Assembly: GCA_958295805.1 (NCBI GenBank)
Contig: OY282373.1
Location: 1,087,001 to 1,151,000, forward strand
From: an uncultured Nitrospirales bacterium
Lineage (GTDB): Bacteria; Nitrospirota; Nitrospiria; Nitrospirales; UBA8639
Reading direction: 5' to 3'
DNA length: 64,000 bases
Made by a program: the position numbers and the translations under genes. The notes below the pieces were generated by a model. It saw only the letters and a list, made by a program, of their open reading frames with translations. It searched no databases and had not been told where the DNA came from. Shown here piece by piece: positions 1 through 64,000 of the stretch (position 1 is the stretch's first letter; each line of letters opens with the position of its first letter).

Positions 1-93
1 GTCCCAAGGAATTTTCGCGTCCTCGCACCCCGCGAGGCCGATCGCGCTGGCCAGACACACTGCAATCAGCCTTTGCCAATGACCATTCGGCAT
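1..93 (-). CDS. Lipoprotein of unknown function, N-terminal part only
   Basis: Reading leftwards from the ATG at 93-91 gives 31 codons that run off the window edge. The peptide has a positively charged start, a hydrophobic stretch and a lipobox ending LAGC at residues 20-23, so the mature protein should be a lipid-anchored envelope protein with Cys23 as the acylated residue. An AAAAGGTG-type ribosome site lies just upstream of the ATG. The functional part lies outside the window, so no role can be assigned. It is transcribed in the same direction as the radical SAM gene behind it, across a gap of about 140 bases. Confidence 0.7.
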   Translation of the reverse strand, partial: MPNGHWQRLIAVCLASAIGLAGCEDAKIPWD

Positions 94-236
94 TTCAACA
101 CCTTTTGTTTGTTCGATGGAATGGAATTGCGTTTGGATGGTATCCCGCGGGGAACGACCTCGCTTTCCGTTGATTGTAACGACGGGAATATCTTTTGCCA
201 ACCGGAAAAAAGCGCACGATTCAAGGTGCGGGGGAT

Positions 237-1268
237 TTAGTCATCTGTCGACGAAAACAGAGTGAGTTGCGCGGCCGGTGGTCTGATGAAGGTTGAGGGA
301 ATGGGTTCGTCTTGATCGAATCGCTGAAAGCCTTCTTTGCGAAAGGACAAATCAAATAATTGTTTGATGGCCTGCCACGATGAACCCCGTCCCCGGTGGC
401 GCGCAAAAAATCGTTTTTCTTCCAGCGTGCCGCCTCTGGTTTCTTTCAGTCGGTTGGTGATTTTCTTGATTCGGTGAGGAAAGGCTTCCGCCATGCGTTC
501 CAGGAACACGGGTTGCACGTTGTCGTTGAGCCGTAAGAGCGTATAGGTCGCGTAGGTGGCTCCGGCTTGTCTCGCGTGGTGAAGAATGCGTGGGATATCC
601 TGTTCATTCAATCCTGGGATCACGGGGCCGATCAGGACGGCGGTCGGAACGCCGGCGGCAGAGAGGGCGGCCATCGCTTCCAAGCGTCTGGTAATGGAGG
701 GCGTCTGCGGTTCAACCTTTCGCGCGACCTCGTTGTCGGCAAAGGGAATGCTGAAGGAGACCCGAATCCACGCCCGTTCGTTGAGACGTTGCAGAAGATC
801 GAGATCCCGTTGAATGAGTGCGGCTTTGGTAATGACGGCGACGGGGTTCCGAAATTCGGCACACACGGTTAAGCAGGCTCGCGTGAGTTCATACGTGGCT
901 TCCAGCGGTTGATAACAGTCGGTGTTGCCGGAGAAGACGACGAGTTCACCTTTCCATGATGGTTTCAAAAACGCCGTGCGCAACGCGTCCGCGGCATTGG
1001 GTTTCACGATGAGTTTGGATTCGAAATCCGTCCCCGCGCCAAATCCCCAATATTGGTGAGTCGGTCGGGCATAGCAATAGGCGCAGGCGTGAAAGCATCC
1101 GCGATACGGATTCACGCTCCACCGAAAGGGAAGATCGGGGCTGTCGTTTCGACTCAGGACGGCACCCGTGTGCTCCTCAAAGACTTGCGTCGTCACGTGT
1201 GGCGCCGGTTCGAGGAATTCCCGGTGGGCTGATTCAAAGGGATTCGGTGGATTGGAGATCGGTTTCAC
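237..1268 (-). CDS. PA0069-family radical SAM protein
   Basis: The 343-residue product begins with GTG at 1268; an in-frame stop lies one codon further upstream, so no longer start exists. The N-terminal SNPPNPF segment is typical of the PA0069/Rv2578c-like branch of radical SAM proteins, which is related to spore photoproduct lyase SplB. The 4Fe-4S cluster motif CX3CX2C is Cys58, Cys62 and Cys65, within an HACAYCYARPTH context. This family cleaves S-adenosylmethionine to start radical chemistry, but its substrate is not known. Length is normal for the family. Family membership is secure; the reaction cannot be inferred from the neighbours. Confidence 0.9.
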   Translation of the reverse strand: MKPISNPPNPFESAHREFLEPAPHVTTQVFEEHTGAVLSRNDSPDLPFRWSVNPYRGCFHACAYCYARPTHQYWGFGAGTDFESKLIVKPNAADALRTAFLKPSWKGELVVFSGNTDCYQPLEATYELTRACLTVCAEFRNPVAVITKAALIQRDLDLLQRLNERAWIRVSFSIPFADNEVARKVEPQTPSITRRLEAMAALSAAGVPTAVLIGPVIPGLNEQDIPRILHHARQAGATYATYTLLRLNDNVQPVFLERMAEAFPHRIKKITNRLKETRGGTLEEKRFFARHRGRGSSWQAIKQLFDLSFRKEGFQRFDQDEPIPSTFIRPPAAQLTLFSSTDD

Positions 1269-1518
1269 GGATCAATCCGGCGGTGGTAAACGTGGAACGC
1301 GTGACGGCGCCTGATGGTGAGCCGATACCTGCGTGCGCAAAAGCTGGAGATGCTTCGTGCGTTTCGATTCCAGCGACCATCTCGTACCCTAGGCGTTCTT
1401 GATCCGAGAAACAACCCCCGTGGGACTCGTTTGCCTTGCTTGTCCCGTCCCGAGCATTGCAGTAGACTTGACGCTGACGATACAGATGCGGTTTTCCTGA
1501 CGATCGTTGTCGTTGATT

Positions 1519-1595
1519 GCCCCCGTAGCTCAGTTGGATAGAGCAACGGTTTCCTAAACCGCAGGTCGGACGTTCAAATCGTCTCGGGGGCACCA
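1519..1595 (+). tRNA. tRNA-Arg (anticodon CCU)
   Basis: A complete cloverleaf is visible: a 7-bp acceptor stem GCCCCCG/CGGGGGC, D-arm GCTC/GAGC, an anticodon loop TTCCTAA with U33 and A37 around CCU, T-arm GGACG/CGTCT with TTCAAAT loop, and an encoded CCA at 1593-1595. The outer pair of the anticodon stem is an A-C mismatch. It reads the rare arginine codon AGG. It sits 32 bases upstream of a chimeric surface gene, so its 3' end may mark an insertion boundary. I did not find a second copy of its 3' end in the window. Confidence 0.95.
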
Positions 1596-1627
1596 ATTTT
1601 TGATCGTTGCATAAATGGAGGTCCCTT

Positions 1628-4546
1628 ATGGGATACGTTCTTGCAGAAATCGAATTACGGAACTCAAGACAGCCGGATTTGGCTTCCGTGAAAGTGAACG
1701 CGTTGGCCGACGCTGGTGCATTGCCCATGCCGTGGTGCTGGTACGAAGCATCGCGCGAAAATCGCTGCAAGCCGTCCCGCTCGACTCGGCTGGCCAATAT
1801 CGCCAAGGTCGCTGCCGCGGTCACGCTGACCGCGTTGGCTTGTCTTCCCGCCCGGTCCGCGGGCGCGGAAACGGGCTCGATGCCAGTCTGCGCGGACGAA
1901 GTCCTCAAGGTCGGCTTCTTTGCCAACTACGTGCCCGTCAGCTACAGTGAGAATAGCGACGCTCCGACAAACTCTCGCGCGTACAACACGCACCGCGGGT
2001 ACGAGGCGGACTTATTGACCGCGCTGGAGGACCTTGACGGCGCCGGCTTGTCTTTTTCCCGCCGAGGGATCCCGGACTTCCCGGGCATCTGGTTGCTGGC
2101 CGCGACGCCGCAGTATGACCTCATCGGTGGCGGAATCACCATTCGCGATGCCCGGACGCGAGACGCTGGAGGGTCTACCGTTATCGCCTTCACGTCGGGG
2201 CACGTCGGGTTTCGCCAGTCGCTGCTGGTCCGCAGTGAGGACGCAACGCGCATCACCACACACGCCGATCTGACTCAGGACGACCGTGTGAGCGTTCTCC
2301 GGGGCACGACTGGGGAACTCCGTCTGCTGGAGTTGACGGGCATCATCGACAAGCGCGGCGTGCTGGTTGCTGGCGCACGAGTTGAGACAGCGATGGAAGT
2401 GGTGATCGCCGATGGCACCACGAGCTATACCATCGGGATTGGCGCTGAGACCTCACCGGCACTCACTGGCCGGGAACTGATTACCCCGCCGGCGCCCTTG
2501 CCGCAGGTGGTCTACCACCTAAATGAAACCAAGCAACTTCAGTCCCTGCGTGATCGCGGGGTAACGGCGGTGGCGAGGGGAGAAATCGGCAACACGGACG
2601 CCAGTATCAAGTCCGGCGGCACCTTGGTCGTCACGGCTTTGGATCCGGAAGTCGAGCGTGGCGGTTTTGCACTGGACGTGAAAGACCGCGCGCTGCTGGC
2701 GTGCTTGAATACCCATGTTGATCGGCTCACGGACTCCGGGCGAATCGGCTACGCCGCGTGGGCGGCGAATCCGCGTGTCTTTCTGGCGCGCGCGGCAAAG
2801 CTGAACGCGGAACGGACTGCTGCTCGCGCTCGGACGGCGGCGACGCGCGGCCGGGCCATGAAGTTCGCGCTGGCCGGCTTCGGGCGCACGCTGGCGGCGG
2901 ACTCGGTGGACGTGATCGGCACGCGGTTTCGTCTCCCCGCTGGCGGCGGAACGCAGGCCACACTGGGCGGGCAGGCGTTGAACCTACACGGCGGACGTGG
3001 CTGGCGTGCCTTAGGCGGCGTCGCGCTGCAGATGGCTGGGGTACTGGGAGTGGATACGTCGTCCATAGCTGGTGGCTGGCGCGCGCTTGCCAAGCGTGTC
3101 AACACTCCGTGGGAAGCGCGTGAAGACGTCGCTGCCAACCCGTGGGGGACGCTCAAAACGGGGCAGGATGGGGCCGTGGAGGATGGTCGGGACGCGCCGC
3201 GGGCAGCAGGGTATGACCCGGCTGTTTCCAGTCATGGAGCGTGGGCCGAGCGTCACCGCGAAATTCGTGGTGACTCGTGGCGCGATCTGGCGGGCGACGT
3301 CTTCCCCGGCAGGGAACACGCGGGCTGGCGCCAGCCGGTGAACTTCCGCCGCGTCTCGGCTAAGCAGGTGCTGTCGCAGAGTTCCTTCAGCCTGCCGTTA
3401 GGACAGAAAGACGCTACGGACGCTGGGGCGTGGACCCTGTGGGGGCGGGGCAACGCCAGCGGATTTTCAGGAAAACCCAAAGCTGACTTCGGGATGGACG
3501 GCGACGTCTTCTCCGGTTACCTGGGATTGGACTATCGCCCGCGCAGGAACGTGCTGTTGGGGCTGGCCGTTTCGCACGCCGCGGGCACGGTCGATTACGA
3601 AACCGGTCCCGGTGAGAGGGGCCGGATCGATACCGAACTGACCAGCGTGATGCCGTACGCGCATTGGACGGTGCGGCCGGGTCTGGGCGTGTGGGGCCTG
3701 TTAGGCGCGGGCTGGGGCGATGCGGAGTTGACGGACCCGGATGGCGAGGTGAACACCGACATTCACGTGCTGATGGTGGCCGGTGGCGCGCGCCAAAAGG
3801 TCGCCAAGCTGTACGGCGTTGATCTGGCCGTCAAGACCGACGCGTTCCTGGTTGCGCTGGAATCGGATGCCAAGACCGATCTGATCAACGAAGCGAAGGC
3901 AGAGGCTGAGCGGGTCCGCCTGATGCTGGAAGGGCGCTCTGAGTGGGCGATATCGGAACACGCACGGCTTGTGCCGAGCCTGGAACTCGGCGGACGGTGG
4001 GACGCGGGCAGTGCGGAGACGGGCGTCGGCGCAGAGTTGGCCGGTGGCGTCGCGTACACGCATACGAAGCTGGGGCTTGGGATCGAAGCGCGCGGGCGCT
4101 ATCTGCTGGCGCACGAGAAGGATGACTTCGAGGATTGGGGCGCGAGCCTGATGCTGCGGATCGACCCGGCCGTGCCGGAGCACGGGTTGTGGCTGACGTT
4201 GGCCCCGGTATGGGGTCGCTCCACGGCCGCCGATGCCTCCAGCATGTGGGATGGTGAACGAGCTATCCGCGCGAGTCGCGGTTTCGATATGGAAACGGGC
4301 CGTGGATGGGGGCCCGAGCAGATGGACGTGGAGATCGGCTACGGTCTGGCGACGCACGAAGGTAAGGGTCTGATGACCTCATACGGCGGCGTCTCGCTGA
4401 CGCAGGCTGGCGCGAGCGGCTACTGGTTGGGCGAGCGCGTGGTCCTGAGCGAGGCAATCGCCCTGAGCGTCGAGACCCAGCGACGGGAGCGCGTCGACGG
4501 CGCCGCCGAGCACGGCGCCACGTTGCGCGGACACGTGTATTGGTGA
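1628..4546 (+). CDS. Surface protein: solute-binding-like domain plus autotransporter barrel
   Basis: A GGAGG at about 1617 sits at good distance from ATG 1628, which I prefer to the TTG at 1607; the product is 972 residues. Residues 1-32 resemble the start of clan AA (retropepsin-like) aspartic proteases, with the DTG triad changed to DAG. A hydrophobic export segment follows at about 55-75. Residues about 85-385 resemble family 3 solute-binding proteins of ABC transporters (VGFFANYVPVSYS, GYEADLL, YDLIGGGITI). A low-complexity linker follows, then about 370 residues of autotransporter beta-barrel ending GHVYW, with the usual terminal aromatic. It should be displayed on the outer membrane with the binding-like domain as passenger. 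The odd fusion with a protease remnant at the front may impair export; a second start at 1727 is possible. Confidence 0.8.
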   Translation: MGYVLAEIELRNSRQPDLASVKVNALADAGALPMPWCWYEASRENRCKPSRSTRLANIAKVAAAVTLTALACLPARSAGAETGSMPVCADEVLKVGFFANYVPVSYSENSDAPTNSRAYNTHRGYEADLLTALEDLDGAGLSFSRRGIPDFPGIWLLAATPQYDLIGGGITIRDARTRDAGGSTVIAFTSGHVGFRQSLLVRSEDATRITTHADLTQDDRVSVLRGTTGELRLLELTGIIDKRGVLVAGARVETAMEVVIADGTTSYTIGIGAETSPALTGRELITPPAPLPQVVYHLNETKQLQSLRDRGVTAVARGEIGNTDASIKSGGTLVVTALDPEVERGGFALDVKDRALLACLNTHVDRLTDSGRIGYAAWAANPRVFLARAAKLNAERTAARARTAATRGRAMKFALAGFGRTLAADSVDVIGTRFRLPAGGGTQATLGGQALNLHGGRGWRALGGVALQMAGVLGVDTSSIAGGWRALAKRVNTPWEAREDVAANPWGTLKTGQDGAVEDGRDAPRAAGYDPAVSSHGAWAERHREIRGDSWRDLAGDVFPGREHAGWRQPVNFRRVSAKQVLSQSSFSLPLGQKDATDAGAWTLWGRGNASGFSGKPKADFGMDGDVFSGYLGLDYRPRRNVLLGLAVSHAAGTVDYETGPGERGRIDTELTSVMPYAHWTVRPGLGVWGLLGAGWGDAELTDPDGEVNTDIHVLMVAGGARQKVAKLYGVDLAVKTDAFLVALESDAKTDLINEAKAEAERVRLMLEGRSEWAISEHARLVPSLELGGRWDAGSAETGVGAELAGGVAYTHTKLGLGIEARGRYLLAHEKDDFEDWGASLMLRIDPAVPEHGLWLTLAPVWGRSTAADASSMWDGERAIRASRGFDMETGRGWGPEQMDVEIGYGLATHEGKGLMTSYGGVSLTQAGASGYWLGERVVLSEAIALSVETQRRERVDGAAEHGATLRGHVYW

Positions 4547-4768
4547 GCCGTGGCTCTATTGCTCACCGCGGCTGAGTCAGACGCCGTCGTCAATCCCAGT
4601 CGGAGAGAAGTCACCGTCGATCCCGCCGGCCCGAATCTTCCTCATGCCCGGGTTCAACCACTGACAAGTCGTTTCCGTTGATTGCGCGGAGGGCTTCTTC
4701 GTGGATGTGGTATTGGGGCGGCAGCCTCTTGCGTCGCAAACGGGAAGAGAAACGTTCTTCTTGTGAGA
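4547..4768. other. Spacer between convergent genes
   Basis: About 220 bases between the autotransporter gene and the convergent cupredoxin-like gene. I see no coding potential and no clear terminator hairpin followed by a T-run. Confidence 0.5.
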
Positions 4769-5680
4769 TCAGGGAGTCTGTACCTGATGGGTGGGCTGAA
4801 TGTTGATTCGTTCGCCGAAGGTGTCCAGGGTGCCGATCCCGAAGTGGGGATGGTCAACCATGGTGGTGTGGGCCATGCGGCGATCCATGGCGTTTTCAAA
4901 TTCAAACCGGACGTGGAGGGTATCGTCTGCAAGTACCACGGCCTTCACGTCAAGAATGCCTCCCATGCCCGGGTGCCAGGCAATGAGGGTGTAGACGCCC
5001 TCTGGAACGTCGGAGATGGTGAAACGGCCCTGGGCATCGGTGACGGCATAATAGGGATTCGTCACGGCGATGCCCCACGTCTGCATGAATTCGTGGAATC
5101 CGCATTCCAGGTAAAAAACGCGTCGCCCCTTTGTCAATGAAATGGTATCGACGAGTGGGTCGCCCGGGAGGTGATGATGATCCCCGTCGTCGCTTCTGGA
5201 GTGATAGGGATTCATGCGAAGCGGGCGATGAAACATGACCGCCGATTCAAAGGGAGCGACTTCGTACACCTGGATGTCGTGGAGAATGGGGTCCATGTTC
5301 ACGATGTGGACGTTCTGATGGTTCCGCACGGCCATGACCGGTGGCGTGAGCGTACAGTCTCGGGCTTCTATGGTAGGGGAGGCGGCGGGAAATGCTTTTC
5401 CCCGGTCAACGCCCTCCAACATGACGACGACGTTCTGGAGTCCTCCGTCAGGAGCAACGTGAAACTGATCGACGAGTCGCCAAGCGGTGCCGGTGGAAAT
5501 CCGTCCGCAAAAGACAGGTTCAGGGTAGGTAATAAGATTAAAGGCTTTCGGAGGAGGCGTGGGGCCTTTCACCGTGACCTTGCCGGTAACGTGTCCGCCG
5601 TGGGTGACCGGCTGTTCGGTGTAGGCCCAGATCGGAGCAGTCAGAAGGAACGTGATGGCGACGATCAGGGCACTTCTCAT
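4769..5680 (-). CDS. Periplasmic cupredoxin-like protein with carboxypeptidase-regulatory-like domain
   Basis: The 303-residue product has a signal peptide (residues 1-19, ending IWA). The middle part carries a candidate type I copper site: His134 in DPILHDI, then Cys193, His196 and Met199 in ECGFHEFM, matching the His-Cys-His-Met order of plastocyanin-like folds. Immediately after comes YYAVTDAQGRFTISDVPEG (209-228), the beginning of a carboxypeptidase regulatory-like beta-sandwich, a pairing seen in many environmental Gram-negative bacteria. A His/Asp-rich loop (DDGDHHH, 164-170) could bind metal. The probable role is periplasmic electron transfer or copper handling; no redox partner is encoded nearby. 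Known proteins of this type are usually annotated only by domain. Confidence 0.8.
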   Translation of the reverse strand: MRSALIVAITFLLTAPIWAYTEQPVTHGGHVTGKVTVKGPTPPPKAFNLITYPEPVFCGRISTGTAWRLVDQFHVAPDGGLQNVVVMLEGVDRGKAFPAASPTIEARDCTLTPPVMAVRNHQNVHIVNMDPILHDIQVYEVAPFESAVMFHRPLRMNPYHSRSDDGDHHHLPGDPLVDTISLTKGRRVFYLECGFHEFMQTWGIAVTNPYYAVTDAQGRFTISDVPEGVYTLIAWHPGMGGILDVKAVVLADDTLHVRFEFENAMDRRMAHTTMVDHPHFGIGTLDTFGERINIQPTHQVQTP

Positions 5681-5733
5681 GTTCGTCGGGAGTCATCGGG
5701 GCCACGACCTCAGGGGTTGGCGCGAAATGGCCG

Positions 5734-6228
5734 TTATTTGACGCCGACCCCTAACGAATCCTTTTTTGGTCGTCCCTGTTTCGGTCCCGTCCGGACCCGG
5801 GTATTCAAGGTCGTGTCGTCGGTCAAGTAGAAGAATTGATCGTCCACCGACAATTTGTCCGACCAGGACCGGCACGCGTCACACATCCGGATTTTCCGTC
5901 GATCAGGACTCCAGAACCGCTTTTCGCAATGACAGGCTTTCCCGCACAGACAATTCACCCACCCTGCATAGGGAGATTGTTCGGGTTCAGGGTGATCGAC
6001 CAGTTCACGCGCTTTTTCAACCGCACGTGCCCACGATCCCCAATGCCGCACAAAAAATTGAACCGAGTACGCCTTCTCTTCCGCGAGATCATATTCCAAC
6101 TGGGTCAGGTGCGAGCGGCCTTCCTCCCCCATGAATCGCGCCAATTCCTGCAAGGCTTTGTGCCGTTTCCAGGCACTGAGTGGTTCCAGTGAGCCTCGGC
6201 TTCCACCACCGGTTTTACTTTTTCCCAT
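5734..6228 (-). CDS. HNH-repeat-like, zinc-cluster protein of unknown function
   Basis: The 164-residue product has two parts. Residues about 20-75 resemble a homing-endonuclease-associated (HNH_repeat) helical motif: an ALQELARFMGEEG helix, a tyrosine segment, then RHWGSWARAVEKA, which fits the FGSWxxAxxxA signature. The second half has a dense cysteine/histidine cluster (CLCGKACHCEK, then CDAC) likely to bind zinc. No nuclease HNH motif is visible, so it is more likely DNA-binding than cutting. The C-terminus is basic (GPKQGRPKKDS). The gene is oriented with the cupredoxin-like gene and lies 53 bases upstream of it. The function is unknown; the HNH_repeat match is by eye. Confidence 0.65.
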   Translation of the reverse strand: MGKSKTGGGSRGSLEPLSAWKRHKALQELARFMGEEGRSHLTQLEYDLAEEKAYSVQFFVRHWGSWARAVEKARELVDHPEPEQSPYAGWVNCLCGKACHCEKRFWSPDRRKIRMCDACRSWSDKLSVDDQFFYLTDDTTLNTRVRTGPKQGRPKKDSLGVGVK

Positions 6229-6766
6229 TGTCTAACCCCTTACCTGCTATAAGCCGGATACGATTCAAAGTACGATTCAAACGTGTTGAAGGTGTCGGGA
6301 GACTACCTTTTGTTACCATGTGGATGGGTCCTCGCAACGAGGCGTGCTTCCCACTGGAAAAAGAGAAAAAGCACATCCACGAACCATTTCCATGGGCCAA
6401 CGGTACCCTTCCGCGCTGTTTTGATGAGTGATTGAGCAGGAATGGGTGTCGTATGACACCTGTGTTCCTGTATCAACGCCGACGGCTACACTTAATCAGA
6501 CGTATTATAAACATATTTGCATAAAAAGGTAAGCCCAACCCACAGAAAACAGACCTGACGACGTAAATCATAGTAGAATAGCATAATTTTTTTGATAAAT
6601 AAAGATAGAGAAGATTTTCTTGAGGCCTGAAACGGCCTTCCAAAAGGGCCTTCCAGAAGGTCATTGAATCTCGACGGAGTGCTGGTGTAACGTCAGACTT
6701 TTTATCCGGGGCGGTACACGCTGGTTGAAGGGAGAGACGAACGTCTTACAGGAAGGGAAGGGCTTG
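6229..6766. other. AT-rich intergenic region between divergent genes
   Basis: About 540 bases that should hold promoters for the genes on both sides. Near 6257-6281 the 11-base word TACGATTCAAA occurs twice in direct repeat, a possible operator for the minus-strand gene. The stretch 6480-6620 is much richer in A and T than its surroundings. Near 6625-6660 several GGCCTT/AAGGCC words could fold. I could not place a convincing -35/-10 pair, and the short ORFs here look random. Confidence 0.45.
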
Positions 6767-8263
6767 GTGGCTTATATGGGTAGTTCCATTGATAAAGAAG
6801 AATTTTCTCAAGCGGATTACACGCTCTTTGCAGAGCGTCTTCAGCAAAGTTTAGTGGTGCTTCAGGACTTGCTGAATCGTCCCGGGTTTGGAGACGGCCC
6901 CAAGACCCTGGGGGCTGAAATGGAATTGTCCATCGTGGATCAGGAAGGATGTGCCTACCCCATTAATCGATCCGTACTGGCCGGGAATCTGGATGCCTCC
7001 TTTCAGTTGGAATTGAATCGATTCAACCTTGAGTACAATACGTCACCGGTGTCTCTGGCCGGGACGCCCTTCAGTCAGATGGAATCCGAGTTGACTCAGG
7101 CCCTTCACACGCTCAATCAATTAGCGGGGGCTCAAGGCGGGCGGGTGGTGCCGATCGGCATACTTCCGACCTTGACTGAAGCGGATTTGCAAGCCACGGC
7201 CCTGACCGACCACCCTCGGTATCGTGCCCTGTCCGCGGCACTGCGCACCTTGCGTCATCAGCCGTTTCAAGTGTGCATTGATGGTCCGGACCCCCTCAAG
7301 ATGACCTGGGACGACGTCACCTTGGAAGGGGCCAACACCTCCTTTCAGGTTCATCTGCGAGTGCCGCCGTCTGAGTTTGCCGCCGTGTATAACGCCGCTC
7401 AGCTTGTCAGTCCCGTGGCCGTGGCCGTGTGTGCGAATTCTCCTTTGTTTCTGGGCCACCGCTTGTGGGATGAAACGCGAGTGGCGCTGTTTAAGCAGTC
7501 CATTGATACCCGGCTGCCTTCCGATGGTGACTGGCGTCTGCCGGCGCGGGTGTCCTATGGATTGGGGTGGGTGCGCCAAGGGGCCTATGAACTCTTTGCC
7601 GAAGCCGTCGGGATTTTTCCCCCGTTGCTGCCCGTCTCGAGTGCGCACCCGCCACTGGAACGCCATCAACGGGGAACCTTGCCCTCGTTGGATGAGTTAC
7701 GGTTGCATCAAGGCACCGTCTGGCGATGGAATCGTCCCGTGTATGATCCCAAACACGGCGGTCACCTGCGCGTTGAACTGCGATCGTTACCTTCGGGACC
7801 CACGCCCTTGGACATGGCCGCGAATACCGCGTTTCTGGTCGGCATGATTCAAGCCTTCTCATCGGAAGTGGATCGTCTGCTTCCCGTCTTTCCTTTTGAG
7901 TATACGCATCGCAATTTTTACCGGGGGGCTCAATTCGGCCTTGACGCGGTGCTGTTGTGGCCCGTCACCCGGTACCCTTCACCACGGGAAATACCCGTCC
8001 GTGACCTGGCCATGGACCTGTTGCCGCTGGCCGAGCAAGGATTGTCGCAATTAGGGGTTGATGCTCAAGAAAGCAAACGGATGTTGGACGTTATTCGGGT
8101 CCGTATTCAACGAGGCCGGACGGGAGCCCGGTGGCAGTCCCAAACGCTGGAGCACCTGGAACAACGCTCCCCGCGCCGGCAGGCGGTTGTCGCCTTGCTG
8201 AACCGGTACGTGGAACAATTGGATCAAGGCAACCCCGTTGGAGAATGGACGGTGCCGAATTGA
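6767..8263 (+). CDS. Glutamate-cysteine ligase-like (GCS2-type) enzyme
   Basis: This is a member of the carboxylate-amine ligase family related to GCS2 and YbdK, about 498 residues. The purine-rich run at 6750-6761 favours GTG 6767; TTG 6725 and ATG 6776 are alternatives. The family signature is seen in TLGAEMELSIVD near the N-terminus, followed by the EYNTSPVSLAG segment and, later, ANTSFQVHLRV and HLRVELRSLPSGPT. These enzymes make an amide bond between glutamate and an amine with ATP, but the acceptor here is unknown; it need not be cysteine. The next gene overlaps its end by 19 bases and encodes a hydrolase of the deacylase family, suggesting that the two act on the same gamma-glutamyl or acyl-amino-acid metabolite. 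Confidence 0.8.
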   Translation: MAYMGSSIDKEEFSQADYTLFAERLQQSLVVLQDLLNRPGFGDGPKTLGAEMELSIVDQEGCAYPINRSVLAGNLDASFQLELNRFNLEYNTSPVSLAGTPFSQMESELTQALHTLNQLAGAQGGRVVPIGILPTLTEADLQATALTDHPRYRALSAALRTLRHQPFQVCIDGPDPLKMTWDDVTLEGANTSFQVHLRVPPSEFAAVYNAAQLVSPVAVAVCANSPLFLGHRLWDETRVALFKQSIDTRLPSDGDWRLPARVSYGLGWVRQGAYELFAEAVGIFPPLLPVSSAHPPLERHQRGTLPSLDELRLHQGTVWRWNRPVYDPKHGGHLRVELRSLPSGPTPLDMAANTAFLVGMIQAFSSEVDRLLPVFPFEYTHRNFYRGAQFGLDAVLLWPVTRYPSPREIPVRDLAMDLLPLAEQGLSQLGVDAQESKRMLDVIRVRIQRGRTGARWQSQTLEHLEQRSPRRQAVVALLNRYVEQLDQGNPVGEWTVPN

Positions 8264-9300
8264 GTGAGTCAACGATCGGGCTACGGGAGTGGTCGGACCC
8301 CAAGCCCCAAGAGATTGGCGCGACCGTTGAAGAATTTTTAACGCGACTGGGGGGGCCGACCTGGATTCATCTGTCCGGCCGGGATACGTCTCGAACGCGG
8401 GCCATGTCCACGTTGTTGCACGGGAATGAACCGTCCGGGGTGCGGGCGCTCTTTCAGTGGATCCGGTCGGGGACCCGGCCCACGGTGAACCTCGTCTGTT
8501 TTATCGGGGCCGTTGACGCCGCGCTGTCACCGCCGGGGTTTGCGTATCGGCAGTTGCCGGACTGCCGTGACTTGAACCGGTGCTTCCGCGTGCCGTTCGT
8601 GGGGCGAGAAGGGCAGCTCGCGGCCGAAGTCCTGGATCGTTTGCGCAAGGTCAACCCCGAAGCGTTAATTGATTGTCATAATACCTCCGGACGCGGTCCG
8701 GCCTATGGGGTGAGCACGCGACGGCATGACCCGCAAAAAGCCTTGACCGCCTTGTTTTCGGACCATCTGATCGTGACGGATCTCCGGTTAGGTACCTTGA
8801 TGGAGGCCACGGAAGAAGATTTCCCCACCATCACCGCGGAATGTGGCGGAGCCGGCGATGCCCGGGCCGATCTCACGGCACTGACCGCCCTCACGCGCTA
8901 CGCCACGGCTGACTCGTTGTGGAATGCCTCCCATCGGCACGATTCCGTGAAAATTTTTCATCATCCCATTCGGGTAGAACTTGGCGACGGGAAGCAGGTG
9001 GCCTATGGACCGGCCCCCGTCCCCGACGCGGATCTGACGCTGCGGGCAGACGCGGATCAGTTCAACTTCGGTATCCTGCCTCAAGGCGAGACCCTGGGCT
9101 GGGTTCGGGATTCCGATCTGAACGCCATTGCCGCCCGCGACGCCAAGGGGCGGAATCGGACCACGGAGATGTTTTCCGTGGTGGATGGTCGGCTCGTGGT
9201 GAGGGACGCCTCCCGAATTCTGATGATGACCACGAATTCTCACATTGCCAAAAGCGATTGCCTCTTTTACATGCTTCCCGTGGAATCTTCGGACGGATGA
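8245..9300 (+). CDS. Succinylglutamate desuccinylase/aspartoacylase-family zinc hydrolase
   Basis: The start at ATG 8245 lies inside the end of the previous gene and gives 351 residues; translation is probably coupled. Zinc ligands of the AstE/AspA family are visible: His59 and Glu62 in LLHGNEPSG and His145 in LIDCHNTSG, with the RDLNRCF substrate-binding segment at 108-114 and a probable catalytic Glu199 in TITAECGG. The family removes acyl groups from amino acids such as succinylglutamate or acetylaspartate. No arginine-succinyltransferase pathway genes are nearby, so an arginine catabolic role is unlikely. Pairing with the ligase-like enzyme suggests a private metabolite cycle. Confidence 0.8.
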   Translation: MDGAELSESTIGLREWSDPKPQEIGATVEEFLTRLGGPTWIHLSGRDTSRTRAMSTLLHGNEPSGVRALFQWIRSGTRPTVNLVCFIGAVDAALSPPGFAYRQLPDCRDLNRCFRVPFVGREGQLAAEVLDRLRKVNPEALIDCHNTSGRGPAYGVSTRRHDPQKALTALFSDHLIVTDLRLGTLMEATEEDFPTITAECGGAGDARADLTALTALTRYATADSLWNASHRHDSVKIFHHPIRVELGDGKQVAYGPAPVPDADLTLRADADQFNFGILPQGETLGWVRDSDLNAIAARDAKGRNRTTEMFSVVDGRLVVRDASRILMMTTNSHIAKSDCLFYMLPVESSDG

Positions 9301-9719
9301 GTCACGCGGAAGAAGCTAGACGGAATCCCTTGATTCCGGTAGGGTGTGCCGTTCTGGTCGTCCTGCTTATCCCTCTCTTTATCTATTCAATTGGCCCCGA
9401 AGGTCCGATCAAAAAAGACCACGTCGTGTTTTCCACGGGCAGCCATCGTGCCCACTTCGAAGATGAGACGCGCTATCGGGCCTTCGGGTATCATGGGTAC
9501 TGCATTCTTCAGCCGCGCGACCAGTTACTGGTTTTAGAAAGTGCAGAAGCCCGTTCGGACGATACGTATCTCGCACAAACAATCGGCCCGAGGAAACGAG
9601 AATTCCCTTCCTGTCCATCCCAATCGAAAGTCATTCTGCAAGCGCATCAGATCACCTTGAAGCCGGATACCTGGGGCGGATTCCAGGACGCCCTTGCCCG
9701 GCTCTTTTCATCGGAATAA
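9297..9719 (+). CDS. Small single-helix anchored protein
   Basis: The start ATG 9297 overlaps the previous stop in an ATGA arrangement. The 140-residue product has a short cytoplasmic N-terminus, one transmembrane helix at about residues 12-32 (LIPVGCAVLVVLLIPLFIYSI), and a roughly 105-residue extracytoplasmic part with two cysteines (in YCILQ and SCPSQ). I do not recognise the domain. It is third in a tightly overlapped three-gene unit with the ligase-like and hydrolase-like genes, so it probably serves the same process, possibly as a sensor or anchor. Confidence 0.7.
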   Translation: MSHAEEARRNPLIPVGCAVLVVLLIPLFIYSIGPEGPIKKDHVVFSTGSHRAHFEDETRYRAFGYHGYCILQPRDQLLVLESAEARSDDTYLAQTIGPRKREFPSCPSQSKVILQAHQITLKPDTWGGFQDALARLFSSE

Positions 9720-9743
9720 TTCCGTAGAATCCATTCCTTCATC

Positions 9744-9800
9744 CCTCCCCCCTTGAGGGGGAGGGTAAGGGTGGGGGGTGCCTTTTTTTGTCATTCAGAA
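9744..9800 (+). repeat. GC-rich hairpin repeat, copy 1
   Basis: The core CCCTCCCCC-CTTGA-GGGGGAGGG forms a 9-bp stem, followed by a G-rich tail, CCTTTTTTT and GTCATTCAGAAAA. The same 57-base unit returns at 10147. It may act as a terminator for the upstream three-gene unit. Confidence 0.8.
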
Positions 9801-10012
9801 AAGCACAACGACGACGAACCTACTGGGCAGCCCTATCCCACAACAATATCCTTAGATTGCTCGCTACCCAGGAATGCCATTCTGCAAAGGTTTCCTGGCG
9901 GGAGAGGACTTTCTCAATTTTTCCTCTCCAACCTGTGGAAATGCCGGCGGGGCCGCGGACGGTGTTCCATTTGAGCCGAGCGAGTGTCCTGAGTCGGTGA
10001 CGAGTATTCTGA

Positions 10013-10048
10013 CCCCCCACCCTGACCCTCCCCCTCAAGGGGGGAGGG
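10013..10048 (-). repeat. GC-rich hairpin repeat, inverted copy
   Basis: This is the reverse complement of the hairpin core and G-rich tail found at 9744 and 10147. The three copies within 460 bases could allow inversion or folding of the spacer. Confidence 0.75.
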
Positions 10049-10146
10049 AACGAGGGGACAATAGAAGTGAGAAAAGATTAACGTCTCTAAACCCACTGGT
10101 CTTCCCCTCATCCCCTTCGTCCCTCCTTGTGAGAAGCACGTATCAT

Positions 10147-10206
10147 CCCTCCCCCCTTGAGGGGGAGGGCTAGGGTGGGGGGTGCCTTTTCTTTGTCATT
10201 CAGAAA
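10147..10206 (+). repeat. GC-rich hairpin repeat, copy 3
   Basis: Direct copy of the 9744 unit, including the CTTTT and GTCATTCAGAAAA tail. Confidence 0.8.
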
Positions 10207-10314
10207 AAACCAACGCTGCCGAATCCCCCAACGGCCCTGCCCCGTAGAAACGAAAAGAATTTTTTGTCTTAAGCCCTTTTTGTGCGTCCGAATCTGACGC
10301 ACTCGCGTGCTAAT

Positions 10315-11907
10315 CTCCTTTCAGTATTCTCGCCCGCTTTGCGCCCGATGCACCACTTGTAAAATCGGGACTCGTCGCTGTTGAAGACGACGGCGACATG
10401 AGGCTCATTGATCGGTTGCGCCGGCTGGATTCCGTGCCGGGCGACGTTGACGTGCATCGCCTGCTGCTTGACGTGGCGTCTCCGAGCGAACTCGACTGGT
10501 CGGACTTCGATCACGTGGCGGAGGCTCGCGACCACGTTGAAAGCATCCTGAAAGGGGCACTCCGGACCGGCGCCTTGGGCGTGAACATCCTCGTGTATGG
10601 ACCGCCCGGGACCGGCAAAACCGAGTTCTGCAAGACGCTGTCCGCCCGGTTGGAGGTAAAGCTCTACAGCGTCGGCGAATCAGACGAGCACGGCGGCGAG
10701 CCCTCTCGCAACGAGAGGCTTCAGGAACTTCGGCTCACCCAGCGCCTGCTGGCTCCCGGTCACGAGTCAATCCTTCTCTTCGACGAAATGGAAGACCTGC
10801 TTGCGGATCAGGGTGTAGGTCGAGTGCTCAAGTTGTTCGGCCTCCCCGGACCCCGTGGCCAAGGCTCGAAGGTGTTCATACACCGGTTGCTTGAGCAAAC
10901 TCCGGTGCCCACGCTGTGGACCGCGAACGATGTCAGGGCAATCTCCCAAACCGTTCTGAGCCGCACGATGTTCGCCATGGAACTGCGCCAGCCGACGGAG
11001 CGAGTCCGGGCGCGCATCTGGGCGCGGCAACTCGCGCATCACGGCATCGAATCGGGAGAAGAAGAGGCATGCGCGCTAGCGACGGAGTTCGACGTGACGC
11101 CGGGCGTCGCGTCCGGGGCCACTGACGCGGCTCGACTCAGCGGCGGCGGCCTCACCGCGGTGCGCCGCGGAGTGCGCAGCCTGGCCCGCGTGCTGTCTGC
11201 CGAGAAGCCGCCCCAAGGGACGCCGGAGAAGTTCGACCCCACACTGATCAGTGCCAATGGCGACCCGGTCCGGTTCGCGGAACGTCTCGTGGAGAGCGGC
11301 AAACGACGTTTCTCCCTTTGCCTGCAAGGGCCGCCCGGTAAGGGAAAGAGCGTGTATGTCCGTTACCTTGCCGAACGCCTCGGTCTGGAAGTCGTGCAAA
11401 AGCGGGCATCCGATCTGATGTCGTGTTTTGTCGGGAACCGAACAACGGATTGCCGCGGCCTTCGCCGAGGCGCGCGACGCGGAATCGTTTCTGGTGTTCG
11501 ACGAAGCCGACTCCTTGCTCGCCGACCGGCGCTTCGCCGTGCGGACGTGGGAAGTGAGCCAAGTCAACGAAATGCTGACCTGGATGGAAACCCACCCCCT
11601 GCCGTTCGCCTGCACGACCAACTTCGGCGAACACCTGGACGACGCGACGCCCCGGCGCTTCACCTTCAAGATCGAGTTCGATTACCTCACCCCCGAGCAG
11701 GCAACGGCCGCGTTCCGCACCTATTTCGCCCTGACGCCCTAGGCGGAAGTCGCAACCCTCACGACCCTGACCCCGGGCGACTTCGCCGTCGTGCGCCGAA
11801 AAGCCGAAATCCTCAACCTCTTGCAGTCCCCAAAGGAACTCGCCGCCATGCTACGCACGGAATACGAAGCCAAACCCAGCAAATTGCGAAAAACAGGCTT
11901 CCGGTAG
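10315..11907 (+). pseudogene. Decayed two-domain AAA ATPase
   Basis: The open frame can be followed back from ATG 10398 through LVAVEDDGDMRLIDRL to an in-frame stop near 10312, so the N-terminal part is missing. The first AAA domain has Walker A GPPGTGKT near 10600 and Walker B ILLFDEMEDL near 10775. The second has GPPGKGKS near 11332, then the frame breaks at about 11431-11440 and resumes in another frame as EQRIAAAFAEARD with Walker B FLVFDEADSL. An in-frame TAG at 11740 interrupts the tail, which continues as TLTPGDFAVVRRKAEIL to the stop at 11905. Such ATPases often accompany WYL regulators, and a broken WYL gene follows. Three defects argue for a real pseudogene, although assembly errors remain possible. 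Confidence 0.75.
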
Positions 11908-11940
11908 TAAGTTTCACGGGCAGGGATAAGTTATCTTTGT

Positions 11941-12905
11941 TCCCTCTCCCCTGGCGGGAGAGGGCTAGGGTGAGGGGGAAGGGAAGAGCAGACCACGAAG
12001 TGCTGAACGGCTTATATGTGCTGGGCGCTGCATCACCCAAGCCGCAGCCTGTCGTGGCAGAAACTCGACGCGGTCATCCTTTGGGCATATCCGTGGGGTC
12101 GTTTGAATTCCACGACTGGGCGCCGTGAGGTCGTAGCTGCACGATCTCATCGCGCCTCCGGGCTTGGCGAGCCGGGCGCCATGAGATGGCGCGGCTACAG
12201 AGGAATAGATGCTTCACGTTCGGGTGAACAAGCCCTCGGAAGAAGGGAAGGATGCGTGATTTCCCTCCTCCCTCTCCCCTGGGGGAGAGGGCTAGAGCCT
12301 GCCCCCGCGAACGCGGGGGGTGAGGAGGGAAGGGAAGTGCAGACCACCAGGTGCTGAACGGCCTATGAGGGGCGCATCTCCAGCCTCTCCCGTTCTGAAA
12401 ATGTGTCGGACAAACGAAGACAGAATGCTGTCTCTTACGGGATACTTGAAGGTGATGAGCCGGGGCGCGGTGAGGTCGTAGCGGCGCGATCTTATCGCGC
12501 CTATGGGCTTGGCTAGTCGAGGCGCCATGAGATGGCGCCGCTACAAAGGAATGGATGCTTAGCGTTCGGGTGAACATGCATGCGGAAGAAGGAAAGGATG
12601 CTGGATTTCCCTCCTCCCTCTCCCCTGGCGGGAGATGGCTAGGGTGAGGGGGCTGAACGGCTTATGAGGGTGCGCATCTCCAGCCTCCATCCGTTCTAAG
12701 AGTGTGTCGGACAAACGAAGACAGAATGCTGTCCCTTTCTGTCATTCTGAGCGAAGCGAAGAATCTTTCACTGACTGATACATTGAGAATCACCACTTTG
12801 GCACGTTCTGGCATGTCGTTCGTAGCTGCGCGATCTTATCGCGCCTCCGGGCTTGGCGAGCCGAAGCGCCATGAGATGGCGCGGCTACAGAGGAATGGAT
12901 TTATG
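11941..12905 (+). repeat. Tandem array with about 345-base period
   Basis: The word GTCGTAGC with its following palindromic block (CGATCT-ATCGCGCC...GCCATGAGATGGCGCGGCTACA) recurs at 12130, 12475 and 12820. Between the blocks come a CCTCTCCCCTGG-type hairpin, GCTGAACGGCTTATG and GTGTCGGACAAACGAAGACAGAATGCTGTC-like words. A partial unit starts the array at 11941 and the last unit is cut short near 12905. Units have diverged by substitutions and small indels. A half copy of the palindromic block is also seen near 44047. Confidence 0.75.
12741..12767 (+). repeat. Dispersed repeat of the TCTGAGCGAAGCGAAG type
   Basis: One of several short copies in the 12-17 kb region. The repeat is widespread between genes of many bacterial groups; its core AGCGAAGCGAAG can pair with the CTTCGCT found in inverted copies. 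Confidence 0.7.
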
Positions 12906-12982
12906 AAATAGTTCTAAGATGCTTGGCGTTCTCTCATTGGTGCGTGGGCAATGGATGGGTTGGCGTAGTAGGAAGCAGCGAA

Positions 12983-13970
12983 ATGCGTTACGAGCGTGTT
13001 GGGGACATCGTGAAGTTGGCCATTCGCCTTCAGGGTATGGGAGGCGGATTGACCATTGACGACATCATGGACGAGTTCAGGATCAGCCGCCGCACGGCGG
13101 AGCGGATGCGCGATGCGGTTGAGGGAGTCTTTGGTGCCTTGGAGGAGGGAGAGAAGAGCGAGAGGCTGCGACGTTGGCGGTTTCAATCACCCACGGTTGG
13201 CCAACTTGTGCGCGTCTCGGCTGAGGAGTTGGCGGAACTCGAATCCGCTGCCGCGGGGCTGGACCGGGCCGGCCTTATGGAACTTGCGGCTTCGCTTCGG
13301 AACCTGCGCGTCAAGTTGCAGGCCATCTCACGGGCCCGCTCGTCTGATGAACGCGAATCTGCTCTGGAGATGCTCATGCGGACCGAGGGACTTGCCATGC
13401 GCGCCGGTCCGAGGCCGCGTCTTGAAGAGGGGCTACTCTCGGTCCTGCGCGAGGCCATCAAGTTCAGCCGCGTGGTCGAGTTTGAATATCTTGCGCAGGG
13501 GACTTGACGGCAACGCCCGCGGCGCGTCCAACCCTACGGGGTACTCTACGGAAATCGTGCGTTCCTGGTGGGGAACGACCGACTCGGACGGTGACGTGCG
13601 GCTCTGGCGTCTTGCGAACATGAGCGAGGCCCGGTCTTCCATGGAAAGATTCAAGCGTGACCCGGCATTCGACTTGCAAAACTACGCCAAGCGTTCATTC
13701 GGCACCTTTCAGGAAAAGCCGGTGGAAGTGGTCCTGCGCTTTAATGTTGACGCGGCGCGGGATGCGGCGGCGTTCCTGTGTCATCCCAAGCAGACCGCCA
13801 CCGAGAACGAGGACGGCTCAGTGACCGTCCGCTTCAAGGCGGGCGGCATTGAAGAAATGTGCTGGCACCTTATGACGTGGGGAGAGAGCGTCACGGTTAA
13901 GAAGCCGGCCCGCCTTCGCCGACGGCTGGTCGAGATGGGCTCATCGCTCGTGGCGCACCATTCCGCCTGA
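12983..13970 (+). pseudogene. WYL-domain transcription regulator, disrupted
   Basis: ATG 12983 follows AGGAAG. The N-terminal part is a winged-helix DNA-binding region (LTIDDIMDEFRISRRTAERMRD), followed by the WYL core. The frame meets TGA at 13505 after VEFEYLAQGT but continues sensibly as RRVQPYGVLYGNRAFLVGND. It then needs a frame change near 13590 to resume as DVRLWRLANMSEAR and the C-terminal extension ending VAHHSA. WYL proteins sense ligands and often repress phage-defence operons. The upstream AAA ATPase is also broken, so the pair has probably decayed together. The domain assignment is firm; the cause of the two lesions is inference. Confidence 0.8.
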
Positions 13971-14057
13971 GCGGGTCCTGTCCCGCGTGGTGCCGGCGAG
14001 TTGGAAACCCGGGTTCATGGCTCATGGAAAGAGACTTTTGCAACAATCTCTTTCTCT

Positions 14058-14124
14058 GTCATCCTTCGGCAGGCACTTTGAGGCTCAGGGAAACCTCAGG
14101 GCAGGCGCTTCGCTCAGAATGACA
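14058..14124 (+). repeat. Dispersed repeat containing GAGGCTCAGGG and CGCTTCGCTCAGAATGAC
   Basis: Copy of the intergenic repeat family that recurs at 14772, 14929 and 17093. It lies in a 222-base spacer between the WYL remnant and the exonuclease gene, in which I see nothing else. Confidence 0.7.
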
Positions 14125-14192
14125 TTTTTGCTCGGACTGACGTTTTCGTTCGGGATGACGTTTTGCAAAGGTCTTATAGGAGGGTAGAGGGC

Positions 14193-14699
14193 ATGTACAA
14201 TTTCGCGGCCATTGACTTTGAGATCGCCAATTATCGTTACGATAGTGCTTGTGCGCTTGGGGTGGCGTTTGTGCGAAACGGCAGCGTCGTGGACTTGAAG
14301 CGGTATTTGATTCGTCCGCCCACGAGTGAATTCTGGTTTACGGGTATTCACGGTCTGACGTGGGAAGACGTGAAAGACTCGCCCACGTTTGCCGAAGTAT
14401 GGAGGACGCTCGTTCCCTCTTTGACCGGTCTGGATTTTCTGGCGGCACATTGGTCATCGTTTGACCGTAGTGTCCTCAAAGCCTGCTGCGAAAGCCACGG
14501 TCTACGGCCACCCGAACAACCGTTCGTCTGCACCGTCCAGGTGGCTCGTTCCATCTGGAATATCCGTCCGACAAGGCTCCCCGACGTGTGCCGCCATCTG
14601 GACATCCCGCTCACGCACCACGAAGCAGGCTCCGATGCGACGGCCTGTGCGCACATCGTCATTGCTGCCACACAACGCGGCTGGCGCCCGTCTCAGTAA
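14193..14699 (+). CDS. DnaQ-like 3'-5' exonuclease (DEDDh)
   Basis: The start ATG 14193 follows AGGAGGG at 14178, giving 168 residues. Catalytic residues of the DEDDh family are present: Asp8 and Glu10 in AIDFEIA, an aspartate in AAHWSSFD, and His/Asp in THHEAGSDA near the C-terminus. The short single-domain form resembles stand-alone exonucleases related to DNA polymerase III epsilon, which trim 3' DNA or RNA ends. It stands alone between repeat-rich spacers inside the defence island. Whether it is a housekeeping enzyme or part of the defence set cannot be decided from the sequence. Confidence 0.85.
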   Translation: MYNFAAIDFEIANYRYDSACALGVAFVRNGSVVDLKRYLIRPPTSEFWFTGIHGLTWEDVKDSPTFAEVWRTLVPSLTGLDFLAAHWSSFDRSVLKACCESHGLRPPEQPFVCTVQVARSIWNIRPTRLPDVCRHLDIPLTHHEAGSDATACAHIVIAATQRGWRPSQ

Positions 14700-15146
14700 A
14701 AAGCGCGAAGCCCAGTGCCAAATGTCATCTTGTCCCGAAAGTTCCAGCATTTCCTGGACTGAACGAGATTCTTCCCTTCGAGGCTCAGGGCAGGCCCTTC
14801 GGTCAGAATGCCAGAGAGGGGATGAATGACAGAGAAGGGATGAGTCCATCGCAAATGTCATCCTGAGCGAAGCGAAGGAACTGCTTTTCTCTTTTTTGGA
14901 TTCTTCGTTTCTGTAATGAACCGATTCTTCCCTTCGAGGCTCAGGGCAGGCTCTGCGCTCAGAATAACAGGGGGAACCGTGTAGTTGTCTGTCAAGACGT
15001 TGCCCGGGGTGGACTCGAAGTGACTGAAAAATACGCGAGAGGCTTTCCCGTTGCTGCTCCTGTACAATATTCCGTCATTTTTCGACGATTTCTGACGACA
15101 TGCCATACGTTTACAAGCGCCGTTTGAGAAGAAGAAAGGAGTCAAA
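14700..15146. other. Repeat-bearing spacer upstream of mcrB-like gene
   Basis: About 450 bases with two types of dispersed repeat (14772-14812 and 14853-14971). A ribosome site AAAGGAG precedes the mcrB-like start. No other gene is evident. Confidence 0.6.
14853..14971 (+). repeat. Left direct repeat flanking the mcrB-like gene
   Basis: The block starts ATGTCATCCTGAGCGAAGCG, runs through AAGGAACTGCTTTT and TGTAATGAA, and ends with the GATTCTTCCCTTCGAGGCTC repeat and CAGAATAACAG. The same order of elements returns at 17006-17134 on the other side of the gene. Confidence 0.8.
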
Positions 15147-16925
15147 ATGAAAGAGATTTACAATTGGGTACCATGGTTCCGGGAGTTGGCGAGAAACATT
15201 GCAGAAGGGGGCGAAAAAGACCTGATTGACAAGGCGAAGGATGTGGATTGGGCAAAGGGTCGCGCGCTGCTTAAGCCTAAGTTTGGCGACGAAGGCATTG
15301 ATCCGTTTTCGTTCTTTTATTTTCTGGCTTCAAAAAATACTAAGAATCAGCGACCGATAGTATATCCGAGCGTCCACGGGAAATTTAACATTCAAACGGC
15401 ACGGCCAGATGAGAAACGGCCGGAGGACTGTTATATCTTTCCAACGCCTCCCCCTATGGCTGCGGCTCTTTTCCATGATGGGAAAACCTTTCACACCCCT
15501 CTGCTTTGGCGTTTGTTCAGGCAGGTGGTAGGGGATAATCCGAACATTGATCCAGAAGATTTTAAGAAAGTTTTGGCTATCAAAATTGTTGGCGTTACGA
15601 AATTGACTCAAGCCCTGTATTTGATAAATCCCGAATATTTCCTGCCCGTGGATGAATCAGCTAAGGTTGTATTAGAAGTTGTGGGAGCGTCACCATTTCC
15701 GGAGATAATGAAGAGAATTGAAGATGGTGGCTATGAAGAGTATGAGAAGGTTCTCAAAAAGCTAAAGAAAGAATTTCCAGAATGCCAGCCTTATGAAATC
15801 AGCACGTTTTTGCATTTGCAATCTTCTGAGCCATCGGAAATGAAAAAGAGTAAAAAGGGTAGCAGCACATATTCGGCTTTTGAAAAAACAGAGGGCTATA
15901 AATCTTCGTTTGATTTGATTGAAGGTTTGGCCCGTGAAAACGACAACCAGCCACCGAAACCAGGTCCCATGCAACATTCTTTGAACCAGATACTTTATGG
16001 TCCGCCAGGAACCGGTAAGACTTGGAACACTGTCAATTATGCCGTGGCGATTGCCGAAAAGAAGGATGTGGATGAGGTTGAAAAGGAGAAGCGTGAAGAA
16101 GTAAAGCAGCAATTGAAAGAGGGTCAGATTGCAATGGTGACGTTTCACCAAAACTTTACCTACGAGGATTTCATTGAAGGTATCAGGCCCGTTCTGGATG
16201 ATAAGAGCCGAGATGTTAAATTCGAACTGTCCAGAGGCATTTTCAGGGAGATTGCAGAGCGAGCTATCGATGACGAAGGAGAAAATTATGTCCTCATCAT
16301 TGACGAAATCAATCGCGGCAATATCGCCAAGATATTCGGGGAACTCATCACTTTGATTGAGCCGTCCAAACGGCTTGGCGGAGATGATGAGGCAACGGTT
16401 ACCCTGCCTTATTCCAAGGAATCTTTCGGCGTACCTGACAATCTCTACGTCGTCGACACGATGAATACCGCCGATCGTTCCATTGCCCTGTTGGATACCG
16501 CGTTGCGGCGACGGTTTGAGTTTGTCGAGATGATGCCGAAACTGGGTCCTGTTCGTGTGGACTTTGATGGTGTGAATTGTCGGAAGTTGCTGGAGGCAAT
16601 GAATAAACGGATTACTGTCCTTCTGGATCGGGAGCATCAGATAGGACATACCTATTTCCTGGACGTGGAGGATATGAATTCTCTGGTGCGAACGTTCAAA
16701 AACAAAATCATTCCGCTGTTGCAGGAGTATTTTTACGATGACTGGGAGAAAATCGATTTGGTGTTGAATGGAAATGGGTTTATTCGAGAAATTTCCTTTG
16801 AAGGTGGCCTGTTCAGAGATTCAGATTTGATTGATAGGGAGAGAAAGATTTATGAATTGCTCCCTGTGAACGACCCTGCATGGCGACAGCCGAAAAAATA
16901 CCAAACCATCTACAACCATGAATGA
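15147..16925 (+). CDS. McrB-like AAA+ motor protein
   Basis: A 592-residue protein preceded by AAAGGAG. The C-terminal part is an McrB-type AAA+ domain: Walker A GPPGTGKT near nt 16002, the FHQNFTYEDFIEG segment, Walker B VLIIDEINRGNIAKIFGEL near nt 16290, and the signature MNTADRSIALLDTALRRRF near nt 16460. In the known system McrB translocates DNA with nucleotide energy and drives the McrC nuclease. The N-terminal 280 residues, which should recognise the target, do not resemble the classical methylcytosine-binding domain; I see only an SSFxYFLAS-like helical region and a lysine-rich linker. A matching McrC-like gene lies downstream, separated by a repeat and two small ORFs. Codon junctions here lack the backbone ACGT preference, suggesting transfer. 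Confidence 0.9.
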   Translation: MKEIYNWVPWFRELARNIAEGGEKDLIDKAKDVDWAKGRALLKPKFGDEGIDPFSFFYFLASKNTKNQRPIVYPSVHGKFNIQTARPDEKRPEDCYIFPTPPPMAAALFHDGKTFHTPLLWRLFRQVVGDNPNIDPEDFKKVLAIKIVGVTKLTQALYLINPEYFLPVDESAKVVLEVVGASPFPEIMKRIEDGGYEEYEKVLKKLKKEFPECQPYEISTFLHLQSSEPSEMKKSKKGSSTYSAFEKTEGYKSSFDLIEGLARENDNQPPKPGPMQHSLNQILYGPPGTGKTWNTVNYAVAIAEKKDVDEVEKEKREEVKQQLKEGQIAMVTFHQNFTYEDFIEGIRPVLDDKSRDVKFELSRGIFREIAERAIDDEGENYVLIIDEINRGNIAKIFGELITLIEPSKRLGGDDEATVTLPYSKESFGVPDNLYVVDTMNTADRSIALLDTALRRRFEFVEMMPKLGPVRVDFDGVNCRKLLEAMNKRITVLLDREHQIGHTYFLDVEDMNSLVRTFKNKIIPLLQEYFYDDWEKIDLVLNGNGFIREISFEGGLFRDSDLIDRERKIYELLPVNDPAWRQPKKYQTIYNHE

Positions 16926-17332
16926 GATTCTTCGCTTCGCTCAGAATGACAGAGGAGGGTGAGGGACAGAGAAGAAGTGAGGGAGAGAGAGCAATGAGTC
17001 CGGTGGAAATGTCATCCTGAGCGAAGCGAAGGAACTGCTTTTTTCCTCCTTGTATCGAAGGTTTTACCTGGTCTTGTAATGAATGAGATTCTTCCCTTCG
17101 AGGCTCAGGGCAGGCGCTTTGCTCAGAATGACAGGGAAGGCGTGAATGACGGAGAAAGGCGTGAATGATGGAGAAAAGGTGAAGGACAGGGAAGGCATTT
17201 TTGCAAAGGTCTCCGCAAGGGAGAGGGATTTATTGTAATAACAAAGTCGATGGAATTGGACAAGATACCTGACCATGCTCGTTAGTTGGGTGGAGGCGGG
17301 TATTCTAAGTGTTGAGGAAGTTGAGGTCGGAA
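16926..17332. other. Repeat-bearing spacer downstream of mcrB-like gene
   Basis: About 400 bases holding a GATTCTTCGCTTCGCTCAGAATGAC copy at 16925-16950 and the right flank repeat at 17006-17134. The rest is purine-rich (GGGAGAGAGA) without coding evidence. Confidence 0.6.
17006..17134 (+). repeat. Right direct repeat flanking the mcrB-like gene
   Basis: Same element order as at 14853-14971: ATGTCATCCTGAGCGAAGCG, AAGGAACTGCTTTT, TGTAATGAA, GATTCTTCCCTTCGAGGCTC, CTCAGAATGACAG. The direct orientation would allow loss of the enclosed gene by recombination. Confidence 0.8.
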
Positions 17333-17602
17333 ATGATGCGACGAGCACTGATGATCGGGATGGGTTGGGCACTCATGTCCATGATCCTCATGCTAGTGGT
17401 GGCACCAACAATCATGAAAGTCATCCTGGCCGCGTTGGTGATAGCGGATCCGATCAGAACCCTGATGGCAGTGCTCATGACGGTAACGATAACGGGCCTC
17501 ATCGTGGCGGCGATGGTGATAGCAGCGATGATGATGGCGAAAAGACTAACGAACAAACTGGAATCGTTAGTCAACGACGCCCGCGAAAACAGAAATAAGT
17601 AA
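17333..17602 (+). CDS. Possible small hydrophobic membrane protein
   Basis: Start ATG 17333 follows a GAGG at a suitable distance and gives 89 residues. The product is rich in Met, Ile, Leu and Ala with two or three probable transmembrane helices (ALMIGMGWALMSMILMLVV, and about residues 47-70), ending in a charged, coiled-coil-like tail KRLTNKLESLVNDARENRNK. Its TAA is followed at once by the ATG of the next ORF, which favours an operon. Against it, the region is also open in two other frames and the amino-acid composition is unusual. It sits between mcrB-like and mcrC-like genes, where membrane proteins are not classical partners. I do not recognise the family. Confidence 0.5.
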   Translation: MMRRALMIGMGWALMSMILMLVVAPTIMKVILAALVIADPIRTLMAVLMTVTITGLIVAAMVIAAMMMAKRLTNKLESLVNDARENRNK

Positions 17603-17824
17603 ATGGCCAATCTAATTCGACAGGCCTTTGTCACGAAGTTTCCGCATTTGAATCCATCGGGTGATACTCAAGCCACGAATGTGCTTGTGGCGATTATCGA
17701 TGATGTATGTCTTGACGTTGGCGACGAGTGGCCTGATAGCAAACGTGATCGCGCACGGTTGCTGCTCACCGCGCATCGCTTTTTACTCTCGGGTGCATTG
17801 GATGGTAAAACATCTTCTCCTTAA
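17603..17824 (+). CDS. Small ORF coupled to the mcrC-like gene
   Basis: A 73-residue ORF whose ATG directly follows the stop of the preceding ORF (TAAATG) and whose end overlaps the mcrC-like start by 23 bases. The pattern FVTKFPHLNP, an acidic helix VAIIDDVCLDVGDEWPD, then ARLLLTAHRFLLSG recalls phage head-tail connector-like proteins of the DUF4054 group, but that comparison is by eye and weak. It may be a partner protein, or a leader that couples translation to the nuclease gene. No good ribosome site is visible, so it probably depends on read-through from the ORF before it. Confidence 0.5.
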   Translation: MANLIRQAFVTKFPHLNPSGDTQATNVLVAIIDDVCLDVGDEWPDSKRDRARLLLTAHRFLLSGALDGKTSSP

Positions 17825-19064
17825 GGAATACGAAGAACTGAAGGATCTCGATCCGGGCGATGAGGAAGCTCTGAAGGAGTTTGCCCTTGCCAACCAGACG
17901 GATCAACGGGGCAAGTACCGGCCGGTTTTGGCGCTGAAAAACAATCGACTGCACGCGCAAAACTATGTCGGCATTATCGAAACGCGCAAGGAAACCGTCC
18001 TCGAAATTCTGCCGAAGGTGGACTTTGCCGATAGCACCGATAGCACCGATGGCACGGACAGCACGGAACGCACCAAAAAAGTTTTTCTCGACATGCTGCG
18101 TGACTGGCGCGGGTTGAAAGAGGCGCAGTTCAGCAAGACCAGCATTAAGGCCGTGCGGCGCTTCAATATGCTGGAGGTGTTTGTCCACGTGTTTTTGACC
18201 AACCTTGTTCTGCTGACTCAGCGCGGTCTCGCCCGACATTATCAACGGGTGGAAGATAACCTGCCCTGCCTGCGCGGGCGAATCCTGTTTCCGCAGCACA
18301 TTCGTGAAAACCTGGTCAATCGCGCGCGGTTTTACGTGGGGTACGATGAGTTCACCGCCGACCGTCCGGCCAACCGGCTGATTCACAGCACAATTCGCAA
18401 GCTGATCGGCTTCGCGAGGCAGGCGAGCAATCAACAATTGCTGCACCAACTGCGTATCGGCTTCGCCGACGTTCCGGTGTCAACCCGGCTTGAACGCGAC
18501 TGGCAACGACACCGGGTGGATCGTTCAATGCAGCATTACGACGTGGTGATGCAGTGGGTCAGACTGTTTCTATTCAATGACGGTCTGGCCACTTTTGCCG
18601 ACAGACACGTCAACCAGGCGTTGTTATTTCCTATGGAGGAAGTGTTTGAGAACTTTGTGACGGCGTGTTTTCGGCGGCATCGGCAGGAATTTCGCGTCCA
18701 GGAACAGGGGCCGCGAGAGTATCTGGTTCTTGAAGAGGTATTTGCAATGAGACCGGATATCAGTTTGGAACGGGGTGACGAGCGGTTTATCCTCGACGTG
18801 AAATGGAAACGCATTAACGAAGACGACAATGACCCAAAACACGGCATCAGCCAAGCCGATATGTACCAGTTGTTCGCGTATGGGAAAAAGTACGGTTGCC
18901 GTCACGTCGCACTTGTCTATCCGAAGACGAACCGGTTTCGGGAACCGTTACGGTACAAGTTCGACGAAGAATTAGCGTTGTCTTGCTTTCCATTTGACGT
19001 GACGAAGCCGGAAAAGAGTGTTCGTGAGATAATAGATGACCTGTCCCCCCGTGCTTCAGCGTGA
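17802..19064 (+). CDS. McrC-like nuclease subunit
   Basis: I place the start at ATG 17802 (420 residues), because the conserved McrC beginning LLLKEYEEL follows directly; GTG 17793 is an alternative. The C-terminus has the PD-(D/E)XK nuclease core: RPDISLERGDERFILDVKWKR (Asp, then Asp-x-Lys), followed by a QADMYQLFAYGKKY helix typical of the family. A run of DSTDSTDGTDST near residue 70 looks like an expanded repeat. McrC is the endonuclease partner of McrB; here the two are about 880 bases apart. The downstream zeta-like gene starts at its stop (TGATG), so the nuclease and toxin-like genes are probably co-translated. Confidence 0.85.
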   Translation: MVKHLLLKEYEELKDLDPGDEEALKEFALANQTDQRGKYRPVLALKNNRLHAQNYVGIIETRKETVLEILPKVDFADSTDSTDGTDSTERTKKVFLDMLRDWRGLKEAQFSKTSIKAVRRFNMLEVFVHVFLTNLVLLTQRGLARHYQRVEDNLPCLRGRILFPQHIRENLVNRARFYVGYDEFTADRPANRLIHSTIRKLIGFARQASNQQLLHQLRIGFADVPVSTRLERDWQRHRVDRSMQHYDVVMQWVRLFLFNDGLATFADRHVNQALLFPMEEVFENFVTACFRRHRQEFRVQEQGPREYLVLEEVFAMRPDISLERGDERFILDVKWKRINEDDNDPKHGISQADMYQLFAYGKKYGCRHVALVYPKTNRFREPLRYKFDEELALSCFPFDVTKPEKSVREIIDDLSPRASA

Positions 19065-19594
19065 TGACCGGAACTGATTCCAAGAATATATTGATCGTCG
19101 CCGGTCCGAATGGTGCGGGCAAGACGACCTTTGCCATGGAATATCTCACGAAGGAAGCGAATTGTCCGATTTTCATCAACGCCGACCGCATCGCGGCGGG
19201 GTTGAGCCCCTTTGATCCTGACCTGGCTGGCGTTGGGATAGGCAGGTTGGTGTTGAACAGGATTCATGAACACGCGAGAATGGGAGACAGTTTCGCCTTT
19301 GAGACGACGTTGAGCGGGCGTGGGTACGCTCGCCTGATTCCTCAGTGGCAGGAGGAGGGGTACTTGGTCGAGTTGTTCTTTTTGCGTTTACCTTCGACTG
19401 CGGCAGCAATCGAACGTGTGGCGCGGCGCGTGTCTGAAGGGGGACACGCCGTGCCGGAGGCCGTGATTCGTCGCCGGTTCCATGCCGGCTGGCGAAATTT
19501 CGAGACTGTGTATCGCAACATGGTTGATAGATGGGCATTGTACGACAATTCCGGCGACGCTCCGACGTTGCTGGAAAGGGGGAACCGGCGATGA
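19064..19594 (+). CDS. Zeta-toxin-like P-loop kinase
   Basis: ATG 19064 overlaps the mcrC-like stop by one base; GTG 19061 is also possible. The 176-residue protein has Walker A GPNGAGKTT, the NADRIAAGLSPFDP segment and FETTLSGRGY, all typical of the zeta toxin/UDP-N-acetylglucosamine kinase-like group. Many chromosomal members of this group work without a classical epsilon antitoxin and their substrates are unknown. No epsilon-like antitoxin is visible; the next gene, overlapping by ATGA, encodes a DUF6988-like protein that may be the neutralising or accessory partner. That partnership is inference from gene order. Confidence 0.85.
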   Translation: MTGTDSKNILIVAGPNGAGKTTFAMEYLTKEANCPIFINADRIAAGLSPFDPDLAGVGIGRLVLNRIHEHARMGDSFAFETTLSGRGYARLIPQWQEEGYLVELFFLRLPSTAAAIERVARRVSEGGHAVPEAVIRRRFHAGWRNFETVYRNMVDRWALYDNSGDAPTLLERGNRR

Positions 19595-20319
19595 CGACGC
19601 ACGCGCACAAACTAGAACGGCAATGGAACGAAATCGAGCTTGCCGGCGTCCAAGCGGCGCTGCACAGAGCCCGGCGTCGAGCGACGCATAGACGATTCAA
19701 GGTGTTCTCGTCGCGGCGTCACGACGTTGATCTCAGCGACTCTCTGGACGAATCGAAACTCATATTGATTTGGGTTGTCGAACACTTGGACGGCTTGAAC
19801 GTCCCAGACCTTTCGCGTGACAAGCGGCTGCAACTGGCTACGGCTTGCCAGCATCGTGCGATTGACCATGGGCAGGCAATCGTGGTTCTTGCCGACGTGG
19901 GGAACGATAGTTCAGCCCTGATGCTCCAGCGGCCGTTGGTCGAAGCATGTGTAAGAGGTGCATGGTTGCGGTGTGTCGCGACGGACGAACAGGTTGACGA
20001 CGCCGGCGGGGGCAACTTCCCTGAATGGGAAACCATGACCGCCGATGTCCCACCGTTGGAGCATCTGAAAGGGGAGTGGTGGACGCGCTTATGCAGCAAT
20101 ACACCGCCTGGAAGCCGGAGGACGGGCGCGCGGTTGTCCTCTGACGGGCTTCGTTCACGTGATGAACGCGATGACGTTGCAGGAGCATTGCGCTGGGCCA
20201 ACGTCATCCAACTCGTTTCCGGGCTGGAACTCGCACTCGCCGCCGACAACGAGTCGTTGGCCGGAACGTTCTCCGAACGCATCAGGGTTCTTCCTGCCAA
20301 AGCCCCCGAACGCCGTTAG
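19591..20319 (+). CDS. DUF6988-like protein downstream of zeta-like toxin
   Basis: ATG 19591 overlaps the zeta-like stop (ATGA), giving 242 residues. The middle region (HRAIDHGQAIVVLADVG, ALMLQRPLVEACVRGAWLR, ATDEQVDD) resembles the DUF6988 family of helical proteins with unknown function. The C-terminal part ends with RWANVIQLVSGLELALA. The stretch LCSNTPPGSRRTG is less regular than expected and could hide a small compensated indel. The last four bases overlap the end of the convergent msrA gene. It may be an antitoxin or accessory factor of the zeta-like kinase. Confidence 0.7.
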   Translation: MTTHAHKLERQWNEIELAGVQAALHRARRRATHRRFKVFSSRRHDVDLSDSLDESKLILIWVVEHLDGLNVPDLSRDKRLQLATACQHRAIDHGQAIVVLADVGNDSSALMLQRPLVEACVRGAWLRCVATDEQVDDAGGGNFPEWETMTADVPPLEHLKGEWWTRLCSNTPPGSRRTGARLSSDGLRSRDERDDVAGALRWANVIQLVSGLELALAADNESLAGTFSERIRVLPAKAPERR

Positions 20320-20870
20320 CCTTTCAGGTTTGAGGCGAATTGTCGGCGGAATTTTGCCATTTTGGGAGCGATGAGATACGTGCAGTAGGGCTGGGCAGGG
20401 TTTCGCACGAAGTAGTGTTGGTGATAGTCCTCGGCTCGATAGAAAGTGTGCGCGGGTGAGACTTCGGTGACGATGGGGGCGTGAAACATCTTATCCGCGG
20501 TGAGGGCGACAATCAGGTCTTTTGCCGTGGCTTCCTGGTCGGGGGAGTGGTAGAAAATCACGGATCGATATTGCGTGCCGACGTCGTTGCCCTGGCGGTT
20601 GAGGGTCGTGGGATCGTGAATGGCAAAAAACACGTGCAAGACGTCTCGAAAGGCAATGACGGCCGGGTTGAACGTGACCTGCACGACTTCCACGTGACCG
20701 GTCATCCCCGTACACACGGCTTCATATGAGGGGTCGGGGGCCTTGCCGCCCATGTAGCCTGACTCCACCGACTCCACGCCGTGCAGTTCATCAAACGCCG
20801 CTTCAATGCACCAGAAACATCCGCCCCCGAGGGTGGTCACGGTTTTTCCGTCATCGGTTGTGCCCGTCAT
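20316..20870 (-). CDS. msrA: Peptide-methionine (S)-S-oxide reductase MsrA
   Basis: The 184-residue protein has the catalytic motif GGCFWC at residues 16-21 (nucleophile Cys18), then GYMGGKAPDPSYEAVCTG and GHVEVVQVTFNP, all characteristic of MsrA. It reduces methionine-S-sulfoxide in oxidised proteins using thioredoxin. A strong AAGGAGAGG precedes the ATG at 20870. The distal family motif QPYCTYLIAPK is present; no extra C-terminal cysteine pair is seen. It is transcribed against the defence-island operon and overlaps its last gene by four bases, marking the island border. Length is normal. Confidence 0.97.
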   Translation of the reverse strand: MTGTTDDGKTVTTLGGGCFWCIEAAFDELHGVESVESGYMGGKAPDPSYEAVCTGMTGHVEVVQVTFNPAVIAFRDVLHVFFAIHDPTTLNRQGNDVGTQYRSVIFYHSPDQEATAKDLIVALTADKMFHAPIVTEVSPAHTFYRAEDYHQHYFVRNPAQPYCTYLIAPKMAKFRRQFASNLKG

Positions 20871-21114
20871 GGTCCTCTCCTTGATAGGTGTGTGTTTGTC
20901 CTGGTTCAGAAATGATACCGGTTATACCATTCGTTCGGCGTCTCTTGCCATGGTGAAGACGTGAGTCCGTGTTCACTGATTCGTTGATAAGAATCCTTCC
21001 TTCTCTCTCTCTTGATGAGACCTTTGCAAGACCGTCATTTCTGTCAAAGGGGCTGGTTGCGGTGTTTTTCTCGTCAATGCTACCATATCCGTTCAACAAG
21101 AGGAGAGAGTGGTT
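20871..21114. other. Divergent promoter region
   Basis: About 240 bases between msrA and the thioredoxin-fold gene. Ribosome sites are visible at both ends; I found no clear promoter hexamers. Confidence 0.4.
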
Positions 21115-21369
21115 ATGGCCAACGTCACCTTATTAGTTTCGTCCACGTGTTCAGCCTGTCCTTCGGCCAAGAGTTTGTGGAAACAATTGCGGGTCAAGCA
21201 CAGCTTCAGTTACCGGGAAATTGACATCAGCTCCACGGATGGGCAGGAACTGGCGGACCGACACGCGGTTCGCGCGGTGCCTGCCACGATTATCAATGGT
21301 CGCCTCACGTTCGTGGGCGTGCCGTCTCGGCAAAGTGCTGAAAAGGCATTGACCCAACGTCGAGGGTAA
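21115..21369 (+). CDS. Thioredoxin-fold (glutaredoxin-like) protein
   Basis: ATG 21115 follows GAGGAGAG; the product is 84 residues. The redox motif Cys12-Ser-Ala-Cys15 sits after the first strand, and VRAVPATIING supplies the cis-proline segment of the thioredoxin fold. The size fits glutaredoxin-like or small thioredoxin-like proteins. It could act as a dithiol reductant; being divergent from msrA makes a link to methionine sulfoxide repair tempting but unproved. The C-terminal RQSAEKAL helix is standard. Confidence 0.8.
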   Translation: MANVTLLVSSTCSACPSAKSLWKQLRVKHSFSYREIDISSTDGQELADRHAVRAVPATIINGRLTFVGVPSRQSAEKALTQRRG

Positions 21370-21390
21370 CTCGTATCGCGGATCATCCCA

Positions 21391-21576
21391 ATGCCGACTT
21401 CCCTGCCTTTTGGGATGGATGAAGACGATCTGGACTTTGAACTGCCGGTCCTGCCTTCCGTGCAATCCGGTCCGCCGCCCGACTGTCCCTTCTGCGGAGA
21501 ACCCATGACCTTTATTGACGCGGAATGGGGATGCGCCGATTGCAACGGGGAACTGATCGGTCCTGAAACCGGCTGA
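21391..21576 (+). CDS. Small zinc-ribbon protein
   Basis: A 61-residue ORF 21 bases after the thioredoxin-fold gene. An acidic N-terminus (MDEDDLDFELP) is followed by two knuckles, CPFC and CADC, spaced 14 residues apart, which should bind one zinc. No strong ribosome site is visible, so it may be translated by coupling. I do not recognise a function; such ribbons often act as adaptors or RNA-binding modules. Confidence 0.6.
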   Translation: MPTSLPFGMDEDDLDFELPVLPSVQSGPPPDCPFCGEPMTFIDAEWGCADCNGELIGPETG

Positions 21577-21632
21577 CGTGGGCTGAAGGGTGCCGACCGC
21601 CTGCCCGCGTCTACGCCTTTCCATCGTTCGTC

Positions 21633-24600
21633 ATGCTTCACGTTGTAACCGGCCTCTTTCATCCCGAGCTTGAGCAATCCCTGGCCTCCGACCTTCGATC
21701 ACTCAAGGCCGCCCATCCCTTTTCACCGTGCCTGATTCTGGTTCCTTCGGAAAGCCTGCGCACGTACCTCAAATGGACCTTGTGCGTTGAACGGGGCCAG
21801 CCTCTGTTCAATGTTCACGTGCTGACGTTCCATCAGTTGGCGCTACGGGTGTTGGAAGAACGGGACCGTCACCCGTCAAGCCGTCTCCGAAGCGGAGCGT
21901 TTTTTCGGGAATGGGTGCATCACCTGTTGCGCAAGCGAGGAACGGATCTGGTGGGACTCGAAGGACTCGCTTCGATGCCCGGCGCGTGTGCGGCACTCTG
22001 GGGCACCCTCAATGATTTCAAGAACGCGAGAGTGGACCCCGACTCCATTGAGGCCGCACTCAGCCACGGTCCATTTTCAGGAGATCGTCGATTGCAGTCG
22101 ATCATCCGCTTGTACCGGGCGTTCCTTGACGTCCGAAGCGATTGTTCATGTTACGACCATGAGGATCTCGCCGTCCTGGCTGCCGATCTGGTGCCCGATT
22201 CATCGTTTCTTCAGCAACAGGCCCACGTGTTGTACTATGGGTTTTACGATTTGACCCAAGTCCAGCTTGATATGTTTCGCATGGTCGTCCGGCAGTATCC
22301 GACGACGTTGTATTTCCCGTTGCTTGACAAGCATCCGGCCTTTCGGTTTGCCCAGCAATTTTTCGATCAACATATTCTCGGCTTGGCCACGGGATCGATT
22401 GAACGCCGGGTCTGGGCCGTGAATCGATCGCCCTTCAGGTCGTTGTTCGATCCATCCGGGGAGTTCGGAACGCATGAGGCGACGTCCCGGGTTGAAACCG
22501 CACAGGGTGAGCCCGAGGGAACGTCTTCAGACGCCCACGATGGTCAAGCCGGGGCCGCAAGGGACAACATCGGCGTGGCTCGACGTGCCTGTCGTCTGGT
22601 CACGGTCTCCGGAGCGCACGACGAGATCGAAGTGATTGCCAAAGAGATCCGCGCCGTGGTGCAGGAGGGGCAGGTTGCTTTTCGTGACATCGGCGTCGTG
22701 GGAAGGACGATAGTCGGGTATACTGACCTGATTCCTCGAATTTTCCATGAGCAGGGCATTCCATTTCGCTCAACCCTGCATCGGCCGTTGACGCGGCATC
22801 CGTTTCCTAAAACCTTCCTCAGTCTCCTTCAACTTCGTCAGTCCGATCTGGATCGGCAGACGACCTTCGACGTGCTGCACTCCCCATTTCTGCACTGGAA
22901 GGTCTTCTGTCCGGAAATCAGCACCCCGCGACCTGAGTTGTGGGAGCAGGCCACTCGGTGGTTAGGCATCAACAAAGGGATGCACGAGTGGGAAAGGCTG
23001 GATCGTTACGTCGAAAACGGGCTTGTGTTGACGGGGAGGCGAGGACGAGCCGACACCGTCATTTGTGGTCGAGAAATCCACAACCTGCGGCAAATCATCC
23101 GCCGATTGGACCAACTTCTTCAGGAATTCCCGGAACGGGCGAGCTGGGAGGCGTCTGCGGACCGAACCTTGTCTCTGATGGATTCCGCGTTCACGGGCAG
23201 TGAACGGAACGTGGGATTCACGCCACCGGGGTTCGATGAAATGGAAGGCGGCAGTGAGCCGTCACGGATCGCTCAAGCGGTGGTGGAGTGCGTCACGGAA
23301 ATCAGGGGGCTTGCGCAAACCAACGAGGAGATTCCGTATGCCGAGTTTCTCGCTACCCTCAATCGATTGATGGAGGAACGTGCGGTGCCGATCTACCCGA
23401 CCATGGAAAACGGCGTCTGGGTCGGAGACGCGATGGCCGCCCGGGGCCTGTCGTTTCGCTTCTTGTTTGTCATCGGACTTACCGATCATCTCTTCCCGCG
23501 ACACGTTCAAGAAGACGCGTTTCTCAGGGATTCCGTTCGTCGGGTTCTGGAAACGGACTTCGGGTTCAAGGTTGAAGAAAAAGCCAGGGGACATGATGAA
23601 GAAAAACTCCTGTTCTTTCTGTTGGTCCATGCGGCTCGTGAGCGGATCACGTTGGTGGTTCAACGATCCGACGAAGAAGGCCGGGCGACGATCCCGTCCT
23701 GGTATCTTCAGGAAGTGCAACGATGCCGGCCGGGTCTTTCTCCCGTGGACGTTCCCAGATCCATGCTTCAGAAACCGCAAACCGATACGTATGCCGTGGA
23801 AAGCCGATGGACGCCGAGGGAAAGGCTCATACGAAATCTGCTGCAACGCCGCGGGCCGAAGTGGTCAACGGAAGAAACCGAGGCGTGGCGGATTCTGCAA
23901 AAAGGCCTGGAGACGCTTCAGGTGCAGGAGAGTCATCACCGACGACTGAATGCCTGCGACGGCATCACGGGGCATTTGCCTGAGTATTGGCAGTGGTTGC
24001 ACGGTCACGGTCTGTCGCCGACCAGCCTGGAGCACTACGTCAAGTGTCCCTTTCAATATTTTGCAAGGGACGTGCTTGCTCTCCAGGCGACGGATGAAAC
24101 GAAGACAACGGAAGACGTGCAACCCGTGGAAATCGGCAAGCTGGTGCATGAAATTATCAAAGAATGGTACGCCCGATTATCGGAACAGAAATGGTTCGAG
24201 CGTCCCGATTCTTCCGATCTGCCCCATCGTATCCTGATGGAAGTGGCGGAGTCCGTCTTCCGGGAATTTGAACGGACTTGCCACGTCGGACCCGCGCTGT
24301 TGTGGGAGATGCAGCAGGAACGACTGGTCGAGATACTCAAGCGGATCATGGAACAGGACGTAAGCGAAATGGGTCGAACGTGGACTCCCGTGACGTTTGA
24401 ACAACGTCTGGAGGGCACGATGACGGTGAACACCGCTGGGGCCGCGACGACGTTTCCCATGACCGGTCAACTCGATCGAGTGGATTGGTCGCCCACGACT
24501 CGCAAGTATCGCGTCATTGATTATAAATATACGGCGCGGACGACCGGACTCCCGACGGAAAAAGGCTTGGCGAGGGAGGTTGTGCAAGGGACTCACCTGC

Positions 24601-24989
24601 AACCGATCATGTACATGGAATTAGCCGGACAAGGTGTTCCGTCACTGTTGCCGGACGAGCACAAATCAGACGCGGACCCCGCAACCTGCGACGGCGTGTG
24701 GTTGTACTTCGTGGCTCCTGAGGCTCTCGAAGAGGATGAAGGATTTGTTCCGGTCCCTTTTCCATCGGCCACCCGCGACCGGTTACAACCGCAACTGGAT
24801 AAGACGATGACGACGATCGTTGAGGGCATTCGACGGGGAAAATTTTTTCTCGTCAAGGGAGAACATTGCACGTGGTGTGAGGTCCGGTCGGTGTGTCGCC
24901 GCAACCATCAGGGGAGTGCCCGTCGTGCGCGGGAAGACTCGGAACAGACCCGCGATCATCGAACCTTACGTCGCCAAAAGGCCGATTGA
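21633..24989 (+). CDS. addB: AddB-like subunit of helicase-nuclease
   Basis: A 1118-residue protein with the arrangement of AddB-type subunits: an inactive UvrD-like helicase fold in the first two thirds (LVPSESLRTYLKW, NVHVLTFHQLALRVL) and a C-terminal RecB-like nuclease. The nuclease core has VIDYKYTART near nt 24520. Four cysteines for an iron-sulfur staple are visible: one in YVKCPFQYFARD (nt about 24045) and three in HCTWCEVRSVC (nt 24865-24897). With AddA it would process double-strand DNA ends for recombination repair. The addA gene follows after about 40 bases in the same direction. The weak N-terminal sequence match is usual for AddB. Confidence 0.88.
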   Translation: MLHVVTGLFHPELEQSLASDLRSLKAAHPFSPCLILVPSESLRTYLKWTLCVERGQPLFNVHVLTFHQLALRVLEERDRHPSSRLRSGAFFREWVHHLLRKRGTDLVGLEGLASMPGACAALWGTLNDFKNARVDPDSIEAALSHGPFSGDRRLQSIIRLYRAFLDVRSDCSCYDHEDLAVLAADLVPDSSFLQQQAHVLYYGFYDLTQVQLDMFRMVVRQYPTTLYFPLLDKHPAFRFAQQFFDQHILGLATGSIERRVWAVNRSPFRSLFDPSGEFGTHEATSRVETAQGEPEGTSSDAHDGQAGAARDNIGVARRACRLVTVSGAHDEIEVIAKEIRAVVQEGQVAFRDIGVVGRTIVGYTDLIPRIFHEQGIPFRSTLHRPLTRHPFPKTFLSLLQLRQSDLDRQTTFDVLHSPFLHWKVFCPEISTPRPELWEQATRWLGINKGMHEWERLDRYVENGLVLTGRRGRADTVICGREIHNLRQIIRRLDQLLQEFPERASWEASADRTLSLMDSAFTGSERNVGFTPPGFDEMEGGSEPSRIAQAVVECVTEIRGLAQTNEEIPYAEFLATLNRLMEERAVPIYPTMENGVWVGDAMAARGLSFRFLFVIGLTDHLFPRHVQEDAFLRDSVRRVLETDFGFKVEEKARGHDEEKLLFFLLVHAARERITLVVQRSDEEGRATIPSWYLQEVQRCRPGLSPVDVPRSMLQKPQTDTYAVESRWTPRERLIRNLLQRRGPKWSTEETEAWRILQKGLETLQVQESHHRRLNACDGITGHLPEYWQWLHGHGLSPTSLEHYVKCPFQYFARDVLALQATDETKTTEDVQPVEIGKLVHEIIKEWYARLSEQKWFERPDSSDLPHRILMEVAESVFREFERTCHVGPALLWEMQQERLVEILKRIMEQDVSEMGRTWTPVTFEQRLEGTMTVNTAGAATTFPMTGQLDRVDWSPTTRKYRVIDYKYTARTTGLPTEKGLAREVVQGTHLQPIMYMELAGQGVPSLLPDEHKSDADPATCDGVWLYFVAPEALEEDEGFVPVPFPSATRDRLQPQLDKTMTTIVEGIRRGKFFLVKGEHCTWCEVRSVCRRNHQGSARRAREDSEQTRDHRTLRRQKAD

Positions 24990-25029
24990 TGACTGGTGGA
25001 CGGTACGCTGGAACGTCAGGAACGAGTCA

Positions 25030-28000
25030 ATGACGGATCGTATGCCGGATCGAGAAACTCGTCACCGGGCCGTGACGGCTTCGGACGCCAACGTCGTGGT
25101 GACCGCCGGCGCGGGCACGGGCAAAACCTCGCTGCTCATTGATCGGATTCTTCACGTACTGACCCGGCGGGACCATCGGTTGTCGTTGACGAACGTGGTC
25201 GCGTTGACCTTTACCAAGAAGGCCGCTCGTGAAATGAAGATACGGTTGCGCCGTCGGTTGCAGCTGATGTACGAAATCGCCTCCGGTGCCCATGGCGACG
25301 GCCGTGCCCAACGGTACGAAATCCAGACGATCCGCACGCTTCAGGACGCCTATGAGATCACCGACGCCGAGTTGGTGAAATTGAGTGACGAGGCGATGCG
25401 TGACGTGGAACGCGCGCACGTCGGCACGATTCATAGTTTTGCAGGGCATCTCTTGCGACTCTATCCGGTGGAAGCCGGGGTCGATCCCTCTTTCCAGGAA
25501 GATGAGGGCGAAAACTTTCACGATCATTTCGATGACGAGTGGAAACAATGGGTGGAACGGGAATTGTCGCCCTCCGGTTGCCGCGGTGACGTCTGGCGGC
25601 AGATTCTGACGCGCTATAGACTCGACGACGTCAAACAACTGGCTCGGTCCTTGACGGATGAATTGTTGCCGTCGTCCTTAAGCGAAGCCGTGACTCACCG
25701 CGTCGTCAATCCTCACGTTGAATCGTGGTTGCAGGACTTATCGGCACGAGGGCGAAGTTTGCAGGAACGGTACTCCGGCACGTTGGCGATCAATCAGATG
25801 CTTGATGCCTCCGTGATCCTGTGGGAAGAAGCGTTGAAGGGAAGCGAAACTCAAGAGGAGAAAAACGAGAGTGCCACTACCCAGTCTCTTGAACGGCAGA
25901 TCCCGTCGAAGACCAAGGCCTGGACCCAGGAAGACTATGAAGAGGCAAAGGGGCTTCTCAAGATTGCTCAAGCCATGGAACGGGCGAGATCGGGCCTGTC
26001 CTTGGACGTGTTGCAGATTCTCAATCCGTTCGTCGTTCAATGCCGAACGTCGTTCACGGCGAACGGATTCGTGTCGTTCAGCGGGTTGCTCGCCCGGGCA
26101 CGTGATCTGCTTCGGGACCATCCTCCCGTCCGCGCAGAAGTGAAGGACCAGTATCGTGCGATCATGGTCGATGAATTTCAGGACACGGACCCGGTGCAAT
26201 ATGAATTGATTCTGTTTCTGGCCGAGGCCGTGGGAACGGAAGCGAAAGAATGGCGTGACGTGCAACTGGAGCCGGGGAAATTGTTCATCGTGGGAGATCC
26301 CAAGCAATCCATTTATGCGTTTCGACGGGCGGATATTGCCGCCTACGATACCGTGGTGCAGGACCATCTTCTGTCGCCCGCGGCCCGCGGCGAGCATCAC
26401 GCCTTGCACGGAAATTTTCGCGCCCACGCGCAGGTGCTCGAACCGATAAACGGCTGTTGTGCCAAGCTGTTTCCCGGAACTCCCATCAAAGGAGTGCAAC
26501 CGCGCTACGAACCTCTCATTCCCGCGTCGGAGGAATCCGAGTCCTTGCCCCATGAACGGGTACAACTACGACTCGTTGCTCCTCCGCAAGAAGACGCGAA
26601 TGGGGAAGAGGAGGAGAACTGGAAGACGGATGAGTCCAGCCGTGCAGAGGCGGAAGCATTGGCGCAGTGGTTGCGGAATGAGGTCATCAATAAAGAACCG
26701 CTGCTTCTGGATCGTCAACGGGTGACCGTTCAGCCGTGCCACGTTGCGGTGCTGTTTCGCACGCTGACCCACGTGCGCACCTACCTCGAAACCTTCCGGC
26801 GTCATGGTCTTCCTTGCCTCACCGAGGGCGAACGACACTTTTTTGAACGACAAGAGGTAATTGATTGTATCCACGTGCTGCGGGTGCTGACCAATCCGCA
26901 GGATCGGTTAGCAGCGGTTGGCGTCTTGCGATCTCCCTATGGCGGGTGCTCCGACGTCGAGGTTGAAGCGATTGTGCGGCAGGGGTTCCTGGAGAAAGGC
27001 GCGGAAGCGGCGTCACTTCCCCCCGTGTTTTCGGTGCTCCGGTCCTTACGAGAGACGGTCCACGCTCTTCCGGTTTCAGAAGCCGTGAATCGCACGTTTG
27101 AAGAGGTGCCCCTGGCGGAATTGGCGGCAGCGGCCATAGACGGTGAACAGGCCCTGGCCAACGTGTACAAACTGCGGGATACCATTCTCTCAATGGCCGG
27201 AAAATCCGGGATGGCCCTTCGGGAAATCACACGTCAACTGGTTCGCTGGGTGGACGATCCCCCGGACCAAACGGAACGGTCCCTTATCGAAGAAGACCAT
27301 CATGCCCAAGCCTCCGGTGGAGCGATTCGCTTGCTGAGCATCCACAAAGCCAAGGGGTTGGAATTTCCCATGGTGATCGTGGCGGGATTGCACCACGACG
27401 TCGATCCTCGAAAAGAACCGGTCCGGGCCTATCACGACTGGCTGACGAATACGGTTGGCCTTCGTGTGCGGCACGACGCCAATCTGGAACACGTCTTTAT
27501 CGAATCCAAATTAGAAGAACGGCAACGAGCCGAACGTCTGCGGTTGCTCTACGTGGCCATGACCCGCGCGCAGCGTCGGCTCGTGTTGTCCGCGGGCGTG
27601 CCGCGAAAGGGGGCGATCAGAAAAGGCAGTCTCCTCTCCTTGCTCGTTCAAGGCTGGGACCTTGACGTTGCGCCACTCATTGAGACGAAAAGGCAAACGT
27701 CCCACGCCCGTCTGGTCAATGACGTGCCCGTGGACGTCACGGTCGTGCCGGCGCGCCAAGTCGGTCGGCGACACGTTCAGCGCGCACAATCACGATTACG
27801 GCCCGCGCCGCCGGATCGTTCGGAGGACCAACGCGAATGGGCTGAATGGATGAATCGGATGAAGGAGACACGGGAGAGTCCGCTGTTTCTTTTGCCCAAA
27901 CGTGTTTCCCCCTCACCCCCGGGTCACGTCCGGGGCAGGCTTCGGCACTCTCCCGCGAGAAAAAAGGGAATGAAGCGCAACGTGCCGAACGATCAAAGGC

Positions 28001-28584
28001 CGTCCCGAGTCTCCCCGCGCAAGGCGCATGAAGTATCGACGTTGCCTGATCGACAAGCCGTGTTCGGGACTCTGGCCCATCAAGTGTTGCAGGATTGGGA
28101 CTTTTCCGCGGATCCGGCCACGTTGGCGGTGCGGATTGAGCATTGTTGTCGAGCGTACCTGACTGGCGGACGGGAAGCCGACGTTCAAAGTCTGTGTGAG
28201 GAACTACAAGACGTGTTCAGGCACTTTGTCGAATCCGAACCCTACGCCGTGCTTCGGCAGGCGGAGATTCTGGGCAGAGAAGTGCCGTTTGCCGTTCCTT
28301 GGGACCGGGCGCGGGATCAAGCCGGCAGCGTCTCGGATCAGAGTCCGGTCGCCTCATCCTGCGTCATGGAAGGAGTCATTGACGTGATCTATCGCCGGGA
28401 TCGCCAAATCTGGCTGGCCGACTATAAGACGCACCACGTTGATGAAACCTCCCTTGACCGATTGGTGCAGGAACACCGGACCACGGTGCAGATCTATCAA
28501 AAAGGTGCAGCGTTCGCCTTGGGAAACGTCCCCATCCGAACGCAACTCATATTTTTACGGAGTGGACGGAGCGTTGAAGTTTGA
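25030..28584 (+). CDS. addA: AddA-like helicase-nuclease subunit
   Basis: I choose ATG 25030, preceded by AGGAAC, giving 1184 residues; the frame is open further upstream, but that part overlaps addB without conserved features. UvrD/RecB helicase motifs are all present: Walker A AGAGTGKT (26-33), TFTKKAAREMK, VDEFQDTDPVQ, GDPKQSIYAFRRAD, LLSIHKAKGLEFP and LYVAMTRAQRRLVL. The C-terminal nuclease has WLADYKTHHVD near nt 28420. It is the motor and one nuclease of the AddAB complex that resects broken DNA for RecA loading. A proline/arginine-rich insertion lies around nt 27780-28010. Confidence 0.93.
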   Translation: MTDRMPDRETRHRAVTASDANVVVTAGAGTGKTSLLIDRILHVLTRRDHRLSLTNVVALTFTKKAAREMKIRLRRRLQLMYEIASGAHGDGRAQRYEIQTIRTLQDAYEITDAELVKLSDEAMRDVERAHVGTIHSFAGHLLRLYPVEAGVDPSFQEDEGENFHDHFDDEWKQWVERELSPSGCRGDVWRQILTRYRLDDVKQLARSLTDELLPSSLSEAVTHRVVNPHVESWLQDLSARGRSLQERYSGTLAINQMLDASVILWEEALKGSETQEEKNESATTQSLERQIPSKTKAWTQEDYEEAKGLLKIAQAMERARSGLSLDVLQILNPFVVQCRTSFTANGFVSFSGLLARARDLLRDHPPVRAEVKDQYRAIMVDEFQDTDPVQYELILFLAEAVGTEAKEWRDVQLEPGKLFIVGDPKQSIYAFRRADIAAYDTVVQDHLLSPAARGEHHALHGNFRAHAQVLEPINGCCAKLFPGTPIKGVQPRYEPLIPASEESESLPHERVQLRLVAPPQEDANGEEEENWKTDESSRAEAEALAQWLRNEVINKEPLLLDRQRVTVQPCHVAVLFRTLTHVRTYLETFRRHGLPCLTEGERHFFERQEVIDCIHVLRVLTNPQDRLAAVGVLRSPYGGCSDVEVEAIVRQGFLEKGAEAASLPPVFSVLRSLRETVHALPVSEAVNRTFEEVPLAELAAAAIDGEQALANVYKLRDTILSMAGKSGMALREITRQLVRWVDDPPDQTERSLIEEDHHAQASGGAIRLLSIHKAKGLEFPMVIVAGLHHDVDPRKEPVRAYHDWLTNTVGLRVRHDANLEHVFIESKLEERQRAERLRLLYVAMTRAQRRLVLSAGVPRKGAIRKGSLLSLLVQGWDLDVAPLIETKRQTSHARLVNDVPVDVTVVPARQVGRRHVQRAQSRLRPAPPDRSEDQREWAEWMNRMKETRESPLFLLPKRVSPSPPGHVRGRLRHSPARKKGMKRNVPNDQRPSRVSPRKAHEVSTLPDRQAVFGTLAHQVLQDWDFSADPATLAVRIEHCCRAYLTGGREADVQSLCEELQDVFRHFVESEPYAVLRQAEILGREVPFAVPWDRARDQAGSVSDQSPVASSCVMEGVIDVIYRRDRQIWLADYKTHHVDETSLDRLVQEHRTTVQIYQKGAAFALGNVPIRTQLIFLRSGRSVEV

Positions 28585-28642
28585 GTAGGATACGCCGAGA
28601 ACACCGTGCAGATGAATGACTAAACCCAAAAGGAGAACCTTC

Positions 28643-29110
28643 ATGCGATGCAGAAGTTGGACAATGGGATGTCTCCTCGTCAGTCTCGTAGGCATTGGCG
28701 CGTGCAGTAGCAGCGAAAAGATAGTCGAGCGGGCCTTGAATGCCCCGACTGGAAGCAAGCCCGAGGCCCTGATGGCGATGAATCAGGGAAACCAGGACTT
28801 CGCCGTCGGGAAGTGGGCGGAGGCGCAGGCGCAGTATGAAAAAGCCCTGACCGTTGAACCCCAATTAGGCGAAGCCCATTATAATCTGGCACTCACCTTG
28901 GATCGATTAGGTGATCGAGCCGCAGCAGACGAACATTATACGCAGGCGGCGAATTTACGGCCGGGTCACCCGGTCATTTGGAATTCACGCAAATATCGCC
29001 GGTATGGTGACGTGACGGTACAGAAAAACGTCGGGACGTCCATTCCCGCACTGCCGGGGCTTGGGGGAATTGGTGGGGGGCAGACCGGCAACCCACCGGG
29101 AGGATATTAG
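28643..29110 (+). CDS. TPR-containing lipoprotein
   Basis: ATG 28643 follows AAAAGGAG; the product is 155 residues. The signal peptide ends in a lipobox LVGIGAC (Cys near residue 21). Two tetratricopeptide repeats follow (NQGNQDFAVGKWAEAQAQYEKAL and LGEAHYNLALTLDRLGDRAAA), and the tail is rich in glycine and proline (GLGGIGGG). The protein should be anchored in the envelope and bind other proteins. It is not close in sequence to the known BamD or PilF types. The gene is separate from addA by about 58 bases. Confidence 0.8.
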   Translation: MRCRSWTMGCLLVSLVGIGACSSSEKIVERALNAPTGSKPEALMAMNQGNQDFAVGKWAEAQAQYEKALTVEPQLGEAHYNLALTLDRLGDRAAADEHYTQAANLRPGHPVIWNSRKYRRYGDVTVQKNVGTSIPALPGLGGIGGGQTGNPPGGY

Positions 29111-29154
29111 CCGGCTGGGACTTGATCCTGAGTCACGAGAAAGGAATGAAGCGC

Positions 29155-29424
29155 ATGAAATTCAAAGTCGGTGATTTTGTCATCTATCAGAAATGGAAAT
29201 CCTCAACGCATCCCAGTCTTCGGGCCAAAGCCATTCACCCCGCACAACATGGGGAAACCTACTCTTACGCGATCGAGAAATTCTGGAAAGTGGTTCGCGT
29301 GTGTGACGACACCATTGAAATTGAAACGCGTCGGGGAAAACGCCGCGTTCTTGACCAGCACGACGACGCGCTGCGGAAAACCGGCCTGATTGACCGATTG
29401 TTTTTCAAAGACCGTTTCTTTTGA
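29155..29424 (+). CDS. Conserved small beta-rich protein
   Basis: ATG 29155 lies nine bases after AAAGGA; ATG 29146 is less well placed. The 89-residue product begins MKFKVGDFVIYQKW, suggesting an SH3-like or CarD-like small barrel. It continues with WKVVRVCDDTIEIETRRGKRRVLDQHD, which reads like strands of the same barrel. The function is unknown. It is next to the TPR lipoprotein with a 44-base gap, so the two may share a transcript. Confidence 0.65.
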   Translation: MKFKVGDFVIYQKWKSSTHPSLRAKAIHPAQHGETYSYAIEKFWKVVRVCDDTIEIETRRGKRRVLDQHDDALRKTGLIDRLFFKDRFF

Positions 29425-29520
29425 ACGTGCTCTCCATGACGGTGGGTTCGCCTTCTTGATTATGAAGATGTCGGTCGCGGCACCCACGCATCCTGCAAGA
29501 AAAACAAAAGTCGTCATCCA

Positions 29521-29555
29521 CCCTGAATCAGGATCGTCGGCATCCTGATTCGGGG
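29521..29555 (-). terminator. Inverted repeat, probable terminator
   Basis: CCTGAATCAGGA pairs with TCCTGATTCGGG around a nine-base loop (one G-T pair). It lies between two convergent transcription units. On the minus strand a T-rich stretch (CTTTTGTTTTTC) occurs about 14 bases past the stem, so it may end the treY operon imperfectly. Confidence 0.5.
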
Positions 29556-29572
29556 CTCCCTCCTTGCCGTCG

Positions 29573-29824
29573 TTACTCCGTTGCTCTCCGTTTAGCGCAG
29601 CCTGACAAGGCAATCAGACTGCCTCCGACGACGGCACCCGCGACAAACACCAGACTGAACGCGAGTCCTGATCGCAGTTCGGGCCAGTTGTTCAGCAGGT
29701 TGGCGAAAACCGGTGGAGGCGGGACGTTGACGTGGCCTTCCCATCCCAGTGCGTCATCAGCCGTGGGGAGTGTCGTCGGAGATGGATGTTCAAGATTCGT
29801 GGGGTCTGATGAAAAAGTCGTCAT
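29573..29824 (-). CDS. Small single-pass membrane protein
   Basis: The ATG at 29824 overlaps the treY stop (ATGA), so translation is coupled. The 83-residue product has a Ser/Thr/Pro-rich soluble half followed by one transmembrane helix (residues about 52-75, LAFSLVFVAGAVVGGSLIAL) and a short basic end. I do not recognise it. As the last gene of the glgC-treY unit it may have a role unrelated to the sugar enzymes. Confidence 0.6.
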   Translation of the reverse strand: MTTFSSDPTNLEHPSPTTLPTADDALGWEGHVNVPPPPVFANLLNNWPELRSGLAFSLVFVAGAVVGGSLIALSGCAKRRATE

Positions 29825-32709
29825 GATTTTCGCTCCATCATGGCTACGGGGAATTGTTGAAAGATTTCGGAGACGGCCAAGACGGCAGTCCCCTCGTGCT
29901 CACGAGCCGAGAGTTGCTGGTTCGTGAGCACGTGGCGATAGTGGGCGGTCCGGCTCCCGTTCGGGAGTATCACGCGGGTATCGCTCCACGCGTCGCGGCC
30001 AAGTGCCGGGACCGTCGAGTCCGGAATAATACCATGGATGAGTCTCGGGACGACAACGATGGCCGAGTCGGTTTTCCACGTCCGTTGAAACGCACAGAGA
30101 TGATGACGGTTGACGCCGCTGGTTTCAAGCAGTTCGTACTCGCCCTGCTGAAACAACGCAGGGTGGGCCTTTCGATAGTTGAGGAGCGTGCGGGTCACGT
30201 AAAATTTGATGCGTCCGTCTTCGTAGGAGTCGAGCAGGCGTTGCAGGTCGGCCTCGGTGGCCGCCGTTTCATCGGCGGGTAGGGTTCGTGCCACGTCGTG
30301 GATGTGATCGTAATCGACCGGCTGCCGATTATCCGGGTCAACCAGCGTGAAGTCCCAGATCTCCGTTCCTTGGTAAAAGTCGGGAGTGCCGGGACATCCG
30401 ATTTTCAGGACCACTTGTGACAACGCGTTATACATGCCGTATCGGGCGACGATCTTCTGAAACGGCAGAAAGTCCTCAAGAAATCGGTTGGAGGGGCAGG
30501 GATCAAGGACGTGGTGAATGAAACGGCTCACGGCGTCTTCATAGGCGGCGTGGGGATTGATCCAGCTTGTGTGCAGTTTGGCCTCTCTCAAGGCTTTGAG
30601 CACGTACTCCTGAATGCGTCGGCGAAAATCCTGATAGATTTCTGAGTCGAGGCCGGCGAAAGGCCATGCCCCCAGCAACGTCTGGTAGAGCAAGTATTCT
30701 TCATTGCGGGAGGGAACGTCACGGCCGTCCAGTCGAAGCTTGTGCGTGTTGTTGAGCCGGTGCCAGCGCCTCACCCGCGTGTTCCACTCGTGGGGCATCT
30801 CGGACAGCACGTGAATGCGCGCACGCACGTCTTCACTTCGCTTCGTGTCGTGAGTGGACGTGGCCGAGAGGCTCAGAGGCCATTGCCGTTGGCGCGTTCG
30901 CATTCGCTCATGAAAGGTGGCCACCGGAACGCCGAATCGTGCGGGGTCGCCGCCCACTTCATTGAGGGAGACCAAGCGGTGATACCGGTACAAAGCGGTA
31001 TCCTCAATGCCTTTTGCCGTCACCGGGCCGGTCGTCTGTTGAAATTTCATGACGAACGGCCGAACGTCGTCCCAGGTCGGCGTCGGGTCGGCGGATTTGA
31101 GCAAGAGGTTCTGGATAAAATCAAACACGTGGCCGGTGGTCGCCGGATTTTGACGTTTGGCCTGAATGACCGCCAATCGCAGGTAGGCGCGATCTCGGTC
31201 CGTGACGGGCGCGCGTCCGTCCGGAGAGACGTAGGTGCGATACACGGGAAAACACGCGATGATCTCTTTGAGGGCATGAGTCAGGCCGTTGAGCGTGAAG
31301 TCACGGGAACGGCGACGTTGCTCCGACAACAGATTCAATTGATGACCGAGCGTGTGCACCTCGCTCGCCATGGTCGCGTCCATGACGAGTGTTTTGCATT
31401 CGTGGGCGAGCGTTTCAAACGCGGCCGTCTCACGAGTAAATTGCGCGTAACAGGCGTCCATCGCTCGTGTATGGTGAGAATCGACGAAGAGGTGGTTCAG
31501 CAGGTCAAGAAAGTCGTATCCGGTGGTCCCGTAGACGGGCCAGTCCTCAGGGAGGGTCTCCCCCTTTCCTAAAATTTTCTCCACGACCGTGAAGAGCGAA
31601 CGGCCTTTGGCATCGGCCGGCCACCCGAGTTCGTTTCGTGCCCATTCCTGCCAGCGTTCAAGATAGCGTTGGGGTTCGTACAGTCCATCAATGTGGTCGA
31701 TTCGGAGGCCGTGTACCGCGGCCGTGGGAATCAAGGAAAACACGTGCCGGTGTACCCGTTCAAACACCTCGGGATCTTCGATCCGAATGGCCGCGAGCTG
31801 GTTGACGTCGAAGAAGCGCCGATAATTGATTTCTTCTCCGGCCACGCGCCAGCAGGCCAAGCGATACGCCTGGTCTCGCAGGAGCGCGTCCAGCAAGTCG
31901 AAGCTGCATGGGTCGCCTCCGGTGCCGTTAAACGCGCGCAGAGTTTCCCGGACGAAGACCTGCACGTCGGGGCGTTGCTCGGTCAGCGTGGCCAAACGGC
32001 GTTGAATGATCGCGTGTTCTCGATATCGCGTGGCGACCCCTTCGGGATCCGTCCGGTGGCGTTCTGGCAAACGCCGGCAGGCCGTGATGATGTCGTGCAG
32101 GGCGTGAACGGGCACGTTGCCCTCGTGCTGCTCCCGCAGGGCGTCCAGCCGATGATTCAGAATCATCGCGTACAGGCTGGGGTCAATGGGTAACTGATAC
32201 TCGTGGTAACGAACGAAAAACCGCCCTGCCCGGTACTCCAGGCGGAGTTCCCCGTTTTCCAACGTGACGCCGTAGTGGTCTCCCAGGATGGGGAGTAAGA
32301 TCTTTCCCTTGAGTTCACGCTTCACCGGCGTCCAGTCAATATCAAAGAAGTGGGCGTACCGGGAAGCGGGGCCATGTTCGAGGACGTCCTGCCACCAGGG
32401 ATTCCACGGCCCGGCGACGTTCATGTGGTTGGGGATAATATCCAGAATTTGCCCCATCCCGTGCGCGTGCAAGGCGTGGACGAAGGTCTGATAATCGGCC
32501 GTCGATCCGACCTCCTCATTCAGCCGAGTGGGATCCACCACGTCGTAGCCGTGGAGGCTGCCCGGGGAGGCTTGAAGATAGGGTGACGTATAGCAATCGG
32601 AAATGCCCAGGTCGGCTAAATAGGGAACCAGCTCGGCGGCGCGTGCGAACGTCAAGCGTCCGTTGAATTGGAGGCGGTAGGTCGAAAGCGGAAGTCGAGG
32701 AACCGGCAT
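29821..32709 (-). CDS. treY: Malto-oligosyltrehalose synthase
   Basis: I take ATG 32709 (PVPRLPLSTYRLQF), preceded by AGAGG, giving 962 residues; the longer frame up to 32784 lacks support. The alpha-amylase-like barrel shows YLADLGISDCYTSPYLQA, then GLRIDHIDGLYEP with the nucleophile region and SVHDTKRSEDVRARI-like residues (STHDTKRSEDVRARI). TreY turns the reducing end of maltodextrins into a trehalose unit. Together with treZ upstream it forms the TreY/TreZ pathway. It lies 96 bases after glgC in the same orientation, so glycogen precursor formation and trehalose production may be co-regulated. Confidence 0.95.
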   Translation of the reverse strand: MPVPRLPLSTYRLQFNGRLTFARAAELVPYLADLGISDCYTSPYLQASPGSLHGYDVVDPTRLNEEVGSTADYQTFVHALHAHGMGQILDIIPNHMNVAGPWNPWWQDVLEHGPASRYAHFFDIDWTPVKRELKGKILLPILGDHYGVTLENGELRLEYRAGRFFVRYHEYQLPIDPSLYAMILNHRLDALREQHEGNVPVHALHDIITACRRLPERHRTDPEGVATRYREHAIIQRRLATLTEQRPDVQVFVRETLRAFNGTGGDPCSFDLLDALLRDQAYRLACWRVAGEEINYRRFFDVNQLAAIRIEDPEVFERVHRHVFSLIPTAAVHGLRIDHIDGLYEPQRYLERWQEWARNELGWPADAKGRSLFTVVEKILGKGETLPEDWPVYGTTGYDFLDLLNHLFVDSHHTRAMDACYAQFTRETAAFETLAHECKTLVMDATMASEVHTLGHQLNLLSEQRRRSRDFTLNGLTHALKEIIACFPVYRTYVSPDGRAPVTDRDRAYLRLAVIQAKRQNPATTGHVFDFIQNLLLKSADPTPTWDDVRPFVMKFQQTTGPVTAKGIEDTALYRYHRLVSLNEVGGDPARFGVPVATFHERMRTRQRQWPLSLSATSTHDTKRSEDVRARIHVLSEMPHEWNTRVRRWHRLNNTHKLRLDGRDVPSRNEEYLLYQTLLGAWPFAGLDSEIYQDFRRRIQEYVLKALREAKLHTSWINPHAAYEDAVSRFIHHVLDPCPSNRFLEDFLPFQKIVARYGMYNALSQVVLKIGCPGTPDFYQGTEIWDFTLVDPDNRQPVDYDHIHDVARTLPADETAATEADLQRLLDSYEDGRIKFYVTRTLLNYRKAHPALFQQGEYELLETSGVNRHHLCAFQRTWKTDSAIVVVPRLIHGIIPDSTVPALGRDAWSDTRVILPNGSRTAHYRHVLTNQQLSAREHEGTAVLAVSEIFQQFPVAMMERKS

Positions 32710-32805
32710 CACGCCTCTTGTCAGGCTTTCCGTTGTGATCGTGCCCACGTGGCGTTCAAGAAGAGAAACACGGGCATGGTGCAAGCAGGTTGGCGACGCC
32801 CCGCG

Positions 32806-34062
32806 TTACAAATTCGTCACGGGAGGGACGGCCCGACCGCCGTAGGAACGGCCTCGCGGCAGGACTATGATCCCCGACTTGTCAACGATCGGGCACAGGC
32901 CGGGAGCGTTCATAGGCTCATGGCCGAGGATCGTCCCGGATGGAATCAGGTTGAACCGGTCGGAAATGATCCGTTTCAGTTTCACGTCGGGGCCCACGAC
33001 GGTCCCGTCCAGGATCACGCATTCTTCGATGTCCGCGCCTTCGCCGATTCTGACGTTACGGCCCAGGACCGATCGTCGCACGTGGGCGTCAACGACGAGA
33101 CTGCCTTGTCCCACCACGGCGTCGTCCAACCGGGACCGGACGATACTGGCGGTCGGTTCGCCCGACGCATCGGTCATAATCGGCCAACTGACGTTGCGAA
33201 GATCAAAGACCGGGTGCTCCCCCAGAATGTCCATGTTCGCCCGCCAGTAGGCGTCCAGGGTTCCGACGTCGCGCCAATACCCCCACTCCTCGTAAGGGTG
33301 CAGGCCCGGGACGACGTTGTCCAGGAAGTTATACGCCACGACTTTCTGAGACCGGATGAGGTTTGGAATGATGTCCCTGCCGAAATCATGCGATCCGGGC
33401 CGACTGGCGTCGAGTTCCAGTGCCTTCATAAGGACCTCGACGTTGAAGAGATAATTGCCCATGGACGAGAACGCCATGTTCGGATCGTCGGGCATGGGTT
33501 TGGGATTCCTCGGTTTCTCTTCAAACCCGTGAATGCGTTGATCGGCATCGGTCTGAATGATGCCGAATCCTTTGGCCGATTGAAGAGGGACCGGCAACGC
33601 GGCCACGGTGGCGTCCGCTTCATGATCCAGATGAAATTGGATCATGTGCCGAAGGTCCATGCGATACACGTGATCCGCGCCAAAGACGGCGACGAGATTG
33701 GGCGCGAAATCCTGGACGATGTTCAAGTTCTGATACACGGCGTCCGCGGTGCCCTCATACCATTTTCCACGGCCCTTCATCTGGGGCGGAACCACCGCAA
33801 TGAAAGATTGTCGATTCGGGCCACTGGTTCGCCAGGCTCCACGAAGGTGTTCGATCAACGACTGCGAGCGATATTGGACGAGCACGTACATGGCGGAAAT
33901 ACCCGAATTCAAAAAATTGCTGAGCACGAAATCGACGATCCGGTAGGTGCCGGCGAACGGAACGGCGGGTTTACTGCGTTGTTCCGTCAGCGGCATGAGG
34001 CGCTCGCCTTTGCCGCCGGCCATAATCATGGCCAGGACTCGTTGATGAGTGCGTTTCACCAT
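32806..34062 (-). CDS. glgC: Glucose-1-phosphate adenylyltransferase
   Basis: The protein starts at ATG 34062 (418 residues) or at TTG 34104, which overlaps the preceding gene; neither has an outstanding ribosome site. The N-terminal nucleotide-binding segment MIMAGGKGERLMPLTEQRSKP, VDFVLSNFLNSG and the later GMGAD-like FGADHVYRMD are typical of GlgC. The C-terminus has left-handed beta-helix repeats (SVLGRNVRIGEGADIEECVILD). The enzyme makes ADP-glucose from glucose-1-phosphate and ATP. No glycogen synthase or branching enzyme gene lies in the window; the neighbours make trehalose instead. Confidence 0.95.
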   Translation of the reverse strand: MVKRTHQRVLAMIMAGGKGERLMPLTEQRSKPAVPFAGTYRIVDFVLSNFLNSGISAMYVLVQYRSQSLIEHLRGAWRTSGPNRQSFIAVVPPQMKGRGKWYEGTADAVYQNLNIVQDFAPNLVAVFGADHVYRMDLRHMIQFHLDHEADATVAALPVPLQSAKGFGIIQTDADQRIHGFEEKPRNPKPMPDDPNMAFSSMGNYLFNVEVLMKALELDASRPGSHDFGRDIIPNLIRSQKVVAYNFLDNVVPGLHPYEEWGYWRDVGTLDAYWRANMDILGEHPVFDLRNVSWPIMTDASGEPTASIVRSRLDDAVVGQGSLVVDAHVRRSVLGRNVRIGEGADIEECVILDGTVVGPDVKLKRIISDRFNLIPSGTILGHEPMNAPGLCPIVDKSGIIVLPRGRSYGGRAVPPVTNL

Positions 34063-34100
34063 GGGCGAAGCGGGGCTCCATCGGGTCGTGCGTGACGCCG

Positions 34101-34382
34101 TCAATCAGGATACGATCTTCGTGAATGCTCCTGGTATGGGCGTTCCAATTCAGTCACCCGTTTCGTCAGGTGCGTGATTTGTCGGGACTTTCGAATGCGG
34201 CTCGGCATGGAAGCCAGAATGGCGATGACGACGCCGAGACAGAGGGCGGTCAGTAAAATCAGGACCAGAGACCCTTCAAACCTCCATCCGAAAAACTGAA
34301 TGGACACCACCTGGTCGTTCTGAAGAGAAAAGGCGACGGCGAAAAAGAGAACGCTGAGGGCAACAATTAACGTGAACGGCAT
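34101..34382 (-). CDS. LapA-domain membrane protein
   Basis: The 93-residue product has two transmembrane helices (residues about 3-20 and 38-58) and the FFGWRFEGSLVLILLTALCLGVV pattern of LapA (DUF1049) proteins. The tail is a short coiled coil (ITHLTKRVTELERPY). LapA-type proteins are linked to lipopolysaccharide assembly control in Enterobacteria; the role elsewhere is uncertain. AAGGAT stands 11 bases before its ATG. It ends at the upstream frame limit of glgC, so the two genes are probably transcribed together. Confidence 0.8.
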   Translation of the reverse strand: MPFTLIVALSVLFFAVAFSLQNDQVVSIQFFGWRFEGSLVLILLTALCLGVVIAILASMPSRIRKSRQITHLTKRVTELERPYQEHSRRSYPD

Positions 34383-34741
34383 GGTTCAGCTATCCTTCTT
34401 AATGGTCAAGAAGTATATACCAATCCGGCATGGTCGTACACCCTGACCACCTCAAAAAACTTCCGAAAGCCGAAAAGGGGAATCCGCTCGGGACCAAAGC
34501 CCGCGTTCTACAGCCCCCTAAACTCCCCCCTCTCGCAGAGGAAGCGGGAGAAGTGCAGGCGCTAGCCACACCTCGTCATTTCCGCCTCCCCCCCTGTCAT
34601 TCCCGTTTGCACGGGCACGACGCCGGGGGCATAGGACAGAGGATCGAGTGCGGGCATTTCTTCCCCTCACCCCGACCCTCTCCCTCAAGGGGAGAGGGAG
34701 AAGAATAGGGGGAGAGGGACGGGGACGGAACGGGGCGTTGC
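34383..34741. other. Spacer upstream of the LapA/glgC genes with a hairpin repeat
   Basis: About 360 bases between treZ and the LapA-like gene. A CCCTCACCCCGACCCTCTCC... hairpin repeat occupies 34662-34706. I see no gene; a promoter for the downstream minus-strand genes is likely here but not identifiable by eye. Confidence 0.5.
34662..34706. repeat. GC-rich hairpin repeat (CTCTCCCTCAAGGGGAGAG core)
   Basis: The core CCCTCTCCCTCAAGGGGAGAGGG is a near-perfect palindrome placed just after treZ. It belongs to the same class as the hairpins at 11941, 12270, 12610 and 42335. Confidence 0.75.
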
Positions 34742-36634
34742 TTATCGCTTTCTGGTGTAGACCCACGTGGCGTAGGGGGGAAGGTGAAGTGAGCGTGGTT
34801 CTTGCGGCAAGGTGAGGGTGTGGGGAGCGGGTGTTTCTTGGCGTCCGCCGAATGCCGGTGCATTGGAGTCGAGTTGTACGTCCCATGTTCCTTGCGGGTT
34901 CTTGAATGGGAGGTTCGTCGGGTCCGCGTTGAGACTCAGAATGATGAGCGCCTCCGGGCCTGAGTGCCCCGTTCGATGGATGGTCAGGACTTGGGCTTTT
35001 CGATGGGCCCAGACCTTGAGCCGGTCTTGTGCCCGACCCGGCCCGAGGGCTGGAATCGATTTCCGAAGTTTGATGACGGATTGATACCAATGCTGCAAGC
35101 AACGTTGTCGGTCCGACGGGTTCTGCGTCCATTGAAGGCGTGACCGATCAAACGTGGACGGCGCATGAGGGTCAGGGACGTCTCCCCAGCCGAATGAAGC
35201 AAACTCGGCTTTGCGTCCCCGTCGGACTGCTTCGATGAGGCCGGCGTCGCCGTGATCGATGAAGTAGAGAAACGGCGCGGTCTCCCCATACTCTTCTCCC
35301 ATGAACAACAACGGTACGTTCGCGGAAAGCAGGACCGCGGCGGCCGCCAGTTTGAGTGCTTCAAACGGGATCAGGGTTGAGAGTCGCTCGCCTTGCGCCC
35401 GATTCCCCACTTGATCGTGATTTTGTGAGAACACGACAAATTGCGTGGGAGTGCCGCGTTTGGCCGAATTGCCGTGACGCCGTTCTCTGTGAGCGGAATA
35501 TTGCCCGGAGTACACAAAGCGGTCCTTGATCGCGGTGGTCAGTTGATCGAGTTTCCCGAAGTCCGCGTAGTAGCCGTCCGTTTCCTTGGTCAGGACACCA
35601 TGGAGGGCATGATGAAAGTCATCGCTCCATTGGCCGTCCAGTCCATAGCCTCCTCGGGTGACGGGGGTGATGACTCGTGCGTCGTTGAGGCCGCTTTCTG
35701 CGATGACGTGAACGGCTCGGCTGTGTTGCCGTGCCTGCGCGTGAACGGCTTCGCCGAGTTCTTGCAGGATATGTGTGGCACTGAAATCGAAGATGCCGTG
35801 GATCGCGTCGAGTCGCAGGGCGTCGACGTGATATTCCGTGATCCAATACAGCGCGTTGCTGATGACGAAATGCCGGACGGGATCGCTGTGCGGTCCGTCG
35901 TAGTTGATGGCTTGTCCCCAGGGAGTCTGATAGCGGTGCGTGAAATAGGGGCCGTACTCTCCCAGATAATTGCCTTCGGGGCCGAGGTGGTTGTACACCA
36001 CGTCCATGATGACGGCGAGCCCATGGGCGTGACAGGCGTCCACGAACCGCTTCAGCCCGACGGGGCCGCCGTAATTGGCCTGTGGGGCGAAGAGGTAGGC
36101 ACCGTCGTATCCCCAATTCCGGACTCCCGGAGATTGAGCCACCGGCATCAGTTCAAGCGCGGTCACGCCTACGGCGTCGCGAAGATAGGGCAGTTTTTTG
36201 ATGACTCCGTCAAAGGTGCCTTCCAGTGTGAACGTTCCAACGTGCAGTTCGTAAATAATGAATTCGTCAAGCGGCAATCCCCGCCAATGGCCATCCGTCC
36301 AAGGGAAGTTGAAGGGATCGACGACTACGGATGGCCCGTGTACGCCTTCAGGCTGGAATCGGGAGGCCGGGTCCGGGCGTTGCAGGTATTGGTTGATCGC
36401 GTAGGAATAGAACGCGTCAGCCGATACGCCTGAGACGGTTGCTTCCCAATATCCGTGCTGAGTCGGAGCCAGGGGGATTCTCCGAGGATTCGCCGCGTGA
36501 AGTTCCACGTTCATGGTCTCGGCCCGGGGAGCCCAGACTCTGAAATGGACGGCGTCCGGCGAAATCACTCGCGCCCCGAGATCAAGGTGCCAGGGTTGGG
36601 TCATGTCAGGGTTGATGTCTGGTGACGGGTCCAT
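34742..36634 (-). CDS. treZ: Malto-oligosyltrehalose trehalohydrolase
   Basis: The 630-residue protein begins with a GlgB/TreZ-type N-terminal sandwich (VHFRVWAPRAETMNVELH), then the amylase barrel with VIMDVVYNHLGPEGNY, HVDALRLDAIHGIFD (nucleophile Asp) and IAESGLNDARV (acid Glu). The FIIYELHVGTFTLEGTFDG motif is typical. TreZ cuts trehalose from maltooligosyl-trehalose made by TreY. ATG 36634 is used; ATG 36604 is possible. The gene leads the minus-strand trehalose cluster (treZ, LapA-like gene, glgC, treY) but a 360-base spacer separates it from the others. Confidence 0.93.
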   Translation of the reverse strand: MDPSPDINPDMTQPWHLDLGARVISPDAVHFRVWAPRAETMNVELHAANPRRIPLAPTQHGYWEATVSGVSADAFYSYAINQYLQRPDPASRFQPEGVHGPSVVVDPFNFPWTDGHWRGLPLDEFIIYELHVGTFTLEGTFDGVIKKLPYLRDAVGVTALELMPVAQSPGVRNWGYDGAYLFAPQANYGGPVGLKRFVDACHAHGLAVIMDVVYNHLGPEGNYLGEYGPYFTHRYQTPWGQAINYDGPHSDPVRHFVISNALYWITEYHVDALRLDAIHGIFDFSATHILQELGEAVHAQARQHSRAVHVIAESGLNDARVITPVTRGGYGLDGQWSDDFHHALHGVLTKETDGYYADFGKLDQLTTAIKDRFVYSGQYSAHRERRHGNSAKRGTPTQFVVFSQNHDQVGNRAQGERLSTLIPFEALKLAAAAVLLSANVPLLFMGEEYGETAPFLYFIDHGDAGLIEAVRRGRKAEFASFGWGDVPDPHAPSTFDRSRLQWTQNPSDRQRCLQHWYQSVIKLRKSIPALGPGRAQDRLKVWAHRKAQVLTIHRTGHSGPEALIILSLNADPTNLPFKNPQGTWDVQLDSNAPAFGGRQETPAPHTLTLPQEPRSLHLPPYATWVYTRKR

Positions 36635-36871
36635 GTTCTATCATTGGGATCGTGCGGGGTCCATCATACCAGAATCAGAGCGGGCGGTATGGAGTCATTT
36701 CAAACTTGCCGACAACGGGAGAGGGATTCTCAGGGGTAGCTTATTCAACGTTTGCCAAGATTTGTACACGGCAGGGGAAACGGGTTCGTTGAAGTTCCGG
36801 CGGCCTTTTGTTAATCTCCTTTTTCTCTGGAATTATCCACGATCAGCATCGATTGTACAAAAGGAAAGGCC
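36635..36871. other. Divergent promoter region of treZ and purH
   Basis: About 240 bases. A strong AAAGGAAAGG precedes purH. AT content rises near 36740-36850, compatible with promoters, but no hexamer pair stood out. Confidence 0.4.
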
Positions 36872-38428
36872 ATGGACGGATTGAACCACGCGTTGATCAG
36901 TGTGTCTGATAAGACCGGTGTGGTGGAGTTGGCTAAGGGATTAGTGGAATTGGGTGCCGCGCTTCTCTCGACGGGCGGAACGGCTAAAGCGATGCGCGAG
37001 GCCGGAGTGCCGGTGACGGAAGTGTCTTCGCACACGGGGTCTCCCGAGATTCTGGGGGGGCGGGTCAAAACCCTGCACCCCAAGATTCACGGAGGCGTCT
37101 TAGGGCGACGGAATCAGCCCGATCACGTTCGACAAATGCAGGAGCACGGGATTCCGCCGATTGACGTGGTGGTCGTGAATCTGTATCCGTTTGAATCCAC
37201 GATCGCCGACCCCGCGTGCTCGTTTGAGGAGGCCATCGAACAGATTGATATTGGGGGGCCGTCCATGCTTCGCTCGGCTGCCAAGAATCATGCGGACGTC
37301 GTCGTGATGGTCGATCCAGACGACTATCAGCGCGTGTTGGAGGCGTTGCGGGCCGGGGGCGTGCCTTCGACGCTGCGCCGGGAGTTGGCGCAGAAAGTCT
37401 TTGCTCATACTTCGCGGTACGACGGCATTATTGCGGAGTATCTGAGCCGGCGGCGGGACGGCGGGACGACCGAGAAATTTCCGACGCGGTTATCTCTGAC
37501 GTATGAACGCTCGGCAATCTTGCGATATGGAGAAAATCCTCATCAAGAAGGCGCGTTGTATCGAGAAAGAGGCGGGACGGACCCCTCCATTTCCGGCGGC
37601 CGCCAACTGCACGGTAAGACCATGTCCTATAACAATTATCTGGATGCCGACTCCGCGTTGGAGTTGGTCAAAGAGTTTGCGGACGCGGCGGTCGTCATCA
37701 TCAAACATAATAATCCGTGCGGCGCGGCACTTGGCGGGACCGCGGTTGACGCCTACGTCAAAGCCAGGGAAACGGATCCCGTCTCGGCGTTTGGGGGCGT
37801 CATCGCCTGCAACCGGACGGTCGATCTGGCCATGGCCAAGGAAGTGACCGCCACGTTCGTGGAAGTCCTCGTTGCTCCGGAATTTACCGCGGACGCCTTG
37901 GCCGAGTTGCAACGGAAAAAGGACCTGCGGTTGTTGTCGGTTGGGCCGCTCAACGGCCAAGCCCGCAAGGGTTACGATTTGAAAAAACTCGTCGGCGGGT
38001 TGATCGTACAGGATCGCGACCTTGGAACCCTGCCGGACGTGACCGCGTTGACGGTGCCGACCACGCGGCGCCCCACCGAGACGGAATACGCGGCCTGTGC
38101 GTTTGCATGGAAAGTGTGCAAGCACGTGAAGTCCAACGCCATTGTGTTGGCCGGGGCCACGCAGACCATCGGCATCGGCGCCGGACAGATGAGCCGCGTG
38201 GATTCCGTTGAATTGGCTGAGAGGAAAGCCCGTCTTCCCATCCGGGGTTCCGTCATGGCGTCCGATGCCTTCTTCCCGTTTCGGGATGGAATTGATGCTG
38301 CGGCCAAGGCGGGCGTGACCGCCGTGATCCAACCCGGCGGCAGTATCCGGGACGAAGAAGTCGTCAAGGCCGCGGATGAACACAAGTTGGCCATGATTAT
38401 GACCGGTATGCGGCATTTTCGACATTAA
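36872..38428 (+). CDS. purH: Bifunctional AICAR formyltransferase / IMP cyclohydrolase
   Basis: A 518-residue PurH with the usual two domains: the N-terminal MGS-like cyclohydrolase (HALISVSDKTGVVELAKGL, LLSTGGTAKAMREAGV, GRVKTLHPKIHGG) and the C-terminal transformylase (RYGENPHQEGALYRE, IKHNNPCGAA, FPFRDGIDAAAKAGVTAVIQPGGSIRD). It carries out the last two steps of IMP synthesis. The start is fixed by AAAGGAAAGG. purD follows after 76 bases in the same direction, so the two probably form an operon. Confidence 0.98.
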   Translation: MDGLNHALISVSDKTGVVELAKGLVELGAALLSTGGTAKAMREAGVPVTEVSSHTGSPEILGGRVKTLHPKIHGGVLGRRNQPDHVRQMQEHGIPPIDVVVVNLYPFESTIADPACSFEEAIEQIDIGGPSMLRSAAKNHADVVVMVDPDDYQRVLEALRAGGVPSTLRRELAQKVFAHTSRYDGIIAEYLSRRRDGGTTEKFPTRLSLTYERSAILRYGENPHQEGALYRERGGTDPSISGGRQLHGKTMSYNNYLDADSALELVKEFADAAVVIIKHNNPCGAALGGTAVDAYVKARETDPVSAFGGVIACNRTVDLAMAKEVTATFVEVLVAPEFTADALAELQRKKDLRLLSVGPLNGQARKGYDLKKLVGGLIVQDRDLGTLPDVTALTVPTTRRPTETEYAACAFAWKVCKHVKSNAIVLAGATQTIGIGAGQMSRVDSVELAERKARLPIRGSVMASDAFFPFRDGIDAAAKAGVTAVIQPGGSIRDEEVVKAADEHKLAMIMTGMRHFRH

Positions 38429-38504
38429 AAGACATGAAAAGTGAGGGCAGTGGTCAAGGCCGGTGCGAGAGCCGCTCCTCACGATGGGCCACGAGCTCAA
38501 ATTC

Positions 38505-39782
38505 ATGAAGATTCTGGTCATTGGCGGTGGAGGACGTGAACACGCGTTGGTGTGGAAATTGGCGCAGAGTCCTCGGGTGACCGGACTCTATTGTGCTCCT
38601 GGAAATGCCGGCATCGGTCGGCACGCCACCTGCGTGCCGCTTTCGGCGACCGACTTACCCGGTCTTCAAACATTCGCTCAAGAAAAAGCCATCGATTTAA
38701 CGGTCGTCGGACCGGAGGCGCCGTTGGCGTTGGGCATTGCGGATCTGTTTCGCCGGAGCAAACTGAAAATATTCGGTCCCACCAGAAACGCCGCGAAGAT
38801 CGAAGCCAGTAAATCGTTTGCCAAGAACCTGATGGTGCGGCAAGGGATTCCAACGGCGGAGTCCCGCACGTTTGACGGCGTTGGTCCCGCGTTCACGTAC
38901 ATCGAGAACCGCACGCCACCCGTAGTGGTGAAGGCCGACGGGTTGGCCCAGGGCAAGGGGGTTGTGGTTGCCGGGACGAGGCAGGAAGCACGGGACGCAG
39001 TGAGCCGGATGTTGGAGCATCAAGCCTTGGGCGAGGCTGGTCGGCAAGTGGTCATTGAAGAATATCTGCAAGGGGAGGAACTTACGCTGATGGCCTTTGT
39101 GGATGGGAAAACCGTGGTCCCGATGCTGGCGGCACAAGATCATAAGCGAATCGGCGAAGGCGATACGGGCTCCAATACCGGTGGCATGGGGGCTTATGCT
39201 CCGGCACCATTGGCTACCCCGGCCTTACGTGATGAAATCATGCGAAACGTGTTGCAACCCGCGGTCGAAGGATTGTCACGCCTGGGCAGCCCCTTCTACG
39301 GGGTGTTGTATGCGGGACTCATGGTCAAGGACGGAACTCCCTACGTGTTGGAGTTTAATGCCCGGTTCGGCGACCCTGAGACTCAAGTGGTGCTGCCGTT
39401 GTTGAACACCGATCTTCTGGACGTTCTGGAAGCCGTGGTTGACCATCGTTTGGATCAGATCCATCTCGAATGGTCCGAGCAATCCGCGGTGTGTGTGGTC
39501 ATGGCTTCCGGCGGCTATCCCGGCCGGTCTACGAGTGGCGTGCCCATCACCGGGCTTCCTTCACCGCGTCTGGATCATGCCGCCGTGTTTCACGCCGGAA
39601 CGGCTTTGAAGTGCCACGACGTTGTGACGGCCGGCGGTCGGGTGTTGGGGGTGACGGCTTGGGGGCCTTCCCTCAAGACGGCCCATGATCGTGCCTATGA
39701 GGTTGCGAAGCCCATCAAGTTTGCAGGGCAATATTTTCGTACCGATATTGCCGGACGAGCGTTGGCGGAACGGAACGGGTGA
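38505..39782 (+). CDS. purD: Phosphoribosylamine-glycine ligase
   Basis: ATG 38505 gives 425 residues, the normal PurD length, and begins with the conserved MKILVIGGGGREHALVWKL. ATP-grasp segments are present (VVKADGLAQGKGVVVA, EEYLQGEELTLMAFVDG, GSNTGGMGAYAPAP, EFNARFGDPETQVVLP). The enzyme joins glycine to phosphoribosylamine in purine synthesis. It is the second gene of a purH-purD unit. The last 20 residues (FRTDIAGRALAERNG) match the family. Confidence 0.97.
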   Translation: MKILVIGGGGREHALVWKLAQSPRVTGLYCAPGNAGIGRHATCVPLSATDLPGLQTFAQEKAIDLTVVGPEAPLALGIADLFRRSKLKIFGPTRNAAKIEASKSFAKNLMVRQGIPTAESRTFDGVGPAFTYIENRTPPVVVKADGLAQGKGVVVAGTRQEARDAVSRMLEHQALGEAGRQVVIEEYLQGEELTLMAFVDGKTVVPMLAAQDHKRIGEGDTGSNTGGMGAYAPAPLATPALRDEIMRNVLQPAVEGLSRLGSPFYGVLYAGLMVKDGTPYVLEFNARFGDPETQVVLPLLNTDLLDVLEAVVDHRLDQIHLEWSEQSAVCVVMASGGYPGRSTSGVPITGLPSPRLDHAAVFHAGTALKCHDVVTAGGRVLGVTAWGPSLKTAHDRAYEVAKPIKFAGQYFRTDIAGRALAERNG

Positions 39783-39857
39783 ATGATTCCATTCCTCGTA
39801 TGCCCGATCTCCTCCGGCTGCATTCAGGAAAACTCTTCGATTTCCGACTCCAACTGA

Positions 39858-40550
39858 TTGTCGAGTGAAAAGCTGTCGCTCGTGGCCAACATTCTCCACG
39901 TTCCTCCCGTTCCTTCTCCGTCCTTTTTCTCCTCGATTGTGGATCTCGTTCGTCAGGGCGGGGTACTGGCCGTTGGGACGGAAAGTTCGTATGCCCTGGC
40001 CGCTTCAATTTCACGTCCTCACGCGCTGGAGCGCGTGGTCGCGATGAAAGGGCGGCCTCCCGGGAAACCTCTTCTCGTGCTGATAGCAGAACGGAGTCGC
40101 CTGGATTCGTTGGCCGAATCCGTTCCATCCTGGACGCACGGGCTCTTGAACGAATTCTGGCCGGGGCCGTTGACCGTGATTTTTTCGGCCGGACCGACGG
40201 TATCTTCTACGTTGACGGCAGGGACCGGCACCATCGGCGTGCGGGTGCCCGGGTCGTCATTTCTGCGGTCGCTGTTACAGCGGACCGGCCCGTTGACGGG
40301 GACGAGTGCCAATCGATCCGGGGACGCTCCTTGTCTGACCGCCGAAGCCGTTGAAGCCTCATTGGGTCCCGATGTTGATTGGATTCTTGACACCGGACCG
40401 GCTTCAGGAGATCGACCGTCTACCTTATTGAGCGTGGTGAACGAGCCCGTCGTTCTTCGACCCGGACCCGTGACGGCACACGATCTCCAACGGGTTTTAT
40501 CACAAACCGGTCAGACGGTTGAGATTCCCGACGTCGAACCGCTACATTGA
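39858..40550 (+). CDS. Sua5/YciO/YrdC-family protein
   Basis: A 230-residue protein starting at TTG 39858 or GTG 39882; neither has a clear ribosome site. The conserved core is present: [56 protein letters not shown] and [15 protein letters not shown]. The family makes threonylcarbamoyl-AMP for the t6A modification of tRNAs. The usual TxYG signature is altered here to ESSYAL, so a related rather than canonical activity is possible. It lies between purD and threonine aldolase. Confidence 0.85.
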
Positions 40551-40567
40551 CCCGTGAAGGTCCTGCG

Positions 40568-41599
40568 ATGATTGATCTGCGAAGTGATACGGTCACGAAA
40601 CCGACTCCGGAGATGAGGGCGGCCATGGCGCAAGCCGAGGTCGGGGATGACGTGTATGGTGAAGATCCAACGAGCAACGCCCTGGAAGCCAAGGCCGCGC
40701 AATTGTTGGGGAAGGAAGCCGCCCTGTTTGTTCCAACGGGAGTGATGGCCAACCAACTGTCCATCCGGTTGCACACGCGGCCCGGTGACGAGGTTATGGT
40801 GGAAGAGACCGCGCACATTATTCGCTATGAGGGTGGATCGGCTTCTGCGCTGTCTCAAGTCCAATTGTGTTGTCTCCGGGGAGAGCGGGGGCTTTTGACC
40901 CCGGATCGTATTGTGGCGGCGATTCGGCCGAAAGACGTTCACAATCCACCGACGACCTTGTTGTGCCTGGAACAGACGCACAATTTCGGCGGAGGGTCGG
41001 TGTACCCGTTGTCCCGAATCCAGGAGATCACGAAGGTGGCGAAAGACCGGGGGCTGGCGTTGCACTTGGACGGGGCGCGATTGTTTAACGCGGTGTCGGC
41101 CGTCGGGACGTCTGCCGCGGAGTTTGCGAAGCCGTTCGATACCGTGTCGTTCTGTCTGTCCAAAGGGCTGGGGGCTCCCGTCGGTTCACTGATCGGGTCA
41201 ACCCGGGAGAACGTCGTCAAGCTGCGACGGTTGCGAAAAATGTTTGGAGGCGGGATGCGACAAGTCGGCGTTCTGGCTGCCGCGGGCCTCTACGCGTTGG
41301 ATCACCACGTTGCCAGACTGCGAGATGACCACGACAACGCCAAGCATTTCGCCCTGCAACTCCAACAGATTCCGGCCGTGTACGTTGATCCTGACCGGGT
41401 GGACACGAACATCGTCATGTTCGAGGTCGTCCGCAGCGATCGTTCAACGCAGGAATTACTCAACGCCTTCAAGGATGTCGGGGTGTTGCTGAACGCCGTA
41501 GGAGAGCATCGGTATCGGGTCGTCACCCATTTGGACGCGTCGAAGGCGGACGTTGAAGACGCGGCGCATCGGATCGGCCAAGCGTTGGCGGCTGAATAA
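40568..41599 (+). CDS. ltaE: Low-specificity L-threonine aldolase
   Basis: ATG 40568 after GAAGG gives 343 residues. Family motifs are clear: [42 protein letters not shown] and the PLP lysine in [14 protein letters not shown]. The enzyme splits threonine or allo-threonine into glycine and acetaldehyde. Glycine is the PurD substrate, so the placement beside purine genes is sensible. The gene starts 17 bases after the Sua5-like stop, suggesting one transcript. Confidence 0.95.
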
Positions 41600-41609
41600 G
41601 GACGGCACC

Positions 41610-41816
41610 ATGGGAACACGCGACCGAGATTGGCCGGGATATACGACGTGGTTTTGTTGCCCTGATTGCGGACGGCTCTGGACGTATCAAGGCAAGGACG
41701 TGGTGGCATTGGATCCGAAGTTTGCCTTGGGTCCGGCCTCAGCCAGCGAAGGGATTCCGAGTCAGACGTGTGCGATCTGCGATGGATCGAAAAATGCGCC
41801 GGCCGCGGAGATTTGA
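41610..41816 (+). CDS. Small zinc-ribbon protein
   Basis: ATG 41610 after AAGGAC gives 68 residues. Two CXXC pairs (CPDC and CAIC) spaced about 36 residues apart should bind zinc. An aromatic N-terminus (WPGYTTWF) precedes the first knuckle. Function unknown. It is 10 bases after ltaE, so it is probably the last gene of the purH transcript. Confidence 0.65.
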   Translation: MGTRDRDWPGYTTWFCCPDCGRLWTYQGKDVVALDPKFALGPASASEGIPSQTCAICDGSKNAPAAEI

Positions 41817-41840
41817 AACTTGGCACGAGTGACCGGACGC

Positions 41841-42266
41841 TTATTTCAAGGAAACGGCCCCGCCGTTGACGTCCGTTTCTCCTGCTGCCACCGTTGTTTT
41901 TTCCAGCGTCCATTCAGACGGGGTGATGGTGAGGGTGTGGGCCTTCAAGGTATAAAACTCACCCCGTGAGATGACGAGCCGCCCATTCTCTGCAAGGTCC
42001 ACGTGCAGAACGGCTTTGCCGGTCTCCTGATGCCGCAGCACCAGACTCGTGGGACTTTTTTCCAACGCATAGGCTCTGCCCTCGTTAATGGCCAACGTGC
42101 TTTTCATGAGTTTCACCGGCATTCTGCCGCTCGTATCAAACATCGCGAACGTGACCCTTGGAAACCCGCCTGCCGGGTGTCGCTCGATTTCGATCTGAGG
42201 TGCCCCCTCAATTTCAATGGTTCCATTGCTGTTTCGGTAAAGATGTGCGCCGATCTGAACGTCCAT
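41841..42266 (-). CDS. Hypothetical beta-rich protein
   Basis: A 141-residue protein with alternating hydrophobic residues suggesting a beta sandwich (VTFAMFDTSGRMPVKLMKSTLAI, KAVLHVDLAENGRLVISRGEF). No signal peptide, membrane segment or cysteine is visible. I do not recognise the family. It is convergent with the zinc-ribbon gene and lies downstream of comM on the same strand, separated by a hairpin repeat. Confidence 0.6.
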   Translation of the reverse strand: MDVQIGAHLYRNSNGTIEIEGAPQIEIERHPAGGFPRVTFAMFDTSGRMPVKLMKSTLAINEGRAYALEKSPTSLVLRHQETGKAVLHVDLAENGRLVISRGEFYTLKAHTLTITPSEWTLEKTTVAAGETDVNGGAVSLK

Positions 42267-42334
42267 GTCCCGTTGTGACCTCTCTTCCCAATGATGAGAC
42301 CGTTAGAAGATCGAATACGCTTCTCTCAAGAACC

Positions 42335-42374
42335 TCTCCCTCACCCTGGCCCTCTCCCACGGGGAGAGGGAAGG
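42335..42374. repeat. GC-rich hairpin repeat
   Basis: CCCTCTCCCACGGGGAGAGGG core with a CTCACCCTGG flank, immediately downstream of comM. It belongs to the same class as the copies near 12 kb and 34.7 kb and may terminate comM. Confidence 0.75.
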
Positions 42375-42394
42375 AGACCGGCTCGAGTCCCTGG

Positions 42395-43918
42395 TTAGAG
42401 GAGGGTTGCCCGATCCATGCTCCGATATTGGATGGCCTCGGCGAGATGCGGGGGTTGAATCGTTTCTGAGTCTGCCAAATCCGCAATGGTTCGTGCAACG
42501 CGAAGGATTCGCCCATACGCTCTTGCCGAGAGTCCCAATTGCGTGACGGCCTGGTTCAGGAGGGTGCGGCCGGTTTCGTTTATCCGGCAATGGGTTCGCA
42601 TCGGTCTGGGTTTGAGTTGGGCATTGGTAAACAGATTGTCGTCCTGATACCGATTGGCCTGAATGTGACGAGCATCGGCCACGCGCTTTTGAATGGACGT
42701 GGAACGTTCCGCGACTTGCTCGTGCCCTAGGTCGGCCACGGGCACCGCCGGGACTTCGACGTGAATATCAAGACGGTCCCGGAGCGGGCCGGACAGCCGG
42801 CCCCGATATCGCCGGATTTGCTGAGGCGTACAGATACATTCTCGCGTCCGGTCGCCGTAATGCCCGCACGGGCAGGGGTTCATGGCGACAACCAACATGA
42901 ATCGCGCCGGATATTGAAGGGAGGCGTTGACTCTCGTCACGGTCACGGTGCCGTCTTCGAGCGGCTGTCGTAACCCATCAAGGACCGATCGCTTAAATTC
43001 CAGGACTTCATCCAGAAATAAGACGCCATGATGTGCCATGGATACTTCGCCTGGTTTGGGGATGGTGCCCCCGCCAATGAGACCGGCGTCCGAGATCGTA
43101 TGGTGGGGCGCGCGAAAGGGTCGGGTGGTGATGAGCGATTGATTCGGGGAGAGCGTGCCCGCCACGCTGTGTACGCAGGTGGTTTCCAGGGCTTCTTGTG
43201 GTCGGAGGGGCGGCAAGATGCCGGGAAGGCGTTGGGCCAACATGGTTTTCCCTGCCCCCGGTGGTCCGATCAGCAGGACGTTGTGTCCTCCGGCCGCGGC
43301 GACTTCCAAGGCGCGTTTGGCGTGAGTCTGTCCACGAACGTCGGCGAAATCTTCGGCGGGGCTGGGCGTTTGAAAATATTGTTGCGTATCGACGCGGACC
43401 GGGAGCAAGGGTTCGTTGCCCTGAAAAAACTCCATCACTTCGGGGAGCGTATGCGCGCCGTAGACTTTGACGTGATCCACGACCGCGGCTTCGCGGGCGT
43501 TTTCGATCGGCAGGATGAGGGGACGTTGGTGTTGACACAACAGCCCAATGGATAATGCGCCGGTGACGGGCTTGATTCGGCCGTCCAGCGACAGTTCGCC
43601 GACCAACACGTATTGTTGGGCCGTTTCTTGGGAAATGAAGCCTTCGGCGACCAGGAGGCCGATGGCCATGCTCAATTCGAGCCCTGATCCTTCTTTTTTC
43701 CACCCGGCGGGCGCGAGATTGACCGTGATTTTTTTGGGAGGAAAGGAGAAGCCGGTGTTTTTGAGTGCCGCCCGGATGCGGTCCCGGCTTTCCCGAACGG
43801 TTGCATCAGGCAGACCCACGATGGAAAATTGTGGAAGCCCGCCGCCAATATCGACTTCCACTTCAATCAGGTGGGCCTCTAAGCCAAGGAGTCCGGCACT
43901 GAAGACTTTTGCGAGCAC
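42395..43918 (-). CDS. comM: ComM/YifB-family AAA+ protein (Mg-chelatase-like)
   Basis: GTG 43918 after GAGG gives 507 residues. Domains: an N-terminal ChlI-like fold (VEVDIGGGLPQFSIVGLPDATVRES), the AAA+ core with Walker A GPPGAGKTML and Walker B GVLFLDEVLEF, and a C-terminal Mg-chelatase-like helical part. A zinc-type CPCGHYGDRTRECIC motif lies in the insert. Members extend homologous branches during natural transformation as hexameric helicases. The gene is not close to other competence genes here. Length and motif order are normal. Confidence 0.95.
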   Translation of the reverse strand: MLAKVFSAGLLGLEAHLIEVEVDIGGGLPQFSIVGLPDATVRESRDRIRAALKNTGFSFPPKKITVNLAPAGWKKEGSGLELSMAIGLLVAEGFISQETAQQYVLVGELSLDGRIKPVTGALSIGLLCQHQRPLILPIENAREAAVVDHVKVYGAHTLPEVMEFFQGNEPLLPVRVDTQQYFQTPSPAEDFADVRGQTHAKRALEVAAAGGHNVLLIGPPGAGKTMLAQRLPGILPPLRPQEALETTCVHSVAGTLSPNQSLITTRPFRAPHHTISDAGLIGGGTIPKPGEVSMAHHGVLFLDEVLEFKRSVLDGLRQPLEDGTVTVTRVNASLQYPARFMLVVAMNPCPCGHYGDRTRECICTPQQIRRYRGRLSGPLRDRLDIHVEVPAVPVADLGHEQVAERSTSIQKRVADARHIQANRYQDDNLFTNAQLKPRPMRTHCRINETGRTLLNQAVTQLGLSARAYGRILRVARTIADLADSETIQPPHLAEAIQYRSMDRATLL

Positions 43919-44013
43919 GGCGGCCTCGGGGGAGTAGACAAAAGCGAGAGCGTGCGATGATTATAGTCGCGGGGGTTGGACGTTTTCAACGCGGTGTATG
44001 GGGCCACCATTTG

Positions 44014-44098
44014 TCATGCCCGCGAAAGCGGGAATGTGGTGCAGGGGGGCGCGATGAGATCGCGCAGCTACGAGTCCTTCCCGCGCACGCGGGAATCC
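44014..44098. repeat. CCCGCGAAAGCGGGAAT-type palindromes
   Basis: Two palindromic words (CCCGCGAAAGCGGG and CCCGCGCACGCGGG) in inverted arrangement around GCGATGAGATCGCGCAGCTA, which matches half of the 345-base repeat block. Confidence 0.65.
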
Positions 44099-44202
44099 AG
44101 GGGCATGGGTAGGGCTTCCAGGCATGGTGGCCTGTGCGTGGTGCTGACCATTCCCCACCCTTGTGATAGAAGGGAAAAGACGCTGGATTCCCGCTTAAAA
44201 CT

Positions 44203-44317
44203 GCGGGAATGACAAGAGGAGGAGGCGGGAATGACAAGAGGAGGGCGGGAATGACAAGAGAAGGGCCGGGATGACAAGAGGGTGCCGGGAATGACAAGAG
44301 GGGGGTGTGGGAATGAC
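44203..44317 (+). repeat. 20-base tandem repeat
   Basis: Five to six units of GCGGGAATGACAAGAGGAGG with substitutions in the last bases; starts near 44203, 44225, 44245, 44265, 44285 and 44306. The unit derives from the CGGGAATGAC end of the palindrome repeat. Confidence 0.85.
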
Positions 44318-44396
44318 GGACGAGCCACTGGTCACGGGTCACTGGCCACGAGCCACTGGCCGACGCAGGAATGACGGGGGTGAGAGGTGAGTGATG

Positions 44397-44978
44397 ATGT
44401 CTTGGAGGCGTGATCGATGCCGAGGGGCTGGACGGTGGGTTTGGTGGGTGACCGTCATGCTGCTGTTCGGTGCGTATGAAGGCCGTGCATCCGATCGACC
44501 GGGGGAATCCGGGCGAACGCCGGCGGCACACGTTGGATCGGTGATGGCGATGCTGGCCACGTTTGATGAGGCCGGCGTGCTTCCGCCGGAGTCGAGTCCC
44601 CAGGCGAATCAATTGATTCGCGCGCTCATTCAATTCCAATCCGCCTTCCTGAAAAGCTCTGAAGCCGCCGTGCGGGAATTTCTTGCGTCCGCCTTGCAGG
44701 TCCACGGTCGCCAACGGGCACGGGCCATCCTGAATCGTTTTGCCCTGACGGGGTGGACTTCTGAATCCCTTGAGGCGGTGGTGGATTATTCCATGCACCA
44801 TTCCATGTGGGATAATCCAAAGCGGAGCCGTGCGTTTCAAGCTTACAATCTGAGTGAGCGCGATTGGGAATTCGTGCAGAACGTTTTTCTTCAAGCTCGC
44901 CGAAACCTGGTTGGTCGTGGACGCGATCTCCACGCGGTGTTTGCCGGGCATCGTTCCAGGATGCCCGGTGGTCGGTAA
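44397..44978 (+). CDS. Secreted helical protein of unknown function
   Basis: The start is ATG 44397 or 44394 after GAGAGGTGAG; the product is about 193 residues. A signal peptide covers roughly the first 30 residues (WVWWVTVMLLFGAYEGRA). The mature part looks mostly helical (ANQLIRALIQFQSAFLKSSEAAVREFLASAL) with no cysteines and an aromatic C-terminal region (MWDNPKRSRAFQAYNLSERDWEFV). I do not recognise the domain. It is convergent with the following minus-strand gene. Confidence 0.65.
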   Translation: MSWRRDRCRGAGRWVWWVTVMLLFGAYEGRASDRPGESGRTPAAHVGSVMAMLATFDEAGVLPPESSPQANQLIRALIQFQSAFLKSSEAAVREFLASALQVHGRQRARAILNRFALTGWTSESLEAVVDYSMHHSMWDNPKRSRAFQAYNLSERDWEFVQNVFLQARRNLVGRGRDLHAVFAGHRSRMPGGR

Positions 44979-45009
44979 TGCACCAGAGTGTTCTTTTTCC
45001 GTTGCGTGA

Positions 45010-45768
45010 TTATTGTTCTCCGCGTCTTACGTGAATGAAGCAGATGGGATCACCGACAAGCGCCGTGGCGTGGTCGTGTTTTTCAACGTGAAAGAAGACG
45101 CGCCGTTTGCGGCACCAGTCCGTCACCCAGGGAATTTCTTCAACGGACGTGGTGACGAGACCGGGGCTTGCAAGTTTCTGCAAACATCCGTCGGTCAGTC
45201 GCAGGATTTTTGCTCGTTCCCTCGAAAAGGCGAGAGCGTTGAAGGTGACGGGGTTGGCTCGCCCGTAGGAGAGTGCCGAGGTTTCAGGGTAACAGTCGGG
45301 ATCATTCAACACGCTGACCATCCAGACGTGATCGAAGGTTCCCCGTGCGCGTCGTGCGTTGCCGGCCTGAATCCTGAAGGGAATCTCCTGGCAGGCGGCG
45401 TTGAGGGTTTCGGCCTCAAGCGTTCGAAGCGTATACGCCGCGACGGCACGATCAAGTTCAGTCGTTTCCATAATCAGCGGGGGCAGTTCAGCGACACCGG
45501 CGCCCACGTACAGGCTTCGGCCTGCCCGAGGCAGACGGGCTTTGAGCACGGTCGCAAGGTTCAGTCCGGTTTGTTGGCAGGGGCCTTTTCGATCTTGCCA
45601 GAACGCCAAGCCTCCGTAGTCACAGTAGATTGAACCAAGGGTCGCATAGTCGAGGGCATGGAAGACTTGGGCTGTGATTCGCCTGGTGGTGGGCCGAAGG
45701 GCTTTCTGCCGCGTGGTCGTCTTTTTGCTCATGCCAAAGGGTCGTCGCGTTGGCGAAAGCGAGTGCAT
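45010..45768 (-). CDS. Hypothetical protein with methyltransferase-like segment
   Basis: ATG 45768 is preceded by AGGA; ATG 45732 is an alternative (240 residues). The N-terminus is basic. SLYVGAGVAELPPLI resembles the glycine-rich first loop of a Rossmann-type S-adenosylmethionine-binding fold, and FDHVWMVSVLNDPD could be the later strand with an acidic motif. The rest is not recognisable. A SAM-dependent methyltransferase role is a tentative guess. Confidence 0.6.
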   Translation of the reverse strand: MHSLSPTRRPFGMSKKTTTRQKALRPTTRRITAQVFHALDYATLGSIYCDYGGLAFWQDRKGPCQQTGLNLATVLKARLPRAGRSLYVGAGVAELPPLIMETTELDRAVAAYTLRTLEAETLNAACQEIPFRIQAGNARRARGTFDHVWMVSVLNDPDCYPETSALSYGRANPVTFNALAFSRERAKILRLTDGCLQKLASPGLVTTSVEEIPWVTDWCRKRRVFFHVEKHDHATALVGDPICFIHVRRGEQ

Positions 45769-45957
45769 GCGTCCTGAAGCCCACGTCCGATTGACTCGAA
45801 TCGTCGAAGATGGTGTAATTCCGTCTCCATTGACGTTGGCGTTCAGAACGTGTACGTGGAATGGTGTGTGATCTCAATTCGTCCCTCGCATTGTCAAGCC
45901 TGAGACAACCAAGCACGTGGATTCGTCCTTTTTTCGACGAGTCACGCATGATTCAAC

Positions 45958-46926
45958 ATGGACGTTTTTGCTGAAATACGTCGAGTCGTTGACGTGGAAC
46001 GGCAGGCGCTTGCGCGTCTTCAAGAGAGCATGGGGCCGGCTTACGAAGAGGCCGGCCGATGGTTGTATGCCTGCTCGGGTACGGTCATTCTCACGGGCGT
46101 GGGCAAGTCGGGGATTATTGCTCAAAAAATTGCGGCGACCATGATTTCCACCGGAACGCCGGCGACGTTTTTGCACGGTGCGGAGGCCATGCACGGGGAC
46201 GTCGGCGTCATCCAAAGCCATGACGTGGTGTTGGCGATCAGCAAATCGGGTGAGAGTGAGGAGTTACTGACCATTCTTCCCGTGGTGAGAAGCCTCGGCG
46301 CGAAAGTCATTTCCATTACCGCTCAGCCGATGTCTACGCTGGCGCGCGACTCGGATCTGGTTTTGCACACGCCGATTGAGGAGGAGGCCTGTCCCTTGAA
46401 CATGGCTCCGACGAGCAGCACCACGGCCGCGTTGGTGGTTGGGGACGCGCTGGCGATGACGCTCATGAAGTTGCGAAACTTTAAACCGGATGACTTTGCG
46501 CTGAATCATCCGGGGGGGCAATTGGGTAAGCGGTTGTTGCTCAACGTCGGCGACGTCATGCGGTCGGGAACGGACAATCCGATGATTCGGCTTCAGACGA
46601 GTCCACGGCACATGCTGTATGAAATTACGAACAAACGAGCCGGCGCCGTGTCCGTGGTGGACGACGCGGGTCATCTGGTGGGGTTGGTGACCGATTACGA
46701 TATCCGTCGAGCCTTGGAGTCAGGGAAGGACTTCTTCAGTCTAACGGTCCAGGAGATCATGAATCCCGGCCCGGAATGCGTCTATGACGATCAGAAGGCA
46801 TTTTTCGCCTTGGAACGGATGGAAAAGCGGGAGAAGCCGATTTCCGTGTTGCCGGTGCTGAATCGTCAAGAAACGGTCGTGGGAATGGTCCATCTTCACG
46901 ACCTCGTGGCTCGTGGATTGAGATGA
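45958..46926 (+). CDS. kdsD: Arabinose-5-phosphate isomerase (KpsF/GutQ family)
   Basis: A 322-residue protein with a SIS sugar-isomerase domain (VILTGVGKSGIIAQKIAATM, STGTPATFLHGAEAMHGDVG, AISKSGESEELL, ALNHPGGQLGKRLL) followed by two CBS domains (residues about 200-320). It converts ribulose-5-phosphate to arabinose-5-phosphate, the first step of Kdo synthesis, so the cell should make a Kdo-containing outer-membrane lipopolysaccharide or capsule. It begins the envelope polysaccharide region but is separated from the next gene by 126 bases. The choice among kdsD, kpsF and gutQ names cannot be made by sequence alone. Confidence 0.92.
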   Translation: MDVFAEIRRVVDVERQALARLQESMGPAYEEAGRWLYACSGTVILTGVGKSGIIAQKIAATMISTGTPATFLHGAEAMHGDVGVIQSHDVVLAISKSGESEELLTILPVVRSLGAKVISITAQPMSTLARDSDLVLHTPIEEEACPLNMAPTSSTTAALVVGDALAMTLMKLRNFKPDDFALNHPGGQLGKRLLLNVGDVMRSGTDNPMIRLQTSPRHMLYEITNKRAGAVSVVDDAGHLVGLVTDYDIRRALESGKDFFSLTVQEIMNPGPECVYDDQKAFFALERMEKREKPISVLPVLNRQETVVGMVHLHDLVARGLR

Positions 46927-47052
46927 TTGGGGGAGTATCTCAGCTTGAAATTTTCTGGCGGATTCATCCCCGCGGGCTGGGTGAGGCACATTCTCAAACT
47001 GAGACACTGCCGGGGGTTGCAAGGCGTTGAGCATGAAAAGTAGAATGCGCGA

Positions 47053-47733
47053 ATGAGTCAGGCACAGGCGAAGCGGGCGTTGAGCAGGGATGAAATGGAA
47101 CGGGTCGCTCGGCCGTTGAGCGATGAAGGTGCCGTCGGTCGAGACGGATACAAACGCGCCTTCGATCTTGCGATCATAGGCCTCGCCGGTGTCCTGCTGT
47201 TTCCTGTATGGCTGATCCTTTGTCTCGTCATTCCCGTCGCCATCTGGCTGGAAGATCGCGGAACGATTTTCTACATCCAAGAGCGGGCCGGGCATGGCGG
47301 GAAGTCCTTCAGGATGTTTAAATTCCGCACGATGAGAGAACACGCCGATGAAACGGGGGGCAATCTGGAAAAGGGCCTCAAGGCATTGACGCGAGTTGGA
47401 AACATCCTGCGCAGATTTCATCTTGACGAGATACCGCAACTGATCAACGTCGTGAGGGGAGAGATGAGCCTGGTAGGGCCGCGGCCGGAATGGATCATCC
47501 GGCACCGGCGATTCTGCCGCGATCTGCCCGAATTCAAGCAGCGTCTAAATGTCAAGCCCGGCATCGCGGGACTGGCGCAGGTGTACGGCCACTATTGGTC
47601 AAGCCCACGCGAAAAGTTGAGGTATGACAACCTCTATATCAAAACGTGCAGCCCCTGGATTGACCTCAAGGTGCTCGTCCTCACCGTCTGGGTCGTCGTC
47701 AAGCGAGCGATCCGTGGGGGGGGGGGGGGGTAA
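47053..47733 (+). CDS. Initiating phosphoglycosyltransferase (bacterial sugar transferase)
   Basis: A 226-residue protein with one membrane segment (about residues 36-62), then the monotopic phosphoglycosyltransferase core: MFKFRTMREHADE, RFHLDEIPQLINVVRGEMSLVGPRPE and KPGIAGLAQVYG. These enzymes load the first sugar-1-phosphate onto undecaprenyl phosphate to begin polysaccharide assembly. The gene ends in a run of 15 G followed by TAA. Slippage by one base would replace the GGGGG end with tails of about 20 residues, so expression may vary, though the tail is outside the catalytic core. Confidence 0.92.
   Translation: MSQAQAKRALSRDEMERVARPLSDEGAVGRDGYKRAFDLAIIGLAGVLLFPVWLILCLVIPVAIWLEDRGTIFYIQERAGHGGKSFRMFKFRTMREHADETGGNLEKGLKALTRVGNILRRFHLDEIPQLINVVRGEMSLVGPRPEWIIRHRRFCRDLPEFKQRLNVKPGIAGLAQVYGHYWSSPREKLRYDNLYIKTCSPWIDLKVLVLTVWVVVKRAIRGGGGG
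47716..47730 (+). repeat. G15 homopolymer tract
   Basis: Fifteen consecutive G residues at the 3' end of the phosphoglycosyltransferase gene, directly before its TAA. Such tracts slip easily during replication and are hard to sequence, so the true length is uncertain. Confidence 0.9.
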
Positions 47734-47953
47734 TTCATTCTTCAGGTCAATCAAGAATCCGTCGCCTCCTGACCAGAAATTGTAAAAAGTAGATCATTCG
47801 CCGACGGCATCAAGGGTACCCACCTTTTCTTTCGGAGGCGAGACTTTGAGGCCGTTGACACGTCTATGTTCCGAATACTGAGCGTAGGTTTTCCGATTCT
47901 TCTCCTGTCAGGTCACGTAAACCCCTTCCAATCCATGAAAGACGACAAAGCTG
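47734..47953. other. Spacer before the LRR protein gene
   Basis: About 220 bases with moderately AT-rich sequence; I see no gene or clear promoter. Confidence 0.4.
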
Positions 47954-49975
47954 ATGGCAGATAACGAGCGTTTCTCTAAGACGCTTCTTCGACGGGGATC
48001 GCGGAGAGGTGGTGGAGTACAACATCAGGGTCGTGTAGGGCAAATCGACTTGCCGGCCGGCTACGGGCAGTGGCGCGGGCTCCGACGGTCCGGGCTAGGG
48101 GCGGTTCTTCTGGTGATTCTGGGTATCCTCTGCGGGGTGGGTGCATCTGGCGACGCGGCACAGGAGAGCCGGAACGAGATGAGTCCGGTCCAATCAAACG
48201 CCGGCGATACAGATCACATGACGCCCTCCATACCGCCGCCGGCATCCGATTTCTGCGCTCGGACGCTCCCAATCTGGTACTGGATTTTGAAAGCGATCCC
48301 GGACGTCTCAGATTGCGCCGACGTCACGGCGGAGCACTTGGCCACCGTGACGAGTCTGGATTTGTCCGGACGGGATCTCTCGGTGTTGAAGGTTGGAGAC
48401 TTTGCCGGTCTGAACCGTCTGGAAACCTTGCGACTGGACAACAATCGCCTGACGACGCTGTCCCCTGGGGTGTTCGGCGGGTTAGGCCGTCTGAAAACAC
48501 TTCGGTTGGACAACAATCGTCTGAGGATTTTACCTGAGGGAGTATTCGCTGGCCTGGGCCACATGCGAACACTTCAGTTAGACGGCAACGACTTGACGAC
48601 GCTGCCCGTGGGCATGTTCGTCGGCTTGGATCGTTTGCAAACACTGCTGTTGGATAGGAACCCGGGCGCTCCCTTCGGGTTCATCCCGACAGTGGAGCGT
48701 ATTGGGGAAGATGATGGATCGGACGGCCGGCGGATCAAGGTGCGAGTGCGCCTTGCGCAAGGTGCGCCGTTCCCCATGCGCGTGACCTGGACGACCGGTG
48801 CAGGAGGCAGGGTTTCGCAAACCGGCAGGGTCATGATCCCGGCTGGCCAAATGGTGAGCGAGCCGTTTGCCGTTGCCGGGCAAGTGGCCGACGTGACCCT
48901 GACCAACATGGAATTCATGGGCATCACCGAGGAATTCTCCGACGATACGGTGCGGATTACCGGCCTGGTGTTGGAAGCAGACGAGTTGCGGCTGATGGCG
49001 GGCAACGTCTGCGGCCGGACGGAACAAATCCAGGACGCGATCATGAAGTCAGCCGGCGTTTCGGAATGTGCCGATGTCACGGCGGATTACTGGGCCACCG
49101 TGACGGACCTGGATTTGTCGAACCTGGGGATATCCGACTTGAAGCCCAGCGACTTTGCCGGACTGTATCGTGTACGAACTCTGAAGTTGGACGGCAACGA
49201 CTTGACGACACTGCCTGCGGGGGTGTTTGGCGGCTTGGACCATCTGCGAAAACTGAGGTTGAACGACAACAACTTGACGACGCTGCCTGCGGGGGTGTTT
49301 GGCGGCTTGGACCATCTGCGAAAACTGAGGTTGGACGACAACAACTTGACGACGCTGCCTGCGGGGGTGTTTGGCGGCTTGGATCGTCTGCGAAAAGTGA
49401 GGTTGGACGGCAACGACTTGACGACGCTGCCTGCGGGGGTGTTTGGCGGCTTGGATCGTCTGCGAATACTGAGGTTGGACGGCAACGACTTGACGACGCT
49501 GCCTGCGGGGGTGTTTGGCGGCTTGGATCGTCTGCGAATACTGAAGTTGGACGGCAACGACTTGACGACGCTGCCCTCTAGGGTGTTCGTCGGCTTGAGT
49601 CTGCAAGTACTGCTGTTGGGTGGCAACCCGGGTGCTCCCTTCAGGTTCACCCCGACAGTGGAGCGTATTGGGGAAGGTGATGGACCGGACGACCAGCGGA
49701 TCAAGGTGCGAGTGCGCCTTGCGCAAGGTGCGCCGTTCCCCATGCGCATGACGTGGAAGACCGGTGCAGGGGGCAGGGCTCCGCAAACCGGCAAGGCAAC
49801 GATCCCGTCTGGCCAAATGGTGAGCGAGTCGTTTGCCGTTGCCGGGCACGTGGCAGATGTGACCCTGAGCAACCTGGAGTTCATGGGCATCACCGAGGAA
49901 TTCTCCGACAATAGGAGCTGGGTCGCCAGACATTGGCAGTGGCCGACGCATTACGGTACGGACATCAACCGTTGA
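47954..49975 (+). CDS. Leucine-rich-repeat secreted protein, C-terminus altered
   Basis: A 673-residue protein with an export signal near residues 46-68 (LGAVLLVILGILCGVGASG). It has two modules, each with a cysteine pair-containing cap (SDCADVTAEHLATVTSLDL; SECADVTADYWATVTDLDL), several 24-residue LRRs of the LTTLPAGVFGGLDxLRxLRL type, and an approximately 100-residue beta-rich segment (NPGAPF...TEEFSD). The second module stops matching the first after TEEFSD and ends in an unrelated tail (RSWVARHWQWPTHYG), suggesting truncation or a frame change near 49910. Such LRR proteins bind other proteins or glycans at the surface. It lies inside the polysaccharide locus. Confidence 0.85.
   Translation: MADNERFSKTLLRRGSRRGGGVQHQGRVGQIDLPAGYGQWRGLRRSGLGAVLLVILGILCGVGASGDAAQESRNEMSPVQSNAGDTDHMTPSIPPPASDFCARTLPIWYWILKAIPDVSDCADVTAEHLATVTSLDLSGRDLSVLKVGDFAGLNRLETLRLDNNRLTTLSPGVFGGLGRLKTLRLDNNRLRILPEGVFAGLGHMRTLQLDGNDLTTLPVGMFVGLDRLQTLLLDRNPGAPFGFIPTVERIGEDDGSDGRRIKVRVRLAQGAPFPMRVTWTTGAGGRVSQTGRVMIPAGQMVSEPFAVAGQVADVTLTNMEFMGITEEFSDDTVRITGLVLEADELRLMAGNVCGRTEQIQDAIMKSAGVSECADVTADYWATVTDLDLSNLGISDLKPSDFAGLYRVRTLKLDGNDLTTLPAGVFGGLDHLRKLRLNDNNLTTLPAGVFGGLDHLRKLRLDDNNLTTLPAGVFGGLDRLRKVRLDGNDLTTLPAGVFGGLDRLRILRLDGNDLTTLPAGVFGGLDRLRILKLDGNDLTTLPSRVFVGLSLQVLLLGGNPGAPFRFTPTVERIGEGDGPDDQRIKVRVRLAQGAPFPMRMTWKTGAGGRAPQTGKATIPSGQMVSESFAVAGHVADVTLSNLEFMGITEEFSDNRSWVARHWQWPTHYGTDINR
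49175..49580 (+). repeat. 72-base coding tandem repeat (24-residue LRR units)
   Basis: The word CTTGACGAC recurs at 49201, 49273, 49345, 49417, 49489 and 49561. Units are almost identical, so this is a recent expansion. A minus-strand open frame across it is a by-product. Confidence 0.9.
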
Positions 49976-50020
49976 GTCAAGAACCCCTTGAGTCGATCAA
50001 CAGAGGAAAAACACAAAACC

Positions 50021-50893
50021 ATGGCGCTTTCCGAAAAAGACCTGAGTGAAGGACAAGGATGTTCCCCTGACCAGACAGGGGAAGACACGGAGTTTTTTGA
50101 CTACGTCCTCATCCTGTTTCGGTATCGGTGGTTGATCTTCTGGACGGTAAGCCTATGCACGGCCGGGATTCTGCTCTATGCCGGTCTCCAAGAGCCGGAG
50201 TTTGAATCCGTCGCGATCATCTACTCGCTAGATCAGAACCAGTTGGTTAGCGTTCTGTCCAGCGAAGTCACGAGAAGAGACATTGTAAGAAAGCTCTACC
50301 AATATGAACGGGACGGCGAAACGTCCATCGTCGATTTGACCGAAATATTAGGCGCCGGTTCAGAACAGCGGGCCGTTCAAACTCTACAGGGAATGGCCCG
50401 TTTCACGAATTCCCTAGAGAAGAAATACGTGACTTCTATCGTCGTGACGTCCCGGTCACCACAGCTTTCGGCGATCGTGGCGAATGCATACGTTGTGCAA
50501 CTCCTCATGGATGAATACGACAATCTCAAGGAACGCCGCAGACATCTCACACCGAATGATTTGGCCAAGATCAGGAAGACTGATTTTGTTACAAATGAAT
50601 TTGAAAACTTGCAGATGAGAATGGATACGGTCGGCGTCAAAGTTTTTCAAGGCTTTCAAATCGGCAACACGGAAGTACACTCCCTCGCGAGGCCTCCGGA
50701 AGTTCCAGTTGAAAGATATGGAATGAAAGCGATGCTTGCTGTCGGGCTGGCGGTCGGTTTAGGCGGCTCGATTTTTATGGTGTCTCTTATTGAGTACATC
50801 AGGCACAAACGGCATGCCGGACGGTTGACGTTCTTAGCCAACGAGTTGAGAAAAGACATAAGGTGGCTAAGCAGCAGATTGAGTAAAAAATAG
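50021..50893 (+). CDS. Wzz-like polysaccharide chain-length/co-polymerase protein
   Basis: ATG 50021 lies after AGAGGAAA (290 residues); TTG 49988 is less likely. One transmembrane helix near the N-terminus (YRWLIFWTVSLCTAGILLYAGL) and one near the C-terminus (KAMLAVGLAVGLGGSIFMVSLI) enclose a periplasmic part with helical segments, as in Wzz-type co-polymerases. The family's proline-glycine motif before the second helix is represented by ARPPEVPVERYG. There is no kinase domain. It should set polymer length together with the adjacent polymerase/ligase. Confidence 0.8.
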   Translation: MALSEKDLSEGQGCSPDQTGEDTEFFDYVLILFRYRWLIFWTVSLCTAGILLYAGLQEPEFESVAIIYSLDQNQLVSVLSSEVTRRDIVRKLYQYERDGETSIVDLTEILGAGSEQRAVQTLQGMARFTNSLEKKYVTSIVVTSRSPQLSAIVANAYVVQLLMDEYDNLKERRRHLTPNDLAKIRKTDFVTNEFENLQMRMDTVGVKVFQGFQIGNTEVHSLARPPEVPVERYGMKAMLAVGLAVGLGGSIFMVSLIEYIRHKRHAGRLTFLANELRKDIRWLSSRLSKK

Positions 50894-51006
50894 GGACACC
50901 CGTTCCCGTTCGTTACTTTTTCGTGCAACTCTTTTGTTGACAATAAATCCAGTCAGAGAAAACAACCCTTCTTGACACCATACCGAATTCTATTCATTTT
51001 CCGTCC

Positions 51007-52272
51007 ATGCCACGTAAGTTTACCGCCGAATCCTGGTTCTTTAGCCTTTACCTTGGTGTAGCGCCCGTCTTCTGGTTACCGGGGGTAAGCCCGTCCGTTG
51101 TAGGTTTGCTGAAGACGACTCTTGTGGTCGTTGCCGTCGGAGTGTTGTTCTCCCGTATGGCGACAACGGGTCTCGTCCTTCTTCCAAGGGGATTGATGGG
51201 ACCGGCGGGTTTTGTCATGCTGCTCTTCCTTTCGGTCCCTGGCCTTGTTCAAGCCAGAGATCCGTTTGTGGCGATCGAATTTGTTGTAGACATAGGAATT
51301 TGCGCGACGTTTCTCTGGTGTTTCTACAACTTGGCTCGGCAAGGTGGCACCATAAGGATGATCTTCGTCCGAAGCTTGACCATCATCACCTTGTTTGCGG
51401 CGATCACGGTCGTGAGTGTTCTGACGGGGCTACCGGATTGGGACGTACCTTTGGAAATGCACCATTCTGCATCGTTCACTGATGTAGGATTCAACAGTAG
51501 CCGAACGGGATGGTCACTCTCACTTGCCTTATACTTGCCGAGCACGTTACTTCTCCTCCCAGCGAAGACAAGTCAAAAATTTGTTTGTCCACCCGTTTTT
51601 TTTATCTTAGTTGGGATAATCTTTGTCAGCCAGCTCGCAAGCGGAGGGCGTACCGGCATGCTTGTGTCGTTGTTCACGATTGTCGCTTTCATGTTTGTCA
51701 TCTCAAGGTGGATGGTGGGAGCCTTGGCTGTCGGCGTGTTAGGAGCCGTGACGTTGGTCCCTTTAGATCTCTGGATCAATCATCTTCGACTGGAGCACTT
51801 ATTAAGCTCAGAGTTATCCTTAACCAATCTGAATGCTTTCAGTACTAATCGAATTAAAACTGATATCAGGGCTGTCGAGTTGATCGGAGAACAGATGTTC
51901 AGCGGTTATGGAATGGGGCAAATACTGCTGCTTGCCGGTCCAGGCGAGGTAATAGAGGTTCACAACCTCTGGCTCAGATGGGCAGTTGAAAGTGGAATAT
52001 TCCTTCCCTTATTTTTCTTTGCCATGATTTGCTCTGCTCTGTGTCAATTGTGGCGGCTTACGCTTAGTACTCCGAAAAGTAAAGACGACAGAATCGTCGC
52101 TTTCGTATTGGGTCTGATATTGCTGGGCGGGATTGTGATATCGCTGTTCGAACCGAGAGCATTGATAGGGGCGTTTCAGAATACGGCTGTTTGGTGGGCA
52201 GCAATGGGAATTTTGCTAGGAACCTACTCTAGGCGAAAAGCTATAGACGCCCGATGCACTGCCCCGTCGTGA
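51007..52272 (+). CDS. O-antigen ligase/polymerase-like membrane protein
   Basis: A 421-residue protein with about ten transmembrane helices and a large loop near residues 275-320 (EVHNLWLRWAVESG), the usual place of the catalytic region in WaaL/Wzy-type enzymes. FVSQLASGGRTGMLV fits the RxG/GRxG pattern of the family. It could polymerise or ligate the repeat unit; sequence alone does not separate Wzy from WaaL. The flippase gene follows after three bases. Confidence 0.82.
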   Translation: MPRKFTAESWFFSLYLGVAPVFWLPGVSPSVVGLLKTTLVVVAVGVLFSRMATTGLVLLPRGLMGPAGFVMLLFLSVPGLVQARDPFVAIEFVVDIGICATFLWCFYNLARQGGTIRMIFVRSLTIITLFAAITVVSVLTGLPDWDVPLEMHHSASFTDVGFNSSRTGWSLSLALYLPSTLLLLPAKTSQKFVCPPVFFILVGIIFVSQLASGGRTGMLVSLFTIVAFMFVISRWMVGALAVGVLGAVTLVPLDLWINHLRLEHLLSSELSLTNLNAFSTNRIKTDIRAVELIGEQMFSGYGMGQILLLAGPGEVIEVHNLWLRWAVESGIFLPLFFFAMICSALCQLWRLTLSTPKSKDDRIVAFVLGLILLGGIVISLFEPRALIGAFQNTAVWWAAMGILLGTYSRRKAIDARCTAPS

Positions 52273-52275
52273 AAC

Positions 52276-53805
52276 GTGACTAGCGCATCAGACTCAGACC
52301 CTGTTGGTGTTAGCAAGATATCGTTGACAAATTCTGCCCTGAGCGGGTCGTTCTGGATCTCGACGCAATGGTTTCTGAACAAGCTTGTTACCGCCGCTGC
52401 GACGCTTCTCATTGCATTTTTTCTTTCCCCGGAAGACTACGGCGTAGCGGTAACTGCCTTTGCCGTCGCGACGGTCGTTTGGGTCTTTCTGCCGGAGGTC
52501 ATGGGCGACGTCCTGCTCGCCTATCCTCGACGTCTTCAGCTTCTGGCGCCGACTGCTCAGCGTCTCGCCTTCAGGATTGCCGTAATCAGTGGGTCCGTGA
52601 CGCTGCTCTCAATACCCGTCGCGTTGTGGATATACGATACCTATCCTCCGTTGTGGTTCGGCGGTCTTCTTGCCGTGTTGGCAATTCGTCCGTTCTGTAT
52701 GGCGATGTCCGTGGTGCCTCTGTCGAATCTCCGACAGAAACTTGAATTTCGCCGAATTGCCATGATCGATGGATTTCTTCAATTTGCAGCGACGTTGCTA
52801 TCGGTTGGGTGTGCGGCCGTCGGCGGACGCGGCGCCTCCCTCGTGGTCCCTCAGATTCTCAACGAAGCAGCGAGAGCAGTCTGCTACGTGCGCGTAGGTT
52901 CCATTCGCAGCACTCGACGCTTCCACCGGCGGTTTGCACGCATGCTCATGCGCGTCTACTTCATGGGGGCGGGTGCCCAATACGTCCACAATGTCTTAGT
53001 CATGACAGAGATCGTCGTCCTTGGATACGTGGCTGGAGAATATCAAACCGGGCTTTTCGGATTTGCTTTTCTGCTGGCGGCGCAGGCGAATGGGGTCATT
53101 GCGGGTAGAATCGGAATGGTCTTGCAATCGGTCTTTGGAGAATTGCAGCAACATCCTGTACGCCAAGTCGAAGGATTTCTCCGTACACAAAGTGTGCTGG
53201 GTGCGGTGTGCGTTCCAGTCGCGCTTCTACAAGTTGTGCTTGCCAAGCCATTTTTTGATTTGGTGTTGGCATCAAAGTGGCAGCCGGCCATTCCGGTCTT
53301 TCAAGCGTTAAGTTTATTGCAAGCGTTCTACTTTGCGTCGGGTCCGAGCATGGCGTGTCTCAAGTCGCAGCGTCGCTTTCACGTCCTGTTTCTTTGGCAA
53401 AGTATTCAGATACTGCTGTCGTTCCCCGCATTCTGGTTTGGTGCCAAGCAGGGAGGGGCCGTTGGCGTGGCCATCGCCAGTATGCTGATGTGGTCAATCA
53501 GTATTCCAACGGGGATTTGGCTCTGCACCAGGGTTGATGGAAGAGGGCGTCTGCGTCAGACGGTCAGCGTCTTTCTGCATTCTTGGCTCGTTGGATTGCC
53601 CGTGTTTGCCTTAGGCTACGTGCTGGTGCAGTGGCTGGATAGCTGGGGGACGATGGGAGACGTGGTGGCTGTCACGATAGCTGCTCCTACGTTGTTCATC
53701 ATTGTGCTGTGTATTACCCGATTTGTGAATCGGGAGTTTCAGTCTGTTGCCGATTACGTGTGGCAGGTGGGCTGGCACGGCATCAGGAGCGTGGCGTTTC
53801 GATAA
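52276..53805 (+). CDS. Wzx-like oligosaccharide flippase
   Basis: Starting at GTG 52276, three bases after the preceding stop, the 509-residue product has 12 or more probable transmembrane helices and the MATE/MVF-type start SGSFWISTQWFLNKLVTAAATLLIAFFLSPEDYG. It should move lipid-linked repeat units across the inner membrane. The stop overlaps the asnB ATG by one base (TAATG), so the genes are translated together. Confidence 0.87.
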   Translation: MTSASDSDPVGVSKISLTNSALSGSFWISTQWFLNKLVTAAATLLIAFFLSPEDYGVAVTAFAVATVVWVFLPEVMGDVLLAYPRRLQLLAPTAQRLAFRIAVISGSVTLLSIPVALWIYDTYPPLWFGGLLAVLAIRPFCMAMSVVPLSNLRQKLEFRRIAMIDGFLQFAATLLSVGCAAVGGRGASLVVPQILNEAARAVCYVRVGSIRSTRRFHRRFARMLMRVYFMGAGAQYVHNVLVMTEIVVLGYVAGEYQTGLFGFAFLLAAQANGVIAGRIGMVLQSVFGELQQHPVRQVEGFLRTQSVLGAVCVPVALLQVVLAKPFFDLVLASKWQPAIPVFQALSLLQAFYFASGPSMACLKSQRRFHVLFLWQSIQILLSFPAFWFGAKQGGAVGVAIASMLMWSISIPTGIWLCTRVDGRGRLRQTVSVFLHSWLVGLPVFALGYVLVQWLDSWGTMGDVVAVTIAAPTLFIIVLCITRFVNREFQSVADYVWQVGWHGIRSVAFR

Positions 53806-55661
53806 TGTGCGGGATAGCAGGCATTTACAATCAGACCAGTGGGCAGCCCGTTACGGAACAGGAGTTGGCCGCCATGCTTCACACGATGCCGCACCGCGGG
53901 CCCGACGCATCCGGGACCTGGCGCGGCGCGCCGGGCATCGGCCTTGCCCACGTTCGACTGGCCATCATTGACCTGAGTTCTGAGAGCAATCAGCCGTTCA
54001 CGTCAAGTGACGGCGACGTCGTCATGACGTACAACGGCGAGATATTCAACTATCTCGAACTCCGCAAGGAACTCGAAGGTCTCGGCCACTCGTTTCGGAC
54101 CAACTCGGACACCGAGGTTTTGCTGACGGCATACCGCCAATGGGGGCAAGACGTGTGTCGGCACCTGAATGGAATGTGGGCGTTTGCGATCTATGACCGC
54201 CGACAGGATCTCTTGTTTTGCTCACGCGACAGATTCGGGATCAAGCCCTTCTATTACGCCATGGTTGATGGCAAGCTGATATTTGCGTCCGAGGTCAAGG
54301 CACTCCTCGCGATCTCTCGAAAACTTGCAGCGATTGATCCCAGCGCAGTATCCAAACTGATGCGTGCCAGTATTGCCGGTCACGTTCCCGAGCATTTCTG
54401 CAGAGGCGTTCGGCGACTGCCGGCGGCTCACAACATGATCGTGGAGCGTTCCGGAAGCCCTGTCCTTAAACGTTACTGGGACTACCCCGCCAATATCGAC
54501 CGAAGCATTTCCTTTGAAGCGGCGTGTGAGCGTTTTCGGGAACTCCTCCTGGATTCCATCCGACTCCGAATGCGGAGCGATGTACCGGTCGGTACGACGC
54601 TCTCAGGTGGAGTCGATTCATCGACCATCGTGTCTCTCCTGCGCACTTTTTATGATGGCGAACATCAAGCATTTACCGCGGGATTCAAGGGATTAGAGTG
54701 TGATGAATCCGTGGCCGCTGCTCATCTGGCGAATAAATTCAGGTTGAAGCACCATCGAATCACGTCACCGCCATTCGACTTCCTGGATACACTGACGCGC
54801 ATCGTTCACCACATGGATGGCCCGACGCAGTGCCCGGCCACACTGCCGTTGTGGAACATCATGAGATCCATGCGCGGGCGTATCGTCGTTGCGCTGGAAG
54901 GACAGGGTGCAGACGAATTGCTCGGCGGCTATTACATGCAGGCGCCCGCAGCCATTTTCGACGCCGTTCGCGTTGGTCGTTGGCGACAGGCGGGACGGCA
55001 TCTTCAGTGGTTGGTACGCCATAGTAGCCCATACAGTGGCCCGCTTCGTGGAGGGCTGGAGTTAGCTAGAGCAGTCGTGCCTTCAACTCACTTGTGGTGG
55101 CGCCGTTGGCGGGGAGACGAATCAGTCTACTCAGGTTGCCTGACCGAGGGACCGGACAAGCAGCCGGACCGCGAGGATGCACCCGTCTATCCGGAATCGC
55201 TTGCGAACGAACTCCGCCGCAACCACGAGGAGGGGCTGAGCACGCTTCTCCATTACGGGGACGCTATATCGATGGCCCATTCGATCGAGTCCAGACTGCC
55301 GTTCATGGACTATCGCCTGGTCGAATTTGTCTTCAGTTTACCGGGTGAGTTCAAAATACGGGACGGGAGCGGAAAAGTGCTCCTCAAGGAAGCCGTGCGC
55401 GGTTTCGTCCCTGCCTTCATCCTCGATAATCCCTACAAACTTGGATTCGTCGTTCCGATTCGTGAGTGGTTCCGCGACCGGCCTGACGAGACCGTTTATC
55501 CTGTCTTGCTGAGTGACAGATGCCGTCAGCGTGGGCTGCTTGAGCCCAAAGCCCTGGAAGGGGCGTTGCGCCGTCATGTATCGGGTCGCGTGGATCTGAG
55601 CAGTCAGATATTCCGATGGCTGACACTGGAAGTGTGGTGCCGTCGTGTATTTGATGGGTAA
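53805..55661 (+). CDS. asnB: Glutamine-hydrolysing asparagine synthetase-like amidotransferase
   Basis: A 618-residue protein starting MCGIAGIYNQ, so Cys2 is the glutaminase nucleophile. The N-terminal glutaminase domain (HRGPDASGTW, MTYNGEIFNYLELRKEL) is followed by the synthetase ATP site (TTLSGGVDSSTIVSLL). It makes asparagine from aspartate and glutamine, or in polysaccharide clusters amidates a sugar acid or other carboxylate. It is co-translated with the flippase, which favours a role in polymer modification. Its second half is duplicated as a remnant at 61481-62212. Confidence 0.92.
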   Translation: MCGIAGIYNQTSGQPVTEQELAAMLHTMPHRGPDASGTWRGAPGIGLAHVRLAIIDLSSESNQPFTSSDGDVVMTYNGEIFNYLELRKELEGLGHSFRTNSDTEVLLTAYRQWGQDVCRHLNGMWAFAIYDRRQDLLFCSRDRFGIKPFYYAMVDGKLIFASEVKALLAISRKLAAIDPSAVSKLMRASIAGHVPEHFCRGVRRLPAAHNMIVERSGSPVLKRYWDYPANIDRSISFEAACERFRELLLDSIRLRMRSDVPVGTTLSGGVDSSTIVSLLRTFYDGEHQAFTAGFKGLECDESVAAAHLANKFRLKHHRITSPPFDFLDTLTRIVHHMDGPTQCPATLPLWNIMRSMRGRIVVALEGQGADELLGGYYMQAPAAIFDAVRVGRWRQAGRHLQWLVRHSSPYSGPLRGGLELARAVVPSTHLWWRRWRGDESVYSGCLTEGPDKQPDREDAPVYPESLANELRRNHEEGLSTLLHYGDAISMAHSIESRLPFMDYRLVEFVFSLPGEFKIRDGSGKVLLKEAVRGFVPAFILDNPYKLGFVVPIREWFRDRPDETVYPVLLSDRCRQRGLLEPKALEGALRRHVSGRVDLSSQIFRWLTLEVWCRRVFDG

Positions 55662-55736
55662 GCCTTGATCGTTTATTATGCCGTGATTGCAAGAATCAAA
55701 TGCAGTCTTTTATTGATATTACAGCAGAGACTCTAA

Positions 55737-57734
55737 ATGACTAGCGATACAGCATCCGGCTCTCCTGCGGGTTCCCGCTTCCGAACCGTAGCGGTCAGTT
55801 TTATGACGCACCGCGGCGCACTTATCGTGTGCGGGCTCTTCCTAATAGTGGGCGTTGTTGTTCTTGACGATTACGGCATATCAGTAGACGATGCGCCTCA
55901 TCGTGCTCTTGCCATATCAGCCGTTGAATATGTCGTGTGGAACAATGACCTCTATCTGGATAGCTGGGCCAGGAACTACGGCGTTGCATTCGAACTATCG
56001 CTCCTGTTTTTCGAACGTATCCTGGGATTGGAGGACTCCCGCAGCATCTATCTCAGCCGTCATCTCCTGACGCACATGTTTTTCCTGGCTGGCGGATTCT
56101 TCTGTTACCTGTTGGCAATACGGCTGTTCAACAACCGACTCCTGGCGTGCTTCGCCCTACTCCTGTTTCTGCTTCATCCTCGCATGTACGCGCATTCGTT
56201 CTTCAATACCAAGGATATCCCTTTCCTCAGCATGTTCATGATTGCGCTGTTTCTCATTGACCGGGGGTTCAGAAAGGGTACTGCCGGGGCATTTCTCCTC
56301 TGTGGCGTGGGGGTCGGGCTTCTCACCAATATCCGCATTTTGGGCGTCATGCTGTTCGCCGCGGTTCTGGCCATGCGGGCCTGTGATCTTTTCCATGCCT
56401 CCGGACGACAGGAGAGGAAACACATCCTGATGACCACCAGGTGGTTCGCGTTGGCTGGTGTGCTCACTCTGTACGCCACGTGGCCGTATCTCTGGAGCGA
56501 TCCTGTCGGGCACGTTATCGACTCGTTTACGCAAATGGCGCATTTCCCCCTCTCCATGACAGAGTTATTCCAAGGCGAGCGAGTACTCTCCACGAATCTC
56601 CCATTTTATTATGTTCCCACTTGGATTTCGATCACGACTCCTCCTGTCACGCTCCTGCTTGGCATCGTCGGAGTGGTTTCGATTGTCGGGCGTGGCGTCA
56701 CCCGTCCCGGCGACATCTTGCGCAACACGCCACTGCGCTTCGAGTTTCTGCTCATCGCCTGCTTCATACTGCCGATTCTTGCCGTCGTTCTCTTGCATTC
56801 CGTGCTCTACGGCGGATGGCACCACATGTATTTTCTTTATGCACCCGTTTGCCTTGTAGCCGTGTTCGGGCTGCACTGGCTCATCTCATGGAAACCGTTA
56901 CGGACGGGGATATATGCCTTGGCTGGAATGGGCGTGGTCATGATGCTCGCAGCAATAATTTCCCTCCATCCCCTTCAGCAAGTCTATTTCAACTTCCTGG
57001 TGGATAGAACGACACCCGAGTATCTTCGTAGTTGGTACTCGATGCTCGATTATGGAGCTGGTTCACTGAAAACGTTGAAATACTTGCTCGAACACTATCC
57101 CTCTTCACCCATTTATATAGCTGGAGATTTTTTGCAGATGGGAAACACACGACTGCTTCTTCCTAAGGCGGACAGGCAAAGAACATTTCTCGGCGTCGGC
57201 CTTGATGGCCCTAATTTCTCCCCTTTGGCCAGCGCACCTACTGGTATGGAAGGGATATTCGATTTCCAGACTATCTGGACTAAAAAGGTTTACAATAATA
57301 CTATTCTGCAAGCGGTGAGGCTGGACCTGTCCGGGAGGGGCGAGGCCATGGCGGACGCTCGGCGAAAGATGTATCGGTCAACGGTGTTGGAAGAGCCCGT
57401 CTTCAGTTCCAACTTCGATATCTACTTCAACGACAAGGATAAACCAACACTGACGTACATCAAGGAATCATGCCGTGCCGATGACACCGTGCCGGTCTTT
57501 CTTCTACACGTCTTCCCCGAGAATCCGAATGACTTTCCGGATGAATTCAAGCAATATGGTTATGGTTCATACGACTTTCTTTTCGGCCGTATGAACGGCG
57601 TGATATTCGACGGGAAATGCATGGTGACGGTCAACCTTCCCGAGTACGCTATCTCCCGTATCCGAACCGGTCAGTACCTTTCAGACTATACACAACGCAT
57701 TGTCTGGCGGGAAAACTTTCCCCTTTCTCGTTAA
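55737..57734 (+). CDS. Membrane glycosyltransferase (GT39/ArnT-like), copy 1
   Basis: A 665-residue protein with about 10-12 transmembrane helices in the first two thirds and a soluble C-terminal part. The first loop has VVLDDYGISVDD, which recalls the acidic catalytic motif of polyprenol-phosphate-dependent glycosyltransferases (PMT/ArnT group). The following GT2 gene, of the dolichol-phosphate-glucose synthase type, would supply a lipid-linked sugar. Copy 2 at 58188 is nearly identical, except for patches at residues about 50-80, around 275-280 and 430-490. Confidence 0.8.
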   Translation: MTSDTASGSPAGSRFRTVAVSFMTHRGALIVCGLFLIVGVVVLDDYGISVDDAPHRALAISAVEYVVWNNDLYLDSWARNYGVAFELSLLFFERILGLEDSRSIYLSRHLLTHMFFLAGGFFCYLLAIRLFNNRLLACFALLLFLLHPRMYAHSFFNTKDIPFLSMFMIALFLIDRGFRKGTAGAFLLCGVGVGLLTNIRILGVMLFAAVLAMRACDLFHASGRQERKHILMTTRWFALAGVLTLYATWPYLWSDPVGHVIDSFTQMAHFPLSMTELFQGERVLSTNLPFYYVPTWISITTPPVTLLLGIVGVVSIVGRGVTRPGDILRNTPLRFEFLLIACFILPILAVVLLHSVLYGGWHHMYFLYAPVCLVAVFGLHWLISWKPLRTGIYALAGMGVVMMLAAIISLHPLQQVYFNFLVDRTTPEYLRSWYSMLDYGAGSLKTLKYLLEHYPSSPIYIAGDFLQMGNTRLLLPKADRQRTFLGVGLDGPNFSPLASAPTGMEGIFDFQTIWTKKVYNNTILQAVRLDLSGRGEAMADARRKMYRSTVLEEPVFSSNFDIYFNDKDKPTLTYIKESCRADDTVPVFLLHVFPENPNDFPDEFKQYGYGSYDFLFGRMNGVIFDGKCMVTVNLPEYAISRIRTGQYLSDYTQRIVWRENFPLSR

Positions 57735-57759
57735 CCCGAGGGATACGCAAGATAAGGCC

Positions 57760-58184
57760 ATGAATGCGTTAAGTATCGTCATTCCCGCGTACAAAGAGGC
57801 GGTCCGGCTGCCCTCCACCCTGTGCGAGATTGCAGATTACCTCTTCGGTAGGGTCGATGCCGCGGAAGTGATTGTTGTCGATGACGGTTTCGGCGATGGT
57901 ACTCGTGACGCTGCGGTTCGGTATGAGGAGACCTTACGTCGTGCCGGGGCAACGATCCGCATCATCTCAAACCCCGTCAACATGGGGAAGGGTTATATTG
58001 TGCGGCGCGGCATGAGGGAAAAAGAGTACTCTGCACGGATGCAGACATGTCCACGCCGATCCAAGAACTCGACAAGCTACTGTCCGTAGCCGGTGAAGGA
58101 AATTACGATGTGGTAATTGGCTCGCGAGCTTTGGACCGGTCACTAACTAATCGGCGTGCGCCAACCGCTGTGGCGTGACTTCTC
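57760..58184 (+). pseudogene. GT2 glycosyltransferase, truncated and frameshifted copy
   Basis: Starts at ATG 57760 like the intact gene at 60214 (MNALSIVIPAYKEAVRLPST). Compared with that copy it has Ser to Phe in DDGFGDGT, has lost about ten bases (GCGAACTACG) near 58020, gained ACTA near 58145, and ends where the duplication joins at 58184. The frame fails after GYIVRRGMREKEY. It should be non-functional. Confidence 0.88.
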
Positions 58185-60644
58185 TAAATGACTAGTGATA
58201 CAACATCCGGCTCTCCTGCGGGTTCCCGCTTCCGAACCGTAGCGGTCAACTTCATGACGCACCACAGTGCGCTTATTATCGTGTGCGTGCTCTTTCTGAT
58301 AGTGGGCGTTGTTGTTCTTGACGATTACGGCATATCAGTAGACGAAGTGATGCAACGTGGTCTTGGCATATTAGCCGCTGAATATGTCATGGGGAACAAT
58401 GCCATCTATCTGGATAGCTGGACCAGGAACTACGGCGTTGCATTCGAACTATCGCTCGTGTTTTTCGAACGTATCCTGGGATTGGAGGACTCCCGCAGCA
58501 TCTATCTCAGCCGTCATCTCCTGACGCACATGTTTTTCCTGGCTGGCGGATTCTTCTGTTACCTGTTGGCAATACGGCTGTTCAACAACCGACTCCTGGC
58601 GTGCTTCGCCCTACTCCTGTTTCTGCTTCATCCTCGCATGTACGCGCATTCGTTCTTCAATACCAAGGATATCCCTTTCCTCAGCATGTTCATGATTGCG
58701 CTGTTTCTCATTGACCGGGGGTTCAGAAAGGGTACTGCCGGGGCATTTCTCCTCTGTGGCGTGGGGGTCGGGCTTCTCACCAATATCCGCATTTTGGGCG
58801 TCATGCTGTTCGCCGCGGTTCTGGCCATGCGGGCCTGTGATCTTTTCCATGCCTCCGGACGACAGGAGAGGAAACACATCCTGATGACCACCAGGTGGTT
58901 CGCGTTGGCTGGTGTGCTCACTCTGTACGCCACGTGGCCGTATCTCTGGAGCGATCCTGTCGGGCACGTTATCGACTCGTTTACGCAAATGGCGCACTTC
59001 CCCAACCACGTTTTAGAGTTATTCCAAGGCGAGCGAGTACTCTCCACGAATCTCCCATTTTATTATGTTCCCACTTGGATTTCGATCACGACTCCTCCTG
59101 TCACGCTCCTGCTTGGCATCGTCGGAGTGGTTTCGATTGTCGGGCGTGGCGTCACCCGTCCCGGCGACATCTTGCGCAACACGCCACTGCGCTTCGAGTT
59201 TCTGCTCATCGCCTGCTTCATACTGCCGATTCTTGCCGTCGTTCTCTTGCATTCCGTGCTCTACGGCGGATGGCACCACATGTATTTTCTTTATGCACCC
59301 GTTTGCCTTGTAGCCGTGTTCGGGCTGCACTGGCTCATCTCATGGAAACCGTTACGGACGGGGATATATGCCTTGGCTGGAATGGGCGTGGTCATGATGC
59401 TCGCAGCAATAATTTCCCTCCATCCCCTTCAGCAAGTCTATTTCAACTTCCTGATGGATAGAACGACACCCGAGTATCTTCGTAGTCAGTACTCGATGAG
59501 CTATTATGGAGATGGTTCACTGAAAACGTTGGAATACTTGCTCAAACGCTATCCCTCTTCACCCATTTATATAGCTGGAAATTCTCGTCACATGGTAGAC
59601 ACACGACTGCTTCTTCCTGAGGCGGACAGGCAAAGAACATTTCTCGGTGTCGGCCTTGATGGCCCTAATTTCTCCATTCGGGGCAGCGCACCTACTGGTA
59701 TGGAAGGGATCTTCGATTTCCAGACTATCTATACTAAAAAGGTTTACAATAATACTATTCTGCAAGCGATGAGGCTGGACCTGTCCGGGAGGGGCGAGGC
59801 CATGGCGGACGCTCGGCGAAAGATGTATCGGTCAACGGTGTTGGAAGAGCCCGTCTTCAGTTCCAACTTCGATATCTACTTCAACGACAAGGATAAACCA
59901 ACACTGACGTACATCAAGGAATCGTGCCGTGCCGATGACACCGTGCCGGTTTTTCTTCTACACGTCTTCCCCGAGAATCCGAATGACCTTCCGGATGAAT
60001 TCAAGCAATATGGTTATGGGTCATACGACTTTTTCTTCTACCGTATGAACGGCGTGATATTCGACGGGAAATGCATGGTGACGGTCAACCTTCCCGAGTA
60101 CGCTATCTCCCGTATCCGAACCGGTCAGTACCTTTCAGACTATACACAACGCATTGTCTGGCGGGAAAACTTTCCCCTTTCTCGTTAACCCGAGGGATAC
60201 GCAAGATAAGGCCATGAATGCGTTAAGTATCGTCATTCCCGCGTACAAAGAGGCGGTCCGGCTGCCCTCCACCCTGTGCGAGATTGCAGATTACCTCTTC
60301 GGTAGGGTCGATGCCGCGGAAGTGATTGTTGTCGATGACGGTTCCGGCGATGGTACTCGTGACGCTGCGGTTCGGTATGAGGAGACCTTACGTCGTGCCG
60401 GGGCAACGATCCGCATCATCTCAAACTCCGTCAACATGGGGAAGGGTTATATTGTGCGGCGCGGCATGAGGGAAGCGAACTACGAAAGCGTACTCTGCAC
60501 GGATGCAGACATGTCCACGCCGATCCAAGAACTCGACAAGCTACTGTCCGTAGCCGGTGAAGGAAATTACGATGTGGTAATTGGCTCGCGATCCTTGGAC
60601 CGGTCACTAATCGGCGTGCGCCAACCGCTGTGGCGTGACTTCTC
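58185..60644 (+). repeat. 2.45-kb tandem duplication, unit 2
   Basis: Second unit, matching 55734-58184 over nearly its whole length. The GT2 gene continues uninterrupted past the end of the duplicated part, so this unit keeps the original 3' continuation. Confidence 0.9.
58188..60188 (+). CDS. Membrane glycosyltransferase (GT39/ArnT-like), copy 2
   Basis: A 666-residue near-twin of the gene at 55737. The segment from about residue 85 to 270 and that from 285 to 430 are identical or almost so, whereas three patches differ at most positions: DEVMQRGLGILAAEYVMGNN near the N-terminus, NHVLELF where copy 1 has LSMTELF, and the soluble-domain part QYSMSYYGDGSLKTLEYLL with IAGNSRHMVDT. The changes sit in extracytoplasmic loops, where the acceptor is recognised. 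The functional GT2 partner lies immediately downstream. Confidence 0.82.
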   Translation: MTSDTTSGSPAGSRFRTVAVNFMTHHSALIIVCVLFLIVGVVVLDDYGISVDEVMQRGLGILAAEYVMGNNAIYLDSWTRNYGVAFELSLVFFERILGLEDSRSIYLSRHLLTHMFFLAGGFFCYLLAIRLFNNRLLACFALLLFLLHPRMYAHSFFNTKDIPFLSMFMIALFLIDRGFRKGTAGAFLLCGVGVGLLTNIRILGVMLFAAVLAMRACDLFHASGRQERKHILMTTRWFALAGVLTLYATWPYLWSDPVGHVIDSFTQMAHFPNHVLELFQGERVLSTNLPFYYVPTWISITTPPVTLLLGIVGVVSIVGRGVTRPGDILRNTPLRFEFLLIACFILPILAVVLLHSVLYGGWHHMYFLYAPVCLVAVFGLHWLISWKPLRTGIYALAGMGVVMMLAAIISLHPLQQVYFNFLMDRTTPEYLRSQYSMSYYGDGSLKTLEYLLKRYPSSPIYIAGNSRHMVDTRLLLPEADRQRTFLGVGLDGPNFSIRGSAPTGMEGIFDFQTIYTKKVYNNTILQAMRLDLSGRGEAMADARRKMYRSTVLEEPVFSSNFDIYFNDKDKPTLTYIKESCRADDTVPVFLLHVFPENPNDLPDEFKQYGYGSYDFFFYRMNGVIFDGKCMVTVNLPEYAISRIRTGQYLSDYTQRIVWRENFPLSR

Positions 60645-60957
60645 CGGCAGGTTGTTCCATAGGTACGTACGCCTCCTCACTGGGCTGGACATCGTCGACA
60701 CCCAGTGCGGCTTCAAGCTATTCAGCTACGGGTCGGCCAAACGTATCGCGGGCCGCCAGCGGTGCAACGGCTTTGGGTTCAATGTGGAACAGTTCTTCCT
60801 TGCCCGCAAGCTAGGTTTTTCGATCGCGGAAATTCCAGTTCGCTGGAACCACGAATCCCGAACCAGCGTCAACCTGTTCAATGGATTGACGGCCTTTGCC
60901 GAAGTGTTGCAGGTTTGCGGGAACCGCGTGTTAGGTAAATACGACGGAAGGGAATAA
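60214..60957 (+). CDS. GT2 polyprenyl-phosphate glycosyltransferase
   Basis: ATG 60214 gives 247 residues. GT-A fold signatures: ALSIVIPAYKEAVRLPST, VIVVDDGSGDGTRD, NMGKGYIVRRGM, CTDADMSTPIQELD (the DxD-type site) and DTQCGFKLFSY. The last is typical of dolichyl-phosphate glucose synthases (ALG5-like). It probably charges undecaprenyl phosphate with a sugar used by the membrane glycosyltransferases before it. The start is 25 bases after the previous gene. Confidence 0.9.
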   Translation: MNALSIVIPAYKEAVRLPSTLCEIADYLFGRVDAAEVIVVDDGSGDGTRDAAVRYEETLRRAGATIRIISNSVNMGKGYIVRRGMREANYESVLCTDADMSTPIQELDKLLSVAGEGNYDVVIGSRSLDRSLIGVRQPLWRDFSGRLFHRYVRLLTGLDIVDTQCGFKLFSYGSAKRIAGRQRCNGFGFNVEQFFLARKLGFSIAEIPVRWNHESRTSVNLFNGLTAFAEVLQVCGNRVLGKYDGRE

Positions 60958-60960
60958 CTT

Positions 60961-61470
60961 AACTGGGGCAACATCAAGCGGATTTCCATGTTGCAAAACG
61001 TGGGATTTCAGGTTGAGGCCATTGCGTTTGAACGCAAGGCTCACAAGGGTCGGATGCCGGCTTGTTCTGTCGAGATTGTTGGAGTTATTGCTCATGGTCG
61101 ATATTTGAAATGGTTGATAAAAATGGTGGCCCGTATTCCATTGATCAGGCGGGCCGTTAAATCGAATGATGTAGTGTATGCCTCCGGTCCCGACATGGCA
61201 GTGCTTTGTCTCGCGTCAGGCATGAGTTTTGGCCATCCCATTATTCTTGAAGTCGTCAACGTCCGTGAGTTACAGACTGCCGGTGGTTTATGGGGCTGAC
61301 TGGTTCGGAAAATTGACAGATATCTTGCCCATTCATGACAACTATTGATTGCCACGTCGCGCGGATTTATAGATGATTATTATCGTCAATGGGTAGGGAC
61401 GACAACCCGATCTCTGGTAATCGAAAATAAACTGGAACCTTCCGCGACAGCAGAGCAACACCATATGCAA
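60961..61470 (+). pseudogene. GT4 glycosyltransferase remnant
   Basis: A single frame reads NWGNIKRISMLQNVGFQVEA, then VVYASGPDMAVLCLASG and VNVRELQTAGGLWG. TGA at 61297 and TGA near 61336 interrupt it, and it continues as LVRKIDRYLAHS and QLLIATSRGFIDDYYRQWVG. This is the N-terminal half of a GT4-like (GT-B fold) enzyme without its first residues and without its donor-binding half. It then runs into the duplicated asnB fragment. Confidence 0.75.
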
Positions 61471-61480
61471 GGAACCGACG

Positions 61481-62212
61481 GCTATTACACGCAGGCGCCT
61501 GCGGCCGTTTTCGATGCCGTTCGCGCTGGTCGTTGGCGACAGGCGGGACGGCATCTTCAGTGGCTTGTACGCCAGAGTAGCCCGTACAGTGGCCCGCTTC
61601 GTGGCGGGCTGGAGTTAGCCAGAGCAGTCGTGCCTTCAGCTCACTTGTGGTGGCGCCGTTGGCGGGGAGACGAATCAGTCTACTCAGGTTGCCTGACCGA
61701 GGGACCGGACAAGCAGCCGGACCGCGAGGATGCGCCCGTCTATCCGGAATTGCTTGCGAACGAACTCCGCCGCAACCACGAGGGGGGGGCTGAGCACGCT
61801 TCTCCATTACGGGGACGCTATATCGATGGCCCATTCGATCGAGTCCAGACTGCCGTTCATGGACTATCGCCTGGTCGAATTTGTCTTCAGTTTACCGGGT
61901 GAGTTCAAAATACGGGACGGGGACGGGAAAGTGCTCCTCAAGGAAGCCGTGCGCGGTTTTGTCCCTGACTTCATCCTTGATAATCCCTACAAGCTTGGAT
62001 TCGTCGTCCCGATTCGTGAGTGGTTTCGCGACCAGTCTGATGAGACCGTCTATCCCGTCTTGCTGAGTGACAGGTGCCGTCAGCGTGGGCTGTTTGAGCC
62101 CAAAGCCCTGGAACGGGCGTTGCGCCGTCATGTATCGGGTCGTGTGGATCTGAGCAGTCAGATATTCCGATGGCTGACACTGGAAGTGTGGTGCCAGGAA
62201 TTATTTGACTGA
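61481..62212 (+). pseudogene. Duplicated 3' half of asnB
   Basis: Matches asnB from about 54927 to its end (GYYTQAPAAVFDAVRAGRW... to SSQIFRWLTLEVWC). A G8 run near 61783, where asnB has GGAGGGG, adds one base and breaks the frame. The N-terminal glutaminase and ATP-binding half are absent, so the copy cannot be functional. It shows that recombination used this part of the locus. Confidence 0.88.
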
Positions 62213-62245
62213 TTATCAATCTCTTGATTTGAGAGGTCATTGGAG

Positions 62246-62956
62246 ATGAAACCTATCAATACCGCATTCTTTACAAGAGTGGACAGAGTCATCCGCCGGA
62301 ACGTAAAGAAGTTTGTGAGGCTTCAACAGTTTAAGAGGAAAGGAATCGAGTACTGTCCACCAAATTTTATCTTTTCCCCAGAGAAATGGAAGAAGGATCA
62401 CGTGCCCGTTGTAATTGACGTAGGCTGCGGCTATAAAGCGGAACTTTCTGTGATGATGATCGAGCGTTATGGCGCGAAGGTGTTCGCAGTCGATCCGACT
62501 TTGAAGCACAGACCAGCACTAGCTAATCTATGCGATAAGTACAAGAGTCGTTTTTGTCATATTCCTTTCGCCATATCCACCAGTGACGGAACCCAGACTT
62601 TTTTCGAGTCCAAGATCAATGAGAGTGGTTCCATCATGCCTGACCACGTTAACATCGTGAATGACGAAACGATAAGCTACGAAGTGAAGGTTCTAACACC
62701 ACTTTCTTTACTCGCCCACGTCGGGATCGATTCGGCCGACATGCTGAAGTTGGATATCGAGGGGGCCGAGTACGATCTGCTGGAAAACCTGAGTGGCAAC
62801 CAACTACTTCCGTTCGGCTCGATATTCATCGAGTTTCATCATCACGCTGTATCACGTTATTGTGAAGCGGATACAACTCGCCTTGTCGACAAGCTTTGTG
62901 GCTTTGGCTTAAAAGCCTTTTCTTTGGATGATCACAACTACCTTTTTGTCAGGTAA
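62246..62956 (+). CDS. FkbM-family methyltransferase
   Basis: ATG 62246 after GAGAGG gives 236 residues. The SAM-binding loop VVIDVGCGYKAELSVMM, VFAVDPTLKHRPAL and the FkbM signature DMLKLDIEGAEYDLLENL are visible. These enzymes O-methylate sugars or polyketides; here a sugar of the polysaccharide is the likely target. The N-terminal 40 residues are basic. It lies 33 bases after the asnB remnant. Confidence 0.88.
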   Translation: MKPINTAFFTRVDRVIRRNVKKFVRLQQFKRKGIEYCPPNFIFSPEKWKKDHVPVVIDVGCGYKAELSVMMIERYGAKVFAVDPTLKHRPALANLCDKYKSRFCHIPFAISTSDGTQTFFESKINESGSIMPDHVNIVNDETISYEVKVLTPLSLLAHVGIDSADMLKLDIEGAEYDLLENLSGNQLLPFGSIFIEFHHHAVSRYCEADTTRLVDKLCGFGLKAFSLDDHNYLFVR

Positions 62957-63016
62957 GGATCATTGACCGAGCGGCGTACAAAGCCCTTAAGCTAACTGAG
63001 AAGGGAACATTATCGA

Positions 63017-63853
63017 ATGTGCACCATGAAAATTGAACCCACAAATGACGACGAACTGAAGGATTACTTTGCAGGGAAAAAGCTGTTCGGAGACGATTTC
63101 GAAATAGAAGAGATCAAAGAATGGTACGACCAGGAAAAAGAAGGGTGTGCGGACCTCATCCGGCTACGGCCAAACAGGGACGAGTATGAATATCATTTTT
63201 TGAACGTCTATCACGGTTATCGGCATCTGGATCACAGAAGATTGCGAAAAGCCTTGGGACTGGGGAGCGCGTTTGGATATGAATTTTTGCCCGTGGCAGA
63301 TATTCTTTCTCATATCGTGATACTGGAAACTTCCGGCTTCTATAGGCAATACGAAAATGAGAGAGGGATGAGAATTGAATACCATAAGCCGTCGGTGAGC
63401 GGTCAGATGATATTTCCAACCGATAGCTTCGATCTTCTTACTTGCTTTGGTGTCTTACATCATATACCCAATGTCACGTTTGTAATGAGTGAGTGTTTCA
63501 GGTGCATGCGTCCGGGCGGATACATGCTTCTTAGAGAACCGATATCCTCCATGGGTGATTGGCGGAAACCCCGTCGGGGACTCACGAAAAATGAACGGGG
63601 AATTCCAGTACGCATCTTGGATGACATTGTGAAAGACTGCGGATTTGAAATTTTGCGACGTAGTTTTTGTGGTTTTCCTGTCATACCAAGAATCGGGCGG
63701 TATTTTAATTTCTCCGTCTATAATAACAGGACCATGACAATGATGGATGCGGTTCTTTCGAAAATGTTTGCCTTTAATACAAGATACCATCGTACAAAGG
63801 TGCGTCATAAATTTGGACCAGGATCTTTATGTTACGTTCTCAAAAAGAGATGA
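63017..63853 (+). CDS. Class I SAM-dependent methyltransferase-like protein
   Basis: ATG 63017 follows AAGGGA (278 residues); ATG 63026 is possible. The later part of a class I methyltransferase fold is clear (FDLLTCFGVLHHIPNVTFVMSECFRCMRPGGYMLLREP). The usual glycine-rich first loop is not obvious; the corresponding place has LGLGSAFGYEFLPV, so SAM binding is uncertain. It may modify a sugar of the polymer. Confidence 0.8.
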   Translation: MCTMKIEPTNDDELKDYFAGKKLFGDDFEIEEIKEWYDQEKEGCADLIRLRPNRDEYEYHFLNVYHGYRHLDHRRLRKALGLGSAFGYEFLPVADILSHIVILETSGFYRQYENERGMRIEYHKPSVSGQMIFPTDSFDLLTCFGVLHHIPNVTFVMSECFRCMRPGGYMLLREPISSMGDWRKPRRGLTKNERGIPVRILDDIVKDCGFEILRRSFCGFPVIPRIGRYFNFSVYNNRTMTMMDAVLSKMFAFNTRYHRTKVRHKFGPGSLCYVLKKR

Positions 63854-63945
63854 ACGCGTAAGTGCTTTGGTTCTTCCGATAACAGTCTGATGGGGTTCAT
63901 GGACAGTTGCAGACCTGATACACAAATCAAACGAGAAATGAAGCC

Positions 63946-64000
63946 GTGAAGAAGCTGCTTGTCTTACAAAACCTCATTCTGCCTTATCGCAAGCCCGTCT
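63946..64000 (+). CDS. Start of a probable glycosyltransferase gene
   Basis: From GTG 63946 the frame reads KKLLVLQNLILPYRKPV to the window edge. This resembles the first strand and loop of GT4 glycosyltransferases, which often begin with LLPYRxPV. Only 18 codons are visible, so the assignment is tentative. It fits the polysaccharide locus. Confidence 0.5.
   Translation, partial: MKKLLVLQNLILPYRKPV

Follow-up and report, generated by a model that had tools for sequence, protein, structure and literature searches.

Tandem GT-C glycosyltransferase paralogues of an uncultured Nitrospirales bacterium appear to have been diversified in their loops around a constant core

How did two adjacent copies of one membrane glycosyltransferase gene come to share long identical tracts and to differ in a few confined zones? 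The question is raised by a 64-kb stretch of DNA (the window; positions 1,087,001-1,151,000 of a single 2.90-Mb contig) in which a first-pass annotation had described a 2.45-kb tandem duplication. The duplication is present, and alignment over the whole unit defines its two exact parts, which differ by 79 substitutions plus small indels. Each unit contains a 665- or 666-codon gene for a PMT_2-type membrane glycosyltransferase, followed by a family 2 glycosyltransferase (GT2) gene of the gtrB/DPM1 type; this second gene extends the earlier account, as does an additional local duplication of the 3' half of the neighboring asnB gene. The features are as follows (window coordinates):

53805-55661, plus strand: intact asparagine-synthase-like gene of the asnB type (Pfam PF00733 and PF13537; TIGR01536), the upstream neighbor.
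55731-58184, plus strand: unit A of the tandem duplication, 2454 bp, with 96.8% identity to unit B.
55737-57734, plus strand: copy A, a PMT_2 GT-C membrane glycosyltransferase of 665 aa, whose catalytic motif is Asp-Asp, not Asp-Glu.
57321-57734 (copy A) and 59775-60188 (copy B), plus strand: C-terminal accessory domain of ~120 aa, assigned to no Pfam family.
57760-58184, plus strand: remnant of a gtrB/DPM1-like polyprenyl-phosphate-sugar synthase gene, its 3' end lost at the junction, with a 10-bp deletion and a frameshift.
58182-60644, plus strand: unit B of the tandem duplication, 2463 bp, overlapping unit A by 3 bp (CTC).
58188-60188, plus strand: copy B, a PMT_2 GT-C membrane glycosyltransferase of 666 aa with the canonical DDYG...DE motif.
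60214-60957, plus strand: intact gtrB/DPM1-like glycosyltransferase of family 2 (PF00535), the probable donor synthase for both copies.
61490-62195, plus strand: frameshifted duplicate of the asnB 3' half, downstream of the units, ~95% identical (silent divergence 0.11).

The junction between the units falls inside gtrB and reads ...GACTTCTCTAAATG...; the right end of unit B is ...GACTTCTC followed by CGGC, and the left end of unit A is CTCTAAATG preceded by ...GAGA. CTC is the sole sequence common to both ends, as would be expected of a microhomology-mediated tandem duplication. An assembly error would here mean two strain haplotypes placed end to end, and a perfect 7186-bp tandem repeat elsewhere in the same genome speaks for such an artefact. 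Against it, the junction offers 3 bp of common sequence when assemblers need longer overlaps, each unit has private changes (the 10-bp deletion among them), and the same tandem arrangement is found again in other genomes. Because a 3-bp overlap on a single contig of this size could hardly have been joined without reads spanning it, we regard an artefact as very unlikely indeed.

The intact gtrB gene is the only full copy in the genome, and its NCBIfam matches (EpsD, ArnC-type and dolichyl-phosphate hexose transferases) all lie below the cut-offs. A candidate GT2 polyprenyl-phosphate-sugar synthase is found beside a GT-C pair, the arrangement that marks three-component systems. No GtrA- or MATE-type flippase family was recognized among the genes scanned at 53-64 kb; a MOP-type flippase is encoded at 52276-53802 and probably serves the polymer. 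Downstream, the region 60988-62212 joins the frameshifted asnB 3' half to an apparent broken glycosyltransferase of the family 4 type (no Pfam match), the residue of another duplication. Two further open reading frames (ORFs) of the window are repetitive: a large leucine-rich-repeat-like ORF at 47954-49975, which immediately precedes the polysaccharide genes and contains tandem repeats of 24 residues that are nearly identical (LTTLPAGVFGGLDRLR), and a minus-strand ORF of proline-rich repeats (LVIPA, SFPxPSCHPG) at 43986-44951, which resembles translated dispersed palindromic repeats more than a real protein.

Between the two glycosyltransferase genes, 58 codons differ: 46 by amino-acid replacement, 11 silently and one by an indel. 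The differences are strongly clustered. The units share identical runs of 538, 439 and 303 bases, the longest well above the null expectation (mean 149 nt, maximum 417 in 20,000 shuffles), and the dispersion index of differences in 50-bp bins is 4.2, as against a null mean of 0.98 and maximum of 2.13; the even distribution that an identity plot along the sequence might have revealed is not what is seen. The differences fall into five zones:

55743-55847, plus strand: zone 1, codons 3-37 (the N-terminus and the start of TM1), with five silent codons, five replacements and a one-codon indel.
55890-56006, plus strand: zone 2, residues 53-91, the TM1-TM2 loop (loop 1) with the catalytic DE motif; 14 replacements and no silent-only codon.
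56541-56561, plus strand: zone 3, residues 273-276, four successive residues all changed (LSMT in one copy, NHVL in the other).
57000-57317, plus strand: zone 4, B residues 423-528, the soluble region after the last TM helix, as read from the codon table and the model.
57534-57587, plus strand: zone 5, B residues 601-618, within the C-terminal domain; three replacements.

The copies had been said to differ at most residues in three short patches. Clustering far beyond chance stands, but the zones number five, the N-terminus and residues 601-618 among them, and it is only the four-residue patch 273-276 that differs at most of its residues; the changed fraction is 14 of 39 residues in loop 1 and about one in five in zone 423-528. 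Each of the four adjacent codons of zone 3 is replaced with at least two base changes, and in the structural model of copy B the zone sits in a long loop predicted between helices 257-267 and 304-323. From the fold, it is plausible that the variable loops, which are themselves poorly modelled, converge on one cleft. Between the zones, residues 92-269 and 277-422 (B numbering) are identical, with a single silent change at 270, and these cores hold no silent change at ~241 sites, so that the long identity does extend to silent positions, as originally described. A diversity-generating retroelement is rejected as the source of the variation: there is no adenine bias, and the substitutions (46 transitions and 33 transversions) are spread over all base pairs.

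The silent sites are what separate the possible histories. Drift after a simple duplication had been expected to spread the changes, and even drift is rejected here by the clustering of all changes and, independently of any replacement, by that of the silent ones: 7 of ~28 silent sites have changed in codons 1-37, as against none of the ~241 in the two cores (Fisher 6e-8). This contrast calls for recombination, at least for the N-terminal tract. A neutral yardstick is provided by the gtrB fragment of unit A, which is dead and should therefore have drifted since the duplication; it differs at 5 of 422 bp (1.2%). On this clock, 0.34 silent changes are expected in codons 1-37, where 7 are found (P=7e-8), and 4.2 replacements are expected in the three main patches, where 48.5 are found (~12-fold). 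The cores, with 0 silent changes against 2.9 expected, are only marginally unusual (P=0.057), so active homogenization of the core is not required at this locus.

The replacements tell a complementary story. Replacements exceed silent changes per site in the pooled patches (pN 0.138 vs pS 0.052, P=0.015), in loop 1 (0.17 vs 0.024, P=0.06) and over codons 38-485 (P=0.002), P-values that are indicative, the patches having been delimited after inspection and the silent counts being small. Because replacements outnumber silent changes per site in the pooled patches, a very diverged donor would probably not suffice as the sole source, and selection for change was probably at work as well; the loop patches call for recombination with a selected allele or, failing that, for strong selection. 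Could a recent tandem duplication account for everything, given strong positive selection on one copy or on both and no later recombination? The replacement excess in loop 1 and codons 38-485 is what this would produce, and the gtrB clock comes near to allowing a core with no silent divergence, but protein-level selection could hardly have piled up the silent changes of codons 1-37, nor does it sit easily with four adjacent codons at 273-276 that have each taken at least two base changes. We consider selection without recombination quite unlikely.

A different possibility keeps recombination and changes its partner: one copy would have taken its N-terminal tract and the other patches from a related strain, or else from a third copy since lost, such as the unit whose trace downstream is the ~5% diverged asnB fragment. 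Such a history varies the explanation that we prefer by taking a donor other than the sister copy. The silent divergence of codons 1-37 (0.25) is within a few-fold of that between asnB and its fragment, both being far above the 0 of the core, and the family is patchily distributed and has evidently moved across phyla. The donor, however, is absent from everything searched, and loop 1, with almost no silent change, does not look like a diverged import. We lean against import while taking it seriously.

The donor searches themselves were negative: neither version of any patch was matched in the genome, in 58 relatives or in 294 further genomes of the phylum. Within the genome, protein and DNA searches returned only the sister copy, two fragments of ~51% identity in the 7.2-kb repeat, and the C-terminal domain elsewhere. 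Homologues were absent from the 58 genomes of the same genus, family and order; the 294 other sampled genomes of the phylum gave one weak homologue and no patch donor, and no relative was found in the viral contigs searched.

The nearest homologues found elsewhere lie on a Dehalococcoidia MAG chromosome (OY282355.1; 43-48% identity) and in a Bacteroidetes MAG (33-37%), where two copies are adjacent. The Dehalococcoidia genome holds 16 full-length paralogues, four of them in one tandem array, and a second genome of the class holds 11 copies with similar mosaics. These paralogues display the mosaic of the window pair at higher divergence, with the same zones variable. In the tandem array (contig region L026; D2, 3760-5709; D3, 5992-8031; D4, 8134-10140), the silent divergence between D3 and D4 reaches 0.55 in loop 1, compared with 0.07-0.09 in the cores (Fisher 5.6e-9), so that silent divergence is heterogeneous along the gene here as it is in the window pair. 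The dips in D3/D4 identity match the zones of the window pair (Spearman 0.47 over 32 windows, a value reached by one of 31 circular shifts), and the sites replaced between A and B sit on the most variable columns of the Dehalococcoidia paralogue alignment (P=1.3e-7). D3 is a clear recombinant: over residues 47-100 it agrees with D2 at 45 of the 47 informative sites (P<5e-5), and its N-terminus and most of the remainder match D4. This loop-1 exchange between tandem copies demonstrates that transfer of loop cassettes occurs in the family. In zone 269-277, replacements often exceed silent changes between paralogues, on a base of only about four silent sites. Of the earlier proposal of gene conversion or import of loop cassettes, the need for recombination is thus borne out, with a direct precedent in the Dehalococcoidia array; the proposal stands without a donor for the window patches.

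Both copies match Pfam PMT_2 (31.1 and 31.2 bits; curated cut-off 26.1). An AlphaFold model of copy B, built from 7 sequences (mean pLDDT 58.7, pTM 0.53; confidence moderate overall and low in the variable loops), has the GT-C fold, with Z-scores of 21-22 to OST (oligosaccharyltransferase), ALG12 and Pmt1/2/4 and of 18.6 to ArnT, over 370-430 residues. In PMTs, the invariant DE motif of the TM1-TM2 loop is the catalytic motif (PMC12705809). The corresponding acidic motif is DDYG...DE in copy B and most relatives and DD in copy A; the Glu, which is Asp in copy A, is kept in 17 of 19 relatives. Copy A departs from several other conserved residues as well, and the strongly conserved family residues that it has lost include E53, Q56, Q434, Y439, Y515 and L601. 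Judged by the Asp-Asp motif and these changes, copy A would be the more altered enzyme and may be neofunctionalized or impaired.

Is copy A, then, simply a decaying duplicate whose changes reflect relaxed constraint? The gtrB gene of its unit is dead, and the loss of conserved residues is what decay would bring about, but the 665-codon frame of copy A is intact and its core unchanged, and decay would not be expected to spare long core tracts while altering loops. Copy B, moreover, likewise deviates at a conserved site (V423, 18 of 20). Decay therefore seems unlikely to us. As to polarity, the idea that one copy is uniformly derived is rejected, the family-like state being split between the copies at 18 versus 16 sites.

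The C-terminal domain has a distribution of its own. It is modelled as a small beta-sandwich (pLDDT 86.5) with weak fold matches to Ig/FnIII-like or CBM-like domains (best Z 7.9; no Foldseek E below 0.03), and follows the pattern S.FD.Y...L.Y.K..C...D...FDGKC...LP.Y.I..I.TGQ. The domain has 27 matches in the genome (including loci L028-L036 and L070-L093) and none in 13 congeners. It is fused to GDSL/SGNH hydrolases, an arylsulfotransferase, and PMT_2-like and unassigned membrane proteins, and in the Dehalococcoidia genome there are dozens of such domains, frequently two or three in one protein; it has the look of an unnamed envelope domain acquired by lateral transfer. The perfect 7186-bp tandem duplication (L028 2673-17165; genome 1,768,672-1,783,164; 7307 identical bases at that shift), which is either very recent or an assembly effect, carries arylsulfotransferase and glycosyltransferase genes with the same domain, including glycosyltransferase fragments that are 51% identical to copies A and B and lack the N-terminus. 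L029 6727-16532 holds GDSL/SGNH hydrolases and other membrane proteins in an array whose ORFs at 9850-11256 and 14853-16532 carry near-identical C-terminal domains on unrelated N-terminal parts, suggesting domain shuffling. A further L029 ORF, at 16635-18905, is carbamoyltransferase-like, with a long low-complexity insertion (QSSGGA/QSSDGA repeats, then a CHSRESGNP motif), apparently an inserted repeat element.

Taken together, the evidence makes it reasonably probable that these tandem GT-C paralogues were diversified in their loops by exchange and selection around a constant core. A microhomology-mediated tandem duplication first copied the enzyme gene together with part of the synthase gene. 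Recombination, to which the silent sites point, would then have joined alleles or paralogues into the mosaic that is seen, with an identical transmembrane core and with differences in the N-terminus, catalytic loop 1, the short loop 273-276 and the soluble C-terminal region, and selection for a new specificity would have added amino-acid changes in the loops, as the replacement excess and the recurrence in relatives suggest. For GT-C enzymes of this kind, the sugar donor is polyprenyl-phosphate-linked. The gtrB/DPM1-like neighbor would make such a donor for both GT-Cs, which would transfer the sugar to a surface glycan or another acceptor on the outer side of the membrane. Two acceptor or donor specificities had been suggested; since only one intact donor synthase gene remains, acceptor is likelier than donor, and we infer that the two enzymes most likely take the same lipid-linked sugar to different acceptors or linkage sites.

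A pair identical save for a few outward-facing zones, together with a naturally loop-swapped relative, is a ready-made test of the parts of a GT-C enzyme that govern acceptor specificity, and loop swaps between A and B would reveal which loop picks the acceptor. That the pattern recurs in unrelated genomes suggests that this is a general way for bacteria to vary the glycans of their surface. More tentatively, the family as a whole could possibly be a horizontally spread one that multiplies in tandem in some bacteria and diversifies their surface sugars through exchanged and selected loop cassettes round a constant catalytic core; on that same doubtful reading, it would parallel, among glycosyltransferases, the antigenic variation that gene conversion brings about.

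The enzyme class and its donor logic are already known, as is gene conversion between paralogues; loop-level mosaic diversification of a GT-C family across phyla was not found in the literature searched, which was covered in part. Protein O-mannosyltransferases and ArnT (PMT/PMT_2) share with the window enzymes the GT-C fold, the Asp-Glu motif between TM1 and TM2 (in copy B) and the expected polyprenyl-phosphate donor, whereas the window enzymes carry the unnamed ~120-aa C-terminal domain, and a sequence search with them gave no solved structure. The surface protein SabA of H. pylori is diversified by gene conversion, according to its mention in PMC9136243; there, too, paralogues swap segments, so that some parts vary and the remainder stays similar, but in the window it is the loops of a glycan-making enzyme, not an adhesin, that are diversified, and no switching has been observed. 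A close parallel is with GtrABC-type O-antigen glucosylation and other three-component extracytoplasmic systems, in which a GT2 polyprenyl-phosphate-sugar synthase likewise lies beside a GT-C; the synthase makes the donor and the GT-C sets acceptor and linkage, and in Shigella gtrA and gtrB are interchangeable among serotypes and the GT-C is specific (PMC3259042, PMC11127046). In those systems, too, the synthase is conserved and the GT-C variable, and periplasmic loops matter and are thought to set specificity. The window differs in that its glycosyltransferases are PMT_2-like, no GtrA-like flippase was recognized beside the pair, the locus is known from sequence, and two near-identical GT-Cs, differing only in limited zones, share one intact synthase gene.
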